From Kordiimonadaceae bacterium (GTDB lineage: Bacteria > Pseudomonadota > Alphaproteobacteria > Sphingomonadales > Kordiimonadaceae): a DNA stretch of 64,000 nt. A program made the translations under genes and the position numbers. Below, piece after piece: positions 1 to 64,000 of the stretch (position 1 is the stretch's first letter; the number at the start of each line of letters is the position of its first letter). The DNA is taken from the NCBI GenBank assembly GCA_017640725.1, contig JAEPQB010000002.1:248001-312000 (forward strand). The letters run 5' to 3'. The notes below the pieces were generated by a model. The model did not search any database. It had not been told where the DNA came from and worked only from the letters and a program-made list of their open reading frames with translations.

Positions 1-390
1 TGCACTTAGTTCTTCAGGGCTGGCACCCTCAGGAAATACCGCTGAGTACAAGTCAAACATATCGGCGTAAGAGCTTTCAAAACCGCGATTAAAAAAGTCA
101 ATAAATTGAGGCGATTTTATCGAAACATGATTTGCAATCAGGTCAGCAGTGAGGTCGAAAGAATTGCCCAAACGTTTAACATCAACCCAAGAGCCCAACT
201 TTCGATCTACAACCGTGTGATCAATTGGATCATATCCTGCGTCAGCGCCATCGATTGGATAGAAGAAAGGAAGCAGATGCACTCCTCCAAAAAGCCCTTT
301 TAGTGGACCTAACAGAAGCGCTTCAAGTTCATCAATCCGACTGCCCCCCAGTCTATCCACATAAGTTACTAACTGAACTTTGTTCTTCAT
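1..390 (-). CDS. Sucrose phosphorylase family (GH13_18), N-terminal part, cut by window edge
   Basis: Reading leftwards from an ATG at 390 gives 130 residues with no stop before the window edge. The N-terminus (MKNKVQLVTYVDRLGG) and the segments GVHLLPFFYPIDGADAGYDP and ADLIANHVS match the start of GH13 subfamily 18 sucrose phosphorylases, which split sucrose with phosphate into glucose-1-phosphate and fructose. The ATG follows the dehydrogenase stop codon by 11 bases, and an AGGTG ribosome site overlaps that stop, so the two are probably translationally coupled. Related GH13_18 enzymes use glucosylglycerol or glucosylglycerate, so the substrate is not certain, but the fructokinase and sugar symporter nearby favour sucrose. 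The catalytic residues lie outside the window. Confidence 0.9.
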   Translation of the reverse strand, partial: MKNKVQLVTYVDRLGGSRIDELEALLLGPLKGLFGGVHLLPFFYPIDGADAGYDPIDHTVVDRKLGSWVDVKRLGNSFDLTADLIANHVSIKSPQFIDFFNRGFESSYADMFDLYSAVFPEGASPEELSA

Positions 391-401
391 TGGTGCAACA
401 C

Positions 402-1346
402 CTAGTTCGATGGCGTTGGTTGCAACACGATCTTAAAAACTTCTTTTTCGGCTTCAAAAATATCGGAAAAAGCCTGTTCAATGTTTGTAAGTGGATACAA
501 TGAAACCAATTTGTCGAGTTGCAGCTGCCCAGAAGACAATAGTTGCATCCCTTTTCTCATTGCAGAGAGCTTCTCATCGTCCCTACGAACGTGACCGTTG
601 AGGACATCAATTGCCTTAAAGTTCCAGCGTTTCATGTTAATCTGCCGCATTCCATCCAAGCTCTCATGGTATCCTACCAGCACCACTTTGCCGTGTTGCC
701 TAACCATGTCGGTAGCATCATCAATAACTGGTTGATTGCCTGCTGCTTCAATTACAACATCGAACTCTCCAATGTCAGGGTCTGGCATTTTGTAGTCACT
801 TGGAGCAAAGGCGGTCGAAGCACCCAGTTCCAGTGCCATTTCTCTGCGGTACGGCATGGGATCAAGAGCGACAATTTCGCCAGCTCCTGCTATTTTTGCA
901 AGTTGAAGACAAACGAGCCCCATGAAGCCGCAACCAAGAATGGCAACCTTGTCACCTGGGCAGATATGAATTCGATCAACTGCGTGAACACAGCATGCAA
1001 CTGGCTCGCCCAATGCCAGAAGCGGGTCTACATTGTCGGGCACTTTTACAAGTTCTTCGGCATTGGCCACAAAATAGTCTGCAAACCCCCCACCCAAAGA
1101 AGTCACTAAGTCACCCTCTGAAAACCCTGAAACGTCACCACCTATCGCAACCACTGTCCCGGTACCTTCGTGGCCCAAAAACAACTCTCCGTCAGTAACA
1201 GCTTCTTTGCGTACTTTGTAAGTATGCTGATCGCCTCCGCAGATACCACAGCCAAGCGTTTGAATCAGAAGCTGATTGTCCCCTATTTCCGGCTGACGCT
1301 CTTCTCTTAAGCTAAAGCCATCTTTGGTTAGGAAGGCTGCTAACAT
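402..1346 (-). CDS. Zinc-dependent alcohol/polyol dehydrogenase (MDR family)
   Basis: A medium-chain dehydrogenase of about 314 residues. GCGICGGDQH near the N-terminus and GHEGTGTV give the catalytic zinc Cys and the His-Glu pair, EPVACC probably supplies another ligand region, and GCGFMGLVCLQLA is the Rossmann nucleotide-binding loop. The four-Cys structural zinc lobe of classical enzymes is not visible. The frame is open further upstream to 1427, but the ATG at 1346 is preceded by GCGGAGAAAACG and fits the family N-terminus, so I start there. It lies between the TonB receptor and the sucrose phosphorylase on the same strand. Its substrate is unknown; a sugar, polyol or an aglycone released by the phosphorylase is possible. 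Confidence 0.85.
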   Translation of the reverse strand: MLAAFLTKDGFSLREERQPEIGDNQLLIQTLGCGICGGDQHTYKVRKEAVTDGELFLGHEGTGTVVAIGGDVSGFSEGDLVTSLGGGFADYFVANAEELVKVPDNVDPLLALGEPVACCVHAVDRIHICPGDKVAILGCGFMGLVCLQLAKIAGAGEIVALDPMPYRREMALELGASTAFAPSDYKMPDPDIGEFDVVIEAAGNQPVIDDATDMVRQHGKVVLVGYHESLDGMRQINMKRWNFKAIDVLNGHVRRDDEKLSAMRKGMQLLSSGQLQLDKLVSLYPLTNIEQAFSDIFEAEKEVFKIVLQPTPSN

Positions 1347-1382
1347 GGTCGTTTTCTCCGCGGGTATTTCGTCAAAAATGAA

Positions 1383-1411
1383 CCTACCCGGCGCACCGTG
1401 CGCCAGGTAGG
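1383..1411 (-). terminator. Intercistronic hairpin between TonB receptor and dehydrogenase
   Basis: CCTACC and GGCGCA pair with TGCGCC and GGTAGG around a three-base loop. The single mismatch between the two blocks on the plus strand becomes a U.G wobble in the minus-strand RNA, giving a 13-pair stem. It is followed in minus-strand sense by TTCATTTTT. It could be a partial terminator or an mRNA-stabilising stem that sets receptor mRNA above enzyme mRNA. Confidence 0.5.
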
Positions 1412-1454
1412 TGGGAAGTGTCACCATCGGGGAGCCCAGGGTGACAAGCCGTAG

Positions 1455-3911
1455 TTAAAAGTCGTAGCGGATTGAAGCTGCGATTGTACGTCCATTCAAT
1501 GTTTCCGCTAAGTTGGCGAACTGGCCATTTACTTGAAAAACACCACTTTCACTGAAACTGTTTACAAACGTGTTGAACAAGTTGTTCGCAGTAAGCGTAA
1601 TGGATACATGCTCAGTAACGCTGTAACTTGCAAAGGCATGGACCAGTATATATGCGTCCTGTCGGACTGTTTCGGTGTCACCGTGATAGAACCCACCACT
1701 ACCCACGAACGATGCACCAACTGAGAAATCAGCAGTTGTGTAGGCAGGGGTAACAGTGAATATGTAGTCCGCCTGCCGATTAGGCTGATTCCCAATAATG
1801 GCCGGATTGTCGGCTTCGATAATTTCAGCGTTCGTCCATGTGAAATTACCGTTCACTGTAAATTCACCTAGATCCAAGAAGGTCTCCAGTTCCAGTCCCC
1901 AAGCCTCATAAGTTTGTGTGAAAACCCGCTGTGCCGTAACTTCAGACTGAGTTTCCTCTGTCTCCGCATAGAAGCCGGTGGCAAAAATATCGAACTTGTC
2001 GCCATTGTATTTGATACCAATTTCGGCTTGTTTCACGTCATCGATACCTTCGAGCAAGCCACTGTTTGCAGCTTCTAAGCGGTTGTTGTCGATTGTACTG
2101 CCATCCCATAGACGGTCTGCGACAAGAACACCGCCTTTACTGTATCGCGCGAAAACCCCAACATCGTCACTTACGCGATAATTAGCCCCAATAGAAAATG
2201 AAGTTAAGCTGCGGCTGTAATCGGCATTAGTTGCAAGGTCTGTAAATCCTTCTTGGGAAATCGCTACGGTGTCGAGTGGGTCATCGGTGTCGCCATCGCC
2301 ATTTAGGTCTCTTGGGAAAACTCCTGTGCCAAAGAACTTGCCCGCCTTGGTAGCAAATCCAGTCACATCGATTTCATCCTGGCGGATACTTGCGTTCAAG
2401 CTCAAGTCTCCGAATTGCGCGCTTACATCGACATAGGGAGCTATTGTCTCGTAATTCAAGTCTAGGGAATACGCGAGAAACGCGTTTCCTGAAACTCCGC
2501 CCGGCCCAGAAACTACTTCTCCAGTATCTCCGTCGGTAATTGCAATGCCAGCAGCGTTGTCACCTACCGCTTCTGCAATATAGAACTCCCAGTTGTTCCA
2601 AGTTTGACGGATGTTTTGGGAAGAATAGTACAGCCCTCCAGTAAGCGTGATGTTCTCAAACTGTTTGGTCAGACGAAAGTCATTAACGGTCAAGCCAAGG
2701 TCGTCCATGTTGAAATCCAACTCAAGAATGCCAAGAGCAAGACCACTAAATGGTTGTCCTTCATTGGGGCCGTTTGCGTAAGAGAGAACCGGGTTAGCAC
2801 AACCACAGGCCCAGAAACCATCTGAGGCAATATTTCGAGCATCATCGAACAAAAGCGCGAGCGGAGCGTTGAAATCACCACGAACATCTGATGTGCGGAA
2901 TCGGTTGGTAAAAGTCCAACCATCGTCAAACTCAAAGGAAGCTTCAACTCCAATCGCGTCCACTTTCGCCGTGATATGGTCGGCTGTACGGCGGTCGATT
3001 GGGTTTCCGAGATGATCAAGTTTTGGCACGTTGATCCTGTTCACACTCGATACAGCCTGATCTCGACCATCAAAGCCAGGTATTGGTCTAAACTCGCCTC
3101 CGTTTGCGCTATCTGTGTAGGCAGGCGCCCTCGTATAGGTCGCTATATTGTCATCGAGTTTTTTATAGAACAACCTGACATATCCATTGTCGAAGTTTTT
3201 CGTAATGTTCGCTTTGATTTGTCCACCGCTATTGGCGTTGTAACCAACGTCTCGAGTACCCTCGCCTTCACGCCAGAAACCTCCGACGTGGAAGAAAAGG
3301 TCGTTGGCGATCTCTCCACCATAATCAAAGTCCAAGCGAAACTCGTCAAAGTTTACCCCCGTGCTGGCACCAATGGCGCCGCCCTCTTGCTCGCCAGTCT
3401 TACTGATATGGTTGATTATGCCGCCGGGTGCGTAGCTGGTAAGTGTCGATGCACTGCCACCTCGAATGCTTTCAATTCGCTGCAACGTAAAGTCGCCACG
3501 CACATAGTTAGGAACATTGCCTGCCACAATGTCACCAAACTGAAGCACCGGTAATCCGTCCTCCTGCACTTGCACGTATTTGTAGCCGCCTGTAGCTAGA
3601 GGGATACCACGGACCGATATACTACCGTTGCCCTCGCCAGTCGCTGGCTCGGATCGAATACCTGGCAAAGATCTATATATCTCACCAAGGGATCGCGGTG
3701 CTGTTTTGTATGAATTGCTGTAGTTTAAGGAGCTAACTGAAACGCTGGTGTCTAGTTTGGCCGTGCCGACAGCCACACCGGTAACAACGATTTCTTCCAA
3801 TCCCAGTCCTGTGTCATCGATGTCTTGCCCGTTATCCTGAGCCAAAGCTGAACAGCTTACCGCCATCATTGACAAAGTGCTTAAACAATATGTTTTGAAA
3901 TTCCTGCGCAC
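1455..3911 (-). CDS. TonB-dependent outer-membrane receptor, probable sugar importer
   Basis: An 818-residue precursor. A signal peptide ends near SALAQ, a TonB box (EEIVVTG) follows at about residues 40-46, then come a plug domain (PRSLGEIYRSLPGIRSE, SISVRGIPL, GGSASTLTSYAPGGIINHIS) and a long beta-barrel ending in the typical terminal strand IAASIRYDF. It imports a bulky substrate across the outer membrane using TonB energy. The start is a GTG at 3911 placed 5 bases after GGGAGG; an ATG 4 bases upstream is out of frame. Its neighbours (sucrose phosphorylase, SSS symporter, fructokinase) suggest sucrose or a sucrose-like glycoside. Specificity is inferred from context, not from the sequence. 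Confidence 0.93.
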   Translation of the reverse strand: MRRNFKTYCLSTLSMMAVSCSALAQDNGQDIDDTGLGLEEIVVTGVAVGTAKLDTSVSVSSLNYSNSYKTAPRSLGEIYRSLPGIRSEPATGEGNGSISVRGIPLATGGYKYVQVQEDGLPVLQFGDIVAGNVPNYVRGDFTLQRIESIRGGSASTLTSYAPGGIINHISKTGEQEGGAIGASTGVNFDEFRLDFDYGGEIANDLFFHVGGFWREGEGTRDVGYNANSGGQIKANITKNFDNGYVRLFYKKLDDNIATYTRAPAYTDSANGGEFRPIPGFDGRDQAVSSVNRINVPKLDHLGNPIDRRTADHITAKVDAIGVEASFEFDDGWTFTNRFRTSDVRGDFNAPLALLFDDARNIASDGFWACGCANPVLSYANGPNEGQPFSGLALGILELDFNMDDLGLTVNDFRLTKQFENITLTGGLYYSSQNIRQTWNNWEFYIAEAVGDNAAGIAITDGDTGEVVSGPGGVSGNAFLAYSLDLNYETIAPYVDVSAQFGDLSLNASIRQDEIDVTGFATKAGKFFGTGVFPRDLNGDGDTDDPLDTVAISQEGFTDLATNADYSRSLTSFSIGANYRVSDDVGVFARYSKGGVLVADRLWDGSTIDNNRLEAANSGLLEGIDDVKQAEIGIKYNGDKFDIFATGFYAETEETQSEVTAQRVFTQTYEAWGLELETFLDLGEFTVNGNFTWTNAEIIEADNPAIIGNQPNRQADYIFTVTPAYTTADFSVGASFVGSGGFYHGDTETVRQDAYILVHAFASYSVTEHVSITLTANNLFNTFVNSFSESGVFQVNGQFANLAETLNGRTIAASIRYDF

Positions 3912-4055
3912 GCATACCTCCCGTTACCATGCCTCCCAGCGGGCTTCTCCAGGTGGATATTTCAAGGGCTGCGACTTGCATCTACGGCAAAGAGCAACAG
4001 GCCGGATGAAACCACCTCCCGCAAAGACAAAAATACGTAACAGGGGGCCTCTTTC

Positions 4056-4093
4056 AACCGCATATTACGCAACAAGTTGCGTAATATGCGGTT
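4056..4093. promoter_or_regulatory. 38-bp perfect palindrome in divergent sugar promoter region
   Basis: The arm AACCGCATATTACGCAAC (4056-4073) is repeated in exact inverse at 4076-4093 with only AA between. The core half-site ACGCAAC recurs as two direct copies at 4214-4220 and 4223-4229 near the symporter promoter. This looks like the operator of a regulator not encoded in the window. The intergenic stretch 3912-4280 holds no other gene. Confidence 0.65.
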
Positions 4094-4192
4094 ACTCCCC
4101 ATAGAAGTGTAAATTATTTTTTACCTTATCTTATTGATTATATTATAGTTTTTACAGCACTTCATTTTGAGTTTCCCACCACAAGATAAATA

Positions 4193-4235
4193 TTGACATT
4201 ATTAATCGCATTAACGCAACATACGCAACTACGTT
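4193..4235 (+). promoter_or_regulatory. Probable promoter/operator of the symporter-fructokinase operon
   Basis: TTGACA at 4193-4198 is a consensus -35 box. The -10 is unclear because the space is filled by two ACGCAAC direct repeats (4214-4220, 4223-4229) that share the half-site of the large palindrome upstream. Binding there would overlap RNA polymerase, fitting repression. Confidence 0.45.
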
Positions 4236-4280
4236 ATCAGCTGACATTCTGATACGGCGTTCAACCTTGGGGAGAGAGAC

Positions 4281-5873
4281 ATGGGGGCCGCACAGTTTTC
4301 GTTAAGCAGCATCGATTTATTCATGCTGGGAGTTTACTTCGTTTTCATGATAGCTCTAGGGATATGGCTATCTAAAGGAAACAAAAGTTCGGAAGATTAT
4401 TTTCTCGCAAGTCGCTCGATGACATGGCCTGTAGTAGGCCTCTCTTTATTCGCCTCACAGATTTCGAGCACCTCTTTGGTGGGCTTGGCTGGCGCCGCAT
4501 ACGGCACAGGTATTTCAACTTACAATTATGAGTGGATGTCCGCCGCGCTGCTCGTGTTCTTTTCCCTATTCATCTTGCCATTCATTCTGAAGTCGCAAGT
4601 TTTTACCATGCCAGAATTTCTAGCCAAACGTTATGATAACAGAGCGCGCGTATATTTTTCAGTTATCACCTTGATTCTCAATATTGTAGTGGACACAGCC
4701 GGAAGCTTGTTCGCAGGCGCCCTTATCGTAAAACTGGTCTTTCCCCAGGTGGAAATATGGCAGACCGTAGTGGTTTTGGCATTAGCCGCAGGTCTTTATA
4801 CCATTGTGGGCGGCCTGAAAGCGGTGATGGTCACAGACGTAGTGCAAGCGATTGTTTTGATCATCGGCTCCATACTAATCGCAGTGTTTGCCATTAACGC
4901 CGCAGGTGGCCTTGCAGAAATCAACAATAGCATTGCGCCGGAAAAGCTTAGCCTTATTCAACCCATGGATGACCCAGCCGTTCCTTGGCTAGGTGTGCTA
5001 ACGGGCATACCCCTGCTTGGATTCTACTTTTGGTGCACCAACCAATTCATGGTTCAGAGAGTATTGAGTGCAAAAGACATTAATCATGGAAGGTGGGGCG
5101 CACTATTCGCCGGCGCACTCAAAATTCCAGTATTGTTCACAATGGTCCTTCCGGGTTCTGCGGCCCTTCTGTTGTATCCGGACCTTCCACAAGCTGACCT
5201 AGTTTACCCTACACTCATGTTCGACCTTTTGCCTGTAGGTGTACTAGGGCTTGTCTTAGCGGGATTTGTTGCGGCCTTAATGTCGCAAATTGACTCAACA
5301 CTAAATTCTGCATCTACTTTGGTGACTATGGACTTTGTCCACCGGCACAAACCAAATTTGACAGATGAAGAACTTCTGCGCACCGGCAAGCTGGCGACTT
5401 TCACATTTATGATGATTGCCGTTTTGTGGGCTCCACAAATTGAGCGCTTTAGTTCGTTGTTCCAGTATCTTCAGAATGTGCTCGCTTACGCAGTGCCACC
5501 CGTTGTTGCATTGTTTCTGTTTGGAATTTTTTGGCCAAGGGCAAATGCAAGAGGAGCAATCGTCACCATATGGGTAGGGATCAGCACTGCAGCACTCTTA
5601 TTTGTACTCAATGAATTGCCTGGCGAAGTGCTAAATCTGCATTTCTTGTACGTGGCACCAATTTTGTTTCTGGTTTGCTGTTTAACAATGATTGTCGCAA
5701 GCTTCTCGGCACCCGCACCAGCTAGGGAAAAAATTGATTCAATGATCTGGAGTAAAAGCTACTTTAAGGAAGAGACCACAGCCCTCATGTCAATGCCTTG
5801 GTGGCAAAATTACAGGTATCAATCACTTGCTATACTTGTGTGGTGTGGTGTTGTTGTCGCAGCGTACTGGTAA
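4281..5873 (+). CDS. Sodium:solute symporter (SSS/SGLT family), probable sugar transporter
   Basis: 530 residues with about 13-14 hydrophobic segments. The family signature is present: EDYFLASRSMTWPVVGLSLF near the N-terminus, SSTSLVGLAGAAYGTG after it, and SQIDSTLNSASTLVTMD in the Na+-site helix. It moves a solute into the cytoplasm with sodium. The ATG at 4281 follows GGGGAGAGAGAC. It is the first gene of a rightward pair with the fructokinase and is divergent from the TonB receptor, so the two transporters probably act in series on the same sugar. Confidence 0.92.
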   Translation: MGAAQFSLSSIDLFMLGVYFVFMIALGIWLSKGNKSSEDYFLASRSMTWPVVGLSLFASQISSTSLVGLAGAAYGTGISTYNYEWMSAALLVFFSLFILPFILKSQVFTMPEFLAKRYDNRARVYFSVITLILNIVVDTAGSLFAGALIVKLVFPQVEIWQTVVVLALAAGLYTIVGGLKAVMVTDVVQAIVLIIGSILIAVFAINAAGGLAEINNSIAPEKLSLIQPMDDPAVPWLGVLTGIPLLGFYFWCTNQFMVQRVLSAKDINHGRWGALFAGALKIPVLFTMVLPGSAALLLYPDLPQADLVYPTLMFDLLPVGVLGLVLAGFVAALMSQIDSTLNSASTLVTMDFVHRHKPNLTDEELLRTGKLATFTFMMIAVLWAPQIERFSSLFQYLQNVLAYAVPPVVALFLFGIFWPRANARGAIVTIWVGISTAALLFVLNELPGEVLNLHFLYVAPILFLVCCLTMIVASFSAPAPAREKIDSMIWSKSYFKEETTALMSMPWWQNYRYQSLAILVWCGVVVAAYW

Positions 5874-5889
5874 AATAAGGTCTCAATAG

Positions 5890-6750
5890 ATGCTTAAGAG
5901 GCACCGCTATGGCTGCATTGAAGCTGGGGGCACGAAATTTGTGCTTGGAGTGTTTGACGAAAACGGAAAGGTCATCGCTCGGACAGTCATCCCAACAACG
6001 CTACCACAAGAAACCCTGAATGCGGCGATGGAATGGTTTGACCTGCATGCCCCCTTTTGTGGGATTGGAATAGCAAGTTTTGGACCATGTGATATTGAGA
6101 AAGGCATTATTACAAACACACCGAAGCGAGGCTGGGAGAATACACCTATCGCTGACATTATTCGCCGTCGCTTTTTGTGCCCCGTCGGTTTTGACACCGA
6201 TGTCGGTGCCGCCGCGCAAGCCGAACTAATACATGGGGCCGGGACAGGCCATAGCTCGGTGGTTTACATAACAGTTGGTACTGGAATCGGTGGAGCTTAT
6301 TCAAATATCAATGAACAAACCAAAGCCCGAACCCGCCCAGAAATGGGCCACATATCTGTGACAAGACATCCGGAAGATACTGACTTCGACGGAATATGCC
6401 CATTTCATAAAGATTGCCTTGAGGGATTGGCTAGCGGGCCCGCCATAACAGAGCGCTGGGGGACAAGCCTAAGCAAAATGGAATATCCGGAAAAAGCGAT
6501 CAACGTTATTGGCTTCTATCTTGGCCAATTTTCCGTCACACTCGCTGCAACATTGGCCCCAAGTCGCATTATTTTTGGCGGTGGGGTTATGGGCACCAAA
6601 GAACTCATTGGCACGATCAGAGCATCTGCAAGCCAGATTAACAATGGATACCTGCCAACCGATTTTCATCAGACAATAGTCCGCCCGGGCACAGGAGCCG
6701 ACTCAGGTTTGATCGGTGCTTACCTTCTCGCAAAAGCTGCTGCACTGTGA
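5890..6750 (+). CDS. ROK-family fructokinase
   Basis: 286 residues. YGCIEAGGTKFVLGV is the N-terminal ATP-binding motif, TVGTGIGGA the phosphate-binding loop, and CPFHKDCLEGLASGPAI the zinc-bearing ROK signature of fructokinases (His and Cys ligands visible). It phosphorylates fructose to fructose-6-phosphate in the cytoplasm, which removes the second product of sucrose phosphorolysis. It begins 16 bases after the symporter stop codon, in the same operon. ROK glucokinases are an alternative, but the compact EAGGTKF/CLEG pattern fits bacterial fructokinases better. Confidence 0.88.
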   Translation: MLKRHRYGCIEAGGTKFVLGVFDENGKVIARTVIPTTLPQETLNAAMEWFDLHAPFCGIGIASFGPCDIEKGIITNTPKRGWENTPIADIIRRRFLCPVGFDTDVGAAAQAELIHGAGTGHSSVVYITVGTGIGGAYSNINEQTKARTRPEMGHISVTRHPEDTDFDGICPFHKDCLEGLASGPAITERWGTSLSKMEYPEKAINVIGFYLGQFSVTLAATLAPSRIIFGGGVMGTKELIGTIRASASQINNGYLPTDFHQTIVRPGTGADSGLIGAYLLAKAAAL

Positions 6751-6994
6751 ACTGGATCATGAAGTCCGCATCTTGCTCTGTGACAACAGGCAGCCGTCAA
6801 TTCAGGCGGCTAAAATAGCCCAAAACCATGCGTCGGCAAAAAAGCTCAACATAGACTTTTGCCAGAACAGCCGAATAGTGATGCCTTGAGTCAATCTCAA
6901 CGACACACGTTTTCGTCGAGAATACTGCAAATCCCGCAGAACTGTCCCACAAAACAAAAAGCCCCGCAATCGACCAATTGCGAGACCTTGAATT

Positions 6995-7071
6995 TGGTAG
7001 CCGAGGAGGGATTTGAACCCCCGACACATGGATTATGATTCCACTGCTCTAACCAACTGAGCTACTCGGCC
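6995..7071 (-). tRNA. tRNA-Met (anticodon CAT)
   Basis: Read on the minus strand the 77 bases fold as a complete tRNA. The acceptor GGCCGAG pairs with CTCGGCT (one G.U). The D arm contains AGCTCAGTTGGTTAGAGCA, the anticodon loop is ATCATAA, the T arm is GGGGGTTCAAATCCCTC, and CCA is encoded. The CAT anticodon could also belong to lysidine-modified tRNA-Ile2, but the body resembles alphaproteobacterial elongator tRNA-Met. The flanks 6751-6994 and 7185-7385 hold nothing else I can name. Confidence 0.95.
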
Positions 7072-7155
7072 CTACCAGATATGAACAAGGCTTTCGGCGC
7101 GTTTGCACTCTCTCGAGCGACTCAAAACTGGCGCACAGCCGCCAAAAGCTGGGCC

Positions 7156-7184
7156 GGTATATAAGAGGGCCGCGATGCCGTCAA
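7156..7184 (-). promoter_or_regulatory. Probable tRNA-Met promoter
   Basis: On the minus strand TTGACG (7184-7179) is followed after 17 bases by TATACC (7161-7156), about 85 bases before the tRNA 5' end. A -35/-10 pair in this orientation serves the tRNA. Confidence 0.45.
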
Positions 7185-7385
7185 GACGCTTTTTGACTCG
7201 GATGCACTTGTTTATCCACAACTTCCTGTTAAACGCCCGTAATTGTCTTGACGCCCCCATCCCTACCCCCCACATTGAATTGAACAAGTGGCGGTTCGTC
7301 ACCCGCCCTTGCAACGAGAAGAAGGCCGCCGATTGCAGGCTTTCCCGGGGTTCACCCCAAACGACACGGATTATTGGGAGGTTTC

Positions 7386-10300
7386 ATGACCAGAAAACTA
7401 TTGTCGCTGGCGCTGAGCGCTGGCTTGAGCACTATTGCGCTTGCGGGCGCTGCAAACGCTGAAACACGCCTTGTGAAACAGGCGGATGTATCAGAAAATC
7501 ACATCGCATTTGTATATGGCGGCGATATTTGGGTCGCTGACCGGGACGGCGCTAACCCGCGCCAACTGACAACGCGGCAAGCACCAGAAATGATGCCACA
7601 CTTTTCACCAGACGGTGAAACAATCGCGTTTTCAGCGACTTATGATGGAAATACTGATGTTTACACCATCCCGGTTTCGGGTGGTGCACCCACCCGCCTG
7701 ACCTGGCACCCGGGCGCCGATGTGGTATCTGGTTGGACCCCGGACGGTGACAACATCCTCTTCATGTCGCGGCGCGAGATGACCAGTGGCCGCAGCGCAC
7801 AGGCCTGGCACGTTAGTGCATCGGGCGGCTTTCCAACAAAGATAATGGACGCGGTCGTGATGGATGGCCGCTGGGATAGTGACGGCGAGAAACTCGCCTA
7901 CCAACCCTACAATACCGCACACCGCGGCGCGAGCGGCTGGCGTAACCACCGTGGTGGCAGCACGCCGCCAATTTGGGTCCTAGACCCGGCGTCTGGTGAC
8001 TGGGAAGAAGTGCCGCACGAAAATGGCTCTGACACCAACCCCATCTGGGTTGGCGATGACGTGTATTTCCTGTCCGATCGTTCGGGCATGAAAAACCTGT
8101 GGAAATACGATTCTGGTGACAAATCCGTTGAGATGGTGACCAACCAGGAAACATGGGATATCAACTGGGCGCGCGCGCACGGCAACGATATTCTGTTCAC
8201 CACCACCGCCGGTGACATGGTGATGTTTGACACCCGCCGCGGCAGGACCCGCGCGGTTGACGTGACCCTGAACCCAGACTCGCCCGAGGCGCGGCCGCAT
8301 TGGAAAAACGCCATGCCGAACATGACGTTCGCCGGTCTTTCCCCAACGGGCAAACGCGCGGTTGTAACGGCGCGCGGTGATGTGTACACCGTGCCGCTGG
8401 ATGATGGCAGCACCCGCAACCTCACCCGTTCTGCTGGTGCAAAAGAAAGCACAGCGCTGTGGTCACCAAAAGGCGGCGAAATTGCGTATCTGTCTGATGC
8501 AACACGCAAAAACCGTGTTGTGATCACAGACCAGTCAGGTGCTGAACTCAGAAGCTTCGACCTTGGTGATGACGATTATCAACTTGTGACATGGTCAGCG
8601 GACGGCGGCAAAATCATCATTGGTGACAACCACTTGGCCGTTTGGTCAATGGACACTGCAACCGGCGCACTCACCAAAATCTACACCGACAACCGCCGTT
8701 CAGGCGTGAACGTTAGCCTGTCACCTGATGGCAACTGGCTCGCCTATACCAAAGCACGGGCAAACTACTTTAATGATGTGTTCCTCTATAGCTTTGCTGA
8801 CGGGTCGCATACACAGCTGACTGACGGCATGAGCCATGCGGCCTCACCAGCGTTCAGCCCAGATGGCAAACACCTCTTCTTTGCGGCGAGCACAAACGCG
8901 GGCCCAACCGCTGTTGGCCTTGACATGTCGACACAGGAACGCCCGATCCGCTTTGGCCTTTATGCGGCTGTTCTGGCGGCTGATGGCAAGTCGCCCTTGC
9001 TGCCCAAAGCGGGTGACGAGGCTGTAAAATCTGACGAAGAACCGGCGAAAAAAGAGAACGGTAACGGCGAAAAAAGTGACAAAAAATCCGAGAAAAAGGA
9101 CGAAAAAGCCACAAAAGTGGATTTGGACGGCCTGACAGACCGGATTGTCGCCCTGCCAGTTGCAGAACGCTCTTATCGGAGCCTGCAAGTGGCCCATGAT
9201 GGTGGTCTCTTCTTCCTCGAGTTTCCACAGCCAGGTGGCACCATCGAACCAAACGGTCGAAATGGTGGCAATGTCGCAAAATTGATGCGGTTCGACTTTA
9301 AGGCCAAAAAAGCATCAAAAGCGATGGACCGGGTGACGGGTTATTCACTTTCGGCCGATGGCAAGATGGTGATTGTTGCAACCCCTGAGCGGGCGTTGAT
9401 GACAGCAAAAGCCGCAAAAGATATTAAAGCCAAAAAGCTGAACACGTCTGATGTGAAAGCCTTCATCAACCCGCGCGAGGAGTGGGCGCAGATATTTGAT
9501 GAAGCCTGGCGCCTGGAACACCAATATTTCTACGCTGCCAACATGCATGGCCTGGACTGGGATGGTGTTTACGAGAAATACCGCCCACTGGTGGACCATG
9601 TGGCAACCCGCGCAGACCTTAACCGCCTGATCGTAGATATGATCAGTGAGCTTGAGGTTGGCCACAACCGCGCGGGCGGCGGTGACCTGTACCGCGATGC
9701 CCCAGTTGCCACCGGCATGCTGGGCGCAGACCTGCGCATCGTTGACGGCAAATATCAGGTTGCCCGCATCTATGACGGGGAAAACTGGAACCCGTTTGTG
9801 AAGGCCCCATTGGCGGCACCGGGTATCGGTGTCACTGAAGGCGACTTCATCCATGCGGTGAACGGTGCACCGGTTGACGGCGCCTCCAACATCTTCGCGC
9901 ACTTCGCCAATACAGTTGGCAAGCAAGTCACGCTGACAGTCAGCACTGACGGCACCGAGACCCGCGAAGTGGTCGTGGAGCCAATCGGTAATGAGCGCCA
10001 GCTCAGGCACTGGGCGTGGGTTGAGGGCAACCGCAAGGCTGTTGAAGCAGCGACAGATGGCCGGGTTGGCTATGTGTATCTGCCAAACACTGCGGGCGGC
10101 GGCTTCACTTACTTCAACCGCATGTTCTTCGCGCAATCTGACAAGAAAGCCATGATCATTGACGAGCGCCAAAACGGTGGCGGCCAGGCGGCAAACTACA
10201 TCACCGATGTGCTGTCGCGCCAGTATCTTTCAAGCTGGCTTGACCGCGATGGCCTGACGTTCGAAACGCCGGGTGGTGCCGTGTTTGGGCCAAAGGTAAT

Positions 10301-10670
10301 GCTGATCGACCAGGACGCTGGCTCGGGCGGTGACTTCCTGCCCTACAGCTTCAAGCGCATGGGCATTGGCAAACTGATCGGCAAGCGCACCTGGGGCGGC
10401 CTTATTGGCATTTCTGCGAACCCGCGCCTGATTGATGGCGGCTTCCTGACTGTGCCCTTCTTCCGCTTCTACACGCCCGAGGGTGAGTGGCGCGTGGAGA
10501 ACGAAGGTGTTGCACCTGATATCGACGTAACGCTGGACCCGACACAAGTGAACGCGGGCGTTGATGTTCAGCTGAACCGCGCGATCCAAGAAGTGCTAAG
10601 TGAGCTTGAGACGTATGAGCCGATCAAGCGCCACACCCCGCCTGCCCTGCCGACAGAGCTTGGCGGCTAA
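7386..10670 (+). CDS. Exported tricorn-like protease (S41 family)
   Basis: 1094 residues. A signal peptide ends near ALAGAANA. Two beta-propeller domains follow (repeats such as FSPDGETIAFSATYDGNTDV and LSPDGNWLAY), then a Lys/Glu-rich linker, a helical C1 domain (REEWAQIFDEAWRLEHQYFY), a PDZ domain (about residues 805-860) and the S41 core. GSGGDFLPYSFK carries the probable nucleophile Ser, and the His sits in LEVGHNRAGGGD. Tricorn trims peptides to small fragments; with a signal peptide this one would act in the periplasm. The real start is the ATG at 7386, 4 bases after GGGAGG. A TTG at 7374 overlaps that ribosome site and is rejected. Confidence 0.93.
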   Translation: MTRKLLSLALSAGLSTIALAGAANAETRLVKQADVSENHIAFVYGGDIWVADRDGANPRQLTTRQAPEMMPHFSPDGETIAFSATYDGNTDVYTIPVSGGAPTRLTWHPGADVVSGWTPDGDNILFMSRREMTSGRSAQAWHVSASGGFPTKIMDAVVMDGRWDSDGEKLAYQPYNTAHRGASGWRNHRGGSTPPIWVLDPASGDWEEVPHENGSDTNPIWVGDDVYFLSDRSGMKNLWKYDSGDKSVEMVTNQETWDINWARAHGNDILFTTTAGDMVMFDTRRGRTRAVDVTLNPDSPEARPHWKNAMPNMTFAGLSPTGKRAVVTARGDVYTVPLDDGSTRNLTRSAGAKESTALWSPKGGEIAYLSDATRKNRVVITDQSGAELRSFDLGDDDYQLVTWSADGGKIIIGDNHLAVWSMDTATGALTKIYTDNRRSGVNVSLSPDGNWLAYTKARANYFNDVFLYSFADGSHTQLTDGMSHAASPAFSPDGKHLFFAASTNAGPTAVGLDMSTQERPIRFGLYAAVLAADGKSPLLPKAGDEAVKSDEEPAKKENGNGEKSDKKSEKKDEKATKVDLDGLTDRIVALPVAERSYRSLQVAHDGGLFFLEFPQPGGTIEPNGRNGGNVAKLMRFDFKAKKASKAMDRVTGYSLSADGKMVIVATPERALMTAKAAKDIKAKKLNTSDVKAFINPREEWAQIFDEAWRLEHQYFYAANMHGLDWDGVYEKYRPLVDHVATRADLNRLIVDMISELEVGHNRAGGGDLYRDAPVATGMLGADLRIVDGKYQVARIYDGENWNPFVKAPLAAPGIGVTEGDFIHAVNGAPVDGASNIFAHFANTVGKQVTLTVSTDGTETREVVVEPIGNERQLRHWAWVEGNRKAVEAATDGRVGYVYLPNTAGGGFTYFNRMFFAQSDKKAMIIDERQNGGGQAANYITDVLSRQYLSSWLDRDGLTFETPGGAVFGPKVMLIDQDAGSGGDFLPYSFKRMGIGKLIGKRTWGGLIGISANPRLIDGGFLTVPFFRFYTPEGEWRVENEGVAPDIDVTLDPTQVNAGVDVQLNRAIQEVLSELETYEPIKRHTPPALPTELGG

Positions 10671-10696
10671 CGGCCCGCGCACAACCAGAAACACAG

Positions 10697-10723
10697 AAAG
10701 CCCCGGTTCGTCGGGGCTTTTTC
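10697..10723. terminator. Intrinsic terminator between convergent genes
   Basis: AAAGCCCCG (10697-10705) pairs with CGGGGCTTT (10712-10720), followed by T residues on the plus side and A residues on the other. It serves both the tricorn protease and, from the other side, the end of the peptide operon. Confidence 0.85.
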
Positions 10724-10751
10724 TATGCGCCTGTCGATTGATCGAAGCCTA

Positions 10752-11330
10752 TCAAATTGTGTAATCAAATGTCTTGATGGTTTCTGCGTCGATTTCCGCC
10801 ACCATATCAAGCTCGCGCTGCGACGCGTAATAGTCGCGGAACTGCCCGTGGGAGGTGCTGTTCTTATGAATGGGGTCAAAGGTCAGGTCAAATCGCTCAC
10901 AAATTGCCCGCCAGTTTTCCTCGAACTTTTCAAACCGATAAACCTGCGAGACACTATCGGTCCAAACAGTTTGCGGCACACCAAACCAAGCCGATTTTGC
11001 TCGGTTTTGTGTATTTATCGTCAACCACTCATTGAACTCATACTGCCGCGCCAGTTGGTGCGACACGTTAAAGCCCTGAAACAATCCATAGTCCAGCGTT
11101 TGATGGTAATGATACAGCGACACCATGCGTTCCCAAGGGTTGCGCACAAAAGCGAAACTGTAATAGCGTCCCCACTCTTCCTGAAAAATACGGTTACGCG
11201 CGTCGGTTGCGGTCATATGGATAAATTTGGGGTTTGGGTCTTCCACAAATCCCAGCATTTCGATGGCGGAACGCCCTGCCGTTTTCGGATTGTGAAAGAA
11301 AATCATTTTTTTCTGCTGACTTACATACAT
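10752..11330 (-). CDS. PAPS-dependent sulfotransferase (Sulfotransfer_2-like)
   Basis: 192 residues. FFHNPKTAGRSAIEML is the 5'-phosphosulfate-binding loop at residues 11-26, and FAFVRNPWERMVSLYHY is the 3'-phosphate-binding motif. The fold transfers sulfate from PAPS to a hydroxyl group, usually on a sugar, tyrosine or small molecule. At under 200 residues it is short but has both cofactor motifs. It starts 5 bases after the Fic stop codon and is the last gene before the terminator, so it appears to be part of the peptide operon. Sulfating a hydroxylated or Tyr/Ser/Thr residue of the exported peptides is a hypothesis from position only. Confidence 0.85.
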   Translation of the reverse strand: MYVSQQKKMIFFHNPKTAGRSAIEMLGFVEDPNPKFIHMTATDARNRIFQEEWGRYYSFAFVRNPWERMVSLYHYHQTLDYGLFQGFNVSHQLARQYEFNEWLTINTQNRAKSAWFGVPQTVWTDSVSQVYRFEKFEENWRAICERFDLTFDPIHKNSTSHGQFRDYYASQRELDMVAEIDAETIKTFDYTI

Positions 11331-11335
11331 AGAAA

Positions 11336-12235
11336 CTACTCAACTAAACCCCGGACGGTTGACCCGGCGTAGCGGGCTCCGCAGGGGTCATTCTTAAAAT
11401 GGAAATGGACATCACCGCTGACAGGCAAGCCACTGGAAGCCTCAGCGACACCAAGCGCCGTATCCAGCATCTCTATCATCAGGGCCACATAATCTGCCCA
11501 CGCCGCCTCCCGCTCCAAAGACAACCGTCTTTCTGCCTCCGTGATGAGAGGCAACCAAACCCGCTTCACCACCGCCAGCGGCAGGTAAACGAAGGAGCAT
11601 TCTGCAGTGCGGGCCAAATCCGCCATCAACAGCGCCCTGGCCGTTCGACCATTGCCATCACTGAACGGATGTAGCGCGACAAAATTAAAGTACCGCACCA
11701 GGCAGGCCTCCAACGTGTCGCTGGCTTGCCTTGGTATGAGTTGCCAGTATTCGTCGATGAGTGAATCTGGATCTTCAGAATTTGGAAATACTGAATAGAG
11801 GCCGTCCAGATCCTGGTCGGTCTTTAATTTGTTTGTCCGGTAACGAAAGGGTGCACCATAAAGGCAGGAGCCTAGCTGCCGAACAGTTTCTTTATCGGGC
11901 TGGTCGACTACCATATCTTCCCAGAATTCGTGCACAATCGGTTCTGCTGACGGTCGCACATAGAGCGGCTTTGGTGAGCTATGGAGCATAGAAGCAGACG
12001 GAAACCCGTTGGGGGTGACAAACACCAGCTTGCCAGCTTCAACCATGCCAGCCAGATAGATATCATTGCCAAAACAACGATACTCTTGACCCCTGAGATA
12101 CTGGGCGAAATTTGCGATGCGCTCCAGAACTCTGCTGCCGGGCCGATTTATCCCCTTAATTTTTGGCGGCAGCGTCAATATTGGCCTTACATCAACCTGG
12201 TTTGCTTGTTCCCAATCAGGAGGGTGATGTGTCAT
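11336..12235 (-). CDS. Fic-domain protein (probable nucleotidyltransferase)
   Basis: 299 residues. The complete Fic motif HPFSDGNGRTAR lies at residues 189-200, with the catalytic His, the phosphate-binding GNGR and the second Arg all present. A Fic_N-like region precedes it (residues 20-140), and no obvious [S/T]xxxE[G/N] inhibitory helix was identified. Fic enzymes transfer AMP or related nucleotide parts to hydroxyl side chains. The gene sits 106 bases after precursor A and 5 bases before the sulfotransferase, on one strand, so it could modify the peptides, the enzymes or a target. It could also be an independent regulator carried in the operon. Confidence 0.9.
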   Translation of the reverse strand: MTHHPPDWEQANQVDVRPILTLPPKIKGINRPGSRVLERIANFAQYLRGQEYRCFGNDIYLAGMVEAGKLVFVTPNGFPSASMLHSSPKPLYVRPSAEPIVHEFWEDMVVDQPDKETVRQLGSCLYGAPFRYRTNKLKTDQDLDGLYSVFPNSEDPDSLIDEYWQLIPRQASDTLEACLVRYFNFVALHPFSDGNGRTARALLMADLARTAECSFVYLPLAVVKRVWLPLITEAERRLSLEREAAWADYVALMIEMLDTALGVAEASSGLPVSGDVHFHFKNDPCGARYAGSTVRGLVE

Positions 12236-12311
12236 GAAAAACCCACTTGTTGAATAGCCTGAATCACCTCTATTGAACTCAGGTCCAATTGGCCAGACGA
12301 ATATTTGGAGG

Positions 12312-12343
12312 GGGTGACTTCAACAAAGCCACCCAATTTTTTT
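12312..12343. terminator. Stem-loop after precursor A with a plus-strand T-run
   Basis: GGGTGAC (12312-12318) pairs with GCCACCC (12328-12334, one wobble) and on the plus strand is followed by AATTTTTTT, which overlaps the precursor A stop codon. In the minus-strand RNA it is a stem just after the precursor with no T-run, so it may stabilise the mRNA end rather than stop transcription. As a plus-strand terminator it has no gene to serve. Confidence 0.4.
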
Positions 12344-12599
12344 ATTGATCATGAGCACCGGTGTTTGAGCCACCGCCGCCGCCGAAGCGAGTTGACGCCC
12401 AAGGACCAGCATTGATCGAACCATATGGATTTCGAGTTGGCCGCGGCGCGGTAACTACGATTTCCTGCATAATTTCCGAATGGTGGAAATCAATGATGAT
12501 TGGTATTCTGGGTGGCTGACCACCGGAAACCAAATTCTGTTCGCTTTCCGACAGCTCATCAATCTCATCTGAGAGTTTATTGTACAGGTCTTTCAACAT
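12342..12599 (-). CDS. Double-glycine precursor peptide A with TonB-box-like core
   Basis: 85 residues. A 27-residue leader starts MLKDLYNKL and ends LSESEQNLVSGG, matching the double-glycine consensus (L at -12, S at -11, E at -8, V at -4, GG). Cleavage would free a 58-residue core beginning QPPRIPIIIDF. The core contains EIMQEIVVTAPRP, close to the TonB box of outer-membrane receptors, and ends GGGGGSNTGAHDQ. The start at 12599 follows AAAGGAAAAGTT; an in-frame ATG at about 12668 lacks a ribosome site. Cutting and export by the C39 exporter in the same operon is likely. No known peptide family is recognised. Confidence 0.8.
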   Translation of the reverse strand: MLKDLYNKLSDEIDELSESEQNLVSGGQPPRIPIIIDFHHSEIMQEIVVTAPRPTRNPYGSINAGPWASTRFGGGGGSNTGAHDQ

Positions 12600-12767
12600 A
12601 ACTTTTCCTTTCTTGGGTTTGTTAATGTTGTCCGGAGCCGCTGAGCCTGCATCGCTCTTTGGCTCCATCTTTTTTGCCCATACAAACCATCTGCATGGGC
12701 CTTCATGCCGTGCCCCTTTCTGAAACGGGATAGACATTGAAGCTCTCTAAATTCTTACCGTATCTGG
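12570..12767 (-). repeat. Duplicated segment, copy A (precursor leader plus relic of exporter 3' end)
   Basis: Matches 14446-14643 without gaps at a constant offset of 1876 bases. It covers the precursor's first codons, its ribosome site, the upstream spacer and, before that, codons reading KNLESFNVYPVSERGTA-stop. This is a copy of the exporter's C-terminus (KNLESFNVRPVTERVTA-stop) with no gene body attached. Confidence 0.9.
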
Positions 12768-12774
12768 TGTAACA

Positions 12775-14280
12775 TTAAGCAGTCTGTCGCTCCTGTTCCT
12801 GGGAGCGATCGGGGCTCATATTCACTTTCCCGCGAACGACATTGTTGGCTGAGGGAACGTGTTCGGTTTTTGCCAAATTGATGAGCCCGAGCATCATGAG
12901 TGTTTTGACAAATGTATCCCCGGTAGTCTCGCCGTGCGACTGCCTAATAGACAAACTGGATAGAGCTTCACCGGCCTGCAGCCGCTTCAGCAGTTTTGCC
13001 TCAGTGTCGCTTATTTGCGTCGAATGTTCGGCGCTCCACAGGTGCCACTTCTTTTCTTCCTCCTGAAACAGTCGCATCGTCGCGTTGGCAACCAAACTGA
13101 CTGAATAGTCGATGCCTGACAATTCAGGGTTGACCTGCTTTTTCAAGGCTGAAGATACCATTCCGCCGCACACTGTCCCACGACCAGAAACAATTGAGTC
13201 AAACATCTGGCGCTCGACAATGGCTGGGTCTAGCGCCCCAATTCGCGATGCAAGTTCAGCAATTACGTTTGGCGTTTCGTGCGCCCTCATTTCTGAAAGT
13301 GGTTGCGGACCTGCGCGACGCCTAAAATCTACGTCGTCGTCATTCAAAATTGAAAGTGCTGCCTCAAAATAGTCCATCCAAGTCGAAGTATGCAGCGCGA
13401 ATGTGACATGACAGGAAAAATCGCTTTCGCAACGGGCGTCATGCATGGCGCCTCGAGGAATGTACAATAAATCACCTTCACTCATGGTAAACTCGGACTT
13501 TTCTGTTCCTATTGGCTTATGCTTTTCCGGGATAAACTCGTTCCTAAAATTGGGTAGCTCAATGCTGTCTTCATATTGGGGATAGAACGACCAGGACTTG
13601 GTGCCAATACACTGCAGCACTAAAACATCATGTAAATCAAAATGGGGTTTAAATGCCTTGTTATCGGGCGGTGTCACATAAACGTTTGCGCTGGATCGAC
13701 ATCCAAAAACGGTTTCCAGTGCCGCACACATCTGTCGAATGACTGGATCATAAGTTTCTATTGCATCAAGCCGTATACTGGTCCCACTCACCATTTGTTT
13801 GCGAAGTCCTATGCAGTCTAATATGCCAGCTTTAGTTCTTGCTGCATGTCGGGGCCCAACGGTACCATTGACCACAGCACCAACCTGTTGGCCAACCAAT
13901 GATTGGGCGGCCAGCATTTGATCCAGTTTTTCAAGCGTTAACAGCTGTTGGAGTGGAGCTTGGCAAACTGCCTGCTCGATTTTACGGAATTCTGTTTGAA
14001 ACGAAGATTCGAAAAAATCTTGGGGCAGCAAGGAACGCACATAGTCAGCCGAAAACTGTTCTCTAATATTGCAATCGCCATCAATTTGTTTTTGCATGCC
14101 TGTTTCTCCGTCTCGTAGCAAAAATTGGGCTGCATAAGCTCCGGCACATCGTCCGGAGTTGAGGTTGCGCAATGATTCATTTGCCCATGTTTTGGAATCT
14201 TGAATGGAGCGACGGAAAAACATGAACAACTCACTCAGATTTCCGCCGCCCATTGGTGGAGGGGATCCGTTGCAGATCAC
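12775..14280 (-). CDS. JmjC/cupin-type 2-oxoglutarate Fe(II) oxygenase in peptide operon
   Basis: 501 residues. KPHFDLHDVLVLQ gives the HxD iron pair at His213 and Asp215, GTKSWSFYP follows as in YcfD/ROXA enzymes, and GDLLYIPRGAMHDA supplies the distal His280. Residues 300-500 include a probable winged-helix/dimerisation region, as in ribosomal oxygenases. Known relatives hydroxylate side chains of ribosomal proteins. Lying between two precursor genes, this one more probably hydroxylates a peptide residue. The start is uncertain: GTG 14280 abuts its GGAGG, and ATGs at 14253 and 14223 are alternatives. It begins about 15 bases after precursor B. Confidence 0.85.
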   Translation of the reverse strand: MICNGSPPPMGGGNLSELFMFFRRSIQDSKTWANESLRNLNSGRCAGAYAAQFLLRDGETGMQKQIDGDCNIREQFSADYVRSLLPQDFFESSFQTEFRKIEQAVCQAPLQQLLTLEKLDQMLAAQSLVGQQVGAVVNGTVGPRHAARTKAGILDCIGLRKQMVSGTSIRLDAIETYDPVIRQMCAALETVFGCRSSANVYVTPPDNKAFKPHFDLHDVLVLQCIGTKSWSFYPQYEDSIELPNFRNEFIPEKHKPIGTEKSEFTMSEGDLLYIPRGAMHDARCESDFSCHVTFALHTSTWMDYFEAALSILNDDDVDFRRRAGPQPLSEMRAHETPNVIAELASRIGALDPAIVERQMFDSIVSGRGTVCGGMVSSALKKQVNPELSGIDYSVSLVANATMRLFQEEEKKWHLWSAEHSTQISDTEAKLLKRLQAGEALSSLSIRQSHGETTGDTFVKTLMMLGLINLAKTEHVPSANNVVRGKVNMSPDRSQEQERQTA

Positions 14281-14295
14281 CCTCCAGTAGTTTGG

Positions 14296-14475
14296 CTAGT
14301 CATGAGCCCCAGTGTTGCTTCCACTACCGCCACCGGGCAGGCCATCACCTGAGCTACATGGGCCAGAACAAGGTGGTGGAGGGTTGTTGTTGTTGCCACC
14401 ATAGACTTGGCTCAGTTCTTTTTCGTCCAGGCTGTGCACTTCATCTGCGAGTGTGTTATACAGATCTTTCAACAT
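14296..14475 (-). CDS. Double-glycine precursor peptide B
   Basis: 59 residues. The leader starts MLKDLYNTLADE and ends LDEKELSQVYGG, a full double-glycine consensus including L at -7. The 32-residue core begins NNNNPPPPCSGPCSSGDG, with two cysteines four apart that could form a disulfide or be modified, and ends GGGSGSNTGAHD. It shares leader start, upstream DNA and C-terminal block with precursor A, but the middle of the core is unrelated. It lies 103 bases after the exporter and about 15 before the oxygenase. Confidence 0.8.
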   Translation of the reverse strand: MLKDLYNTLADEVHSLDEKELSQVYGGNNNNPPPPCSGPCSSGDGLPGGGSGSNTGAHD

Positions 14476-14643
14476 AACTTTTCCTTTCTTGGGTTTGTTA
14501 TTGTTGTCCGGAGCCGTTGAGCCTGCATCGCTCTTCGGCTCCATCTTTTTTGCCCATACAAACCATCTGTATGGGCCTTCATGCCGTCACCCTTTCTGTA
14601 ACGGGGCGGACATTGAAGCTCTCTAAATTCTTGTCGTCTTTGG
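14446..14643 (-). repeat. Duplicated segment, copy B (source copy, overlaps exporter 3' end)
   Basis: The counterpart of 12570-12767. Here the upstream part is the functional end of the exporter gene, so this is the original arrangement and copy A is the derived one. Confidence 0.9.
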
Positions 14644-16771
14644 TGGCCTGCCAAAGCGATTGTCCATCGACTTCCTGCAGGTGACCATTTTGCATCTCAA
14701 AAATGCGGTCTGCGGAACGGATCGTTTCCGGGCGGTGCGCCACGATAATACGCGTCATTCCAAGTTCAGCGATGGATTGATTAACGCACCGCTCGGTGTT
14801 CACGTCCAGATGGGCGGTGCCTTCATCCATAAACAAAATGGTTGGTTGCCGGTACAAAGCACGAGCCAGCACAATGCGCTGTTTCTGGCCACCGGAAAAC
14901 GCCGCGCCCATATCTCCCACCAGGCTTTCAAACCTCATGGGCATCGCCATAATTTCATCGTAAATCTGTGCAGTTTTTGCTGCCTCAACGACGCGCTGCA
15001 TATCAATTTCAGGATCAAAAAATGCAATGTTCTCGGCGATGGAGCCCGCGAACAAATCGTCCTCCTGCATCACCACGCCAACCTGCTTGCGGTAGCGACG
15101 CAGCCCGTATTCCGACAGGGAAACCCCGTCTATCAACAACTGGCCATCGTCGGGTTGCAGAAGACCGGCCATAATTTTGAGCAATGTTGTTTTGCCACAA
15201 CCACTTGGCCCGATAAGTGCGATACTCTCACCCACCCCGACATCCAGGTCCGCACCGGACAAAACGTAGGGTGTGTTATGTGAATACCGATACCGAATTT
15301 CGCGAAGAGTTATGTGCCCTTGCAGTGAAGGCCCATCGCAAACAGCAGGCAGATCATCACCCAGGTTTTCCTGATCTGCATGGGCGATATCCGCAATCCG
15401 CTCCAGGTGAAGATTGAGCATTCTGAATTCAATAAACTTCTCAACAAGTGCCGCTGCTTTGTCAGTGAAGTTGCGTTTGTAGGCCATAAAGGCGAACAGC
15501 ATGCCGACAGAAAAGTCACCGGCCATTACCATTGTTGCCGCGACATAAATGATGATTACCAGTTCAGTACCGAACATGCCTGTTTGGGCACTTTTGAACC
15601 AGATGTTTAGCTTTGCCACCCGCGCGTTCGCGTTAATCACACTCGCATAATTATTTTGCCAAAGGCTGGACCTGAGGCTTTCGCCGCCATGCAGTTTTAC
15701 GCCAACAATTCCGCGAATTGTCTCCATAAAATTACTCTGTTCTTTGGCCTGACTGACAATGGCATCTTCTTGAGCGGCGCGCAGGGAGCGATAAAAAGAC
15801 AGGCGCAGCACAAGATAAACAAACCAAATTCCCAGGGCGATGGCTGCCAGCAGAGGATTATAGAGAAACATCATCATCAATGTGGTGATAGCCATCACCC
15901 CATCAATAATGCTGGCCACCAGGCCTTCCGTAAGCATTTGCTTGATTGGCTCCATCGAGCCAAAACGGGAGGTGATGTCGCCGATATGCCTTTTTTCGAA
16001 GAATTCTGCAGGCAAATGAATAAGGTGTCGGAACAGGTTGCCCACCATTTGGAATGACAGCATGCTACCAAAATATAGCAACACATATCCGCGCAAAGTT
16101 TCGACAAATACACCAATGAGTTTCACAGCTGCAAAACCCAACGCCAGCACCAAGAGAAGATCAGCATCAAATGTGGTCAGGACGTCATCGATCACAACCT
16201 GCATGTAAAACGGGCCCACCAGCACCATCAATTGCAACAATACTGACAGAATGATGGCCTGCTGAAGCGACCGCCGGAAACCTACAATATTGCTCCAGAG
16301 GTCTGAAAGTTTGAGGCGAACCCGTTCTTTTCCTTTTTCAAAGTCATCCGTCGGTGTGCATTCGAGGGCAATGCCAGTGAAATGCTGGGAAAACTCTTCT
16401 TTGGTGTAATTGCACTCACCCCGAGCCGGATCATGAACCGTGATTTTGTTGCCTTTCACTGATTTCAAAACAACAAAATGGTTCATGTCCCAATGCAAAA
16501 TGGCAGGGACCTTCAAGCTGCTGATTTTGTCTAGCGGTACCTTAACTGGCCGGGAGGCAAACCGCATGTTGTTGGCAACGTCAATCACATGGCGAAGCGT
16601 CATGCCCTGAAGGCCCGTGGCATATTTGCGGCGCAAACTACTGAGGTCGGTATCATAACCATGGTAGCCCGCAATCATGGCAAGCGACGCTAAGCCGCAT
16701 TCTGCCGCTTCATTCTGCCGTACAATTGGAAGCGTTTTGCGATTGCTGAAATTGAGCGCATCCAGGTTCAT
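14579..16771 (-). CDS. Peptidase-containing ABC exporter (C39 + ABC, PCAT/ColV type)
   Basis: 730 residues. The N-terminal C39 peptidase has QNEAAECGLASLAM (Cys25), WDMNHFVVL (His98) and VHDPARG (Asp114), so the catalytic triad is intact. The membrane domain spans about residues 160-430. The ATPase has Walker A GPSGCGKTT (521-529), signature FSGGQKQRIVLARAL and Walker B TILFMDEGTAHLD. It cuts double-glycine leaders and exports the cores. The ATG at 16771 overlaps the HlyD stop codon (ATGA) after GGAGG; the frame runs further upstream to 16810 but that start is less likely. Confidence 0.95.
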   Translation of the reverse strand: MNLDALNFSNRKTLPIVRQNEAAECGLASLAMIAGYHGYDTDLSSLRRKYATGLQGMTLRHVIDVANNMRFASRPVKVPLDKISSLKVPAILHWDMNHFVVLKSVKGNKITVHDPARGECNYTKEEFSQHFTGIALECTPTDDFEKGKERVRLKLSDLWSNIVGFRRSLQQAIILSVLLQLMVLVGPFYMQVVIDDVLTTFDADLLLVLALGFAAVKLIGVFVETLRGYVLLYFGSMLSFQMVGNLFRHLIHLPAEFFEKRHIGDITSRFGSMEPIKQMLTEGLVASIIDGVMAITTLMMMFLYNPLLAAIALGIWFVYLVLRLSFYRSLRAAQEDAIVSQAKEQSNFMETIRGIVGVKLHGGESLRSSLWQNNYASVINANARVAKLNIWFKSAQTGMFGTELVIIIYVAATMVMAGDFSVGMLFAFMAYKRNFTDKAAALVEKFIEFRMLNLHLERIADIAHADQENLGDDLPAVCDGPSLQGHITLREIRYRYSHNTPYVLSGADLDVGVGESIALIGPSGCGKTTLLKIMAGLLQPDDGQLLIDGVSLSEYGLRRYRKQVGVVMQEDDLFAGSIAENIAFFDPEIDMQRVVEAAKTAQIYDEIMAMPMRFESLVGDMGAAFSGGQKQRIVLARALYRQPTILFMDEGTAHLDVNTERCVNQSIAELGMTRIIVAHRPETIRSADRIFEMQNGHLQEVDGQSLWQATKDDKNLESFNVRPVTERVTA

Positions 16772-18006
16772 CCTCGACCCTCCAATGCCCTTAATGGTCC
16801 TAGCAACCAACTGAGCATACTGCGTTTTTCCAGGATGATGTTTGCCTGCAACGTCATGCCGCTTTGCAACGAAATCTGCTTCTCGTTCGCCAATACTTGC
16901 TGTGCATTCAGACTAGCGGTGACACGATAAACTGGTTCTTGAATTTCAAACGGTGCTTGTGTTTCGCTCGGTGTGAGGATCGTTTCGGTTACTCGCACAA
17001 TCGTCGCGTCATAGGTTCCAAATCGCTGATAGGGAAAAGCATCGTACATCAGCCTGACTTCTTGCCCCGCTTCAATAAACCCAACCGCTCTACTGGGCAC
17101 AAAAAGCTCCGCTTCGAGCGCGCTCCCGTCTGGAATGATGGTGAGAAAATATTGGCCGGCTTGCACTGTCCGCCCAGCAACCCCTCCGCTAACAGCCATA
17201 ATCCGTCCGCTTGTTGGCGCCGCAATACTGTAGGCCTGCAAGCCCCGTTGTTCGACGATACGAGCATCGAGCTCTGTTAACTGTGATTGCAGCCGGGCAA
17301 GTCGTTGATCGGTATCAGCGGGCAATTGGGTTAGGCGGATTTCCAGTTGCTCCAGCCGGGCTTCAGTTTCCACGAGCTGTTGCTTTACAAGTTGTTCCTG
17401 TGCTTGCTGCCCCAGCCAGGCCTGCTTGCGGCGTTCAGACTCGATTTTGCTGATAAATCCTTTTTTGAGAAGATCCTGAACATCTTCATACGACGCCTGT
17501 GCAGAAAACGTGATCTGGCTTTGGAGATCAATCTGTCGGTTGAGGGATTTGACCTGCAATTCCAATTCGACTTTTTCGGCAGCAAGTTTAGCTTTTTCTG
17601 CTTCTAGTTGATTTTTTTCCAGTGTGACCTGACTGCCAACAATTGCCTTTTGCCGCGCCAGGATATCAAGGTTCTGTTCCGCTACGGAATGTCCCTCAGA
17701 AGTAGTATTTGCGACTTCAATTCTCGCGAGAATCTGGCCTTGCTCAACCGTATCCCCTTCTTGAACATATACAGTTCCAATGGTTCCAAATTGACCAGCC
17801 TGAATCCGGATCAAACCCTGTGAAGGCACAAGGTAGCCGACCACACGTTCGCTGCGGGCATAAGAGCCTGAAACAAGCACAATTGTCGACAAAATGACAA
17901 TGGAAACAATGATATAGGTGATAACAGAAAAAGCCACAGGCTGCGTTACAAACACATCACCGTGCAATTTGCGCTTTTGCGCTTCTATCGCTTCAACTCG
18001 AAACAA
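16768..18006 (-). CDS. HlyD-family membrane fusion protein
   Basis: 412 residues. One membrane helix lies at about residues 27-50 (FSVITYIIVSIVILSTIVLV), then a lipoyl-like half (GTIGTVYVQEGDTVEQGQIL), a long coiled coil at about residues 125-245 rich in Gln/Glu/Leu, and the second lipoyl half (SGRIMAVSGGVAGRTVQAGQ). It links the exporter to an outer-membrane channel, which is not in this operon. It is first in the peptide operon and overlaps the exporter gene by 4 bases. Confidence 0.93.
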   Translation of the reverse strand: MFRVEAIEAQKRKLHGDVFVTQPVAFSVITYIIVSIVILSTIVLVSGSYARSERVVGYLVPSQGLIRIQAGQFGTIGTVYVQEGDTVEQGQILARIEVANTTSEGHSVAEQNLDILARQKAIVGSQVTLEKNQLEAEKAKLAAEKVELELQVKSLNRQIDLQSQITFSAQASYEDVQDLLKKGFISKIESERRKQAWLGQQAQEQLVKQQLVETEARLEQLEIRLTQLPADTDQRLARLQSQLTELDARIVEQRGLQAYSIAAPTSGRIMAVSGGVAGRTVQAGQYFLTIIPDGSALEAELFVPSRAVGFIEAGQEVRLMYDAFPYQRFGTYDATIVRVTETILTPSETQAPFEIQEPVYRVTASLNAQQVLANEKQISLQSGMTLQANIILEKRSMLSWLLGPLRALEGRG

Positions 18007-18289
18007 ATTCGACCCCGTGCAGAATTGTTACCCGTCATCCTAGAGTTAAAGACGCGTGCAAACGCAAGTAGAATTTTTGAATCTTAATGAAATTTATGGC
18101 TGTATTTTGGTAACGCTTTGATTCGCCTGAAATTTCATGAATGTCACAAAATTGCCTAAATGTGTAAACTTGACAACTTTGGTCAACTTTTGGCCACACT
18201 TCAGCGAATCAATTGCTGGCCAGACACCTCAAATGAGTGCTTGAGAGAGCGTGGTGTCTGACGCCGCCGCGCCGACACCAAAAGATAAT
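18007..18289. promoter_or_regulatory. Upstream region of the peptide operon
   Basis: There is no gene here. A dyad TTGAC-N7-GTCAA lies at 18170-18186, with a -35-like TTGACC on the minus strand. A second inverted repeat, CAGACACC (18221-18228) against GGTGTCTG (18253-18260), encloses a nested CTCAA/TTGAG pair. Either could be an operator; no -10 box is convincing. Confidence 0.35.
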
Positions 18290-18315
18290 AAGCCCCGGTC
18301 CGCCGGGGCTTTTTT
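18290..18315. terminator. Terminator at the end of azoR
   Basis: AAGCCCCGG (18290-18298) pairs with CCGGGGCTT (18303-18311) around TCCG, with a T-run on the plus side that overlaps the azoR stop codon. It insulates azoR from the peptide operon. Confidence 0.75.
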
Positions 18316-18955
18316 ATGTGTTTTTTGCAATAGCCGCACCGAGGTTTTGCGCGGCAGCAAAGGCGGCTGTTTTCGACTGTGCATAGCGCACGTCGCCAAA
18401 CTCTTGATACTCAACACCAATGTGATGGAAGTCCTGCACACCCAAATAGCGGGATACGTAGCGCAAGTGTGGCACCAGATTATCACCGCCTTCGTTTATG
18501 CCACCGGCTTCAAAACCAAATTCACCCCAACTGGTTAAGGCCACCACCCGTTTTCCGGACAGTGTTGGCTCTATCGGTCTGTCGCCCCGGGACAGGTCAA
18601 AAGTGAATGTTTCATTGACCCGCACAACCTGATCAATCCAGGCTTTCAGGCTTGCTGGCATGCCATAATTGTACATGGGCGTGGACAGCAGAATGACATC
18701 TGCACGGCGCACCTCGCCAATCAACTGATCAGATTGCCGGAGCAGCTCTTTTTGCGCCTGTGTTCTTTGCTTGCTAAAGGCGGCAGCGATCCAGTCCTGA
18801 GACACAAAACCTGGTGGGTTTTGGCCCACATCCCGCTTGATAACTTCAACGTCTCGCTGGTTAAATTTGATGGCTTCAATAACGCTATCAGCCAATTGCC
18901 GTGATACCGACGCCTCCACCCTCGCACTGGCGTCCACTCTTAATATTTTCAGCAT
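18314..18955 (-). CDS. azoR: FMN-dependent NADH-azoreductase
   Basis: 213 residues of flavodoxin-like fold. LKILRVDASAR with SVSRQLADSV is the phosphate-binding N-terminal loop, and STPMYNYGMPASLKAWIDQV is the family's flavin-binding signature. It reduces quinones and azo compounds with NADH in the cytoplasm. I start at the ATG at 18955, 8 bases after GAGG; an ATG at 18961 is too close to that site. It is divergent from a LysR gene that probably controls it. Confidence 0.9.
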   Translation of the reverse strand: MLKILRVDASARVEASVSRQLADSVIEAIKFNQRDVEVIKRDVGQNPPGFVSQDWIAAAFSKQRTQAQKELLRQSDQLIGEVRRADVILLSTPMYNYGMPASLKAWIDQVVRVNETFTFDLSRGDRPIEPTLSGKRVVALTSWGEFGFEAGGINEGGDNLVPHLRYVSRYLGVQDFHHIGVEYQEFGDVRYAQSKTAAFAAAQNLGAAIAKNT

Positions 18956-19091
18956 CTTCATACCCTCGCATAATATGGTTTTCTCAAAGTGCATTCATTT
19001 AGATTCACCATTAAACCTATTCAATTACCTGGTTTTCACAACGCAGTTATGGTTAACTATAATTAAATTATATTCACTTATAGGCACGCCC

Positions 19092-19991
19092 ATGACTGTT
19101 CGAATGCCCTCCCCTGCTGCGCTGCGCACCTTTGATGCGGCCGCCCGGTTTGAGAGCTTTAAGCAAGCCGCACAAAGCCTTGGCGTGACACCTGCTTCCG
19201 TTTCCCATCAGATTAAAATTCTGGAGCAGCAGTTGGGGTTTGCGCTTTTTATTCGGTCTGTCAGGGAGGTGCGCTTAACCGCGGCTGGCGAACGCCTTGC
19301 CCAAGCAACAAATGTTGCGTTTGCCTCCATTGAGGCTGCGCTTGAGGACATTGGCGCGACCGAAAATACGCTCACACTCTCCACAACACCGGCCTTTGCC
19401 GCCCTGGTGCTGATGCCGCACATTCGCACTTTTGAGGAAGCGAACCCGCACATGCGCATCCAGTTGGATACGAGCACAGAGCTCGTGGACTTGAACCGTG
19501 ACAGAAGAATTGATGTCGCTATCCGTTATGGCACCAAGCCGGAGCATGATGAGCGGCTCAGCGCAACAGAACTAGCCCGCGAAACCTACGGGGTTTACTG
19601 TGCGCCCCAAATCGCAGAGCAAGTCCATAAAACCTCTGGCCTACCCTTCATCGAAACGGATTGGCGCAGCCCCACATTGCCGACCATAAGCGTGCAGAGC
19701 TGGCTTGAAAAAGCGACTATTGCAATTGACGGTGCAGCGGCGCGCAAAATCTTAAAATACGACCAGGAGCATTATACTGTTCAGGCCGGAATGGCCGGCC
19801 AAGGCCTGATTTTCGTGAGCGACCTGTTGGTTCGCCAGCACCTGAAGGCAGGCTGGCTGGTGCCTTTCCAGCCGGATGTGCGTGTCGACGGTTTGTCATA
19901 TTACATGGTGACGACGGCCTATGGTGCAGAGACCCTGAAGGTCAGAAAATTCAAGTCCTGGCTTCGCCAACTGCTGGCGGCGACCGAATAA
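19092..19991 (+). CDS. LysR-family transcriptional regulator
   Basis: 299 residues. The winged helix-turn-helix is at residues 8-65 (SPAALRTFDAAARFESFKQA, ASVSHQIKILEQQLG), followed by a LysR substrate-binding domain with the GcvA-like TPAFAALVLMPHIRTFEEAN. It is divergent from azoR, with the start ATG at 19092 only 136 bases from the azoR start, so it likely regulates azoR and itself. Upstream frame extension into azoR is rejected. Confidence 0.88.
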   Translation: MTVRMPSPAALRTFDAAARFESFKQAAQSLGVTPASVSHQIKILEQQLGFALFIRSVREVRLTAAGERLAQATNVAFASIEAALEDIGATENTLTLSTTPAFAALVLMPHIRTFEEANPHMRIQLDTSTELVDLNRDRRIDVAIRYGTKPEHDERLSATELARETYGVYCAPQIAEQVHKTSGLPFIETDWRSPTLPTISVQSWLEKATIAIDGAAARKILKYDQEHYTVQAGMAGQGLIFVSDLLVRQHLKAGWLVPFQPDVRVDGLSYYMVTTAYGAETLKVRKFKSWLRQLLAATE

Positions 19992-20224
19992 CTGTCGCAC
20001 GACCATCACGATTACCGTGCAGACCGACCAAATTGTCTTCTGATCAGAAGCAGTTGCACCAGTTTTCAGTCACGCGCCACCCCTTTCCATTCCCTATGGT
20101 TATCAGTAAGCAAAACACTGGTTATCTTATTGAAATATATATGCTTTTTATTTGTCTTTTGACGCTTTGAGTACCATGTTGGCGACGTATCTGTTTGCAA
20201 TCACACCCCATGAAAGGACCTAAA

Positions 20225-20584
20225 ATGGAACAACAAAACCTTAAAACCTTGAACACCCTTCTGGACATGCTCGCCAAAGGGCAGTTCCTTGAAGGCATGG
20301 AGCTCTATTTCGCCGACGACGTGGTCATCCAGGAAGTGGGCCAGACGCCAAAACGCGGCAAAGCCGTTTGCATTGAAGCCGAAGAAGAGCTTCTAAAAGG
20401 TGTCGCCGAATTTATCCAATACACCGCCCTTTCAGTGGGTGCGGGCGGCGAGCAGACTTTTTACGAAGCGGTAATGGAGTTCAAAACCACGGCTGGCGAG
20501 CATGTGGTGCAGCGCCAGGCTGTTGTCACAACCTGGAAAGATGGCAAAATTACCGACGAAAAATACTATCATGCTAATGTGTGA
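20225..20584 (+). CDS. SnoaL-like/NTF2-fold protein
   Basis: 119 residues. A small alpha/beta cone fold is suggested by the N-terminal helix (LNTLLDMLAKGQFLEGMELY), FADDVVIQEVG, and C-terminal strands ending VTTWKDGKITDEKYYHANV. These resemble the SnoaL-like superfamily, whose members range from isomerases to proteins without known activity. The ATG at 20225 follows AAAGGACCTA. No substrate can be given. The next gene, a TDT channel, begins 52 bases on. Confidence 0.7.
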   Translation: MEQQNLKTLNTLLDMLAKGQFLEGMELYFADDVVIQEVGQTPKRGKAVCIEAEEELLKGVAEFIQYTALSVGAGGEQTFYEAVMEFKTTAGEHVVQRQAVVTTWKDGKITDEKYYHANV

Positions 20585-20636
20585 CGACAACCGAGCGGGC
20601 TAACCCCCAGCGCGCACAATTCAGAAGGACCCGGTC

Positions 20637-21662
20637 ATGGCATTTTCGGCACGCGGTGCAGCAAGCCTTTTGTCCAGAATACCCACGGCGCTGTTTCCCA
20701 TTTCATTGGGCCTTGCCGGATTTGGCGCGGCCCTGTCGAAAGCCAGCGCTGTCATGGGCAGCACGACGGGAGTCACGGTCGGGCATGGCTTCCTGTTGGC
20801 GGCATTGTCTGTGCTTTCGGTGGTTGTTCTTCTGTATTGTGTGAAGCTGGTGCGCGCACCCGGCGACATACTGGCGGACCTGAAAACCGCCACGCATGCC
20901 AACTTGCTGGCGCCGGGTTTTATGGCAGCGATGGTAATAGGTGGATCATTCGCGACCATGCACCCGGCGGCGCCCATCTTGTGGCTGGTTGCCACCGTTG
21001 GGCACACGCTTTTGCTTGTCGGGTTTGTGGCACGATGGCTCACGCAGCATTATTCCACTGACGACCTGAACCCCACCTGGTTTTTACCCGCTGCCGGCAT
21101 CATGACATCGGCGATGGTCTGGCCTGGCTCGGACATGGTGGGGGTTCCAACCGCCCTGCCCATGTTTACATTGGCAACCGGGGCATTGGTGTGGTTGATG
21201 CTGCTGCCGCTGGTGTTCCGCAAACTTGTGTTCGAAGCACCGGTGCCCGCAGACCTGCGGCCAACATTATTTATCACTGCCGCGCCGTTTGGCCTGTTTG
21301 CAGGCGCTGTGCTGACCCTGTTCCCGTCAGCGCCAAATGAGCTCGCAGCCATGTTTTTGTTGGCGGGTTTGTTTATCGTGTTAGTTCTGCTGTTTAAACT
21401 GGGGTTCCTGCTGAAGGCGGGCGTTACGCTGAGTTGGTGGGCGACCACATTCCCAGTGGCAACTCTTGCCACCGGCTTTTTTCGGGTCTCGGAACCTGGC
21501 GAAGCTGTCTATCTGGGCATCGCGATGCTTTTGCTGGCATTGGCCGGCTTGGCAACACTAGTCGCCGTCATCGCCACCCTGCGGTCGGCTTGGCGAACCT
21601 GCGCCAAAACCGCCGGTAAAACCGAAACAGAGATTTTCGCCATGTTTGGAAACCGAAAGTAA
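20637..21662 (+). CDS. TDT/SLAC1-TehA family membrane channel
   Basis: 341 residues with about ten hydrophobic helices. The start (SRIPTALFPISLGLAGFGAA) and the internal FMAAMVIGGSFATMHPAAP pattern match the tellurite-resistance/dicarboxylate (TDT) family, including TehA and plant SLAC1 anion channels. It probably passes small anions across the inner membrane. The start follows GAAGGACCCGGTC. Link to the SnoaL-like gene upstream is by spacing only. Confidence 0.85.
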   Translation: MAFSARGAASLLSRIPTALFPISLGLAGFGAALSKASAVMGSTTGVTVGHGFLLAALSVLSVVVLLYCVKLVRAPGDILADLKTATHANLLAPGFMAAMVIGGSFATMHPAAPILWLVATVGHTLLLVGFVARWLTQHYSTDDLNPTWFLPAAGIMTSAMVWPGSDMVGVPTALPMFTLATGALVWLMLLPLVFRKLVFEAPVPADLRPTLFITAAPFGLFAGAVLTLFPSAPNELAAMFLLAGLFIVLVLLFKLGFLLKAGVTLSWWATTFPVATLATGFFRVSEPGEAVYLGIAMLLLALAGLATLVAVIATLRSAWRTCAKTAGKTETEIFAMFGNRK

Positions 21663-21668
21663 ACCAGT

Positions 21669-22163
21669 CTAGAACGCGCGCCCCAACGCAATACCAAACA
21701 CCAGCGCATCTTCATGCGAAAAGTCATAATGCAGCTGAGGAGACAACGTAAAGCCGCTCTCAAATTCAAACTCATAGAGCATACCCAGCCTCAGCGCAGC
21801 GTGGGAGTTTCCATCAACAAACTCCACGCCCGGCCCAACCTGCGCAATCAAACCATGCCATAAATGCAGATCAGCAACGGTGAGCAAAGTCGTAGAGTTG
21901 ATATCGCCAAAAGCTTGCTCAACAACAAAACCCAGGCCCAGGAATTCACTGACCCGGTATTCATAATCTAGCCCCAGCGTCACTGCCGAATGGTCACCAT
22001 CCACCAGGTCTGTGCCGCCAATCAACAGAGACAAGTGGTGTGGCGCAGAATGATGAATGGCTTGATGTTGATCTTCTGCAAACACCCCCACGCTAAGCAG
22101 AGCGTTCACGGCAAAATTCATAAGCATATATGTGAACTTAACTTGCGACATGATCATGCCCAT
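21669..22163 (-). CDS. Putative outer-membrane beta-barrel protein
   Basis: 164 residues, not assigned to a named family. A signal peptide probably ends at VGVFA. After it, alternating strands (LGLDYEYRVSEFLGLGFVVE, AALRLGMLYEFEFESGF, LSPQLHYDF) end in FGIALGRAF, with a terminal Phe as in outer-membrane barrels. The His-rich DQHQAIHHSAPHH right after the signal peptide could bind metal. The ATG at 22163 follows AAAAGGTCA. It ends a few bases from the convergent TDT gene. Confidence 0.65.
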   Translation of the reverse strand: MGMIMSQVKFTYMLMNFAVNALLSVGVFAEDQHQAIHHSAPHHLSLLIGGTDLVDGDHSAVTLGLDYEYRVSEFLGLGFVVEQAFGDINSTTLLTVADLHLWHGLIAQVGPGVEFVDGNSHAALRLGMLYEFEFESGFTLSPQLHYDFSHEDALVFGIALGRAF

Positions 22164-22236
22164 TGTGATTGACCTTTTGTGGTTAGTTGTTCCGCGTCAA
22201 ACAGAGTGCGCCCGCACTGCCAAAACAGGATGCCCA

Positions 22237-22268
22237 GTGCCGTGAGCGAAGACTGTGAAACACGGCAC
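22237..22268 (-). terminator. Hairpin downstream of the isochorismatase-fold gene
   Basis: GTGCCGTG (22237-22244) and CACGGCAC (22261-22268) form an 8-bp perfect stem 11 bases after the stop codon. There is no clear T-run, so it may be a weak or Rho-assisted end. Confidence 0.35.
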
Positions 22269-22279
22269 CGGGGCGCAGC

Positions 22280-23062
22280 CTAAAAGGCTGCTTTTATTTC
22301 AGAAACAATGGTTTCTGTCGTATCGATACGGCTGGCAATGAAGCGGAAGTTTGTAAGGGCCGCAGCATAGCCGTCATAATGTTCGGTGATGGCGGCCGCC
22401 GTGGCATCGGTTACGATCATCACTTCAAAGCCCTGCTCCACCAATTCACGCAAATGGCTTTCTGTGCACAAGTTGGCCGACATGCCGGCAAGAACGACTT
22501 TCGAGATGCCATTTTTCCTGAGCTGCAAAACAAGATCGTTGGTATCCGGACCATAGATTTTGTGCGGGCTGGTCACGACCGTATGATCATTATTGATATA
22601 GGGCTTGTACCGCTCCAGCCAATCGGCGCCTGAGCCATCAAAACCCTCGAGGTCAAGTGGTCCTGCACGGTCAAACATATGAATGCTGTGCATCAATACC
22701 TCGAGTGCCCCTTCAAACTTCCAATTGTGGTCATAGGGAAAGTAATAGTGGGGCGACACAAAAATGGGCATGCCACTGTCGTGTGCCGCTTTGAACAAGT
22801 GCTCCAGGTTCCTGACCGTATTGTTGGCTGTTACACTTTTGCCGACAACACCCCAAGTGACACCTTCCGGTGACAAAAAGTCGACTTGCGGGTCAGTCAC
22901 CACAAAAGCTGTGTCCCCTTTAGTGATGGTGAAGCCAGGATTTGGCAGCCCGTCATTAACTGGTGCTCTGTCAGCTGCTGCTACGACGGTTTCCTGAGCA
23001 ACTACAAGCCCCCCCTGCAACGCCAGGTACGCTGTTACTATGAATAGACTAATAGACTTCAT
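22280..23062 (-). CDS. Exported cysteine hydrolase (isochorismatase fold)
   Basis: 260 residues. The isochorismatase-like triad is visible: Asp in FVVTDPQVDFLS, Lys in TSPHKIYGPDTND and Cys in AGMSANLCTESHLREL. Relatives hydrolyse amides or isochorismate. Unusually it starts with a signal peptide (MKSISLFIVTAYLALQG ending near VVAQ), so it should act in the periplasm. The ATG at 23062 follows GAGGGAATTC. It is divergent from an AraC regulator that probably controls it. The substrate is unknown. Confidence 0.85.
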   Translation of the reverse strand: MKSISLFIVTAYLALQGGLVVAQETVVAAADRAPVNDGLPNPGFTITKGDTAFVVTDPQVDFLSPEGVTWGVVGKSVTANNTVRNLEHLFKAAHDSGMPIFVSPHYYFPYDHNWKFEGALEVLMHSIHMFDRAGPLDLEGFDGSGADWLERYKPYINNDHTVVTSPHKIYGPDTNDLVLQLRKNGISKVVLAGMSANLCTESHLRELVEQGFEVMIVTDATAAAITEHYDGYAAALTNFRFIASRIDTTETIVSEIKAAF

Positions 23063-23245
23063 TTGAATTCCCTCTCGAACCAAACACAGGCACCAATTGC
23101 CTGCGACATGGGCATAGCAAAGGTGACGTGCTCATTCGTCTCGAACCCGTGCCCAAATCGCTTTTTCGTTTAAGATTCATGTCTTTGGAGGTAACTTTTC
23201 CAAACATCGACGCAGATGGGGTCAACGCTGAGAGGGGGAGAAGGC

Positions 23246-24130
23246 GTGGTCGCTGACTTAGAAATCAATATTGAATCTTTGGTGCTTTGCGTATTGAGGG
23301 GCGATGCCAAACTGGATTTGCCGGTCAGGTCTGCGGCGTCGTTTCATTACATTTTGAGCGGCAAGGGCCAAATCGAATTTTCAGACAGAAAAGCGATCGA
23401 CATTGATGAAGGGTCGATCGTATTTGTGCCAGCCAATTGGAAACACAGATACCGTAGCTTTGAAGGTGGAGCGCCTCTACCGCCCATTGCCGAGACACTG
23501 GGTGCAAACATGAAAAAGATATCCGTGCCCGGGGCTGGAAAGGGCGGCATCGTAGGCTTGTGTGGCACTATGAACGTGCACGTTCGCGGCGCGCGCGCAC
23601 TGTTTGATTTATTGATCTCGCCCATTGCCGTTGACGCGAATGTTTCGCGTTATTGCCGCAAATTGATGGACATGGTGTTCGCTGAAGCAAACCGGGGCGA
23701 AAAAGCAAGTTTCGCGATTGTGAATGCCTTGATCCGGGCGTGCCTGATTTCCATCACGGAGCACTCAAGGGAAACTGGGGACAATAAAATGGGTTGGCTG
23801 TCGGCGGCCAACGAGCCCAAACTTTGGCCGGCACTGGAAAAAATTATGGCAAACCCGTCTGACAAGTTCACTGTCTCCGGTTTGGCCGACCTGTCCGGAA
23901 TGAGCCGCGCCCGATTTGCCAAGTTGTTTAGGGAAACGTACGGCCGTGGACCGATGGAATTTCTCAATCAGCTACGCATGCAGCAAGCGGCGCACTTGTT
24001 GTCTGCAACGCACGGCCCAATCAAAAAAATTGCTTCTAAAGTGGGGTTTGGTTCGCGGTCCGCATTCACGAGAAATTTCAAGAACTTCTCTGGATTGTCC
24101 CCGACAGATTACCGCACCGAACATCAGTGA
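23246..24130 (+). CDS. AraC-family transcriptional regulator
   Basis: 294 residues. The N-terminal cupin sensor domain (FHYILSGKGQIEF, IDEGSIVFVPANWKH) is followed by a helix-turn-helix pair (FTVSGLADLSGMSRARFAKL, GFGSRSAFTRNFKNFSGLSP). I prefer the GTG at 23246, which follows AGGGGGAGAAGGC; an ATG at 23216 in the same frame has no ribosome site. It is divergent from the exported hydrolase. Confidence 0.88.
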   Translation: MVADLEINIESLVLCVLRGDAKLDLPVRSAASFHYILSGKGQIEFSDRKAIDIDEGSIVFVPANWKHRYRSFEGGAPLPPIAETLGANMKKISVPGAGKGGIVGLCGTMNVHVRGARALFDLLISPIAVDANVSRYCRKLMDMVFAEANRGEKASFAIVNALIRACLISITEHSRETGDNKMGWLSAANEPKLWPALEKIMANPSDKFTVSGLADLSGMSRARFAKLFRETYGRGPMEFLNQLRMQQAAHLLSATHGPIKKIASKVGFGSRSAFTRNFKNFSGLSPTDYRTEHQ

Positions 24131-24164
24131 CAGCAGGCTGCACGCCGTAAACATGGTATTTCGG

Positions 24165-24728
24165 TTAACCCAGAGCCGAGAGCGCCGCGTCGCGGGCGCG
24201 GGTCAGCTGTGTGATCTCTAACCCGCAGCGCGCCATGGTGCGCATGCCAGCGTAAACCGACAGCAAATGCTCGGCCGACCCTGCACGGTCCGGCACATCG
24301 GTTTCCTCAAGCGCTGACAGTAAGGCATCTCGCATCGCATTCATGGCATCGCGCACCATCGCGCCGGTGTTTTCGTCATCAGCCGCCATATCAATGGCTG
24401 CGTTACACAGAAAACAGCCGCGCCGGTCACCACGCACGTCGGCTGCATCCACAACAAGGTTCAGATAGGCCTCAATCGCCTTCGCGCCAGAGTGAGATGT
24501 GTCCTCAAGCACATCAACCGCGCCCTGCACTTCTTCATCGATATAAAGCGAAAGCGCCATGCGATAGAGCGCGTGCTTGTCGCCAAACGCAGCATAGAGG
24601 CTGCCGCGCCCCAAGCCGGTAGCATTGCTGAGGTCAGCGTAAGACGTGCCTTCAAATCCCTGTTTCCAAAACAGGTCACGCACCGTTGCCAATGCTTTTT
24701 TGTCATCAAACTCGCGTAATCGCGCCAC
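24165..24728 (-). CDS. TetR-family repressor next to a DM13 gene
   Basis: 187 residues. The DNA-binding domain reads TSYADLSNATGLGRGSLYAA followed by FGDKHALYRMAL, and a C-terminal domain of the TetR_C type has CFLCNAAIDMA. A GTG at 24728 after GAGGGGG fits the family N-terminus (VARLREFDDKKAL); the frame is open to 24818 but that extra part is not typical. It is divergent from the DM13 gene, with a dyad between them. Confidence 0.85.
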   Translation of the reverse strand: MARLREFDDKKALATVRDLFWKQGFEGTSYADLSNATGLGRGSLYAAFGDKHALYRMALSLYIDEEVQGAVDVLEDTSHSGAKAIEAYLNLVVDAADVRGDRRGCFLCNAAIDMAADDENTGAMVRDAMNAMRDALLSALEETDVPDRAGSAEHLLSVYAGMRTMARCGLEITQLTRARDAALSALG

Positions 24729-24764
24729 AAAAGCCCCCTCACGATCATGTGATGAGATTGATTC

Positions 24765-24780
24765 TTGAACATTTGTTCCA
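24765..24780. promoter_or_regulatory. Candidate TetR operator
   Basis: TTGAACA and TGTTCCA are inverted with one mismatch around TT, in the gap between the divergent tetR and DM13 genes. Confidence 0.4.
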
Positions 24781-24867
24781 CAATAACCATCTGGTCGATT
24801 GTTGAACGATCGATCCATAATATAGGGCCGGTCAGACTATGAGGCAACTTTTTACAGGGAACCCGAT

Positions 24868-25272
24868 ATGTTTAAGAAATTGATCCTGACTTTTATGATG
24901 GTGGCAGGCCTGGGCGTAGCCACAGCAAATACCGCCATTGCAGATGACCATGCGTCAACTGTTGCAGCGCACGGCACTTTTGAAGGCCGCAGTGACCATG
25001 TAACCACTGGCGGTGTATCTATTGTGAAAACCGCAAGCGGCTATGTGGCTGTGCTCGAAAGCGACTTCAGCCTGGACGGTGCGCCAGACCCAACCCTTGG
25101 TTTTGGCAACAATGGCAAATTCGACACGGACACGCTTTTCACCAAGCTTGAAAGCAAGGATGGCCTGCAGGTTTATGCCATTCCGGCAAACATTGATGTA
25201 TCCAGCTTTAGCGAGTTCTATGTTTGGTGTGAGGATTTCAGTGTGCCACTGGGTGTTGCATCGCTGAAGTAA
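24868..25272 (+). CDS. Secreted DM13-domain protein
   Basis: 134 residues. A signal peptide ends near NTAIA. The rest is one DM13 domain: HGTFEGRSDHVTTGGVSIVK, YVAVLESDFSLDGAPDPTL, and the C-terminal FSEFYVWCEDFSVPLGVASL with the family's conserved Cys. DM13 domains have been proposed to take part in extracellular redox reactions. The gene is divergent from a TetR gene and ends at a strong terminator. Confidence 0.85.
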   Translation: MFKKLILTFMMVAGLGVATANTAIADDHASTVAAHGTFEGRSDHVTTGGVSIVKTASGYVAVLESDFSLDGAPDPTLGFGNNGKFDTDTLFTKLESKDGLQVYAIPANIDVSSFSEFYVWCEDFSVPLGVASLK

Positions 25273-25293
25273 CAGCTAAAAAACCATCAGTCC

Positions 25294-25324
25294 AAAGCCC
25301 CGGCCCGCCGGGGCTTTTTTTTTT
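25294..25324. terminator. Bidirectional terminator after the DM13 gene
   Basis: AAAGCCCCGG pairs with CCGGGGCTTT around CCCG, followed by a run of ten T on the plus strand. The convergent PAS gene ends right beside it. Confidence 0.85.
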
Positions 25325-25851
25325 CAGACAACAGCCGCCAATTCGTCTGTCGGCTTTACGGGAATGAACTCGTGGCGCAGGTTTTCAAGCTTGGGCAATT
25401 TGCCGGCCATGCCCGCCTGAAGCTCTGGCAAACAAAACAAGCTTATGATCGTGGGGCAGCCATTTTCTGGCGCCAATGGCAGGCGCAATTGCGCGAGCGG
25501 AATTATAAGGTTGTCGTCAAATACCAGTTCACCCTCCACGAGTGCGGCAATCTGATTGCTGGTCACTGCCCGCGCGATTTCCACATGCAGCTTCGTGGCT
25601 GCGGCGTCTTTGAAAATGGCTGCAATTGGCACCTGGCTTGGATCCTGTCGCCAGGCCGCTTCAATGCGGGAGCCAATATAACGGGTGGTCGGTGTTCTGC
25701 TATCGAAATCCCATTCGGCAATCATCAAGCTTGGAAGATGCTCTGCAAACCCCGTGACGGTGATATCACTGCGCATTGGCAGCTCAAACGTGCCGCTCCG
25801 CATCGCGATACGCTGCCACTTGGCGATAAAGTCTTTGAATTCAGGCTGCAT
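25324..25851 (-). CDS. PAS_5-type protein, copy 1
   Basis: 175 residues. It is a single PAS_5-like domain: FKDFIAKWQRIA, DITVTGFAEHLPSLMIAEWD, TTRYIGSRIE and a terminal strand LRLPLAPENGCPTIISLF. This family is common and uncharacterised in Alphaproteobacteria. No output domain is fused. It is paralogous to the next gene upstream. Confidence 0.75.
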   Translation of the reverse strand: MQPEFKDFIAKWQRIAMRSGTFELPMRSDITVTGFAEHLPSLMIAEWDFDSRTPTTRYIGSRIEAAWRQDPSQVPIAAIFKDAAATKLHVEIARAVTSNQIAALVEGELVFDDNLIIPLAQLRLPLAPENGCPTIISLFCLPELQAGMAGKLPKLENLRHEFIPVKPTDELAAVV

Positions 25852-25956
25852 TTCGCCTTTCCCTAACCCGTTAAAATAGTGTTTACCATGCAGAGTTTAA
25901 CAGGGGTTTAATGGACCTGGGGGTCCAACTGTCGGGCGTGACAGCCACTGGACATG

Positions 25957-26490
25957 CTAGCTAACAGTTTCAAGGGCGGCTTCCTCAGCGACCAACTCAA
26001 AAAACGTGTAACGCATTTTTTCAAGCCGCACCGAACCGGTGATGGTGGGCTGGGGGTGCGTGTCTGGAATATGCAAGAGACTGATAATGACGGGTTTCCC
26101 GTCAACCGGCGCCAGCGGCAAGCGAAGCTGCTTTGCCACAATCGAATTGCCGCCACCGATACTGACGTCCGCCTGAACTTCAGCGCCTACTTTGTCTTTG
26201 ATAACGGCCTTCGCGATCTCAAGGTGAGCTTCCATGTGGCGGCCAGGCTCCAGCAGGGCCTTTACTGGCTCCTGTTGCACATCGCGTTTCAGGAGTTGGT
26301 CAATACGTGTGCCGCAATAGTCAATCTGCGGTATCCAGTTTTTTGTGTTCCAGCGCGCAACCACCATGTTGGGCAAAAAACGGTGAAACTCTGTCGCAGT
26401 TATTTGATCGCGCGTGGGCAGGCGCCCTTTATCTGTGTCAACAGCAAGGGCGCGCCAAAGCGCTATAAAATCTTCAAAGTCGGACAGCAT
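25957..26490 (-). CDS. PAS_5-type protein, copy 2
   Basis: 177 residues, aligned end to end with copy 1: FEDFIALWRALAV, QITATEFHRFLPNMVVARWN, QIDYCGTRID and LRLPLAPVDGKPVIISLLHI. The two genes are 105 bases apart on the same strand, so they are a tandem duplication that has diverged strongly. Function unknown. Confidence 0.75.
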   Translation of the reverse strand: MLSDFEDFIALWRALAVDTDKGRLPTRDQITATEFHRFLPNMVVARWNTKNWIPQIDYCGTRIDQLLKRDVQQEPVKALLEPGRHMEAHLEIAKAVIKDKVGAEVQADVSIGGGNSIVAKQLRLPLAPVDGKPVIISLLHIPDTHPQPTITGSVRLEKMRYTFFELVAEEAALETVS

Positions 26491-26571
26491 AAACTTCCCA
26501 ATCGTGCGCCCTGATTCGTGCCGAACATGATGACGCTTATTGGGGATGCGGTCAAATTTTCTGAGAGTTGG

Positions 26572-26916
26572 TTATGCGCCTGCGCGCTCTGGCCCTAACA
26601 GAATTCGTTTCATATCGCCGTCTGTTTTGTACGTGAGAACAAGCAGATAAACAGCCAGGAACATGATGCCACCAAACAGTGCCAGCACACCGAGACCAAT
26701 ACCCAAGAGGCTGAAATTGTTGCGCCACATGGTCCAACCGGCGCTCAAAAGCAGCATACTAAGGAAGTCAGTATTGAACTGGCCGGGCCAGTTGACTTTG
26801 CCAATATCACCGAAGAACACCGGCATCAAATCCCATCCGTGTACCAAGCCAGTGAGCGCGGTGTACCCGATAATGTTGATGATCATGGCGATCAGGATTA
26901 GTCGAAACAAAAGCAT
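26572..26916 (-). CDS. Small membrane protein of unknown function
   Basis: 114 residues with three hydrophobic segments (FRLILIAMIINIIGYTALTG, FLSMLLLSAGWTM, LGIGLGVLALFGGIMFLAVY). The ATG at 26916 follows GGGGGAGGGACCT; the longer open frame to 27147 is non-coding in appearance. It lies downstream of the candidate sRNA on the same strand. I recognise no family with confidence. Confidence 0.7.
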   Translation of the reverse strand: MLLFRLILIAMIINIIGYTALTGLVHGWDLMPVFFGDIGKVNWPGQFNTDFLSMLLLSAGWTMWRNNFSLLGIGLGVLALFGGIMFLAVYLLVLTYKTDGDMKRILLGPERAGA

Positions 26917-27073
26917 AGGTCCCTCCCCCGTTATGCTGTCTGTTGTGGCTGTTGCACGCTTGTAAGATAGCCCAGAAGGGCGGCAACACCAGCCCCTGAA
27001 TAATACGGCCCTCTGCACTAGGCCTTGGTTCGGGCATATAACGCCGCTCGGGCATAAGGGGTTCGCAGCAGCT

Positions 27074-27207
27074 AAAAAAAGCCCCGGCTGGGGAAAGCCG
27101 GGGCAACGACAAAGGTGGCGGAGGATCTGGCCACCTGGGGGAAACAAGACTCACTGGCCAAGGCGGCCAATGCATCGGACAGTAATCAAAACGACATTTT
27201 CTGTCCT
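27074..27207 (-). ncRNA. Candidate small RNA with CCUCC loop and intrinsic terminator
   Basis: On the minus strand a perfect 8-bp stem (GCCCCGGC, 27081-27088, with GCCGGGGC, 27097-27104) is followed by seven T: a strong terminator with no coding gene before it. Just upstream, AGGTGGC and GCCACCT (27113-27119 and 27130-27136) form a hairpin whose loop reads CAGATCCTCC in the RNA sense, an anti-Shine-Dalgarno sequence. A promoter for this strand lies at 27242-27214. The transcript would be about 130 bases. Alternatively it is an attenuated leader of the membrane-protein gene at 26572-26916. Confidence 0.5.
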
Positions 27208-27213
27208 TTTGTC

Positions 27214-27246
27214 TATATTGACATTTGGGCGTGTTTTGTCAATATG
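27214..27246. promoter_or_regulatory. Symmetric divergent promoter/operator
   Basis: TATTGACA (27216-27223) and TGTCAATA (27237-27244) are perfect inverses 13 bases apart. Each holds a TTGACA -35 box: on plus 27218-27223 with AATATG at 27241-27246 after 17 bases, on minus 27242-27237 with AATATA at 27219-27214 after 17 bases. One TetR-type dimer here would block both directions. Confidence 0.5.
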
Positions 27247-27252
27247 TCGCCC

Positions 27253-27831
27253 ATGAATATTTTTGAACCCAAGAAAAATCGTGAGCATAATATCCTGGAG
27301 GCCGCGACCCGGGTATTCACCCGGTACGGCGTGAAGCGCACGACGATGAATGACATCGCCGAAGAAGCAGGCATCGTGCGGCAAACGCTATACAATGTGT
27401 TCAAAAATAAGGATGAAGTGCTGTGCGCCACCATCCGCTGGTTTTGCGACACGTCACTGGCGGCAGCCGAAGACGACATCGCTAAAACCGACAAGCTTGA
27501 GGATCAGCTGGATATCCTGTTCCACAATTTTGTTGTGACAGCCTATGAGATGATTGAGCAGTCACCGGACGCAGACGATGTGATCAATGGCTTCAACGCC
27601 CTCGGCAAAGAAGAACTGGAGCACGCCAAAGCACGTTTCTGCGAAGCCTTTGAAACTCTGCTGGCTCCGCATTCGGCCGCGCTGAAGGCCAATGGGTACG
27701 AGGTGGCGGCGATGGCGGATTATGTGACGACAGCCGCCAAAGGGGTGAAAACCCAGGCCCGCGACAAAGCACACCTGCTGGCGTCACTCGACACCCTCAA
27801 AAAGACAGTTTTGCAGGCGGCTGCGGCTTAA
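27253..27831 (+). CDS. TetR-family regulator, possibly leaderless
   Basis: 192 residues. The helix-turn-helix is REHNILEAATRVFTRYGVKR followed by TTMNDIAEEAGIVRQTLYNV. The C-terminal half is all-alpha and not recognised. The ATG at 27253 has no ribosome site and lies 7 bases after the -10 box, so the mRNA may start at the AUG; an ATG at 27244 would lie inside the promoter. Its stop codon overlaps that of the next, convergent TetR gene. A likely target is its own divergent promoter and whatever is read to the left. Confidence 0.85.
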   Translation: MNIFEPKKNREHNILEAATRVFTRYGVKRTTMNDIAEEAGIVRQTLYNVFKNKDEVLCATIRWFCDTSLAAAEDDIAKTDKLEDQLDILFHNFVVTAYEMIEQSPDADDVINGFNALGKEELEHAKARFCEAFETLLAPHSAALKANGYEVAAMADYVTTAAKGVKTQARDKAHLLASLDTLKKTVLQAAAA

Positions 27832-28421
27832 GACTTTTTACCGTAGGCCAGTACCACATCAATTGTATGGGCGGTGAAGCGCTCCAGCTTTTCGGCGGGT
27901 TCGCCGTCAATTTTCATCAACGACAGTGCATGGCTCGCGGACAACAGTATGCGCGCATCATCGCGGTTTTCTTTGCTGATATTGTCTTCAGAGGCCCACA
28001 GAATTTCGCTGAGCTTGCTCAGGATCTCATCCTGGAATTTCAGGAACTTACTGCGCATCTCCGGGTCAAATCGTGCAGCCCAGCCCTGCTGCACCAGCAC
28101 ATAATTGCGGTGGGTATCCACCGTTCCAACGATGCGCGACGCCAGAGAGCCAAGCATCGCGGGCGCGCCGCCTTTCATCACTTCAATGCCGCTGAAAAAT
28201 TCCAGGAAAAACTCTGCCACTTCATCCGTGACCGCATCCAGAAGGGCTTCCCGCGTCGGGAAATAAACGAATGTCGCCGCTGTCGACACACCCACCCGGC
28301 GCGCAATGTCAGCGTGCTTGGCTTCGCCGAAGCCCATTTCCGCGAACAAGTCGATGGCGGCAGTCAGCAATTGCTTGCGCCGCTCTTCGGGGCTGAGTCG
28401 GGTTCGCGCTGGTCGCGCCAT
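27828..28421 (-). CDS. TetR-family regulator of alkB
   Basis: 197 residues. The DNA-binding domain reads RKQLLTAAIDLFAEMGFGEA followed by KHADIARRVGVSTAATFVYF. The ATG at 28421 follows AAAGGAAACAGGT. It is divergent from alkB and the gap holds a perfect palindrome, so repression of alkB relieved by an alkane-derived or fatty ligand is the likely role. Ligand specificity is inferred. It ends on TTAA, which also supplies the stop codon of the convergent TetR gene. Confidence 0.87.
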   Translation of the reverse strand: MARPARTRLSPEERRKQLLTAAIDLFAEMGFGEAKHADIARRVGVSTAATFVYFPTREALLDAVTDEVAEFFLEFFSGIEVMKGGAPAMLGSLASRIVGTVDTHRNYVLVQQGWAARFDPEMRSKFLKFQDEILSKLSEILWASEDNISKENRDDARILLSASHALSLMKIDGEPAEKLERFTAHTIDVVLAYGKKS

Positions 28422-28490
28422 ACCTGTTTCCTTTGATGACCTCCTCCCCTGAGTGCCAAAAAAGTACTGAATTCTCAAGCCTTAACTCTC

Positions 28491-28521
28491 TTATTGATAT
28501 TTTTATCAATAATTGTTGACA
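28491..28521. promoter_or_regulatory. alkB operator and -35 box
   Basis: TTATTGATA (28491-28499) and TATCAATAA (28504-28512) are perfect inverses around TTTT. A TTGACA -35 box for alkB follows at 28516-28521, so a bound TetR dimer would cover the promoter. Confidence 0.65.
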
Positions 28522-28630
28522 TTCTGCGCTTGCTCCATAATCTATGCGTCAGAGGTATGTTTATGCCCTTGGGGAAGGGCTTTTGCTGCAGCACGCGAAC
28601 CATGTTGCCGCATTAGATCGGAGAAACTTG

Positions 28631-29809
28631 ATGAGTGACGCACCCGCCATCGACTATAAAGACACCAAGAAATACTGGTGGCCGCTGGCCACCGTGCTGG
28701 CGCTGTTGCCGGTTATTGGCATCGGCCTTTTTTATGAAACCGGTTTTCCCGTGTGGCTGTGGCTAACGCCTATTTTCCTCTATGGCTTTATTCCTATTAT
28801 CGAAGTGGCGTTTGGCGAAGACGAAAGCAACCCGCCCCGTGAGGCGATCCCCATGCTGCGCGACGACAAATTTTATCGCTGGAGCGCATTTGCCGGCCTG
28901 CCACTTGTTTACACCAGCTGGATTGTTGGCGCCTGGTTCATTGCAACCGAGCCCTTTAGCTGGAACGCCTATATTGCAACTACGCTTTCAGCAGGCCTGA
29001 CGGGTGCAGGGTCCCTGAATGCAGGGCACGAGGTTGGCCACCGCCGCGATAAAATATCGATCAATTTCGCACGCTTTTTCCTGTGCCTGTGCGGCATGGG
29101 CCATTTCCGTATCGAGCATAACCTGGGCCACCATGTGCAGGTCGCAACGCCAGAGGACAGCGCCACATCCATGATGGGTGAGAACTTTTACGCCTTTACC
29201 ATTCATGAGCTACCGGGCGGCTATAAGCGTGCCTGGAACATTGAAAAAACCCGCTTGGGCCGCAAGGGCAAGTCCGCGTTCTCACTCGAAAACGAAGTGC
29301 TGACAAACACGCTGATTACGCTTGGCATGTATGGCACGGCCGTCGCCCTCTTTGGCCTGATTATTTTGCCGTATCTGCTGATCGCGGCGCTTCTCTCTAA
29401 CCTGATGCTCTCAAGTGCAAACTATATTGAGCATTACGGCCTGCAGCGCGGCAAGCGCGATGACGGCCGTTATGAGCGTGTGCAACCGCACCACAGCTGG
29501 AACGCCAATCATGTTGTTTCCAACATTATGCTGTTCCACCTGCAACGCCACTCAGACCATCATGCGCACGCAGAGCGGCCGTACCAGTGCCTGCGCCATT
29601 TTGACAGCGCGCCGCAGCTGCCGGCAGGATATTTCACCATGTATTTGGCGGCCTGGATCCCGCCGGTGTGGTTCCACATTATGGACCCGCTGGTGGCCGA
29701 GCAGATGGGCGGTGACATGGATAAGGCCTATATCAAGCCATCCAAGCGCGAGAAGATTTACGCCAAGTACCACCGGCCAACGCCCGCTGAGGCCGTGGCC
29801 GCTGAATAG
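28631..29809 (+). CDS. alkB: Alkane 1-monooxygenase (AlkB-type, membrane di-iron)
   Basis: 392 residues with about six membrane helices. All His motifs are present: HEVGHRR (133-139), EHNLGHH (162-168), NYIEHYGLQR (264-273) and LQRHSDHH (304-311). It hydroxylates the terminal carbon of medium or long n-alkanes using rubredoxin-delivered electrons; no rubredoxin gene is next to it. The ATG at 28631 follows GGAGAAACTTG. It is controlled by the divergent TetR and ends at a terminator. Confidence 0.95.
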   Translation: MSDAPAIDYKDTKKYWWPLATVLALLPVIGIGLFYETGFPVWLWLTPIFLYGFIPIIEVAFGEDESNPPREAIPMLRDDKFYRWSAFAGLPLVYTSWIVGAWFIATEPFSWNAYIATTLSAGLTGAGSLNAGHEVGHRRDKISINFARFFLCLCGMGHFRIEHNLGHHVQVATPEDSATSMMGENFYAFTIHELPGGYKRAWNIEKTRLGRKGKSAFSLENEVLTNTLITLGMYGTAVALFGLIILPYLLIAALLSNLMLSSANYIEHYGLQRGKRDDGRYERVQPHHSWNANHVVSNIMLFHLQRHSDHHAHAERPYQCLRHFDSAPQLPAGYFTMYLAAWIPPVWFHIMDPLVAEQMGGDMDKAYIKPSKREKIYAKYHRPTPAEAVAAE

Positions 29810-29831
29810 GCGCTGAACAAGCTCAAAATAG

Positions 29832-29856
29832 AAAAGGCCCCATCGGGGCCTTTTTT
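29832..29856. terminator. Terminator after alkB
   Basis: AAAAGGCCCC pairs with GGGGCCTTTT around ATC, followed by further T. It also faces the end of the convergent membrane-protein gene. Confidence 0.85.
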
Positions 29857-29874
29857 AGTTGGTGAATTCGCCTT

Positions 29875-30501
29875 TCAGCGACCGCCTGCCCCCATCAATC
29901 GCAATAGCTCTTGAGCAAATTGCCTGCTTTTGCGCCACCCATTTGAGATCATCACTGCTGGATAACCCAGCCAAATCAGCAACCAACCCAAAACAAAAAC
30001 AGGCCCCCAAGGCAATATGGGAACCTGAGAAGCTTCGCCGTTCACGGTCAAGTTAATCAACCCGTCACCAAATACAATGTCTGCGTAAAATGTCACTGAA
30101 AAGCCCACGCACACGATAAGCGCCAAGAGCAACCAGATGCAGAGAATTCTGCGGGTGAGTGTATGAAATGCCATCGTGACAGAAATAGCGCTGCTTTCAT
30201 CTTGCTTAACCAAAAGCCGTGGGAGAATATAATGTCGTCTGATGCCCGCCATTCGTCCAGACACAGCGTCGTGTTCGTCATGCTTCACCAGAAAGCCTGG
30301 GACCACTGCGTAATACTGGCGCCTTGCCAAATGTATCACAGCAGCTTCCTCATCCTGCGTTTCAACTTTCCATCTTTCAAAGCCAAAACGATCTTTTGGA
30401 TTAGGCAATTTATCCAACCCGTCGGCAATTGAGAGCGTTGGAACATTCCCTGTTAAGGTCTCTTTGGAACCGGGCAGAAATTTCAGCTGCTTGCATCGCA
30501 T
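29875..30501 (-). CDS. Hypothetical membrane protein
   Basis: 208 residues from the ATG at 30501 (after AAAGGTACTC). The N-terminal 110 residues are soluble and polar. Two membrane helices follow (ILCIWLLLALIVCVGFSVTF and WGPVFVLGWLLIWLGYPAVM). No family recognised. The segment around 30240-30370 is odd for coding sequence but the frame is open throughout. Confidence 0.5.
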   Translation of the reverse strand: MRCKQLKFLPGSKETLTGNVPTLSIADGLDKLPNPKDRFGFERWKVETQDEEAAVIHLARRQYYAVVPGFLVKHDEHDAVSGRMAGIRRHYILPRLLVKQDESSAISVTMAFHTLTRRILCIWLLLALIVCVGFSVTFYADIVFGDGLINLTVNGEASQVPILPWGPVFVLGWLLIWLGYPAVMISNGWRKSRQFAQELLRLMGAGGR

Positions 30502-30570
30502 TAGAGTACCTTTCAACCACAATCACCTGTTCCCAAACACTTGATAACAATGGGAACCACCGCACCTTTT

Positions 30571-33165
30571 TTAGTCGATAAAGAATGTCCCAATTACCAC
30601 CATTGGCCAGGCAATCACACCGATCCCCACCGCTACCCACGAATGCCAGGTGAACTCTGAATTGCGCGCAATAACAGACGGGTTTTCAGCGTTAAAGCTG
30701 TTGGTGTGCCGCACAAAGGGTATCGTCACCAGCATGCTAAGGACAAAGAGGAACAGGACCCAGTCTGGAATGCTGTCAACACGGTCTGCCGCATTCGATA
30801 CGCTTTCATTAATCATGATCACAAATGCCGCCGGCGCAAACAGATACTGCAATGGCTTGCTGCCGCCGTCAGGGCCTTCGTGTGCGATCCTCGAAAACAG
30901 GCTGAAATTGGTGAAAATCGAAAAAAGGGCACGCCAGAAGGGCCAAACGTCTGTGCCCTCCCCGTCTCTGACCCATTGCCAGTTCTTGAACGACCAGAAG
31001 AACGAGTAGGCCCCAAAGGTGCTGACAGAAAGCACAATGAACTTGATGAGGGAAACGGGGTAATAAACGGCGTCTGCGCGCCAGCCTGCGTCAACGGCAA
31101 CAGCTTTCACAAACACAAAAATGATAAATACAAACAGACCCGCCAACATCACATACGCAACGTTTTCCAACAATTGCGCAATGTCTGTTTCATCGGCAGA
31201 GGCGGTGTCCGGGCCCGGTTGATACAGCTGAACGCCATCTTCATCATCCGCTTTCTCTGCATCTGCATTGAATTGCTTCAGGTCTGCCGGGTCGGCAAAG
31301 TCTTTCTTGCCGGTGTATTTGTATTTCTCGGTGTAAACGCTGTCTTTGAAGCGGCCGACCTTTGAATAGGAAAACACCGCGTTATCGAGTGAAATATCCT
31401 CGTCACTGAACGACCAGTCCTCATCCACAATGAACCGCAATTCATGGTCGGCCTTTCTGGGCCAGGCTAAATCCAGCGGGGTTGATCGTGGCACCAAGTC
31501 GGCGTCTGGCAGCAGGCTGGAAACTTCGTAGGGCCAAGCTGGAAAACGTTGCTCCCCGTCGTCTTCATCAATGCTCCAGGCCTCCGGGATGCGGTACTGC
31601 ATCGTCACTTTCAAGGTGCCGGCTTCGTCATCCCGAACGGCTTCCATTGGTTCTAGCGCCGCGATGGTAGGATAATTAGCCTGGTAATACTCAAGAAAAT
31701 TGGCCTGAAGCCCCTCGATGCCTTTGTTCGCAATGGTTTGAAGCACCCCGTCCGCGCGGTTTCCCCAATAAACGGCTTCGGTGGTGAAAAATACTGTTCC
31801 AGGCTCTTTCACCACATCAAAAGTATCAACCACGCTGACACCACTCGGCTGTTCCTGGCCGGGAAACTCGGCAAGGCCACCGTTTTGATCAGTGATCAGC
31901 AACCCCGCGCCATAGTCCGACTGCTGCAAATTGGACAGTCCCCCTGTCTGGTCATTTTTTGTGGGGTCCAGCCAGTAGGTCTTGTCATCCAACATGACTT
32001 GCGTGATCACATGGTCAAACGTATAGGCACTCGGCAGTTCGCGGCGGAATTGCTCATGAATGTCGGTATCTACCAACAGCGGTGTCGCCGTTATGCCCAT
32101 CCGAGCAAGCATGGTGGTCAAAAGAACCGTTTTGTCCTTGCAGTCGCCAAACCGCTGCTCAAACACCAAAGATGGATCGCGCGGCGCATATCCGCCCGGG
32201 CCTACATTAATCGCCAGATACCGCACATTGCGCTGCACAAACGACAGGGCTTCACGCACCCTCGCCTCTGGTGTTTCATGGGCAGCAGCGATGCGCTCAA
32301 TCTCGGCAGCCAAGTCCGCCGAGATGTCGTCTGGCACCGCGTAAAAAGGCGTATAAAGCCGGCCCAGCGTTTCCCAATCAGGTTGATCAGATATCTCGTA
32401 AAAGCCGTAAGCATGGTGCCACTGCGGCCGGTCATCATCGACCCGGCGACCCGGCAGCATGGCTTGGTCCCACGTCAGCCGCTTGCGACCATCACCCTCT
32501 TCCACAATGGGGTCTGCTGCGCCGCCATAGCCTGCCATTTGGTATTCACGGTCATTGGGCAGATCGAACAAGACAAAATATTTCCCGACCGGCACACTGT
32601 AGTCGAGGCTTACTCGGTCGCTGATATGGCCATAAAATACCGGATTTTTGCCGTGAATTGTGAAGGCATAGTCGATTATGTCACCGACCCTGACGTCCTT
32701 CAAAATGGCGCTTGCGGTCACATCACCGTTGAATATCAGCCGGTCAGCTTCCGACTCTTGCCGCAGTAATTCGAAGTCATCCAGATCCAGCCGGTTTTGA
32801 ACGACGCCGCCGCGCACAACACGCAGATGGTGAAGCGTTAGCCGCTCGTAAGTCGGATCAAACGAAATGGTAATTTGTGACGCGTCTTCGGCGTCACTGA
32901 TGTCGGTGATTTTGGTCACATACCGCGTGTAATAGTCTTCCGTTTTGTCGTCATGTAGGCGCTGACGGCTGATCAACAAATAGGCCGGGCCATTGGTGGG
33001 TTTTCCGTCAAGCGACGCAGGATCATAGTCCTGCACCCGCACCCACGACGCAGGCGCGTCGACAGAAACGTCTGGACTTTGCGCCTTCGTTCCACCCGAA
33101 ACCGATACGGCTAAAACAACAAAACAAACGCACAGAAGTGCGCGTACAAAAATACTCTGAACCAT
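30571..33165 (-). CDS. DUF3857/transglutaminase-like exported membrane protein
   Basis: 864 residues. A signal peptide from the ATG at 33165 (MVQSIFVRALL, after GGGGGAACG) is followed by a DUF3857 domain (about residues 30-240). The transglutaminase-like core has RFGDCKDKTVLLTTML (Cys), YTFDHVITQVML (His) and YWLDPTKND (Asp). The C-terminus has about four to five membrane helices. The triad is complete, so it may be a periplasmic cysteine peptidase or transamidase. Its substrate is unknown. Confidence 0.85.
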   Translation of the reverse strand: MVQSIFVRALLCVCFVVLAVSVSGGTKAQSPDVSVDAPASWVRVQDYDPASLDGKPTNGPAYLLISRQRLHDDKTEDYYTRYVTKITDISDAEDASQITISFDPTYERLTLHHLRVVRGGVVQNRLDLDDFELLRQESEADRLIFNGDVTASAILKDVRVGDIIDYAFTIHGKNPVFYGHISDRVSLDYSVPVGKYFVLFDLPNDREYQMAGYGGAADPIVEEGDGRKRLTWDQAMLPGRRVDDDRPQWHHAYGFYEISDQPDWETLGRLYTPFYAVPDDISADLAAEIERIAAAHETPEARVREALSFVQRNVRYLAINVGPGGYAPRDPSLVFEQRFGDCKDKTVLLTTMLARMGITATPLLVDTDIHEQFRRELPSAYTFDHVITQVMLDDKTYWLDPTKNDQTGGLSNLQQSDYGAGLLITDQNGGLAEFPGQEQPSGVSVVDTFDVVKEPGTVFFTTEAVYWGNRADGVLQTIANKGIEGLQANFLEYYQANYPTIAALEPMEAVRDDEAGTLKVTMQYRIPEAWSIDEDDGEQRFPAWPYEVSSLLPDADLVPRSTPLDLAWPRKADHELRFIVDEDWSFSDEDISLDNAVFSYSKVGRFKDSVYTEKYKYTGKKDFADPADLKQFNADAEKADDEDGVQLYQPGPDTASADETDIAQLLENVAYVMLAGLFVFIIFVFVKAVAVDAGWRADAVYYPVSLIKFIVLSVSTFGAYSFFWSFKNWQWVRDGEGTDVWPFWRALFSIFTNFSLFSRIAHEGPDGGSKPLQYLFAPAAFVIMINESVSNAADRVDSIPDWVLFLFVLSMLVTIPFVRHTNSFNAENPSVIARNSEFTWHSWVAVGIGVIAWPMVVIGTFFID

Positions 33166-33458
33166 CGTTCCCCCAACCAAAACTGGTGCCGCGCCCACGG
33201 CCTTTGGTGTGACGCAAACATTATTCAGCTGAAACTGCAACGGCTAATCATGGGAGATGAGTTGCTGCATCAATTGTAGAACATAGGGATGGGCGGGGCA
33301 TTTGATAGGAAACATCGGCCAAGTTCCCTTTTTTATTGGTTATTTTTGCTGTCTGATGTAACGCAAGCGCCAATTTCAGCATCTAACCAATGGCAGGCCC
33401 TGCTGGACAGCAGGGGGATCAGCCCTTAGGCTTAAGCACGTGCAAGGGGACGGCTAAC

Positions 33459-35078
33459 ATGGCAGACTTTAAACCGCTGAAGGGCTACCGCGCCCTTTAT
33501 CATCCGGCTTTCAATAAATCGACCGCCTTTACCCGCGAAGAACGCGAGGAATATGGCCTGAAGGGCCTGTTACCTTACAAAGTGGGCAACCAGGAAAACC
33601 AACTGGAGCGCGTGCTTGAAAACCTGCGCCGTAAAGCCAGCGACATTGAGAAATTCATCTTCCTCGCCAGCCTGCACGAGCGCAATGAGCGGCTGTTTTA
33701 CCGCACCGTTTGCCAAAATATCGAAGAGATTATGCCGCTCATATACACGCCGACAGTTGGTCAGGCCTGTAAGGAATTTGCGCATATTTTCCGCCGTCCC
33801 AAAGGTTTTTACATCACACCCGAAGACAAAGGCCAGATCCGCGAAATGCTGGACAACTGGCCACGCCCGGACACCCGCGTGATCGTGATCACTGACGGCC
33901 AGCGCATCCTTGGCCTGGGTGACCTGGGGGCCAATGGGATGGGCATTCCGATTGGCAAGCTGCAACTGTATGTGGCCTGCGCCGGCATTGTGCCGCGCCA
34001 GTGCCTGCCCGTGATGCTGGACGTGGGCACCAACAATGAAGAGCTTTTGAACGATCCGCTCTATCTTGGCTACCCGCACAAGCGGCTTGAGGGAGAAGCT
34101 TACTATGAGCTTGTGGACGAATTTGTGCAGGCGGTGCAGGACAAATACCCAAAGGCCCTTATTCAGTTTGAGGATTTCCTGACGCCAAACGCTTATGGAC
34201 TCTTGTCCAAATACAAAGACGAAATCCTTTGTTTTAACGATGATATTCAAGGCACGGCGTCCGTCAGTCTTGCAGGCGTGTATGCTGCCACGCGCGGTAT
34301 GAACGTGCCGTTTAAGGACCTGCGCATCATGTTCCTGGGCGCCGGGTCTGCTGCCACCGGCATTGGCGACCTGATGGTGACGGCGTTTGAGGCAGAGGGC
34401 CTGACGAATGAGGAAGCCCGCCAGCGGCTGAATTTTGTGGACATTAATGGCCTGCTGGTGAAGTCCCGCACCGACCTGATGTCGCACAACTTGCCGTATG
34501 CGCATGACCGTGAACAGCTCGAATTTGTCGATGCGATCCGCGAGATCAAACCACATATCCTGATCGGCGCCACCGGTGCGCCCGGCACTTTCAGCCAGGA
34601 TGTGGTTGAGGCCATGTGCGCTGTGAACGATCGCCCAGCAATTTTTGCGCTCTCCAACCCAACATCGCGCGCCGAATGCACCGCAGAGCAGGCCTACCGC
34701 TGGTCCCATGGCCAAGCGTTTTTCTCTAGCGGCAGCCCCTTCAAGCCGGTTGACTATGCCGGAAAAATAATGCGCCCCGGACAGGGCAATAATGCGTATA
34801 TCTTCCCGGGTGTTGGCCTCGGCGTTATCGCAAGCGGCGCCACCCGCATCACGGACGACATGTTCCTGGTGGCGGCCAAAACACTGGCGGAAATGGTAAG
34901 CGACGAAGATTTGGCGGCAGGCGCCCTTTACCCTGCCCTCACAGACATTCGCTCTGTCTCGCTTGCGATTGCCGTTAAGGTGGCGGAAGAAGCCCACCGC
35001 TCTGGCCACGCGACCGAGGATATGCCCGACGACCTGGAGGCCGCCATTTCTGCCACCATGTACAAACCGGTTTATTAA
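33459..35078 (+). CDS. maeA: NAD-dependent malic enzyme
   Basis: 539 residues, the usual length of the MaeA/SfcA type. LIYTPTVGQACKEF contains the catalytic Tyr, QFEDFLTPNAYGLL and CFNDDIQGTASVSLAGVYAA hold the metal and substrate residues, and FLGAGSAATGIGDL is the NAD-binding loop. It converts malate to pyruvate and CO2. The ATG at 33459 follows AAGGGGA. The 293 bases before it show no other gene. Confidence 0.95.
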   Translation: MADFKPLKGYRALYHPAFNKSTAFTREEREEYGLKGLLPYKVGNQENQLERVLENLRRKASDIEKFIFLASLHERNERLFYRTVCQNIEEIMPLIYTPTVGQACKEFAHIFRRPKGFYITPEDKGQIREMLDNWPRPDTRVIVITDGQRILGLGDLGANGMGIPIGKLQLYVACAGIVPRQCLPVMLDVGTNNEELLNDPLYLGYPHKRLEGEAYYELVDEFVQAVQDKYPKALIQFEDFLTPNAYGLLSKYKDEILCFNDDIQGTASVSLAGVYAATRGMNVPFKDLRIMFLGAGSAATGIGDLMVTAFEAEGLTNEEARQRLNFVDINGLLVKSRTDLMSHNLPYAHDREQLEFVDAIREIKPHILIGATGAPGTFSQDVVEAMCAVNDRPAIFALSNPTSRAECTAEQAYRWSHGQAFFSSGSPFKPVDYAGKIMRPGQGNNAYIFPGVGLGVIASGATRITDDMFLVAAKTLAEMVSDEDLAAGALYPALTDIRSVSLAIAVKVAEEAHRSGHATEDMPDDLEAAISATMYKPVY

Positions 35079-35091
35079 AGAGAGTTCTCTT

Positions 35092-35529
35092 ATGACAGCA
35101 CACCCGTCTTCCCTCCCAGTCACACTGGGCAGGCTGTTGCTCGCCCTTTATTTCCTGTTGCCTGGCATCATGAAATTTGTGGCTTTTGACATGCATATGG
35201 GTTTGATGGCCCGCCACGGTGTGCCTGCAGCAGCGCCTCTCCTGATCGTTGCCGGCATTGCCAATATCGCGGGTGCGCTGATGCTCGCCACTAACAGGCA
35301 TGTGCGCCTCGCCTCCCTTGGCTTTGTTGCCTACATCATCCTTGTGAACTTCATGCTGCATGACTTCTGGAACTTTGATGGCATGGAAGGCGCGCACGAA
35401 GCGCAGAATTTCGTCAAAAACCTCGGCATCCTTGCCGGTTTGCTGGTGCTTGCGGGCGTGAGCGTGAAACGTAGCCTGAGCCCGTCGGGGTTCTTCAAAT
35501 CGGATGCCGCAGTCGACGACGACCAGTAA
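35092..35529 (+). CDS. DoxX-family membrane protein
   Basis: 145 residues with four helices. The LGRLLLALYFLLPGIMKF start, PLLIVAGIANIAGALMLATN and FVKNLGILAGLLVLA match the DoxX family, which is linked to redox or thiol metabolism in some bacteria. It begins 13 bases after the malic enzyme stop codon and may be cotranscribed. No active-site residue is diagnostic. Confidence 0.8.
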   Translation: MTAHPSSLPVTLGRLLLALYFLLPGIMKFVAFDMHMGLMARHGVPAAAPLLIVAGIANIAGALMLATNRHVRLASLGFVAYIILVNFMLHDFWNFDGMEGAHEAQNFVKNLGILAGLLVLAGVSVKRSLSPSGFFKSDAAVDDDQ

Positions 35530-35617
35530 CTGAGCTGCCACTTTCTCGTCATAATAGGGAACCATCGTGCCCTCACGCTCGTTAAGAGTGTGGGGGTATT
35601 TTTCTAGGGAGCGCCCA

Positions 35618-36085
35618 ATGGCACGACAGTTACTTTTTCTTATTGCTTTTTTCACCCTGTCTTCGGCGGCCTTTGCCGACGGTGTCACAGATTATTATGG
35701 CTTGTGGTGGAACGAAGACCGCAGCGGCATTTTTGAACTGCAGGCAAACGGCGACAGCATTGAAGGCATCACCCGCTGGGGCAAAGGCCAGGACAAAGAC
35801 GTCAACAATCCTGATCCCGAACTGCGCACCCGCGACCTGAAAGGCATCAGTTTCCTTTATGGGTTTGAGTATGTGGCCAAGAAGAACCGCTGGAAAGACG
35901 GCAAGGTTTATGACCCCGGCAATGGCAAAACCTATAGCGCAAAAATGGAGTTGGAGGACGACGGTGCCACCCTCAAGATGCGCGGGTATGTTGGTATATC
36001 CCTTTTGGGCCGCACGGCGCGGTTTGAACGGGTAAATGACGCAGAAATGCCACCGGAACTGCGCGCGGAAATGGCTGCGCGCTAG
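35618..36085 (+). CDS. Exported DUF2147 protein
   Basis: 155 residues. A signal peptide ends near SSAAFA, then a DUF2147 domain: [44 protein letters not shown] and [19 protein letters not shown]. The family is a periplasmic beta fold of unknown function. Its stop codon shares the CTAG tetranucleotide with the convergent mnmA stop. Confidence 0.85.
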
Positions 36086-37233
36086 GCTGCAGCCAAGCGA
36101 GGGTCAGTGCTGATCGCGCCGGCGATCCAGCCGCCACCCATCACACGGTCGCCAGCGTAGAATACCGCTGCCTGACCAGGGGAAACACCACTTTCGGCTT
36201 CATCCAGCACAAGCCGCGCACGGCCCGCCGCCTCAAGGAAGATGGTTGCCGGCACACCGGGCCGCGTTGAGCGGATCTTGGCTGTAACAGGCAGGCCTTC
36301 AGCGGGTACATTTTCACCAATCCAGCTGACTTCCTTCACCCAGATCTCGCGGGTTTGAAGTGCTTCTTTCGGGCCAACAATTACTTGCTTGGTGGCCGGG
36401 TCCAGCTTGAGCACATAAAGCGGTTCTGCAGTACCACCAACGCCGATGCCGCGCCGCTGACCAATGGTGTAGCGCACGATGCCCTGATGCTCGCCCAGCA
36501 CATTGCCATCCAGATCAACAATATTGCCGGGCTCCATCGCGCCCGGGCGCAGGCGCTCAATAACGTCCACATAGCGGCCTTCCGGCACAAAGCAGATGTC
36601 CTGACTGTCGGGCTTGTCGGCGACAATGAGCCCAAAGCGCTCTGCGTGCTTGCGGGTTTCTTCCTTGTCGAGGCCTCCAAGCGGGAACCGTAAGAAGTCA
36701 ATTTGTTCCTGCGTGGTTGCGAACAGGAAATAACTTTGGTCTTTGCCCTGGTCGACGCCGCGCACCAGTTGCGCTTTGCCGTCTTCGCCAACCAGCCGCT
36801 GAACATAATGGCCGGTTGCCATGCAATCGGCACCAAGGTCTTTGGCGGTTTCCAGCAAGTCTTTAAACTTCACCGTTTGATTGCAGCGCACACACGGTAT
36901 CGGCGTTTCGCCTTTGATGTAGCTGTCGGCAAACTCTTCCATCACCTGGTTCTTGAAACGGCTCTCATAATCCAGCACATAATGCGGAATGCCCAGCTCT
37001 TCAGAAACCCGGCGGGCATCATGAATGTCCTGCCCGGCGCAGCAGCTGCCTTTTTTCTGAACGGCTACACCGTGATCATAAAGCTGCAGGGTAATGCCGA
37101 CGACATCATAGCCTTCTTCCGCCAACAGGGCAGCAGTTACCGAACTGTCGACGCCACCAGACATCGCCACCACCACGCGGGTTTCGCTTGGTGGACGGTC
37201 AAAGCCTAAACTGTTCAGCTCTGTCGCTGTCAT
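36082..37233 (-). CDS. mnmA: tRNA-specific 2-thiouridylase
   Basis: 383 residues. [18 protein letters not shown] is the PP-loop, [13 protein letters not shown] holds the catalytic Cys, and [11 protein letters not shown] the second Cys that forms the persulfide pair. It makes 2-thiouridine at position 34 of tRNAs for Lys, Glu and Gln. The frame runs open to 37608, but the ATG at 37233 after GGAGACC matches the family start. Confidence 0.95.
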
Positions 37234-37469
37234 GATGGTCTCCACAAGCGCCGATTTCAGAAATCTGACCGGCACTGTCAGGTTTAATTTCTGCCTGCCA
37301 TATAAGTAGCTTTCGCGCACGAGGCAAGGGATTCCGGCAGCAAATGTCGGCAAAGCCTTCCGTGCCGGGCAAATTTGCACGGCATTTTTGGCCGCAGATG
37401 CCCTTGCCCATTTTGCCCTTTTGCTGCGACTCGTTGATTCCATGGCGTTTATTGCACATCCGCAAAAAC

Positions 37470-37484
37470 TGGCCCGCTGCTTGC
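37470..37484 (+). promoter_or_regulatory. Sigma-54-type promoter before fliK
   Basis: TGGCCC, five bases, then TTGC: the -24/-12 layout of sigma-54 promoters, 70 bases upstream of fliK. An FlbD-type activator for such promoters is encoded at 47859-49250. Confidence 0.55.
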
Positions 37485-37553
37485 TTATTAAGGGGCAACA
37501 CGAATGGACAGGCCACAGAAATGGCGGAACATCGAAGAAGCAAGTATGAATAG

Positions 37554-39599
37554 ATGAACCCTGTCGAAACACCGATGATGCAACTGATGCAGGCCTTTGG
37601 CGCCACATCCCCGCAATCCGTCGCAGCCATGTTTGGCATCCAGGATGCCGCGGGCGACATACAAGAGAATTACTCAGCTCTGTTTTCGGGCTACCTGCAA
37701 TCTGTTGAAGGTAGCAAGCCGACAGGTACGTCGGCCGACATCATCAACGTTTCTAAAAATTCCGTTCAGCCCTTCTCTGCCGCACCAGAAGATTTTTCGC
37801 TGGCCGTAAACCCTGTTGAGCAAATCCTGCGACCGGTCGCCCTGGAAGGCTTGGTCAGCGGTGAAGAAGTCCTCGCGCAGATTAATGCACGTACAGGTGA
37901 AGAAGGCGAACTGACACCAGAACGTCTGGCCGCTTTTGCCCTTGCTGTTGATTATAAGGCGGCACAACCGGTAGCGCTAACACCTGAGAATTTGCAAGCC
38001 CTACAGAGTGCCTTCAATGACATTCAAAAGACGGCGAGTGCCGCACTTGCTGCGCAACCCATTCAGGTTCAAAACCAGCAAGCCGTTGCGGGGCCAATTG
38101 CGGCACAGCAAACGGCACAATTCCTACCGAGCCAGGAGTTGATGTATTTCTTTGGTCAGGAAACCGAGATCCCTGCATCCCTGCAAGGCGACGCACCCGG
38201 CATCCTGTTTAGAGGCGGCGACATCGCGCGCCAGCCGGTTTTGGCGCAAGCAGCCCCGGCGCCTGTTTATACAGGTGATAAAGCCCCTGCTAACACGCCG
38301 GTTACTGCACCACATTCCAATACAGCATCCGCGCAGTCAGCTGTTGCATCGCCGCAATCAGCTGCCACAACCGCCGCGGCCAGTAATCCAGCTGGCACTA
38401 GCCTGCCAACAGACGCCCCAGCGCCATCATCGCCCGGCACGCCCGCCGCAGCTCCACAAACCGGAGCGGAACTATCTGCGGCAGCGACCGTGATGAAAGA
38501 TATCCAGACGCCAAAAGCCTCTGACAGCACAATCGCTAGCGTCGCAGCAAAAGAAGTGAGCAAAATAGCGTCGACACAAAAAGTGGTGCCCGACGTTGTA
38601 GTGGAAAACAATGACGCGGACGTTGATGGTCAGGTTCTAACGGTTACGCAGAAGCAGGCGAAAACGCCGAATTCTGCCCTGCAGACGCCGCAAGCAACTG
38701 CGCAGACGTCGCAATGGACCGGTGCTGAGGCCGCACCTGTTGCAGCAGCTGCAGCCCAAAGCGTTCAGCAAAGCACACCGCGCCCACACGCCCCTGCGGA
38801 TAAAGTCGGGGCCGATGCGCCAAAATCAGATGCCATAAAACCAGATACACCAAAGGTCGATGCGCCAAAAATTGACGCACCTAGAGCCGATGGATCAGCA
38901 ACAGAAGCACCAAAAGCAAACACTGCACCGGCACAGCAGCAGCAACCGGTTGTGCAGGCGCCAATCCGCCCAGCTATTGACTGGACATCGCCGTGGACAA
39001 CACCAGAGCGTGCGGCTGGGTGGGCAGACGGTATGGCAGCAGGTTTGATTTCAAGTGGCCTTGGCTCCCTTACAGGCCAAACCACGCCATTTGGCGGTTT
39101 GGGTCTGATGGGCGGCCGCCCTGATCCACTGCTTGGCAAACAAGTTGCCAAACAGGTGAATGTGAACATCACCCGCGCCGTTAAGGCTGGCGATAATCAG
39201 TTTGCCATGCGCATGGACCCGCCGGAGCTTGGCCGTGTTGCGGTGAAGATGACTTTCCTCGCGAACGGCTTGGTGAAAGCGCAAGTGATGGCTGAGCGCC
39301 CGGAAACGCTGGAAATGCTTCAGCGCGAAATTAAAGGCCTTGAGCGTGCCGTTGAGGCAGGCGGCCACAAGTCGGAACCTGGCGGCATCAGCTTCTCGCT
39401 CGATAGCGGCAACGGTGAAAGCGCAGGCAAAGCCTTTGCTGAAGCCATGCAGGAAGAAAAACTGAGCGAAGAAAAGGCCAAAGCTTCGGCAATGGCAGAT
39501 GAAAACGATGACCTGATGGACGGCATCGAAGAAGAAATCGATCTGGATGAAATTCTGGCGCATGTAACGCCGGAAACCGGCATCGACGTACGAGTTTAA
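37554..39599 (+). CDS. fliK: Flagellar hook-length control protein
   Basis: 681 residues. The middle (about residues 230-470) is low-complexity Ala/Pro/Thr, as expected of a molecular ruler. The C-terminal switch domain has [20 protein letters not shown] and [20 protein letters not shown], the diagnostic FliK block. It is exported through the flagellar gate and switches export from hook to filament. A 10-codon open frame ([10 protein letters not shown], from 37521) stops exactly one base before the fliK ATG, which could couple translation. It starts a fliK-flgD-flgE run. Confidence 0.93.
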
Positions 39600-39614
39600 G
39601 TTTGGAACTGAACA

Positions 39615-40271
39615 ATGATTGACGCAGTTACAGCAGCAACATCAAACGGGGCAGCCGCGGCAGACAGCGCGAAGCTGGCGGAAGATTTCGACGACTTCCT
39701 TACGCTTCTGACAACGCAGCTCCAGAACCAGGACCCGCTTGACCCTATGGACAGCGCCGAGTTCACCAATCAGCTCGTTGCCTTTACTGGCGTAGAACAA
39801 CAGATTCAGACCAACCAAAACCTGGAACTGCTTGCCAACCTCACGCGCCTGCAAAATCTGGCGTCAAGCGGCAGCTATCTGGGCAGCGATGCCTTGGCCA
39901 TCCGTGACACAGGTGATCACGATGGCTCTGGCATCAAGTGGCAATATCAAAACACAGCTGACACACAGACCTTGCGGTTGGAGGTCCATGATAGCAGCGG
40001 CAACGTGGTTTACTCAGAAGTTGGGGAAACCGGCCTTGGTTTCCATGAATTCAACTGGGATGGCCTCGACTCAACTGGCGTGATGGCAGCAGACGGCGAC
40101 TATAGCTTGCACATTGTTGCAGAGAATGAAGATGGCGGCGAACTGTCACCCAACATTTTTGTGCAGGAAACCATCACAGCCGTAGACACCAGCGGTTTTG
40201 AGCCCTTGTTCACCATTGGGCCAAACACTGTCGGTCAAACAGAGATTATTGAGCTAATCCATAACGGTTAG
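39615..40271 (+). CDS. flgD: Flagellar hook assembly scaffold
   Basis: 218 residues. DFDDFLTLLTTQLQNQDPLD and SAEFTNQLVAFTGVEQQIQT are the FlgD N-terminal signature; the rest is the FlgD Ig/Tudor-like region (WDGLDSTGVMAADGDYSLHI). It caps the growing hook. It begins 15 bases after fliK. The 126 bases to flgE hold no sigma-54 match that I could find. Confidence 0.95.
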   Translation: MIDAVTAATSNGAAAADSAKLAEDFDDFLTLLTTQLQNQDPLDPMDSAEFTNQLVAFTGVEQQIQTNQNLELLANLTRLQNLASSGSYLGSDALAIRDTGDHDGSGIKWQYQNTADTQTLRLEVHDSSGNVVYSEVGETGLGFHEFNWDGLDSTGVMAADGDYSLHIVAENEDGGELSPNIFVQETITAVDTSGFEPLFTIGPNTVGQTEIIELIHNG

Positions 40272-40397
40272 CTTGGACTAAAAGCCGGACCGAAGTGCCC
40301 GGCGATTGTACCCAAAAACCCGGGTGGGTCTAAGGATACAATCTGAGCAGAAAGCCTACAGCACGTGAAAACGCAAAAGAGTGTAGGAGATTAAAAA

Positions 40398-41753
40398 ATG
40401 GCATTCACTGCTTTGGCAGCCGGTGTATCGGGACTTCAAGCCTTCACGGAAGGTGTTGGTGTCATTGCCGATAACATCACTAACGTAAATACGATCGGTT
40501 ATAAGGAAACCCGGTCACGCTTCTCGACTCTGGTGACAGAGACAGCAGCGCTTTCTTCCTATTCACCAGGCGGTGTACGCGCCTTTTCGCAGACTTTGGT
40601 CTCGAAACAGGGCCTGTTGCAGCCTTCTGGTTCACAAACTGACCTGTCGATTGACGGTGCAGGCTTCTTCGTGGTGCGCAACGCAGATACGGCGAACGAC
40701 CCTGACGGCGAGTTCATTTATACCCGCGCAGGCGCCTTCACCCAGGATGCTGACGGTTTCTTCCAAAACACAGCCGGGCACTATCTGATGGGGTGGCCGC
40801 TGGATTCAGCAGGAAACATTCCGTCTAACCAAAACGACCTGACTGAGCTTGAACCGATTAACATCAACACTTTGAACGGTTTTGGCGATGCGACGTCGGC
40901 AGTAGCGCTGCGCGCCAACTTGCAAGCCAGCACATCTGTGTTTGGCGGGACATACGCGGCTGGCGATATGGCGGCCGGTACTACGACGCCAGACTTTGAG
41001 ACTAACCTTCAGATTTTTGACAGCCTTGGCCGTTCTCATACCGTTGTGTTCTCTGCGTTGAAAACGGGCACAAACTCTTGGGACTACGAACTGACGTTCG
41101 ATGATGCGAGTGTTCTTGACGGTGGTACACACACCAACGGCTTAATTGGTGATGGTACCCTTGAGTTTAACCCTGACGGCACACTCGACCTGGGCAGCAG
41201 TTCTTTGAACGATGTGTTTGCTGGTGGCGCCGTTACGCTACCAGATGGCAACCTGACATTTGATTTCGATGATACCGGTGATGTGGAAGTAGCGCCTGGT
41301 TCCATCAACTTCAACTTCGGCACCGACGGCGAAGCCAACGGCTTTTCACAGTTCGACAGTATCTCCACACTGATTTCATCTAGTGCAGATGGTGCATCGT
41401 TCGATAACGTGAACGGCGTATCCATCGGGGAAGACGGTGTTGTAACCGCCCTCTTTGATAACGGTCTTGCGCTAGACGTTTTCCAGCTGCCAGTGGCGAT
41501 TTTCCAGAACCCGGACGGGCTGACACGGCGTCAGGGTAACGCGTTTGGTATCTCGGATTTCTCCGGCGACTTTGCCCTGCAGCAAGCAGGCTCTGGTGGT
41601 GCTGGTAATGTGGCGCCAAACTCACTTGAGCAATCAACCGTTGATCTCGCGAACGAGTTTTCGGAACTGATCAAGGTACAGCGGGCCTTCTCGGCTTCTA
41701 CCCGGATCATTACTACCTCGGACGAGATTCTTGAGGAACTGACCAGACTGTAA
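40398..41753 (+). CDS. flgE: Flagellar hook protein
   Basis: 451 residues. It starts MAFTALAAGVSGLQAFTEG with the rod-type N-terminal motif VIADNITNVNTIGYKETRS, and ends in the partner helix NEFSELIKVQRAFSASTRII. The central FlgE domain lies between. It polymerises into the hook. A short CCTACA/TGTAGG inverted repeat (40355-40360, 40382-40387) overlaps the ribosome site AGGAG, so its translation might be controlled. Confidence 0.95.
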   Translation: MAFTALAAGVSGLQAFTEGVGVIADNITNVNTIGYKETRSRFSTLVTETAALSSYSPGGVRAFSQTLVSKQGLLQPSGSQTDLSIDGAGFFVVRNADTANDPDGEFIYTRAGAFTQDADGFFQNTAGHYLMGWPLDSAGNIPSNQNDLTELEPININTLNGFGDATSAVALRANLQASTSVFGGTYAAGDMAAGTTTPDFETNLQIFDSLGRSHTVVFSALKTGTNSWDYELTFDDASVLDGGTHTNGLIGDGTLEFNPDGTLDLGSSSLNDVFAGGAVTLPDGNLTFDFDDTGDVEVAPGSINFNFGTDGEANGFSQFDSISTLISSSADGASFDNVNGVSIGEDGVVTALFDNGLALDVFQLPVAIFQNPDGLTRRQGNAFGISDFSGDFALQQAGSGGAGNVAPNSLEQSTVDLANEFSELIKVQRAFSASTRIITTSDEILEELTRL

Positions 41754-41777
41754 ACTTTCTGGTTCACTCTTTTGCAC

Positions 41778-41810
41778 CGGGCGGGTGGCCTTTGCCACCC
41801 GCCCGTTTTT
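41778..41810 (+). terminator. Terminator after flgE
   Basis: A 12-bp perfect stem (CGGGCGGGTGGC with its complement) around CTTT, then five T. Confidence 0.9.
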
Positions 41811-41906
41811 ATTAAACTTATACGTGTTAATTGCCTCTCATAACGTGTTTAATACAATTATTACGGCTATTTTGCCAAATACCTGAACACTATGAGGAAT
41901 ACAAAC

Positions 41907-42536
41907 ATGGCTACAATCGATGGAACGATAAGCAATGATACTTTGAACGGAACAGGGGCAGCAGATAGAATTAGAGGATTTGCTGGTGACGACTTGATAT
42001 ATGCCAAAGGTGGGAATGACACAGTTAGTGGGTCGGATGGCAACGATACGGTTTGGGGTGGTGCCGGCAACGATTACATCAACACACATGATGGAACTGA
42101 TGTAGTCGGCGGCGGTGGAGGGAATGACACTCTCTTTGGAGATCACGGCAATGACATAATGTTTGGAGGATCCGGGAACGATTATATAGATGGACAATGG
42201 GACGACGACTCCTTGTTTGGAAGCGCAGGTGACGACACGGTGCGGGGGCATACGGGCGACGATACCATTATTGGAGGCACCGGAGATGATGTACTCCATG
42301 CAGGTACTGGAAGCGACGTTCTTATTTTCGGCGACAACTCGGGCCAAGACACGTTAGTCGGAGGTTTGAACAACCTCGACACAATTCGGCTTACTGGTGG
42401 CAATGACAGTTATACAATTGACTATGTGCCTGGCACCACGGATATCTTGTTGGATTTCGGCAATGGTAATTCACTATTTATCCACAACATTACCCTCACC
42501 CCTTCATTTTATGAATCACTCATTGAAATAGTTTAA
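41907..42536 (+). CDS. RTX calcium-binding repeat protein
   Basis: 209 residues with about ten GGxGxDx-type nonapeptides across residues 8-140 (GNDTVWGGAGNDYI, GNDIMFGGSGNDYI, GDDTIIGGTGDDVLHAG). These form a Ca2+-bound beta-roll. The hydrophobic C-terminus (SLIEIV) could serve as a type I secretion signal. There is no enzyme domain, and no type I exporter is beside it. It sits alone between flgE and sciP, framed by near-identical terminators. The ATG at 41907 follows GAGGAATACAAAC. Confidence 0.85.
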   Translation: MATIDGTISNDTLNGTGAADRIRGFAGDDLIYAKGGNDTVSGSDGNDTVWGGAGNDYINTHDGTDVVGGGGGNDTLFGDHGNDIMFGGSGNDYIDGQWDDDSLFGSAGDDTVRGHTGDDTIIGGTGDDVLHAGTGSDVLIFGDNSGQDTLVGGLNNLDTIRLTGGNDSYTIDYVPGTTDILLDFGNGNSLFIHNITLTPSFYESLIEIV

Positions 42537-42558
42537 CATCCTTCGTATCGGTTGTTAG

Positions 42559-42590
42559 GGGCGGGTGGCCTTTGCCACTCGCCCGTTTTT
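42559..42590 (+). terminator. Terminator after the RTX gene
   Basis: Same hairpin as 41778-41810 with one C-to-T change; the identical stretch runs through the loop and T-run. Confidence 0.85.
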
Positions 42591-42729
42591 ATTTCTTTTA
42601 TTTTCAATGGCTTAAATTAATTTAGTTACAATTTTATCTATTAGGTCTTTGTTAAACAGCGTCTCGCTAAAATGGTGTCACCGAGCAGAAAACTGATTCA
42701 ATCGAGCAAACCACCAAGCCGGAGCAGGC

Positions 42730-43014
42730 ATGAATATCGCGAGCAAAAATACCAATTTACCCAGTGATGGAAGCGGCACGTCCATTCGCGTTGACTTGCC
42801 AAGTCCAGACACCAAACGCTGGGTCGCGCGGCGCAAGGCGCAGGTGGTGTATGCCGTGCAGGCCGGTCAGATCAGTTTGACGGAAGCCTGCGAAACTTAC
42901 GCCCTTTCCGTGGAAGAGTTTTTGGGCTGGCAACGGGCAATCGAGAGCAACGGTGTTCCGGGACTGCGTGCGACTCGTATTCAAAAGTACCGCGAGCAAA
43001 AGGCTGAAACTTAA
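42730..43014 (+). CDS. sciP: CtrA inhibitor SciP (DUF1153)
   Basis: 94 residues. DLPSPDTKRWVARRKAQVVY, ISLTEACETYALSVEEFLGW and GLRATRIQKYR match the DUF1153/SciP family. In Caulobacter SciP binds CtrA and stops it from recruiting RNA polymerase in early G1. The ATG at 42730 follows CGGAGCAGGC. A GANTC site lies in its upstream region at 42695-42699. Its location just before fliF links cell-cycle control with flagellar genes. Confidence 0.93.
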   Translation: MNIASKNTNLPSDGSGTSIRVDLPSPDTKRWVARRKAQVVYAVQAGQISLTEACETYALSVEEFLGWQRAIESNGVPGLRATRIQKYREQKAET

Positions 43015-43104
43015 CGACAATTCTGTCACGAATCGGCACACAACTGCGGTTCCAGGATTTTCCCTTTACATTCGAGATAATAAATAGGCAACTTTTGCCT
43101 AGAT

Positions 43105-43121
43105 TTAACTATCTGTTTACC
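43105..43121 (+). promoter_or_regulatory. CtrA-box candidate before fliF
   Basis: TTAA, seven bases, TTTACC: one base away from the TTAA-N7-TTAACC pattern bound by CtrA, 70 bases before the fliF start. Confidence 0.5.
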
Positions 43122-43190
43122 TTGTTGGCGTATTTCTTCGGCTAGACAAATAGAAATCTACTGCTCGATTGATAATTACCGGAACCGAAA

Positions 43191-44888
43191 TTGGAACCAT
43201 TTATTCAGTTTTTGCGAAATCTCGGCACGGGCCGACTGCTCCTGATTTCGCTCGTTGGTGCATTAACGCTTGCCTTCCTTGTTGTGGTTGGTGGCGGCAT
43301 GGGCACCTCTCCGATGACACCTCTCTATACCGACCTGGACCCTGCAGATGCTGCCAGCATCGCGCAGCGCCTGGAAGCCGAAGGCATTCAGTATGAATCC
43401 GGTGCTGGCGGACGCATTGTGCGTGTGCCCGCTGACCAGGTCGACAGGTTGCGCCTGTTGCTTGCCGGCGAAGGATTGTCCGGCGGCGTTATTGGTAAAG
43501 AGATTTTCGATCAGGAAAGTAGTTTTGGCCGCACAAGTTTTGAACTGAATGTCAATTATGTGCGTGCAATTGAAGGCGAACTGTCACGCACCTTAAAGTC
43601 TATCCGGTCCGTTTCAGAAGCGCGTGTGCATATTGTTATCCCTGAACGCCGACCGTTCCAGCGCGATTCTGAAGGCCCGTCGGCGTCTATTCTTCTGCGC
43701 ACCAACGGTGCCCTCGGTCAGTCTCAAGCGTCAGCCATTCAGGCGCTGGTGGCATCCGCCGTGCCCGGCTTGTCTCCTGACCGTGTAACGATTTCTGACA
43801 CGATGGGTCGACTTCTTGTTGATGGTGGCGAAGAAGGTGACCTTGGAAGCCTGTCGAGCCTGGAAGAAGCACGCTTGGCGAAAGAGCGCCAGTTCCGCGG
43901 CAAAATCGAGCAATTGCTTGCGCGCCGTGTGGGTGATGGTCGTGTTCGGGCGGAAGTATCTGTTGATATGGATATGAGCCGCCAGACCACCAGCCAAACC
44001 ACTTATGACCCCAATACACAGGTTGTTCTTTCTACCAACACGCGCGAAGAGACCTCGAGCGAAACAGACAATGTTGGCGGGCAAGTTACAGTGGCAAATG
44101 CGCTGCCCGATGCTGGTGGCGTTGGTGGAGGCAATGGAAGCCGCAGCCAAACCACTGAAGAAACGACCAATTTTGAAAATTCTAAAACAGAAACAGTAAC
44201 GGTTCGCGAACCTGGTGAAGTAACCCAAATGCGCGTGTCCGTATTGGTTGATGGCATTCGCACCTTCAACGAGGATGGCACCACCGCCAGTTACGCCGAC
44301 CGCGACCCAGCGGAAATTCAGCAATTACAACAGCTTGTGGAAAGCGCCATTCCTTATGATGCAGGTCGCGGCGACACTGTAGAAGTATTGAGCCTGCGTT
44401 TCATTGACCCGGCACCTGTGGGCGAAGAAGCTGTTGCCTTCAACGTTCTTGGCCTTAACAAGCAAGACCTTCTGGACATCGTAACCAACGGCGGCTCCAT
44501 TCTGGTGATCATCCTTGTGTTGCTTCTTGTTGTGCGGCCGTTGGTTGTTCGTGTGATTGAAGCCATTCCTGACGCGCCGCCCCCACCGGACCCTGCGCAG
44601 CTTGAAAATCAAGTGCCTGAAACGCCAGCTATTACCGGGCCTCAGCAAATAACGCCTGACATTCTGGCCGCCGCTGCCGAAGGTGATGAGGCTGCGTCTG
44701 CCCTTGTTCTGCAAGCCCGCCAACAGGGCCAGTTAAGCGTTGACCAAATGGGCACAGACAATCGTATCGACGTGGCGCAGGTTGAAGGCCGCATTCAAGA
44801 ATCTGCCATCAAGAAAGTGGCAGGCATCATCCGATCCAACCCGGACGAGTCTGTTTCAATTGTTCGGCATTGGCTTTACGCAGATTAA
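43191..44888 (+). CDS. fliF: Flagellar MS-ring protein
   Basis: 565 residues. A membrane helix lies at residues 16-36 (LLLISLVGALTLAFLVVVGG), then the ring-building motifs (PLYTDLDPADAASIAQRLEA, NYVRAIEGELSRTLKSI, VHIVIPERRPF), a second membrane helix near residue 435 and the FliG-binding tail (IIRSNPDESVSIVRHWLYAD). The only plausible start is a TTG at 43191 with a weak ribosome site. It heads the large flagellar operon. Confidence 0.95.
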   Translation: MEPFIQFLRNLGTGRLLLISLVGALTLAFLVVVGGGMGTSPMTPLYTDLDPADAASIAQRLEAEGIQYESGAGGRIVRVPADQVDRLRLLLAGEGLSGGVIGKEIFDQESSFGRTSFELNVNYVRAIEGELSRTLKSIRSVSEARVHIVIPERRPFQRDSEGPSASILLRTNGALGQSQASAIQALVASAVPGLSPDRVTISDTMGRLLVDGGEEGDLGSLSSLEEARLAKERQFRGKIEQLLARRVGDGRVRAEVSVDMDMSRQTTSQTTYDPNTQVVLSTNTREETSSETDNVGGQVTVANALPDAGGVGGGNGSRSQTTEETTNFENSKTETVTVREPGEVTQMRVSVLVDGIRTFNEDGTTASYADRDPAEIQQLQQLVESAIPYDAGRGDTVEVLSLRFIDPAPVGEEAVAFNVLGLNKQDLLDIVTNGGSILVIILVLLLVVRPLVVRVIEAIPDAPPPPDPAQLENQVPETPAITGPQQITPDILAAAAEGDEAASALVLQARQQGQLSVDQMGTDNRIDVAQVEGRIQESAIKKVAGIIRSNPDESVSIVRHWLYAD

Positions 44889-44930
44889 GCATCGCGCCTA
44901 GCGCTTTTTTGGGACGAAAGAGGACCTGAC

Positions 44931-45941
44931 GTGAGTATGGAAGCTGGCAAACTAACCGGATCTCAGAAAGCCGCTGCTTTTATGTTGGCCATTGGCGAAG
45001 ATTATGGCCGTGGCATTTGGGAGCAGTTGACCGACGACGAAATCAAGGAACTGTCGCAGCATATGTCCAACCTCGGTGCCGTGAATGCACTGGATGTGGA
45101 AGACCTGTTTGTCGAGTTCGCCTCCCAGGTTTCAACTGTGGGCAATCTCAACGGGTCGTTCGAAAGCACTGAGCGGCTGCTTGGAAAAATGCTGCCAGGT
45201 GATCGTGTGCAGCAGATTATGGACGAAATTCGCGGTCCAGCCGGTCGTACCATGTGGGACAAACTCGGCAACGTGAACGAAATGGTTTTGGCGAGTTACT
45301 TGAAGAACGAGTACCCACAGACCGTTGCCGTCGTGCTTCAGAAAATCAAAGCCGAGCACGCAGCCCGTGTGCTTGCCGTTCTACCGGAAGATTTCTCCAT
45401 GGAAGTTATCATGCGCATGCTGCGTATGGAATCTGTCCAGAAAGACATTCTGGATAAAGTCGAACAGACTTTGCGCGTAGAGTTTATGAACAATTTGGCG
45501 CGCACAAGTCAGCGCGACAGCCACGAAACCATCGCCGAAATCTTTAACTTCCTGGACCGCAGCGCGGAAAGCCGTTTCCTGGCGGCGCTTGAAGACCGAA
45601 ACCGTGATAGCGCAGAGCGTATCCGCGCGCTGATGTTCACTTTCGAAGACTTGGCGAACCTGGACCCAAGCGGCGTTCAAACGCTGCTGCGGAATGTGGA
45701 CAAAGACAAGCTCGCTCTCGCGATGAAGGGTGCGTCTGACACCCTGCGCGACCTCTTTTTCTCGAACATGTCGGAGCGGGCGGCGAAAATCCTTCGCGAA
45801 GATATGGAAGCGATGGGCCCAGTGCGCCTGCGCGACGTAGATGATGCCCAAATGGACATGGTCAATAAGGCGAAAGATCTGGCGGAAGCTGGCGAAATTC
45901 TCCTCTCTGACAACAAAGGCGAAGATGAGCTGATTTACTGA
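44931..45941 (+). CDS. fliG: Flagellar motor switch protein FliG
   Basis: 336 residues. It has the armadillo-like N-terminal domain ([20 protein letters not shown]), the EHPQTV-like block ([20 protein letters not shown]) and the C-terminal torque helix region ([20 protein letters not shown]). It couples the MS ring to the stator. It starts with GTG after AAAGAGGACCTGAC and overlaps fliH by one base. Confidence 0.95.
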
Positions 45942-46606
45942 TGTCGAGCCCTGTAAAATATACCTTCGATCAGGCTTTTGATGGCGGCGCAAAGACCCGC
46001 TATGACCTTGAGATCGAACGCCTTGTTCAGCAAGGCGAAGACTCCCGTAAGGAAGCACTCGCACAAGGCATTGCTGAAGGGCGTGCACAGGCTTTGCAAG
46101 AAATTGAAAATGCAACAAAAGATGCGATTTTACAGCTCAACCAGTCTGCCCAAGCCCTGTTTGATCAGCGCCAGGCGCTTGAATCGAGCCTAAAGCAGGA
46201 AATGGTCCATCTGGCCTATGCCATTTCTTCGAAACTGGCTGGCGCCCTCATTCGCACAAAACCAACCGCTGAAGTCCAAGCGTTGATTGAAGATTGCTTG
46301 GCCACGGTCTCCCGCGAGCCACGGCTTGTTGTGCGTGTGTCTGAAAAAATCAGTGACAGTATTGCTGGACAGCTGGACGCGATGAAGAATGCCACCAGTT
46401 TTGCAGGCGACATTGTATTGCTTGGGGAACCCAATATGGGCGACCTGGATTGCCGGGTGGAATGGCCGGACGGTGGCTCCGAGCGAAAACAGGATGCCCT
46501 GCAGCATCAGATTGAAGATGCTGTACAGCGCTTTGTTCTGTCGGAGCTTGAAGATGCCGCACCAGAGCCAGCTGCGGCCTCAGAACAAACTGCCGCACCG
46601 GCATAA
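45941..46606 (+). CDS. fliH: Flagellar export regulator FliH
   Basis: 221 residues. The coiled N-terminal half is rich in Glu/Gln/Arg, and the C-terminal half (HLAYAISSKLAGALIRTKPT, VVRVSEKISDSIAGQLDAM, LGEPNMGDLDCRVEWPDGG) is the FliH/YscL domain that binds the FliI ATPase. Known as FlbE in Caulobacter. It starts at ATG within the fliG stop (TGATG). Confidence 0.88.
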   Translation: MSSPVKYTFDQAFDGGAKTRYDLEIERLVQQGEDSRKEALAQGIAEGRAQALQEIENATKDAILQLNQSAQALFDQRQALESSLKQEMVHLAYAISSKLAGALIRTKPTAEVQALIEDCLATVSREPRLVVRVSEKISDSIAGQLDAMKNATSFAGDIVLLGEPNMGDLDCRVEWPDGGSERKQDALQHQIEDAVQRFVLSELEDAAPEPAAASEQTAAPA

Positions 46607-46666
46607 CGGAGAGAAACGGCCCGGCCGACAGGTCCTGCCATTGCTAAGGAACGACAAGGAATAATT

Positions 46667-47029
46667 ATGGCAAACGAAGGCGATAATTCAGAGGACGTGG
46701 GCCTCACCGACCTTTCGGGCAATGGGGCGAAGACGCCTGATCTGGCCCCAAAAGAAGATGGTCAGGTTCGCACAGCACAGGAACTGGAACCGGTTTTTGA
46801 CGTGCCGGTACGGGTTCAGGCTGTGCTTGGCAAATCCACATTGGAAGTCAGTCAGCTTTTGAAACTTGCGCCAGGGGCCGTGGTGGAGTTGGACCGAAAA
46901 GTCGGCGAAGCCATTGATATTTATGTGAATAACCGACTGGTTGCACGCGGCGAGGTGGTTCTTGTGGAAGACCATTTGGGTGTGACCATGACAGAAATCA
47001 TCAAGCTTGACGGCTCGTCGGGCGTTTAA
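46667..47029 (+). CDS. fliN: Flagellar motor switch protein FliN
   Basis: 120 residues. The C-terminal SpoA domain reads FDVPVRVQAVLGKSTLEVSQ and then GAVVELDRKVGEAIDIYVNN, typical of FliN. The first 40 residues are polar and variable. It forms the C-ring with FliG and FliM; fliM is not in the window. Confidence 0.95.
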   Translation: MANEGDNSEDVGLTDLSGNGAKTPDLAPKEDGQVRTAQELEPVFDVPVRVQAVLGKSTLEVSQLLKLAPGAVVELDRKVGEAIDIYVNNRLVARGEVVLVEDHLGVTMTEIIKLDGSSGV

Positions 47030-47056
47030 TCTGGAAACCCAAACAGGACCGAGCTT

Positions 47057-47824
47057 ATGAGCACCGTTTTTGGCATGGCGACAGCATTTTTGCTGGTGAT
47101 CGGCGCGATCCTCCTGGGAGGGTCACCGCTTGCTTTCATCAACTTGCAAGGTGTCTTGATTGTGGTGCTTGGCACCTTTGCCGTGACGGCGATCAGCTTT
47201 CGACTTCAGGAAATGGTCTCCCTGCCCAGCAACATCTGGACACTATTACGGCACGGCCAACGTGACCCGAATGAAGAAGCTGTGAAAGTGCTTAAAATTG
47301 CGGTCGAAGCGCGCAAGCATAATGACATTCTTATGCTGGAACGGCTGCTTCCAAGGTTGAAAGACACGCCGTTTCTGATGAAATCCATTCAGTTGGTGGT
47401 TGACGGTGCGCAACCTGACGAAATTGAGCAGATCATGCGCCGCGAAGCCAGCACCGCCAGCGCCCGGCATATGCGGTCTGTCGATTTTCTGCGCCGCGCA
47501 GGTGACGTTGCGCCCGCAATGGGCCTGATAGGCACACTGATAGGTCTGGTGCGCATGCTGGGCAACCTCGACAACCCGGCCGAAATCGGCCCGTCGATGG
47601 CGGTTGCGCTTTTGACAACTTTTTATGGGGCTGTACTTGCTCACCTGGTGTTCATCCCGCTTGCGGCGAAAACCGAACACTGCACGGAAGAAGAAGGCTT
47701 AGTGAACAATCTTTATGCGATGGGGGCAACGTCAATTCGGCGCAAAGAAAACCCTCGCCGCCTTGAAATGCTTTTAAACACAATTCTGCCGCCGGCGAAG
47801 CGCGTGACATTCTTCAAGTCATGA
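47057..47824 (+). CDS. motA: MotA/PomA-type flagellar stator subunit
   Basis: 255 residues with four membrane helices. FINLQGVLIVVLGTFAVTAI is an early helix, and MRSVDFLRRAGDVAPAMGLI with GTLIGLVRMLGNLDNPAEIG is the MotA signature loop and helix. It conducts ions with MotB to drive the rotor. No motB follows; the next gene is flbD. The PomA-like sequence leaves the coupling ion open. Confidence 0.88.
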   Translation: MSTVFGMATAFLLVIGAILLGGSPLAFINLQGVLIVVLGTFAVTAISFRLQEMVSLPSNIWTLLRHGQRDPNEEAVKVLKIAVEARKHNDILMLERLLPRLKDTPFLMKSIQLVVDGAQPDEIEQIMRREASTASARHMRSVDFLRRAGDVAPAMGLIGTLIGLVRMLGNLDNPAEIGPSMAVALLTTFYGAVLAHLVFIPLAAKTEHCTEEEGLVNNLYAMGATSIRRKENPRRLEMLLNTILPPAKRVTFFKS

Positions 47825-47858
47825 CAAGAGACCGGTTGATTTTGGACGGAGACATTCG

Positions 47859-49250
47859 ATGAGACTTTTGATCGTTGGCACATTGGACGGACAGCTTGGC
47901 GCCGCCAGTAAGATCGCCATGGACCGGGGGGCGCAAGTCACGCATGCCCCTGACCCAGAAGCTGCTCTCACGATCCTAAGAACCCGTGGTGCAGACCTGT
48001 TGATGGTAGAGGTTGGCCTCGACATCCCTGCCCTGATTCCTCGGTTGCGGGCTGAGCATTTTTCGATCCCTGTGGTTGCTTGTGGCATTGACACTGAACC
48101 ATCCATTGCGGCGGCAGCAGTCCGGGGCGGTGCGAAGGAATATATTCCGCTGCCACCCGATGCTGAGTTAATCGCCGCTGTCCTGGAAGCAGTGTCAGAA
48201 GACAGTCAGCAATTCATTTACCGTGACCCTGTCATGAAAGAAGTGGCGGCACTTGCTGAGAAAGTTGCACCGAGCGAAGCAAGTGTTTTGATCACTGGAG
48301 AAAGCGGTACCGGTAAAGAGGTGATGGCACGCTTCGTTCACGAGAAAAGCAATCGCGCCAAGAAACCATTTGTTGCGGTGAACTGTGCAGCCATACCGGA
48401 AAACCTGCTGGAATCAGAGCTGTTTGGTCACGAAAAAGGCGCCTTCACAGGCGCAGTTGCCCGCCGTATTGGTAAATTTGAAGAAGCTGATGGCGGCACG
48501 CTTCTGCTCGACGAGATTTCCGAAATGGATGTGCGCCTGCAGGCGAAGTTGTTGCGGGCTATTCAGGAACGTCAGATCGACCGCGTAGGCGGCTCAAAGC
48601 CTGTGAATGTGGACATTCGCATCATCGCAACGTCAAACCGCAACCTGCAGGATGAAGTGAGAGACGGTAACTTCCGTGAAGACCTTTTCTTCCGACTAAA
48701 CGTTTTCAACCTTCGCGTGCCTTCACTACGCGATCGACCCGCTGATGTTGCCGCGTTGGCGACATTCTTCGCGGACAAATACGCTGATGTAAATCAGGTC
48801 GAGAAGCGATCTGTTTCTGCTCAAGCCCTGAAAGTGTTGCAAGGGCACAGCTGGCCGGGCAACGTTCGGGAACTTGAAAACGCCATGCATCGCAGTGTTC
48901 TGCTTGCAAGCGGAGATGACATTGGTGTGTCTGCCATTATGCTTCCGGACGCCAGCGGCAACCTGTCAATGCCGTCAACATTATCTGAGACCAATGTACC
49001 AGTTTCCGCCGACGGCGTAACTGAAGTAACCGACGAGGAACTGAAGGCCGGTCTGGTTGGCAAAACGGTTGCCGAAGTAGAGCGCGACCTGATTATTGAT
49101 ACGTTGAAGCATTGCCTGGGTAATCGCACCCATGCGGCCAACATTTTGGGCATTTCGATCCGCACGCTTCGAAACAAGCTTAATCAATACAACTCTGAAG
49201 GCATTGCAGTGCCACAACCCGGTGACAGCGGACAGCGCGCACCTGTTTAA
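47859..49250 (+). CDS. flbD: FlbD-type sigma-54 activator with degenerate receiver
   Basis: 463 residues. The N-terminal receiver-like domain (1-115) lacks the acidic pair (LLIVGT instead of IVDD), and Glu51 sits at the phospho-acceptor position. The AAA+ domain has GESGTGKEV (Walker A), ESELFGHEKGAFTGAV (sigma-54 contact) and GGTLLLDEISEMD (Walker B). A Fis-type helix-turn-helix closes it (NRTHAANILGISIRTLRNKL). In Caulobacter FlbD activates late flagellar genes under FliX. Likely targets here include the promoter at 37470. Confidence 0.92.
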   Translation: MRLLIVGTLDGQLGAASKIAMDRGAQVTHAPDPEAALTILRTRGADLLMVEVGLDIPALIPRLRAEHFSIPVVACGIDTEPSIAAAAVRGGAKEYIPLPPDAELIAAVLEAVSEDSQQFIYRDPVMKEVAALAEKVAPSEASVLITGESGTGKEVMARFVHEKSNRAKKPFVAVNCAAIPENLLESELFGHEKGAFTGAVARRIGKFEEADGGTLLLDEISEMDVRLQAKLLRAIQERQIDRVGGSKPVNVDIRIIATSNRNLQDEVRDGNFREDLFFRLNVFNLRVPSLRDRPADVAALATFFADKYADVNQVEKRSVSAQALKVLQGHSWPGNVRELENAMHRSVLLASGDDIGVSAIMLPDASGNLSMPSTLSETNVPVSADGVTEVTDEELKAGLVGKTVAEVERDLIIDTLKHCLGNRTHAANILGISIRTLRNKLNQYNSEGIAVPQPGDSGQRAPV

Positions 49251-49291
49251 GTTTAATCGGGCCGGCGTGGCCCTGTTGGTGGTAAAAAGTC

Positions 49292-51418
49292 ATGAGTGAC
49301 TCAGCAACTGAAGAGCAACAAGCGGGAGGCGAAGGCGGTCCAGGTGGCGCAGCCCTTGCCTCAATCGTTAACGCTCTAAAGAGCTCTGACATCGCCTTTG
49401 CCGTCGGCATCATGATGATCTTGCTGATGCTGATCATGCCGATGCCGAGTTGGCTTCTGGATTTGATGCTTGCGGCTTCCATCACTTTCTCTGTGATGGT
49501 GTTGATGACTACCATCTTTATTCAGAAACCGTTGGAATTCAGCAGTTTCCCGACGATCTTGCTGATTGCCACCATGCTACGCCTGTCGCTTAACCTTGCC
49601 TCCACCAGGCTCATACTATCTGAGGGGCATACCGGCACAGATGCCGCCGGACAGGTTATCGAAGCCTTCGGGGAATTCCTTATGGGCGGTGATGTCGTTA
49701 TCGGCATTATCGTGTTTTCTATTCTGGTAATCGTGAACTTCGTTGTGATCACCAAGGGTTCTGGTCGTATCGCCGAAGTGGCGGCACGTTTCAGCTTGGA
49801 CGCTATGCCAGGTAAACAAATGGCGATTGACGCCGATTTGTCTTCTGGCCTGATTGACGAAAAAGAAGCTGTGAGGCGGCGTACCGAACTGGAGGACGAA
49901 AGCACCTTTTTTGGTTCGATGGACGGTGCCGCAAAATTTGTTCGGGGTGACGCGGTTGCAGGCATTCTGATCACAGTCATCAATGTTGTTGGCGGGATTG
50001 TCATCGGTGTTGTGGTGAACGACCTCACGTTTGCAGAAGCTGGAAGCCGCTACACGATCCTGACGGTTGGTGATGGCCTTGTATCGCAAATCCCGGCGCT
50101 GATTGTTTCCACAGCCGCCGGTATGCTTGTAACCAAAGCAGGCGTATCGGGACAGGTAGACAAAGCCCTGTTTGGACAAATGAGTGCCGCGCCCCGGGCG
50201 GTTGGTGTGACCTCTGTTGCACTGTTTGCTATGGGCGTTCTACCCGGCATTCCGTTCCTGCCATTTGCTATTTTGAGTGCCGCGCTTGGATACACTGCCT
50301 TTGCGGTTTCACAGCGCAAACAGGTGGAAACCGAAGCTGCTGAACGCGTCAAGGAAGCCGAAGTGGAAGCGGCCAAACCGGCAGAAGAACCAATTTCCGC
50401 AGCGCTTGCCATTGACCAATTGCGACTTGAGCTTGGCTACGGCCTGCTGACCCTTATCAATGACGAAAGCGGTTTCCGTCTTACGGACCAGATAAAGGCC
50501 CTGCGCCGCCAGATAGCCAGCGAAATGGGCTTTGTAATGCCGTCTGTTCGCATACTCGACAATATGCAATTGCCGTCAAACACCTATGTGCTGCGCGTGA
50601 AAGAAACCGAAGTAGGCCGCGGCGACATTCGCCCGGGCATGCTGTTGATCATGGACCCAGAGGGCCAGCCAGTGCAGATCGCAGGCGAAGCAACCACGGA
50701 ACCTGCTTTCGGTCTGCCGGCCACATGGGTGGATCAGGGGTCACGCGAGGAAGCCAACTTCCGGGGTTACACCGTTGTTGATGCACCAACAGTAATCACT
50801 ACGCATCTGACTGAAGTCATCAAAAACAATATGGCTGACCTGCTTTCTTATGCAGAGACACAAAAACTGCTTGAGGACTTGCCAGGCGAGCACCAGAAAC
50901 TGATCACGGATATTGTGCCAAACAGCATCACAACATCGGGCATTCAGCGTGTGCTTCAGGGCTTGCTGACTGAGCGCGTTTCCATCCGTGACCTACCGAC
51001 TATTCTTGAAGGCATTGCTGAGGCGACGGGCTTCACCCAGAACATCGTGAATATCACAGAACACGTTCGCACACGGCTCGGGCGCCAGCTCTGTTCGGCC
51101 TACGCCAACCCGGATGGTCTTGTGCCGCTGATAACCTTGTCACCCGAATGGGAACAGGCCTTCTCGGAAAGCCTGGTGGGACAAGGCGAGGAAAAACAGC
51201 TCGCTATGGCACCTACCCGGTTGCAGGAATTCATAAATTCGGTGCGCCTTGTCTATGACCAGCAAGCCGAGAAAGGCGAGCAGCCCATCATGCTGACAAG
51301 TCCTTTGGTGCGGCCTTATGTGCGTTCCATCATCGAACGGTTTCGCCCAGCAACTGTGGTCATGAGCCAAAACGAAATTCACCCGCAGGCTAAAATCCGG
51401 ACTCTGGGCCAGATTTAG
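49292..51418 (+). CDS. flhA: Flagellar export gate protein FlhA
   Basis: 708 residues. Eight hydrophobic helices in the first 330 residues surround the FHIPEP-like block (ISTTFSVMV region, TILLIATMLRLSLNLASTRL, FVVITKGSGRIAEVAARFSL). The cytoplasmic domain follows (LRLELGYGLLTLINDESGF, VLQGLLTERVSIRDLPTILE). It is the main proton-driven export gate. Confidence 0.95.
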   Translation: MSDSATEEQQAGGEGGPGGAALASIVNALKSSDIAFAVGIMMILLMLIMPMPSWLLDLMLAASITFSVMVLMTTIFIQKPLEFSSFPTILLIATMLRLSLNLASTRLILSEGHTGTDAAGQVIEAFGEFLMGGDVVIGIIVFSILVIVNFVVITKGSGRIAEVAARFSLDAMPGKQMAIDADLSSGLIDEKEAVRRRTELEDESTFFGSMDGAAKFVRGDAVAGILITVINVVGGIVIGVVVNDLTFAEAGSRYTILTVGDGLVSQIPALIVSTAAGMLVTKAGVSGQVDKALFGQMSAAPRAVGVTSVALFAMGVLPGIPFLPFAILSAALGYTAFAVSQRKQVETEAAERVKEAEVEAAKPAEEPISAALAIDQLRLELGYGLLTLINDESGFRLTDQIKALRRQIASEMGFVMPSVRILDNMQLPSNTYVLRVKETEVGRGDIRPGMLLIMDPEGQPVQIAGEATTEPAFGLPATWVDQGSREEANFRGYTVVDAPTVITTHLTEVIKNNMADLLSYAETQKLLEDLPGEHQKLITDIVPNSITTSGIQRVLQGLLTERVSIRDLPTILEGIAEATGFTQNIVNITEHVRTRLGRQLCSAYANPDGLVPLITLSPEWEQAFSESLVGQGEEKQLAMAPTRLQEFINSVRLVYDQQAEKGEQPIMLTSPLVRPYVRSIIERFRPATVVMSQNEIHPQAKIRTLGQI

Positions 51419-51477
51419 AACCGCGAAGAAGAATAACAGTGGGTGAAATCGCCCCGAATATGAGGATCTGAAAGGTT

Positions 51478-52497
51478 ATGCGTCTTAAGACCTTTCATGC
51501 GAAAACAATGCAAGACGTCATGGCCGAGGTGCGCAATAGCCTTGGCCCTGACGCCATCATTGTGCAAATTGATGAAGGTGGCAGCGGGGTGCGAGTTACG
51601 GCTGCGGTAGAAGGGAGCCCAACGCCGGAACCACCCAAAGTTGCCCCCCAGCCTTCACAAACGCCCGTAGATTTTGAAGCCTCGCACCCTATTCCAATTG
51701 CAAAAGAGTACGACTCCGCAGATGTGTCGTCAGTGCTTAATCATCATGGTTTGCCTTTTGAAACCGCAGAACAAATCAAACAGGCGATCACATCTGTCGA
51801 GGCTGCAAGCCTCTCTGACGCTTACGGTGCGGCACTTGACAATATCATGCGGTTCAATCCGTTAACCGACAAAGCAAGCCGCCCCATAATGCTGGTGGGC
51901 CCTCCCGGCGTTGGTAAAACCATATCCACCGCCAAGCTGACTGCGGATGCTCTGCTCCATGAAAGAAGCGTGCATCTCGTGACTACGGACACAGTTAAGG
52001 CAGGTGGTGTTCAACAGTTGGATCACTTTGCTGAGCTGATGAAACAAACCGTCTCAACAGCCGAAACGCCTGATGAATTGGCCGCTGTATTGCGGGCGCG
52101 TATGGCACCAGCTGATGTCACGCTGATCGATACGTCGGGCACCAACCCGTTTGACATGAATGAACTGAAATCACTGTTGCAATTTATTCAGGCCGTGGAC
52201 GCAGAGCCCGTGCTCGTGATGCCGGCTGGCCTAGACCCGCTTGACGCACAGGAAATTGCTGGCGTATTCGCGCGTATGGGGTGCCAGCGCTTCATCGCAA
52301 CACGGCTGGATGCTGCACGGCGGTATGCAGGTCTTGTCATGGCGGCACGCCCTGGCTACCTGTCTCTCGCGGCCATTAGTAGAAGCCCCTTTGTTGCCGA
52401 TGGCCTTGAGCCAGCGACTGCTGGTTCTTTTGCGCGACTGTTAACAGCGCTACCTGCCAAAAGCCGACCTCAATCAAACCAAGAGCAAACCGTATGA
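51478..52497 (+). CDS. flhF: Signal-recognition-type GTPase FlhF
   Basis: 339 residues. An N-terminal B domain (MRLKTFHAKTMQDVMAEVRN) and a short variable linker precede the G domain: GPPGVGKTISTAKLTADAL (P-loop), LIDTSGTNPFD and ATRLDAARRYAGLV. FlhF sets flagellum position at the cell pole. It overlaps flhG by four bases. Confidence 0.92.
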   Translation: MRLKTFHAKTMQDVMAEVRNSLGPDAIIVQIDEGGSGVRVTAAVEGSPTPEPPKVAPQPSQTPVDFEASHPIPIAKEYDSADVSSVLNHHGLPFETAEQIKQAITSVEAASLSDAYGAALDNIMRFNPLTDKASRPIMLVGPPGVGKTISTAKLTADALLHERSVHLVTTDTVKAGGVQQLDHFAELMKQTVSTAETPDELAAVLRARMAPADVTLIDTSGTNPFDMNELKSLLQFIQAVDAEPVLVMPAGLDPLDAQEIAGVFARMGCQRFIATRLDAARRYAGLVMAARPGYLSLAAISRSPFVADGLEPATAGSFARLLTALPAKSRPQSNQEQTV

Positions 52498-53264
52498 CCG
52501 AGCAAAGCAACACAGCTGAAAGCCGCTTGATTACAATCGCCTCAGGCAAGGGGGGCGTTGGCAAAACCTGGCTCTCAGTCACGCTGGCGCATGCATTGGC
52601 CAGTGCCGGTGCCAAAACACTATTGTTTGACGGTGACTTGGGTCTCGCCAATGTGGATATCCAACTCGGGCTTATGCCAGAAAGCGACCTGGGCGCTGTC
52701 ATCGCTGGCGGCGCATTAATGGCAGATGTTGTTACACCCTTCAAAGATAATGCCGGTGTCGGCTTTGATGTGATTGCGGGCAAGTCCGGTTCTGGCGCGC
52801 TCGGCTCGTTGGCTGCGGCAACTCTGGTTTCATTGCGCGACGGGCTGGCTGCTATGGCACCTGACTATGATCATGTATTGCTGGACCTTGCTGCAGGCGT
52901 GGACCCTGCTGTTACGACGCTGTCGGACCATGGTGGCCGGGTTATCGTTGTGATGACGGGGGATCCAACGTCTTTGACCGACGCCTACGCCTTCATCAAA
53001 CTTGCAGTAGGACGCAACCCGGATGCGAACATCGCCATTGTCGTGAATAATGTTGCAAGCAAGCGGGACGGCGAAAAGGCGTACGAGGCCATCAAACGCG
53101 CCGCAGAAGGATTTTTGAAGATTTCCCCGCCATTGCTGGGTATCATCAAGTCTGACAGCAAGGTCGTTGACGCAATACGTGCACAAATGCCCTTGCTCGC
53201 GCGGCATCCTCAAGCGGAGGCAGCGCAAGATGTGAAAGCGCTGGCAGCAAGCCTAATGGCCTAA
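52494..53264 (+). CDS. flhG: MinD-like flagellar number regulator FlhG (FleN)
   Basis: 256 residues. ASGKGGVGKTWLSVTLAHAL is the deviant Walker A motif with its signature Lys, LFDGDLGLANVDIQLGL follows, and DHVLLDLAAGVDP is the switch region. It limits flagellum number, working with FlhF. The pair overlaps by ATGA. Confidence 0.92.
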   Translation: MTEQSNTAESRLITIASGKGGVGKTWLSVTLAHALASAGAKTLLFDGDLGLANVDIQLGLMPESDLGAVIAGGALMADVVTPFKDNAGVGFDVIAGKSGSGALGSLAAATLVSLRDGLAAMAPDYDHVLLDLAAGVDPAVTTLSDHGGRVIVVMTGDPTSLTDAYAFIKLAVGRNPDANIAIVVNNVASKRDGEKAYEAIKRAAEGFLKISPPLLGIIKSDSKVVDAIRAQMPLLARHPQAEAAQDVKALAASLMA

Positions 53265-53306
53265 TCGTTGACTTAGATTGGCCCCAGCGTTTGCGGGGGT
53301 TTTGCT

Positions 53307-55781
53307 ATGAGCGACATTGCCGGACCACCAGCACCTAAAGAGGTGCAACCATCGGTGCGTGGCACCGATAAGGCCTCCTATGTCGCCAAAGACCCCAATA
53401 ACTCTCAGACCCGCTCCCAGGACACCCCCCAGGAGCGGTCGCCAGACAGCGAGCAAGAGGCCCTGCGGGCCCGGGACCCGGCGGTTTCGATTTCAGCCAC
53501 TGCAGCGCATTTGCAAAGCGGACAGGAAATAAGCGAAAAAGTGGCCCGGGTTGATGGTGAAGGTCGCCCGATTGTGGTGACTGACAGCGTTACAATTGCC
53601 CTTAAACCCGACGCGGGCCTCAAACCCAATGACGAAGTTTATTTGAAAGTTGTTGAGGCTGACACGCGTGTAACGGCAGATTTGCTCCGACAAAATGAGC
53701 TGCCAATAGATCCGCCGATCCGTTTGACAGTGACCATCATTGAAGTACATCAGCAGCCACTGACGGACAAACCTGCGCCAACGCCGACGCCGCAAGTTGA
53801 CCAGCCCTACAAAGCGCCCCAGACACCTGCACTTTCTAGCGCTTCAGTGGTAAGTGCACCTTCAGCGGACGATGTCACACTGCTTGTTTCCGGCAAAACT
53901 GTTGAACCCAGCCCAACAGTGCAAGTGAAGCAGCCCCCAGCGACACCGTCGGCATCGACCCCTGCAATACCCGCCCCAGAGGTGTTACAGGCCGCCACAG
54001 CACCGACCACGGTTCGGGCCAGTAGCGCAGACCTGGCGACACTCATAAACCAGCAGCAAAGCACTACAGCGACAGCAACGGGCGCCAATCCTGCCGGGAT
54101 CCCTGGCACCAATACCACCACGACGCCTGGTACTAACCCTGCCGCAACTCAGGTAGCGGCATCGGGGGCACCAACGGCGCCCACCGCTGCCATTGCGTCA
54201 ACATTGACGTTTGAGCCTGCGATCGGCCCTGGCATAGGGCCCGCAATTGTGGGCGTTAGCCTTGAAGGGGCGCCATCGATCGTACAGCTCTTGGACCCGG
54301 CTCAAAGCAAAGTGTCCCCAGCTGAAGTTGCGACTGTCGTCAAAGTGCAAACTTTGAGTGCGCCTGAAGCGCGTGCGCTGCCCGTTGGTGCCAGCGCATT
54401 GTCGGCCCTTGCGGACCCTGCAGGAGAGCTTGCGCGGGTAGATACAAGTCGCGGCAGTTTTGTTTTACCGGCTCAAACAGCTGCCACGTTGAACGATGAG
54501 CTCGTGCGTATTGTTGTTGATCAGGCGCCACCTGCCAATCAATCGACGACTGGTGCGCCGGCTGGCCAATCCTTCGCGGCCCAGTTTACCGCCACGGGCG
54601 CGGAAACTGCGACCCGTGTCACGACCGTGTTTGCCCCGCCACCTGAAGCAGCCAGCGCAGCGACACCAACACCGGCTGCTGCCCAGCAACAAACGACGAC
54701 AGTTACACAACCATCAGCTGCCAAGGCGAGTAACAGTAGCGTGCCTGCGAATACGGCAACCAGCCAGTCTGGTTTCACTGCGGCCACCATCCAGTCGGTG
54801 GATACCGTCAGTGCGTTTTTGAGCGCAAGTGGTCCTAAAACCGACCTTAAACTGACGACGGACCTCGGGGTGCTGACCCTTACGGTGCCATCTGCGTTTC
54901 GCCCTGAAGTGGGCGCCAGCGTGCTAATCGACGAGACACCACCACCGCAACAGGCTGCCGCATCGACACAAACCGCCCCTGCGGCGCCATCGGCGCCAGC
55001 GCCTCAAACGGCGACCATTCCTCCCTTGCAGACGCCTGACCTTCAGGCGCCCGCGGCAGTGGCAACAACGGTTGCACCGCATGTGCCCAATATGCTGGCA
55101 AGCTGGCCCGCCATGGAAGAAACGGTCGCGGCGGTTGCGGGTTCAGCCCAAGCGGCAGGCGTTCAGGAAAACATCGCGAGCAAAACGGCGCAGGGTGGCG
55201 GCAAGATGACTAACAGCCTGCTGTTTTTTCTGTCAGCAACGGGTCGGGGTGGCCCGGAAGGCTGGATTGGGCAGCAAACGCAGCAGACTTTGGCACAGGC
55301 GTCGCCCTCAATTCTTAAAAACCTTCAGTCTGACATTCGGCGCATGGCTGCCCTGCCGGGCGAAAGCATTGGTGAATGGCGCCCGATCGTTTTGCCGTTT
55401 GATGTGCGCGGCAGCGAGGTCCCCCTTGCGGCCCTTTTGTTTCAGCAGCGGCATGACATTGACCCGGACGCGGGTGGTCAAGACCAATCCCTGGCAGACA
55501 ACGAAGAGGAAAAAAGCCAGCGCTTCATTGTGCAGGTTCAGTTTTCCGTGCTGGGCGACATCCAGCTTGACGGAAATATCAGCAAAACAAACTTCGACCT
55601 TACGGTAAGAAGTGGTTCTACTTTTTCTGAGCCACTCAAGCAGGACCTGGAGGGACTATTCTACAATGCGCTCGCCGCCAACGGCTTTGCCGGGGGGCTA
55701 TTGTTCGAAGAAGGCACAAGTTTTGACGTTGATGCCGCGCGGCTTATCGAAACGCACCTGACACAGCCCGCTGGACAGTAA
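53307..55781 (+). CDS. Large Ala/Pro/Thr-rich protein with FliK-like C-terminal domain
   Basis: 824 residues. Residues 1-90 are polar, about 100-600 are low-complexity Ala/Pro/Thr/Gln, and a folded C-terminal domain starts near residue 645 (NSLLFFLSATGRGGPEGWIG, EWRPIVLPFDV, FIVQVQFSVLGDIQLDGNIS, LEGLFYNALAANGFAGGLLF). That layout resembles a second FliK-type protein found in some Alphaproteobacteria, but I cannot assign it firmly. It follows flhG by 42 bases, so it is probably flagellar. No signal peptide or membrane helix. Confidence 0.6.
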   Translation: MSDIAGPPAPKEVQPSVRGTDKASYVAKDPNNSQTRSQDTPQERSPDSEQEALRARDPAVSISATAAHLQSGQEISEKVARVDGEGRPIVVTDSVTIALKPDAGLKPNDEVYLKVVEADTRVTADLLRQNELPIDPPIRLTVTIIEVHQQPLTDKPAPTPTPQVDQPYKAPQTPALSSASVVSAPSADDVTLLVSGKTVEPSPTVQVKQPPATPSASTPAIPAPEVLQAATAPTTVRASSADLATLINQQQSTTATATGANPAGIPGTNTTTTPGTNPAATQVAASGAPTAPTAAIASTLTFEPAIGPGIGPAIVGVSLEGAPSIVQLLDPAQSKVSPAEVATVVKVQTLSAPEARALPVGASALSALADPAGELARVDTSRGSFVLPAQTAATLNDELVRIVVDQAPPANQSTTGAPAGQSFAAQFTATGAETATRVTTVFAPPPEAASAATPTPAAAQQQTTTVTQPSAAKASNSSVPANTATSQSGFTAATIQSVDTVSAFLSASGPKTDLKLTTDLGVLTLTVPSAFRPEVGASVLIDETPPPQQAAASTQTAPAAPSAPAPQTATIPPLQTPDLQAPAAVATTVAPHVPNMLASWPAMEETVAAVAGSAQAAGVQENIASKTAQGGGKMTNSLLFFLSATGRGGPEGWIGQQTQQTLAQASPSILKNLQSDIRRMAALPGESIGEWRPIVLPFDVRGSEVPLAALLFQQRHDIDPDAGGQDQSLADNEEEKSQRFIVQVQFSVLGDIQLDGNISKTNFDLTVRSGSTFSEPLKQDLEGLFYNALAANGFAGGLLFEEGTSFDVDAARLIETHLTQPAGQ

Positions 55782-55791
55782 GATTTTTAAT

Positions 55792-56400
55792 ATGGCCGAT
55801 GAAGAAATACAAAAATGGCAGAGCCTTCAAGATAAAATCGCTAGCCTGCCTGAACCTGCTGAAAACAATGACAAAGCGATGTTTCAGTGGGCAAAAAAGT
55901 TCGTTCACGACCGCGTAGATGCCTTGCGCTCAGATAAAGAGCGCCAGCTTGTTCTTCGAATTTATCAGTTAGAGGGAAACCCAGACGAAGTATTGCTCAA
56001 TTCGCTGTCCTTCGACACAAATGGACAGGCCATCCGCGCAGAGTTAACACGCGCAGAGTACTCTGCTTTTCTTGACCGAGTTAGAACTGACGAACCGCTA
56101 CTATCCACACTTATGACAGAGTTTAGGGCGGAGTCTCTCAATTATCTGGCTGGGGCCGATGAACCTTTGCAGCGAGGTTACCCTTCTTGGCAGGGCGTAT
56201 ACCATCATTTTATGCAATCAGTTGCCCAAGAAAGCCATGCTCTATTTGTTTCAATGAACAACAACGCTTTGTGTCAGTTGTTCCATTTGTCGGCATCTGA
56301 ATCAGACTATGAAGGACTTGGCAATGTCAGCGTCGAGGTTGTCGAACCAAAGGTCCATGATTTTAGCAAGGCCATAGAAGTTCATCGAAACCGCACCTGA
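55792..56400 (+). CDS. Hypothetical protein at the end of the flagellar operon
   Basis: 202 residues, mostly helical and polar, with no signal peptide or membrane segment. Recognisable only by pattern: KFVHDRVDALRSDKERQLVL, YSAFLDRVRTDEPLLSTLMT. No family recognised. It begins 10 bases after the FliK-like gene, so it is likely cotranscribed, and is followed by an independent transporter. Confidence 0.55.
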   Translation: MADEEIQKWQSLQDKIASLPEPAENNDKAMFQWAKKFVHDRVDALRSDKERQLVLRIYQLEGNPDEVLLNSLSFDTNGQAIRAELTRAEYSAFLDRVRTDEPLLSTLMTEFRAESLNYLAGADEPLQRGYPSWQGVYHHFMQSVAQESHALFVSMNNNALCQLFHLSASESDYEGLGNVSVEVVEPKVHDFSKAIEVHRNRT

Positions 56401-56539
56401 CGCAGCCGCAAGCGAGCTAACGCCAAAACGCTTTTTCTCACCTGTCAGCTTAGGAAAAACATCTTGCTTTTGCGCCGCCTCAGGCCGACAGTTGCGCCCA
56501 ATGTTCGGGCAATGTTTCCCGGCACCTGAGGATAGTGTT

Positions 56540-57442
56540 ATGGGCGCATTCATTGCTTTCATTGCCTGCGTTTTGATCTGGGGTTCCACCTGGTATGGCA
56601 TCGAGTTCCAGCTTGGTGTTGTGGCCAAGGAGTGGTCGGTTGTTTACCGGTTCGCTTTGGCCGCCTTTTTGTTGCAGGTCTGGTGCAAGATGCGAGGGCT
56701 AAAGGCTGACTTTGGCAAAAAAGGTCACATTCTCGCTGCCGGAACCGGCGTGTTCCTGTTTGGCCTGAATTACTTGCTGATGTATTCCGGCACGGAATAT
56801 CTAACGTCCGGGCTTGTTGCCGTTGCTTTTTCCATGCTTTCGCTGATGAACATCATCTCGGCGCGCATTTTCCTGAAAATTCCGGTCCAACTGCCCATTC
56901 TGGGAGCTGCGGTGCTTGGCATAATCGGGCTCACTCTGGTGTTTAGCCACGAAATAGCAGAGTTCAATTTTGCTGATGGCACAGTTGTGGGGCTGGCATT
57001 CTGCATTAGTGGCACAGTCATCGCCTCATTTGGCAACACCATTGCGGCGTCTGAGACCGCCAAGGCTTTTCCAATATTGCCGTTCACGGCGCTCGGCTTG
57101 TCCTACAGCATGCTCTTTAATCTGGCAGTAGCGCTGGCGTCCGGCGAACCGGTGGCCTTTGATGGGCGCGCTCCCTATGTCATCTCTCTCTTGTATTTGA
57201 CAGTCGTTGGCACAATTGTCGCCTTCACTGTTTACCTGTGGCTGATTTCACAAATAGGCGTTGCCCGTGCCGGATACATCTCCGTGGTGATGCCACTTGT
57301 GGCGCTCACAATTTCGACCATATTTGAAGGCTTTGAGTGGTCGGCAGCGGCGCTCGCAGGCCTGTCGCTCATCATTGTCGGCAACGCGTTGATGGTTCGC
57401 CTTAAGGACAAAGGCAAAATGCAGCCTGCCCCGGCGGAATAA
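56540..57442 (+). CDS. DMT-family (EamA) transporter
   Basis: 300 residues with ten membrane helices in two EamA halves (ACVLIWGSTWYGIEFQLG at the start; LYLTVVGTIVAFTVYLWLIS and GYISVVMPLVALTISTIFEG later). EamA proteins export amino acids or other metabolites. The ATG at 56540 follows GAGGATAGTGTT. It converges on the aminotransferase gene with three bases between stops. Confidence 0.87.
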   Translation: MGAFIAFIACVLIWGSTWYGIEFQLGVVAKEWSVVYRFALAAFLLQVWCKMRGLKADFGKKGHILAAGTGVFLFGLNYLLMYSGTEYLTSGLVAVAFSMLSLMNIISARIFLKIPVQLPILGAAVLGIIGLTLVFSHEIAEFNFADGTVVGLAFCISGTVIASFGNTIAASETAKAFPILPFTALGLSYSMLFNLAVALASGEPVAFDGRAPYVISLLYLTVVGTIVAFTVYLWLISQIGVARAGYISVVMPLVALTISTIFEGFEWSAAALAGLSLIIVGNALMVRLKDKGKMQPAPAE

Positions 57443-57445
57443 TCT

Positions 57446-58840
57446 TTATTGGGCCTGCTGCAACGCTGTGTGCACGTCGTTGCATGCTTCTTTCAATACG
57501 GATGCAACCATATCCATCTCAGCATGGCTGATGATGAACGGCGGGCACAGCACAACGACATTGCCGACCGGTCGAACAATAAGGCCCCGCATCAGGCAGC
57601 CCTGCCCCACATGATCACACACCGCCATTTCGGCCGGATACTGCTCGCGAGTGGTTTTGTCTTTGCAAAATTCGATGGCTGCCATCAGGCCTCGCACCCG
57701 CACTTCACCGACAAGCGGATGACTGCCAAGCTCGCGCGAAAGTGCCGCTTCAAAATATGGGCCTTTGTCGTCATGAATGGCGTCCACCATGCCTTCTTCT
57801 TCAATCAGCATGAGATTTTTGAGTGCAACTGCGCATGAAACCGGGTGACCGGATGTTGTGAAGCCATGCTGCAAGAGGCCCAGATTGTCTTCGACAACGG
57901 CAGCCACATCGTCCGAAACCGCCGTGGCGGCGATGGGGACATACGCAGACGATAAACCCTTCGCGAGTGTCATGATATCCGCTGTGAAATTATAGGCCTG
58001 CTGGCCAAACCAATGACCGGAACGACCAAAGCCGGAGACCACTTCGTCAGCGATGATCAGCACGCCGTACTTCCGGCAAATGCGCTCAACTTCAGGCCAA
58101 TAGCTGTCTGGTGGCGTGATGATGCCCATGGTGCCTTGCACGGGTTCACCGATGAAAGCCGCCACATTTTCAGGGCCCGCTTCCAGTATCAGGTCTTCAA
58201 CCGATTTTGCCGCGGCAAGACCAAACTCTTCAGGGCTCAAGTCTCCACCCTCGCGGTACCAGTAGGGTGCTTTGGCACGCAGAATGGGTGCGGGCTCGGC
58301 AAAACCAAATTGGGTTGCCATAGCTTCGTTGCCGTTTAGCGCCGCAGTCGCAATCGTGCTGCCATGATATGCATAGTCGCGCGTGATGATGGCCTTTCGA
58401 TTGGGCTCACCCTTTTGCTGCCAATATAAGGCAACCAGCTTGAGCGCAGTTTCAACCGCCTCAGACCCGGAATTCGAGAAGAAAACCTTGTTGAAATGCT
58501 CTGGCGCCAGCGACGAGATTTTCTGAGCCAAAGACGCAGCATACGGGTTCGTTACGGCTGCGAAACTATGATAATAGCTCAGTTTGGAAAGAACATGCTC
58601 TGCGGCATCCGCAAGCTCCTGCCGACCATAGCCGATATTCACGCACCCAAGCCCTGCCATGGCGTCAAGCAATCGTATTTGTTGACCGGTCACGTAACAG
58701 CCTTCAGCGGAGTCGATAATGAAGGGTGGAGCTTGTTTGAGGGCGATCGGGTCCGTGAAAGAATGCATATGGTGCATCCGATCATACGACTGCAACTGCT
58801 CCAGCGTCATGGAGCCCATAAAATCTGGCTGATCTGTCAC
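57446..58840 (-). CDS. Class III pyridoxal-phosphate aminotransferase
   Basis: 464 residues. FFSNSGSEAVETALKLVALY is the cofactor-phosphate block, DEVVSGFGRSGHWFGQQ the cofactor-ring block, and MTLAKGLSSAYVPIAATAVS holds the catalytic Lys. HSFTDPIALKQAPPFIIDSA at the start is like putrescine/beta-alanine:pyruvate transaminases. The amino donor is likely a polyamine or omega-amino acid, but this is not certain. Confidence 0.9.
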   Translation of the reverse strand: MTDQPDFMGSMTLEQLQSYDRMHHMHSFTDPIALKQAPPFIIDSAEGCYVTGQQIRLLDAMAGLGCVNIGYGRQELADAAEHVLSKLSYYHSFAAVTNPYAASLAQKISSLAPEHFNKVFFSNSGSEAVETALKLVALYWQQKGEPNRKAIITRDYAYHGSTIATAALNGNEAMATQFGFAEPAPILRAKAPYWYREGGDLSPEEFGLAAAKSVEDLILEAGPENVAAFIGEPVQGTMGIITPPDSYWPEVERICRKYGVLIIADEVVSGFGRSGHWFGQQAYNFTADIMTLAKGLSSAYVPIAATAVSDDVAAVVEDNLGLLQHGFTTSGHPVSCAVALKNLMLIEEEGMVDAIHDDKGPYFEAALSRELGSHPLVGEVRVRGLMAAIEFCKDKTTREQYPAEMAVCDHVGQGCLMRGLIVRPVGNVVVLCPPFIISHAEMDMVASVLKEACNDVHTALQQAQ

Positions 58841-58921
58841 GGCGAAGTCCTCCTGAAGGGAGCTTGCCGCGCAAGCGCCCGAAATACCAGTTCTTTTTAA
58901 TGCATCGTCGATACCAGCCGT

Positions 58922-59356
58922 TTACTCTTTCAGGCGCTTTTCGTAGGCCTGTAGACCTAATTCATCGAGTTCTGCTTGTTCTTGCCGCGCGATTTCCTGC
59001 CGGGCGCGTTCTTGTTGGCGACGCTCAGCAATTTCAAGTGTTTTCAATTCTCGAAAGGCGTCTGAAACAACTTCCTGTTTTGCCTCAATGTCTGTGTCTT
59101 TCTTGCGCATGTCCTCCAAAAGCCAGGCACGCTTTTTACGAGCGCCTTCGATATAGGCACCCAGCGTCACAGACCCGATATCACTGTCTTTCATGGACTG
59201 TTGCTCAAGCATTTCCTGATCAAGCAATTCAATGCGATGCTCAATGGCGTTGCGTTCCTCGAATAACACAGCCAGTTCCCGGCGCTTTTCGTCGAGCTCC
59301 CATTTTCTGAACCTTATTATGCCGCTCAGGTCAGCCATCGTTGGCTTGGGCTCCAT
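58922..59356 (-). CDS. fliJ: Flagellar export chaperone FliJ
   Basis: 144 residues, one continuous coiled coil (FRKWELDEKRRELAVLFEER, ARKKRAWLLEDMRKKDTDIE, RRQQERARQEIARQEQAELD), as in FliJ, which activates FliI and FlhA. The start is either the ATG at 59356 or the one at 59338; the second has GGAG upstream. It follows fliI by 21 bases. Confidence 0.85.
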   Translation of the reverse strand: MEPKPTMADLSGIIRFRKWELDEKRRELAVLFEERNAIEHRIELLDQEMLEQQSMKDSDIGSVTLGAYIEGARKKRAWLLEDMRKKDTDIEAKQEVVSDAFRELKTLEIAERRQQERARQEIARQEQAELDELGLQAYEKRLKE

Positions 59357-59377
59357 AGCAAAAGTTGAGGGTCAAGC

Positions 59378-60733
59378 TTATTGTCCTGTCAGTGCGTCTG
59401 CTAACAGGTGAGCTGCCGGGCCATTTTGAAGGATCGCCTGCAATTGGTCGTAGCCTTGGTCCAGCGATGTTTTGTCGTCTTTCCACTGGCCGAGAAACTC
59501 CTCAAGACCGGCGTTATACTCAATGGCCGCATCAACTTCCGGGTTGCTGCCCATTCGGTAAGCGCCGAGCCGTATCATTTCTTCCATGTCAGCATAAGTG
59601 GACAAGAAACGCTTGGCTTCGCGCACGAGCAAGTTCTGCCTGTCGTCGTTGCAGCGAGGCATGGTCCGGGATATGGACTTCAGAATATTGATCGCCGGAT
59701 AGCGCCCGCGCTCAGCAATGGCACGTTCCATGACAATGTGACCGTCCAGAATACCACGCACGGCGTCGGCCACAGGCTCGTTATGATCGTCCCCTTCCAC
59801 AAGGACAGTGAACAACCCGGTAATGTTGCCACTGCCGCGCGGCCCTGGCCCTGCCCGCTCAAGCAGCTTGGGCAGTTCGGTGAAAACAGTTGGCGTATAG
59901 CCCTTGCTGGTTGGTGGTTCGCCGCCTGCAAGGCCAATTTCCCGCTGGGCCATCGCAAACCGCGTGACGCTGTCCATCAGGCACATCACTTCATTACCTG
60001 CGTCGCGGAAATGTTCGGCAAGTGTCAGTGTCAGAAAAGCCGCTTGCCTGCGCATCAGCGCGCTTTCGTCTGACGTTGCAACCACGACCACCGAGCGCGC
60101 AAGCCCATCCGGCCCCAAGTCGTCTTCAATAAACTCCTGAACTTCGCGGCCTCGCTCCCCAATAAGGCCGATGACACTGACGTCACTGGACGAGTGCCGC
60201 GCGATCATCGAGAGCAGAACTGACTTTCCTACACCCGAGCCAGAGAAAATACCCATGCGCTGCCCCAGGCAACAGGTAACAAATGTGTTCAGCGCCCGAA
60301 CACCAAGGTCAACTTTGGCGCCCACCCGCTGGCGACTGTGAGCTGGTGGCGGTGTGCCTCGCAAAATTTTTGGTTGATGCCCGTGACGAATGGGACCTTT
60401 GCCATCAATGGGCTCCCCAAGGGCATTCACAACGCGACCAAGCCAGGCGTTTGAAGGAAACACTGTTGGCTCGGACTGCGTCAGCACCGCCCGGCACCCA
60501 ACACCAATGCCCTCGACAGCGTCAAATGGCATGGCGAGCGCCGTTTGCTCTCTAAATCCGATAATCTCAATGGGAACCCGGCGGCGGTCTCTCGTTTCCA
60601 CCTCAAGGCGCGAGCCAACAGAAATATATTCACCGATGCCGGCCAGCTCCACGAGCAAACCACGCACACCAGTAACCCGCCCATAACGGCGTTCCGTCTG
60701 AATACGGTCGATTTCCTTGATTAGGCCGCGCAC
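59378..60733 (-). CDS. fliI: Flagellar export ATPase FliI
   Basis: 451 residues. [19 protein letters not shown] is the P-loop, [20 protein letters not shown] and [19 protein letters not shown] are the family blocks, and [20 protein letters not shown] follows. It powers unfolding and entry of export substrates. The start is a GTG at 60733 six bases after GGGGG; an ATG four bases upstream is out of frame. Confidence 0.95.
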
Positions 60734-60823
60734 GCATGCCCCCGATCGTTGAAGTGTGCAAAGCGTATCTGATCTCGTTTAAATATTGGTAAAAGAAGGG
60801 CGCTGTCCAGCCCTACAAATTCC

Positions 60824-60957
60824 GACTCGGTCAATTTTTCTTGGAGTTTTCGTTAACCTTCGTTAACATTCGTTAACGCTATTATCGATTGCTTGGGGGG
60901 CGAGCCCTCAAACCGACCTGTTTTCAGGGGTTTGGCGAAAGTGGTATCGACTGATTC
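60824..60957 (+). promoter_or_regulatory. ctrA promoter region with phased TTAAC repeats and GANTC sites
   Basis: TTAAC occurs at 60853, 60863 and 60873 in exact 10-base steps, each followed by a similar spacer, and TATTAT at 60880-60885 can serve as -10. GANTC methylation sites flank it: GACTC (60824-60828) and GATTC (60953-60957). This fits CtrA autoregulation plus CcrM-dependent timing. Confidence 0.6.
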
Positions 60958-61025
60958 GATGCCACGGTGCACAAACAAATGTCGGTTTGAGATCGCAAAT
61001 TTGAAAGAAAAGACAGGGACCGACA

Positions 61026-61730
61026 ATGCGTGTTTTGTTGATCGAAGATGATCCAACCATCAGCCGCAGCATCGAATTGATGCTCAGTGCAGAAGGCTTC
61101 AACATCTATTGCACCGACCTTGGGGAAGAAGGTTTAGACCTGGGCAAACTGTATGATTATGACATCATACTTCTCGACCTGAACCTGCCCGACATGCACG
61201 GATATGATGTGCTTAAAAAACTCAGGACAGCGAAAGTGAATACGCCGATCCTGATTTTGTCTGGTCTCAACGAAATGGAAAATAAGGTGAAGGGCCTCGG
61301 TTTTGGTGCCGATGATTACCTCACCAAACCTTTCCACAAGGAAGAGCTGGTCGCCCGCATTCATGCCATTGTGCGGCGCTCCAAAGGCCATTCCCAGTCC
61401 ATCATCAACACCGGCAAGCTTGCTGTGAATCTTGACACCAAAACCGTCGAGGTTGAAGGCAAGCGGGTGCACCTGACAGGCAAAGAATATGCGATGCTAG
61501 AATTGCTGTCCTTGCGGAAAGGCAGCACACTCACTAAGGAAATGTTCCTCAATCACCTTTACGGTGGCATTGACGAGCCAGAGCTGAAAATCATCGATGT
61601 GTTTATCTGCAAGCTTAGAAAAAAACTTGCTTCTGCTTCTAGCGGAGAGAATTACATCGAAACCGTTTGGGGGCGCGGTTATGTGCTGAGAAGCCCAGCG
61701 GAAGAAGGGGCTGAAGCCGCGGCAAGTTGA
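61026..61730 (+). CDS. ctrA: Cell-cycle response regulator CtrA
   Basis: 234 residues. The receiver starts [20 protein letters not shown] with acceptor Asp51 in [20 protein letters not shown] and [12 protein letters not shown] at its end. The OmpR-type winged helix has the CtrA-diagnostic [20 protein letters not shown] and [20 protein letters not shown]. The C-terminus ends in small residues (EGAEAAAS), similar to the AA-type ClpXP degradation tail. It controls flagellar, chemotaxis and division genes. Confidence 0.97.
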
Positions 61731-61753
61731 CGGCGAACTCTAAGAGATCAAAA

Positions 61754-61784
61754 AAAAGACCGGCTTGGAGCCGGTCTTTTTTTT
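61754..61784. terminator. Bidirectional terminator between ctrA and cheR
   Basis: AAAAGACCGGC pairs with GCCGGTCTTTT around TTGGA, with long A and T runs on both sides. Confidence 0.9.
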
Positions 61785-61799
61785 AACATTTTCAAAAGC

Positions 61800-62639
61800 T
61801 TACTTTAAGCCCATCAATTCTTCTGCATTCCCGCCAGACGGCACATACATACCGCGTTGACCGCGGACTGGCCTCAATGTGTCGGTGATACCAAGCACAG
61901 TTTCGGCGGCGCCCAGGAATAGCGTACCGTCTTTGGCAAGCGTATTACTCATGCGCTCTAGCACGTCTTTCTTGGTGGGCTGATCGAAATAGATAAGCAC
62001 GTTTCTGCAGTAGATCACATCAAAGGATCCGAGCATCCCAAAACTGTCCAGCAGGTTGAATGGGCGATACTTCACCATATTCTTGATGTCGTCGTTGATG
62101 CGCCAAACATCGCCTTCCTGTTTGAAGTATTTGATCAGCATCTGAATAGGGAGGCCGCGCTGAACTTCGAATTGGCTATAAGCGCCAGCCTTAGCTTTTT
62201 CGAGCACCTGCGTGCAAATATCGGTGCCAACAATCTCGATGTTCCAATTCTGCCATTTGGCCCATTGCTCTTTCAACAAAATGGCGAGCGAATAAGGCTC
62301 CTGCCCTGTTGAGGCCGCAGCACACCAAATGCGCAAGCGTTTGGTCGTCCGCGCTTTTTCCATGGCTGGCAACACATGGTTTTTGAAAATATCGAACGGC
62401 GTATTGTCACGGAAGAAGAACGACTCGTTAGTGGTCATTGCTTCGGTCACATCCTTGATGAGACTGTCGTCACGGCTGGTACGCAACTTCATGACAAGTG
62501 CATCAAGCGTGTCCAGTCCACGTTTGCGTGCCAAGGGTGTCAGCCTGCTTTCAAGCAAGTACACCTTGTCTGGCGTCAGCATCAGGCCGGATTTGTCTTT
62601 CAGCAAGCCGGCGAGGAATTCAAAGTCCTGATTTTTCAC
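61800..62639 (-). CDS. cheR: Chemoreceptor methyltransferase CheR
   Basis: 279 residues. The N-terminal CheR_N helical domain (TTNESFFFRDNTPFDIFKNH) is followed by the SAM-binding domain (RIWCAAASTGQEPYSLAILL, IEIVGTDIC, FDVIYCRNVLIYFD). It methylates Glu residues of chemoreceptors. It starts with a GTG that overlaps the cheB stop codon (GTGA). Confidence 0.95.
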   Translation of the reverse strand: MKNQDFEFLAGLLKDKSGLMLTPDKVYLLESRLTPLARKRGLDTLDALVMKLRTSRDDSLIKDVTEAMTTNESFFFRDNTPFDIFKNHVLPAMEKARTTKRLRIWCAAASTGQEPYSLAILLKEQWAKWQNWNIEIVGTDICTQVLEKAKAGAYSQFEVQRGLPIQMLIKYFKQEGDVWRINDDIKNMVKYRPFNLLDSFGMLGSFDVIYCRNVLIYFDQPTKKDVLERMSNTLAKDGTLFLGAAETVLGITDTLRPVRGQRGMYVPSGGNAEELMGLK

Positions 62640-63910
62640 CCTATCCCTCCTTCAAGCCGCCTGCTGGCCGCTGCGCCAATCTCAGCGATTGGCAATACTT
62701 CAGTACAAAGACCCGCGGTTGCGACCGCGCCTGGCATACCCCACACCACTGACGAAGCTTCATCCTGCGCCAGCAGGGTGGCTCCTTCACGGGTAATGTC
62801 GCGCGCCCCTTTCAAACCGTCATGCCCCATGCCCGTGAGGATGACTGCTAGGATGCGCTCGCCAAATATTTTTACAGCGCTGCGGAACAAAGGGTCCACG
62901 GCTGGACGACAAAAATTCTCAGGTGGGTCATCTGTCAACCGCACCAGGTTTTTGGCGTCTTTTGTTTCAATTTCCATGTGTTTTCCGCCCGGTGCGATGT
63001 AAATTTCACCAGGTTTAAGCTCCATGCCATGCTTGCCTTCCTGTGCTTTCCAGCCTGTTGACTGACTGAGGTGGTCAGCAAGAATGGCGGTGAAAGTGGC
63101 AGGCATATGCTGCGTGATCAAAATCGGCACATCGGGTGCTTTTTTAAAACCCGCAAAAAACTTCATCAGGGCTTGAGGCCCCCCGGTCGAGGAGCCTATC
63201 AACAGCACCTTCGGTTTGCGCATTGAGCCCTGGCGCAGCGTAATTGGTTTGCCGTCCGATGACACCGTCGTAGCAGCACCCACTGATGGCGTTGCCGGAC
63301 GGACGCTGGCTGTCGCAGCAGTTGGCCGCGGACGGGCTGCGCTGACAAAACCTGCGCTTGCTTGCGGACGCGTGGGGCGCGCAAAACCAGTCTGGCTCGC
63401 CACCGGCTTGCCGCTCGCAGAAACACCATCAGGCAAGTCAACGCCCAGTTTCTTGCGACGCCGAGAAGCCCACGCTTTGACTTTTTCAACAAGCTCGTGA
63501 CGGAAATCGATGTTTGCATTCACAGAGCGCGCGGTTTCCGGCTTCGGCACATAGTCCACCGCGCCCATTTGCAATGCACGCAAACTTATCTCTGCGTTTT
63601 TGCGTGTCAGGGTAGACGCCATCACCACCTGAAGATCAGGCTGTTGGTTCAGCATCTTGGGCAACGCTGTCATGCCATCCATCACAGGCATTTCAATATC
63701 GAGGACGACCGCTTCAATATCGTGCTGCTCTATCTGCCGTAGCGCAACTGAACCATTATTAGCCGTTGTGACAACATCAATGTTGGCATCTTCCGACAAA
63801 TATCGGCACAGGAATCCACGGATGATGGCGCTGTCATCAACAACCATCACTCTAAAAGGTCCGTTTTTCTTTCCTGATGCTTGTTCAGGATTTGAAACAG
63901 CAGAATTCAC
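62636..63910 (-). CDS. cheB: Chemotaxis methylesterase CheB
   Basis: 424 residues. The receiver has VMVVDDSAIIRGFL and acceptor Asp71 (VVLDIEMPVMDG). A long Ala/Pro/Thr linker (about 160-225) leads to the esterase with GSSTGGPQALMKF (Ser), ITQHMPATF (His) and LTGMGHDGLKGA (Asp). It removes receptor methyl groups. The start is a GTG at 63910 with a weak ribosome site. The linker is longer than usual. Confidence 0.95.
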   Translation of the reverse strand: MNSAVSNPEQASGKKNGPFRVMVVDDSAIIRGFLCRYLSEDANIDVVTTANNGSVALRQIEQHDIEAVVLDIEMPVMDGMTALPKMLNQQPDLQVVMASTLTRKNAEISLRALQMGAVDYVPKPETARSVNANIDFRHELVEKVKAWASRRRKKLGVDLPDGVSASGKPVASQTGFARPTRPQASAGFVSAARPRPTAATASVRPATPSVGAATTVSSDGKPITLRQGSMRKPKVLLIGSSTGGPQALMKFFAGFKKAPDVPILITQHMPATFTAILADHLSQSTGWKAQEGKHGMELKPGEIYIAPGGKHMEIETKDAKNLVRLTDDPPENFCRPAVDPLFRSAVKIFGERILAVILTGMGHDGLKGARDITREGATLLAQDEASSVVWGMPGAVATAGLCTEVLPIAEIGAAASRRLEGGIG

Positions 63911-63928
63911 TCTGAAAGTCCCGCAATA

Positions 63929-64000
63929 CTAGATGAGGCCAACTTGGGTAAATTTGGCTTCGATAATCTCTCTGTCGAAAGGCTTCATGATGTACTCATT
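63929..64000 (-). CDS. cheY: CheY response regulator, C-terminal end, cut by window edge
   Basis: The last 23 codons read NEYIMKPFDREIIEAKFTQ and end VGLI-stop. KPFDREII is the conserved Lys-Pro-Phe region and alpha5 start of single-domain CheY proteins. It lies 18 bases before cheB on the same strand, giving the order cheY-cheB-cheR. Confidence 0.85.
   Translation of the reverse strand, partial: NEYIMKPFDREIIEAKFTQVGLI

Follow-up and report, generated by a model that had tools for sequence, protein, structure and literature searches.

A candidate microcin-like operon combining a C39 exporter, two double-glycine precursors and a JmjC-type oxygenase in a Kordiimonadaceae bacterium

Introduction

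Microcin V (MccV) and other class II microcins combine a C39-type exporter, a HlyD adaptor and a double-glycine leader. To our knowledge they are generally regarded as unmodified, siderophore attachment aside, and we know of no oxygenase in microcin V and similar systems. The siderophore (class IIb) members are marked by attachment genes of the glycosyltransferase or esterase type and by a Ser-rich tail. Group B colicins carry their own TonB box. As a 2025 study remarks, MccV relies on Cir, a TonB-linked receptor, yet no TonB box is predicted in MccV itself; the study leaves the point to future work (PMC12511343).

JmjC enzymes that hydroxylate RiPPs have been published: in the biphenomycin pathway, BipG/BpmG acts on the precursor peptide as an Orn hydroxylase, next to other enzymes of the MNIO, B12-rSAM and arginase types, and the cited sections describe no C39 exporter (PMC12707348, PMC12257519). 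RaxX of Xanthomonas is likewise a published case, in which a double-glycine peptide served by a type I exporter is sulfated on tyrosine (Tyr41); in the parts of the report cited here, the raxX-raxSTAB cluster comprises the peptide, a sulfotransferase and a type I exporter pair with an ABC part that takes off the leader, with no JmjC or Fic gene (PMC6637879). Plasmid pLQ510 carries the proven mcb bacteriocin of Moraxella catarrhalis and its immunity gene mcbI, as presented in the 2009 paper, in whose main text the word 'cupin' does not occur (PMC2761928).

Here we analyse a locus in a 64,000-nucleotide stretch of the genome of a marine Kordiimonadaceae bacterium (the window). It shares the exporter, adaptor and double-glycine leader with microcin V, from which it differs by a TonB-box sequence in one precursor. 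Like mcb, it has HlyD, a C39 exporter, a double-glycine peptide and a JmjC_2 gene, which in pLQ510 lies upstream; unlike there, no immunity gene was recognised, and pLQ510 has no annotated Fic or sulfotransferase and a JmjC protein of another clade. With biphenomycin it shares a JmjC enzyme, linked to the precursors here by adjacency only, and with rax the double-glycine peptide, type I exporter pair and sulfotransferase, although preA lacks tyrosine. A first-pass annotation had considered the operon undescribed-looking; this stands for the seven-gene set, which we did not find elsewhere in the genomes searched, and not for JmjC hydroxylation of RiPPs or sulfation of a double-glycine peptide.

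Organization of the operon

The seven genes run on the minus strand from 18006 to 10752 in the order HlyD, C39 exporter, preA, JmjC_2, preB, Fic and Sulfotransfer_2, and the JmjC_2 gene (PF08007) lies between the two double-glycine precursors, both as first annotated. The HlyD-type periplasmic adaptor (16768..18006; 412 aa, TTG start as listed; Pfam HlyD_3, 4.8e-16) is 57% identical to the adaptor of a same-genus locus, G012. The 730-aa C39 peptidase/ABC exporter (14579..16771) matches Peptidase_C39 (PF03412, 1.8e-36), ABC_membrane and ABC_tran in Pfam, is 68-69% identical to same-genus exporters and has the reported intact triad of Cys25, His98 and Asp114, with Cys25 and His98 invariant across seven aligned exporters. 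Assignment to the NHLP/Nif11-type bacteriocin exporters (TIGR03796) was rejected at 520 bits against a curated cut-off of 853.3. No TolC gene lies inside the operon. In agreement with the earlier reading, no enzyme match to LanM, YcaO, radical SAM or ATP-grasp is listed for the seven proteins in Pfam and NCBIfam (for the exporter, among the best 25 of 195 NCBIfam matches), and inspection by eye of the listed ORFs of at least 40 aa brought up no recognisable immunity gene. The locus is well supported as an operon for peptides with double-glycine leaders and C39-type export.

The overlaps and short gaps originally described hold for the HlyD and ABC genes, which overlap by 4 nt, and for the Fic and sulfotransferase genes, 5 nt apart. 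They do not hold for the four other junctions: since the precursors probably begin at MLKDLYN behind folded leaders and JmjC near ATG 14097 (see below), several gaps are 100-200 nt, with revised values of ~103 nt before preA, 198 before JmjC, 175 before preB and 106 before Fic.

The single terminator proposed for the operon, at 10697-10720, appears to belong to a converging gene. Its T-run lies on the plus strand after that gene, and the tail on the operon strand is poor. The GC-rich terminator stem at 10675..10722 has a second copy at 18267..18314, and this pair, a direct repeat of 48 nt and 75% identity (D2), encloses exactly the seven genes. The same kind of stem follows the neighbour gene in five relatives. 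A terminator scan yielded 13 against 14.5 expected from shuffles, no excess, and the terminator case therefore rests on conservation in relatives. The genes that flank the operon are direct neighbours in two genomes of the same genus, where the site is empty; the operon therefore lies within an insertion. The genes in the remaining inserted stretch (18.3-21.66 kb) look unrelated. Membership of Fic and the sulfotransferase in the pathway, earlier argued from spacing only, gains from their shared insertion and from their place inside one terminator-bounded piece, which is better evidence for a single unit than spacing.

Two precursors with a common leader and tail

The long precursor ORFs open upstream of the likely start. 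AAGAAAGGAAAAGTT sits before ATG 14475 (preA) and before ATG 12599 (preB), and the likeliest first residues of both precursors are MLKDLYN, with a duplicated leader of strong folding ahead of each. Translation bears out the double-glycine leaders noted at first pass: preA (14296..14475, 59 aa) has a 27-aa leader ending in YGG and a 32-aa mature part with the tail GSNTGAHD, and preB (12342..12599, 85 aa) has a 27-aa leader ending in SGG and a 58-aa mature part with the tail GSNTGAHDQ. In NCBIfam, preA scores 15.9 bits with the bacteriocin-leader model TIGR01847 (E 0.015), narrowly above the cut-off of 15.7, and the other precursor matches fall under their cut-offs, including that of preA to a radical-SAM-target precursor model (19.3 against 25). 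In Pfam, preA has no match and preB only a sub-threshold one to UvdE; a plasmid search with preB gave nothing at E 1.

The structured 5' leader of preA (14476..14600) forms two hairpins and overlaps the 3' end of the ABC gene; its duplicate precedes preB (12600..12724). The two copies are 95% identical over 125 nt and fold with z scores of -5.88 (preA, 14474-14600) and -3.43 (preB, 12598-12724), each against 200 shuffles. DNA alignment pairs 12769-12565 with 14645-14441 and identifies 12725..12769 as a relic of the exporter gene 3' end, copied ahead of preB; the duplication also appears as repeat D1 (234 nt, 86%). A search of the own genome with the preA leader found, besides the preB copy, only matches of 14-19 nt with E 0.8 or worse.

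The mature parts are unlike each other except for the identical tail GSNTGAHD. Five of its eight codons differ between preA and preB without a residue change, whereas 11 of the 27 codons in the leader differ in the encoded amino acid; the nucleotide comparison indicates that what is preserved in the tail is its amino-acid sequence, despite synonymous change. An origin as a copy of the Asp-rich repeats beside JmjC relatives was rejected, the match being no better than shuffles; of 400 shuffles, 76 reached the score of the 12-residue tail, 153 that of 8 residues, 337 that of preA and 88 that of preB. A siderophore (class IIb) microcin was likewise rejected: no attachment genes were found among the seven proteins in Pfam and NCBIfam, and the tail reads GSNTGAHD. 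The only tyrosine in either mature peptide is Tyr32 of preB, within RNPYGSI and without nearby acidic residues.

Residues 19-24 of mature preB read EIVVTA, the TonB box of the own genome's receptors, a sequence with which receptors of the outer membrane engage the energy protein TonB; this hints at a possible way into rival cells. The idea that peptides of this type often carry TonB-box-like motifs was rejected: 130 candidates taken around 80 exporters, false ORFs included, gave one loose match (DIVVSA) and none to [VI]T[AG]x[RK].

The JmjC oxygenase, Fic and sulfotransferase

The JmjC_2 gene (12775..14097) encodes a 440-aa Fe(II)/2-oxoglutarate-type oxygenase from an inferred start at ATG 14097, which has GGAG upstream and near which homology begins; the 61 codons between GTG 14280 and ATG 14097 are doubtful. 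The PF08007 match (1.3e-23 to 1.7e-23; 83.4 bits against a cut-off of 22) includes the iron ligands HxD...H (H152, D154 and H219), invariant in ten aligned proteins, and structure-bearing profile relatives include histidyl, arginyl and asparaginyl hydroxylases.

The Fic protein (11336..12235; 299 aa; Pfam Fic, 3.7e-10) has an intact motif, HPFSDGNGRTAR, conforming to HPFx[DE]GNGRxxR, and lacks an [ST]xxxE[GN] motif. The sulfotransferase (10752..11330; 192 aa; Sulfotransfer_2, 5.4e-8) gave no hit against PDB sequences at E 1 and contains HNPKTAGRS and RNPWERMVSLY, which by eye we take to be PAPS motifs.

A genus-wide presence of these enzymes was rejected. Among 59 relatives, own genome included, JmjC matches occur in 11 at E 0.001 (the others at no more than 32% identity), and at the limits used Fic matches in one, the own genome, and sulfotransferase matches in three, the two besides its own at 31% and 28% identity. 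A JmjC search of the genome contigs collection returned no relative.

JmjC genes beside C39 exporters elsewhere

The search for JmjC-C39 neighbourhoods proposed in the first-pass annotation succeeded for the JmjC/HlyD/C39 core and not for the full seven-gene set. This core is rare; it recurs in Moraxella catarrhalis, Acinetobacter, Neisseria and one more proteobacterium, with JmjC proteins of a separate clade. The records are pLQ510, pMC23.1 (double-glycine peptide upstream), FDAARGOS_493 (no peptide gene annotated), one from Neisseria gonorrhoeae and genome G609; the pLQ510 JmjC matches the Acinetobacter protein as far as residue 267 of 381. Elsewhere, JmjC genes lie next to other RiPP-type enzymes, radical SAM or YcaO/TfuA. 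No second occurrence of the seven-gene set was found in the genomes searched, and the outcome that the first-pass annotation would have counted against its proposal, the seven genes never occurring together elsewhere, is in these samples literally the case.

The view that JmjC came to lie beside C39 only once was rejected: the tree takes two changes to account for the five C39-linked JmjC rows, and none of 200 bootstrap trees gets by with one. The window's JmjC falls outside the other C39-linked clade, with long branches, and joins L002 (96/90), a pairing of two long branches for which the program warns of possible false joining.

PF08007 occurs in 47 of 80 chosen C39-bearing genomes; among the matches listed, with positions judged by eye, only the own genome and G609 have it within ~3 kb of C39, against a roughly estimated chance expectation of ~0.2. 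We also scanned exporter loci for ORFs of at least 60 aa ending within the locus (E 1e-4). C39 was found in 88 of 385 class genomes, and 60 loci were drawn, best first, from the matches listed, passing over the window's own locus, a few others and most short open frames; one of the 60, L092, has no long exporter match. Neither the 80 nearest exporter loci nor the 60 class loci, many of them cut by contig ends, held a JmjC ORF; related exporters therefore normally work without JmjC. The same 80 and 60 loci gave no sulfotransferase match, and Fic only in G326 (L141), where by Pfam the Fic gene overlaps the end of the C39 exporter gene and the leader pattern found no precursor, and in L216, some kb downstream of the exporter. 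The orthologous exporter of G012 is accompanied by four double-glycine peptides, in a genome without a PF08007 match.

Discussion

We favour, with a probability of about 0.6 and from sequence evidence, an accessory microcin-like operon in which JmjC tailors the precursors, Fic and the sulfotransferase are part of the same pathway, and C39-exported products act on other bacteria. preA and preB would be built from a common 27-residue double-glycine leader, a common C-terminal tail and different middles. JmjC would hydroxylate precursor side chains, most plausibly in the Asn/His/Asp-containing tail, and Fic and the sulfotransferase may tailor the peptides further or protect the producer itself. 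The C39 domain would then cleave behind GG, and the ABC protein, HlyD and a TolC supplied elsewhere would move the peptides to the medium, where they would presumably act against other bacteria. The order of hydroxylation, nucleotidyl or sulfate transfer, leader cleavage and export is conjecture.

The locus could instead make plain class II-type microcins that are exported unmodified, with JmjC, Fic and the sulfotransferase as island passengers acting on other substrates. The enzymes are missing from nearly all related exporter loci examined, G012 combines its exporter with four double-glycine peptides and lacks JmjC, and the rest of the insertion holds unrelated-looking genes. We nevertheless consider this rather unlikely, given that JmjC lies between both precursors and recurs beside HlyD/C39 in other proteobacteria, and that the terminator copies enclose just the seven genes. 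Points counted against the tailoring reading itself are the absence of JmjC from the 80 nearest and 60 class exporter loci, its presence near C39 only in the own genome and G609 among the 80 genomes compared, the lack of JmjC in G012, the separate position of JmjC on the tree, the missing immunity gene and the shuffle-level match of the tail to the repeats.

The missing immunity gene bears on two further explanations. It would fit signalling of the raxX-raxSTAB kind, in which preB would be sulfated on Tyr32 before export and address a host or kin cell rather than act as a bacteriocin. Tyrosine sulfation prefers acidic surroundings, and Tyr32 has no acidic residues nearby. With preA devoid of tyrosine, a sulfotransferase without a PDB sequence match at E 1, and a rax cluster that, as set out in the cited parts of the RaxX report (PMC6637879), resembles the locus in its peptide, exporter pair and sulfotransferase but lacks JmjC and Fic, such signalling appears improbable. 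Alternatively, Fic may replace the immunity gene by AMPylating the producer's own target or by disabling immature peptide in the cytoplasm. Its intact HPFxDGNGRxxR, the lack of an [ST]xxxE[GN] motif and the overlap of Fic and exporter genes in G326 are compatible with such protection; G326, however, yielded no precursor, only L216 among the other scanned loci has a Fic ORF, and we judge this role to have a low likelihood.

Within the favoured microcin-like reading, we put forward as a speculative extension, more doubtful than the operon model itself, that preB is an oxygenase-tailored microcin with its own TonB box, pulled in directly by TonB after binding an outer-membrane receptor of a related bacterium. 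preA and preB would then form a modular pair with a shared export leader, a shared modified tail and different working middles. preB would offer a direct test of an alternative to the MccV route, in which a small peptide brings its own TonB box. If the tailoring model is true, the recurrence of JmjC in microcin operons, the pLQ510 bacteriocin plasmid among them, would represent an overlooked modification and provide a gene marker with which to find more of them.

A peptide-export operon with an oxygenase gene between two precursor genes

Seven minus-strand genes (18006–10752) encode, in this order, HlyD, a C39 peptidase/ABC exporter, the double-glycine precursor preA, a JmjC_2 (PF08007) oxygenase (JmjC), the second double-glycine precursor preB, a Fic protein and a sulfotransferase. 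The exporter contains the complete C39 triad (Cys25, His98 and Asp114), and the assignment as a peptide-export operon is solid. The closest named match to exporter residues 1–470 is from Kordiimonas laminariae (68%); judged by sequence, the host is probably Kordiimonas or a near relative. The first-pass annotation of a seven-gene peptide operon with a C39 triad and two precursors is confirmed in part. The longest ORFs run past the likely starts at internal ATGs, making the precursors appear too long. In both genes, AAGAAAGGAAAAGTT lies upstream of the likely ATG, from which a 27-residue leader (MLKDLYN...) is read. The mature part of preA comprises 32 residues with two cysteines and no tyrosine, that of preB 58 residues with a single tyrosine (residue 32). 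Whereas 17 of the 27 leader codons differ between preA and preB (6 synonymous, 11 nonsynonymous changes), all 5 changes among the 8 codons of the shared tail GSNTGAHD are synonymous, and the tail therefore looks conserved for its amino acid sequence.

The operon lies within a probable insertion

The left (3′) neighbour of the operon is a protease gene, tricorn-like by eye, that is 88% and 81% identical to the copies in G005 and G018, two genomes of the same genus. There, the protease is followed after ~115 bp by homologues of the window genes at 21669–24818, and the window genes between the protease and 21669 have no counterpart at that site. Because the flanks adjoin in both relatives, we interpret ~10.7–21.66 kb as an insertion in the window; a double loss in the relatives would produce the same picture but is less likely. 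Yet another gene order is found 3′ of the protease in G013, G014 and G015, making 10670–21669 a variable site that is empty in G005 and G018 and otherwise arranged in these three genomes. The right part of the insertion (18314–21662), likewise missing at the empty site, encodes a flavodoxin-fold reductase (Pfam) and, by eye, LysR, SnoaL-like and TehA-like proteins.

Two GC-rich terminator stems (left copy 10675–10722, right copy 18267–18314; 75% identity over 48 nt) enclose the seven operon genes. The same kind of stem lies 3′ of the protease gene in 5/5 relatives, and comparable stems recur elsewhere in these genomes, so the stems may have recombined with one another. The operon has a G+C content of 0.497, compared with 0.57 in the protease gene and 0.528 across the window. 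Since one stem pair holds all seven genes, Fic and the sulfotransferase have boundaries in common with the peptide genes; their proposed membership of the peptide unit is better supported by their position inside the same insertion and stem pair than by spacing alone. Either may have a part in the operon's pathway. The Fic protein contains HPFSDGNGRTAR and lacks an [ST]xxxE[GN] motif. The sulfotransferase exceeds the Sulfotransfer_2 cut-off; compared with PDB sequences at E 1, it gave no match. In another genome (G326; locus L141, 6936–14997), a C39 exporter gene overlaps a Fic gene, with a nucleotidyltransferase next; upstream are an S9 peptidase gene and an incomplete ORF that, by eye, resembles radical SAM.

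Duplication of the exporter–precursor junction

The regions 5′ of the preA and preB starts are duplicates (95% identity over 125 nt) that form two hairpins. Both 127-nt copies outperform 200/200 shuffles in folding (z = -5.88 for preA, -3.43 for preB), and no additional copy was found in the own genome, where other matches span only 14–19 nt. The whole duplicated block (234 nt, 86% identity) takes in the 3′ end of the exporter gene, which persists as a relic in front of preB; the second precursor is therefore the product of copying the exporter–precursor junction. In G012 (same genus), a 40-residue segment resembling the exporter N-terminus (67.5% identity; locus L137, 7203–7322) lies among double-glycine peptide genes. 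Like the relic, this segment is a sign of duplications in which parts of the exporter gene were copied along.

A TonB-box motif in preB

Mature preB contains QEIVVTAPR. The exact E-I-V-V-T-[A/G] DNA pattern has six matches in the 4.04-Mb genome and none for the reversed control: four belong to TonB-dependent receptors, ~12–20 residues N-terminal of their Plug domain, one lies in preB and one inside a DUF4139 protein. The DUF4139 protein at L150, 849–2519, carries an internal EEIVVTGSR, the receptor-type TonB box, remote from its N-terminus. Shuffled mature preB gave the exact motif in 1/200,000 and a loose form in 381/200,000 cases, figures that are flattering because the motif was spotted before testing. 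A single loose match among 130 candidate peptides around 80 related exporters indicates that the TonB box is not general among such peptides. TonB-box-mediated uptake of the preB product would be a bold reading of this motif.

JmjC enzymes at other exporter loci and in RiPP pathways

G012 encodes an exporter orthologue (HlyD 57%, C39 69%) with four double-glycine peptides and has no PF08007 match in its genome. With a profile of 27 JmjC proteins, no JmjC ORF was found in the best 80 exporter loci of the contig collection or in 60 loci of the host's class. HlyD/C39 genes with an adjoining JmjC gene do occur on pLQ510 of Moraxella catarrhalis and pMC23.1 of A. baumannii, in Acinetobacter sp. FDAARGOS_493, in one Neisseria gonorrhoeae record (a second has the same JmjC match figures, from the match list alone) and in G609. 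The G609 locus, the fullest, comprises JmjC, a small protein (judged membrane-bound by eye), a Gly-rich peptide of the double-glycine type, HlyD, C39 and an outer-membrane efflux protein. The four JmjC rows from C39-linked loci included in our tree form a single clade (100/100), separate from the window JmjC. Three JmjC queries matched 109, 118 and 100 plasmid records, neighbours being examined for part of them. On small mobilizable plasmids of E. coli (pEC16II, L062) and Acinetobacter (pAVAci117, L061), a JmjC_2-like cupin gene has as its neighbours either an ABC transporter gene or methyltransferase and MFS genes.

Full-text pairing of JmjC with bacteriocin matched 2 papers and with microcin 3 papers, neither term appearing in their titles or abstracts; the paper on the mcb bacteriocin locus of pLQ510 (PMC2761928) lies outside these matches, and its main text does not contain 'cupin'. 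JmjC proteins are established RiPP enzymes: BipG hydroxylates Orn (PMC12707348), and BpmG/PbsQ is a further example (PMC12257519). Bacterial JmjC homologues in RiPP-like contexts are also reported in a survey of RiPP recognition elements (PMC12710340). In 12/30 JmjC_2 neighbourhoods (12/20 loci with longer flanks, 0/10 with ~1.5 kb flanks), a same-strand gene within ~2 kb encodes a Tat-signal peptide containing Asp-rich repeats of the type TDSDTGAYADPxGxGRG (loci L038, L039, L040, L041, L042, L043, L044, L045, L046, L048, L050 and L055). None of three such peptides scanned had a family model above cut-off; they represent a candidate JmjC substrate family. The window JmjC scores 83 bits against PF08007, and its H152, D154 and H219 are invariant in an alignment of 10 proteins. 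A profile of these aligned proteins matched 39 PDB sequences at E 0.01, among them MINA, NO66, FIH, JMJD5, the ribosomal-protein L16 arginine hydroxylase, a putative asparaginyl hydroxylase and a cupin-4 protein. JmjC likely acts as a tailoring enzyme of the operon peptides.
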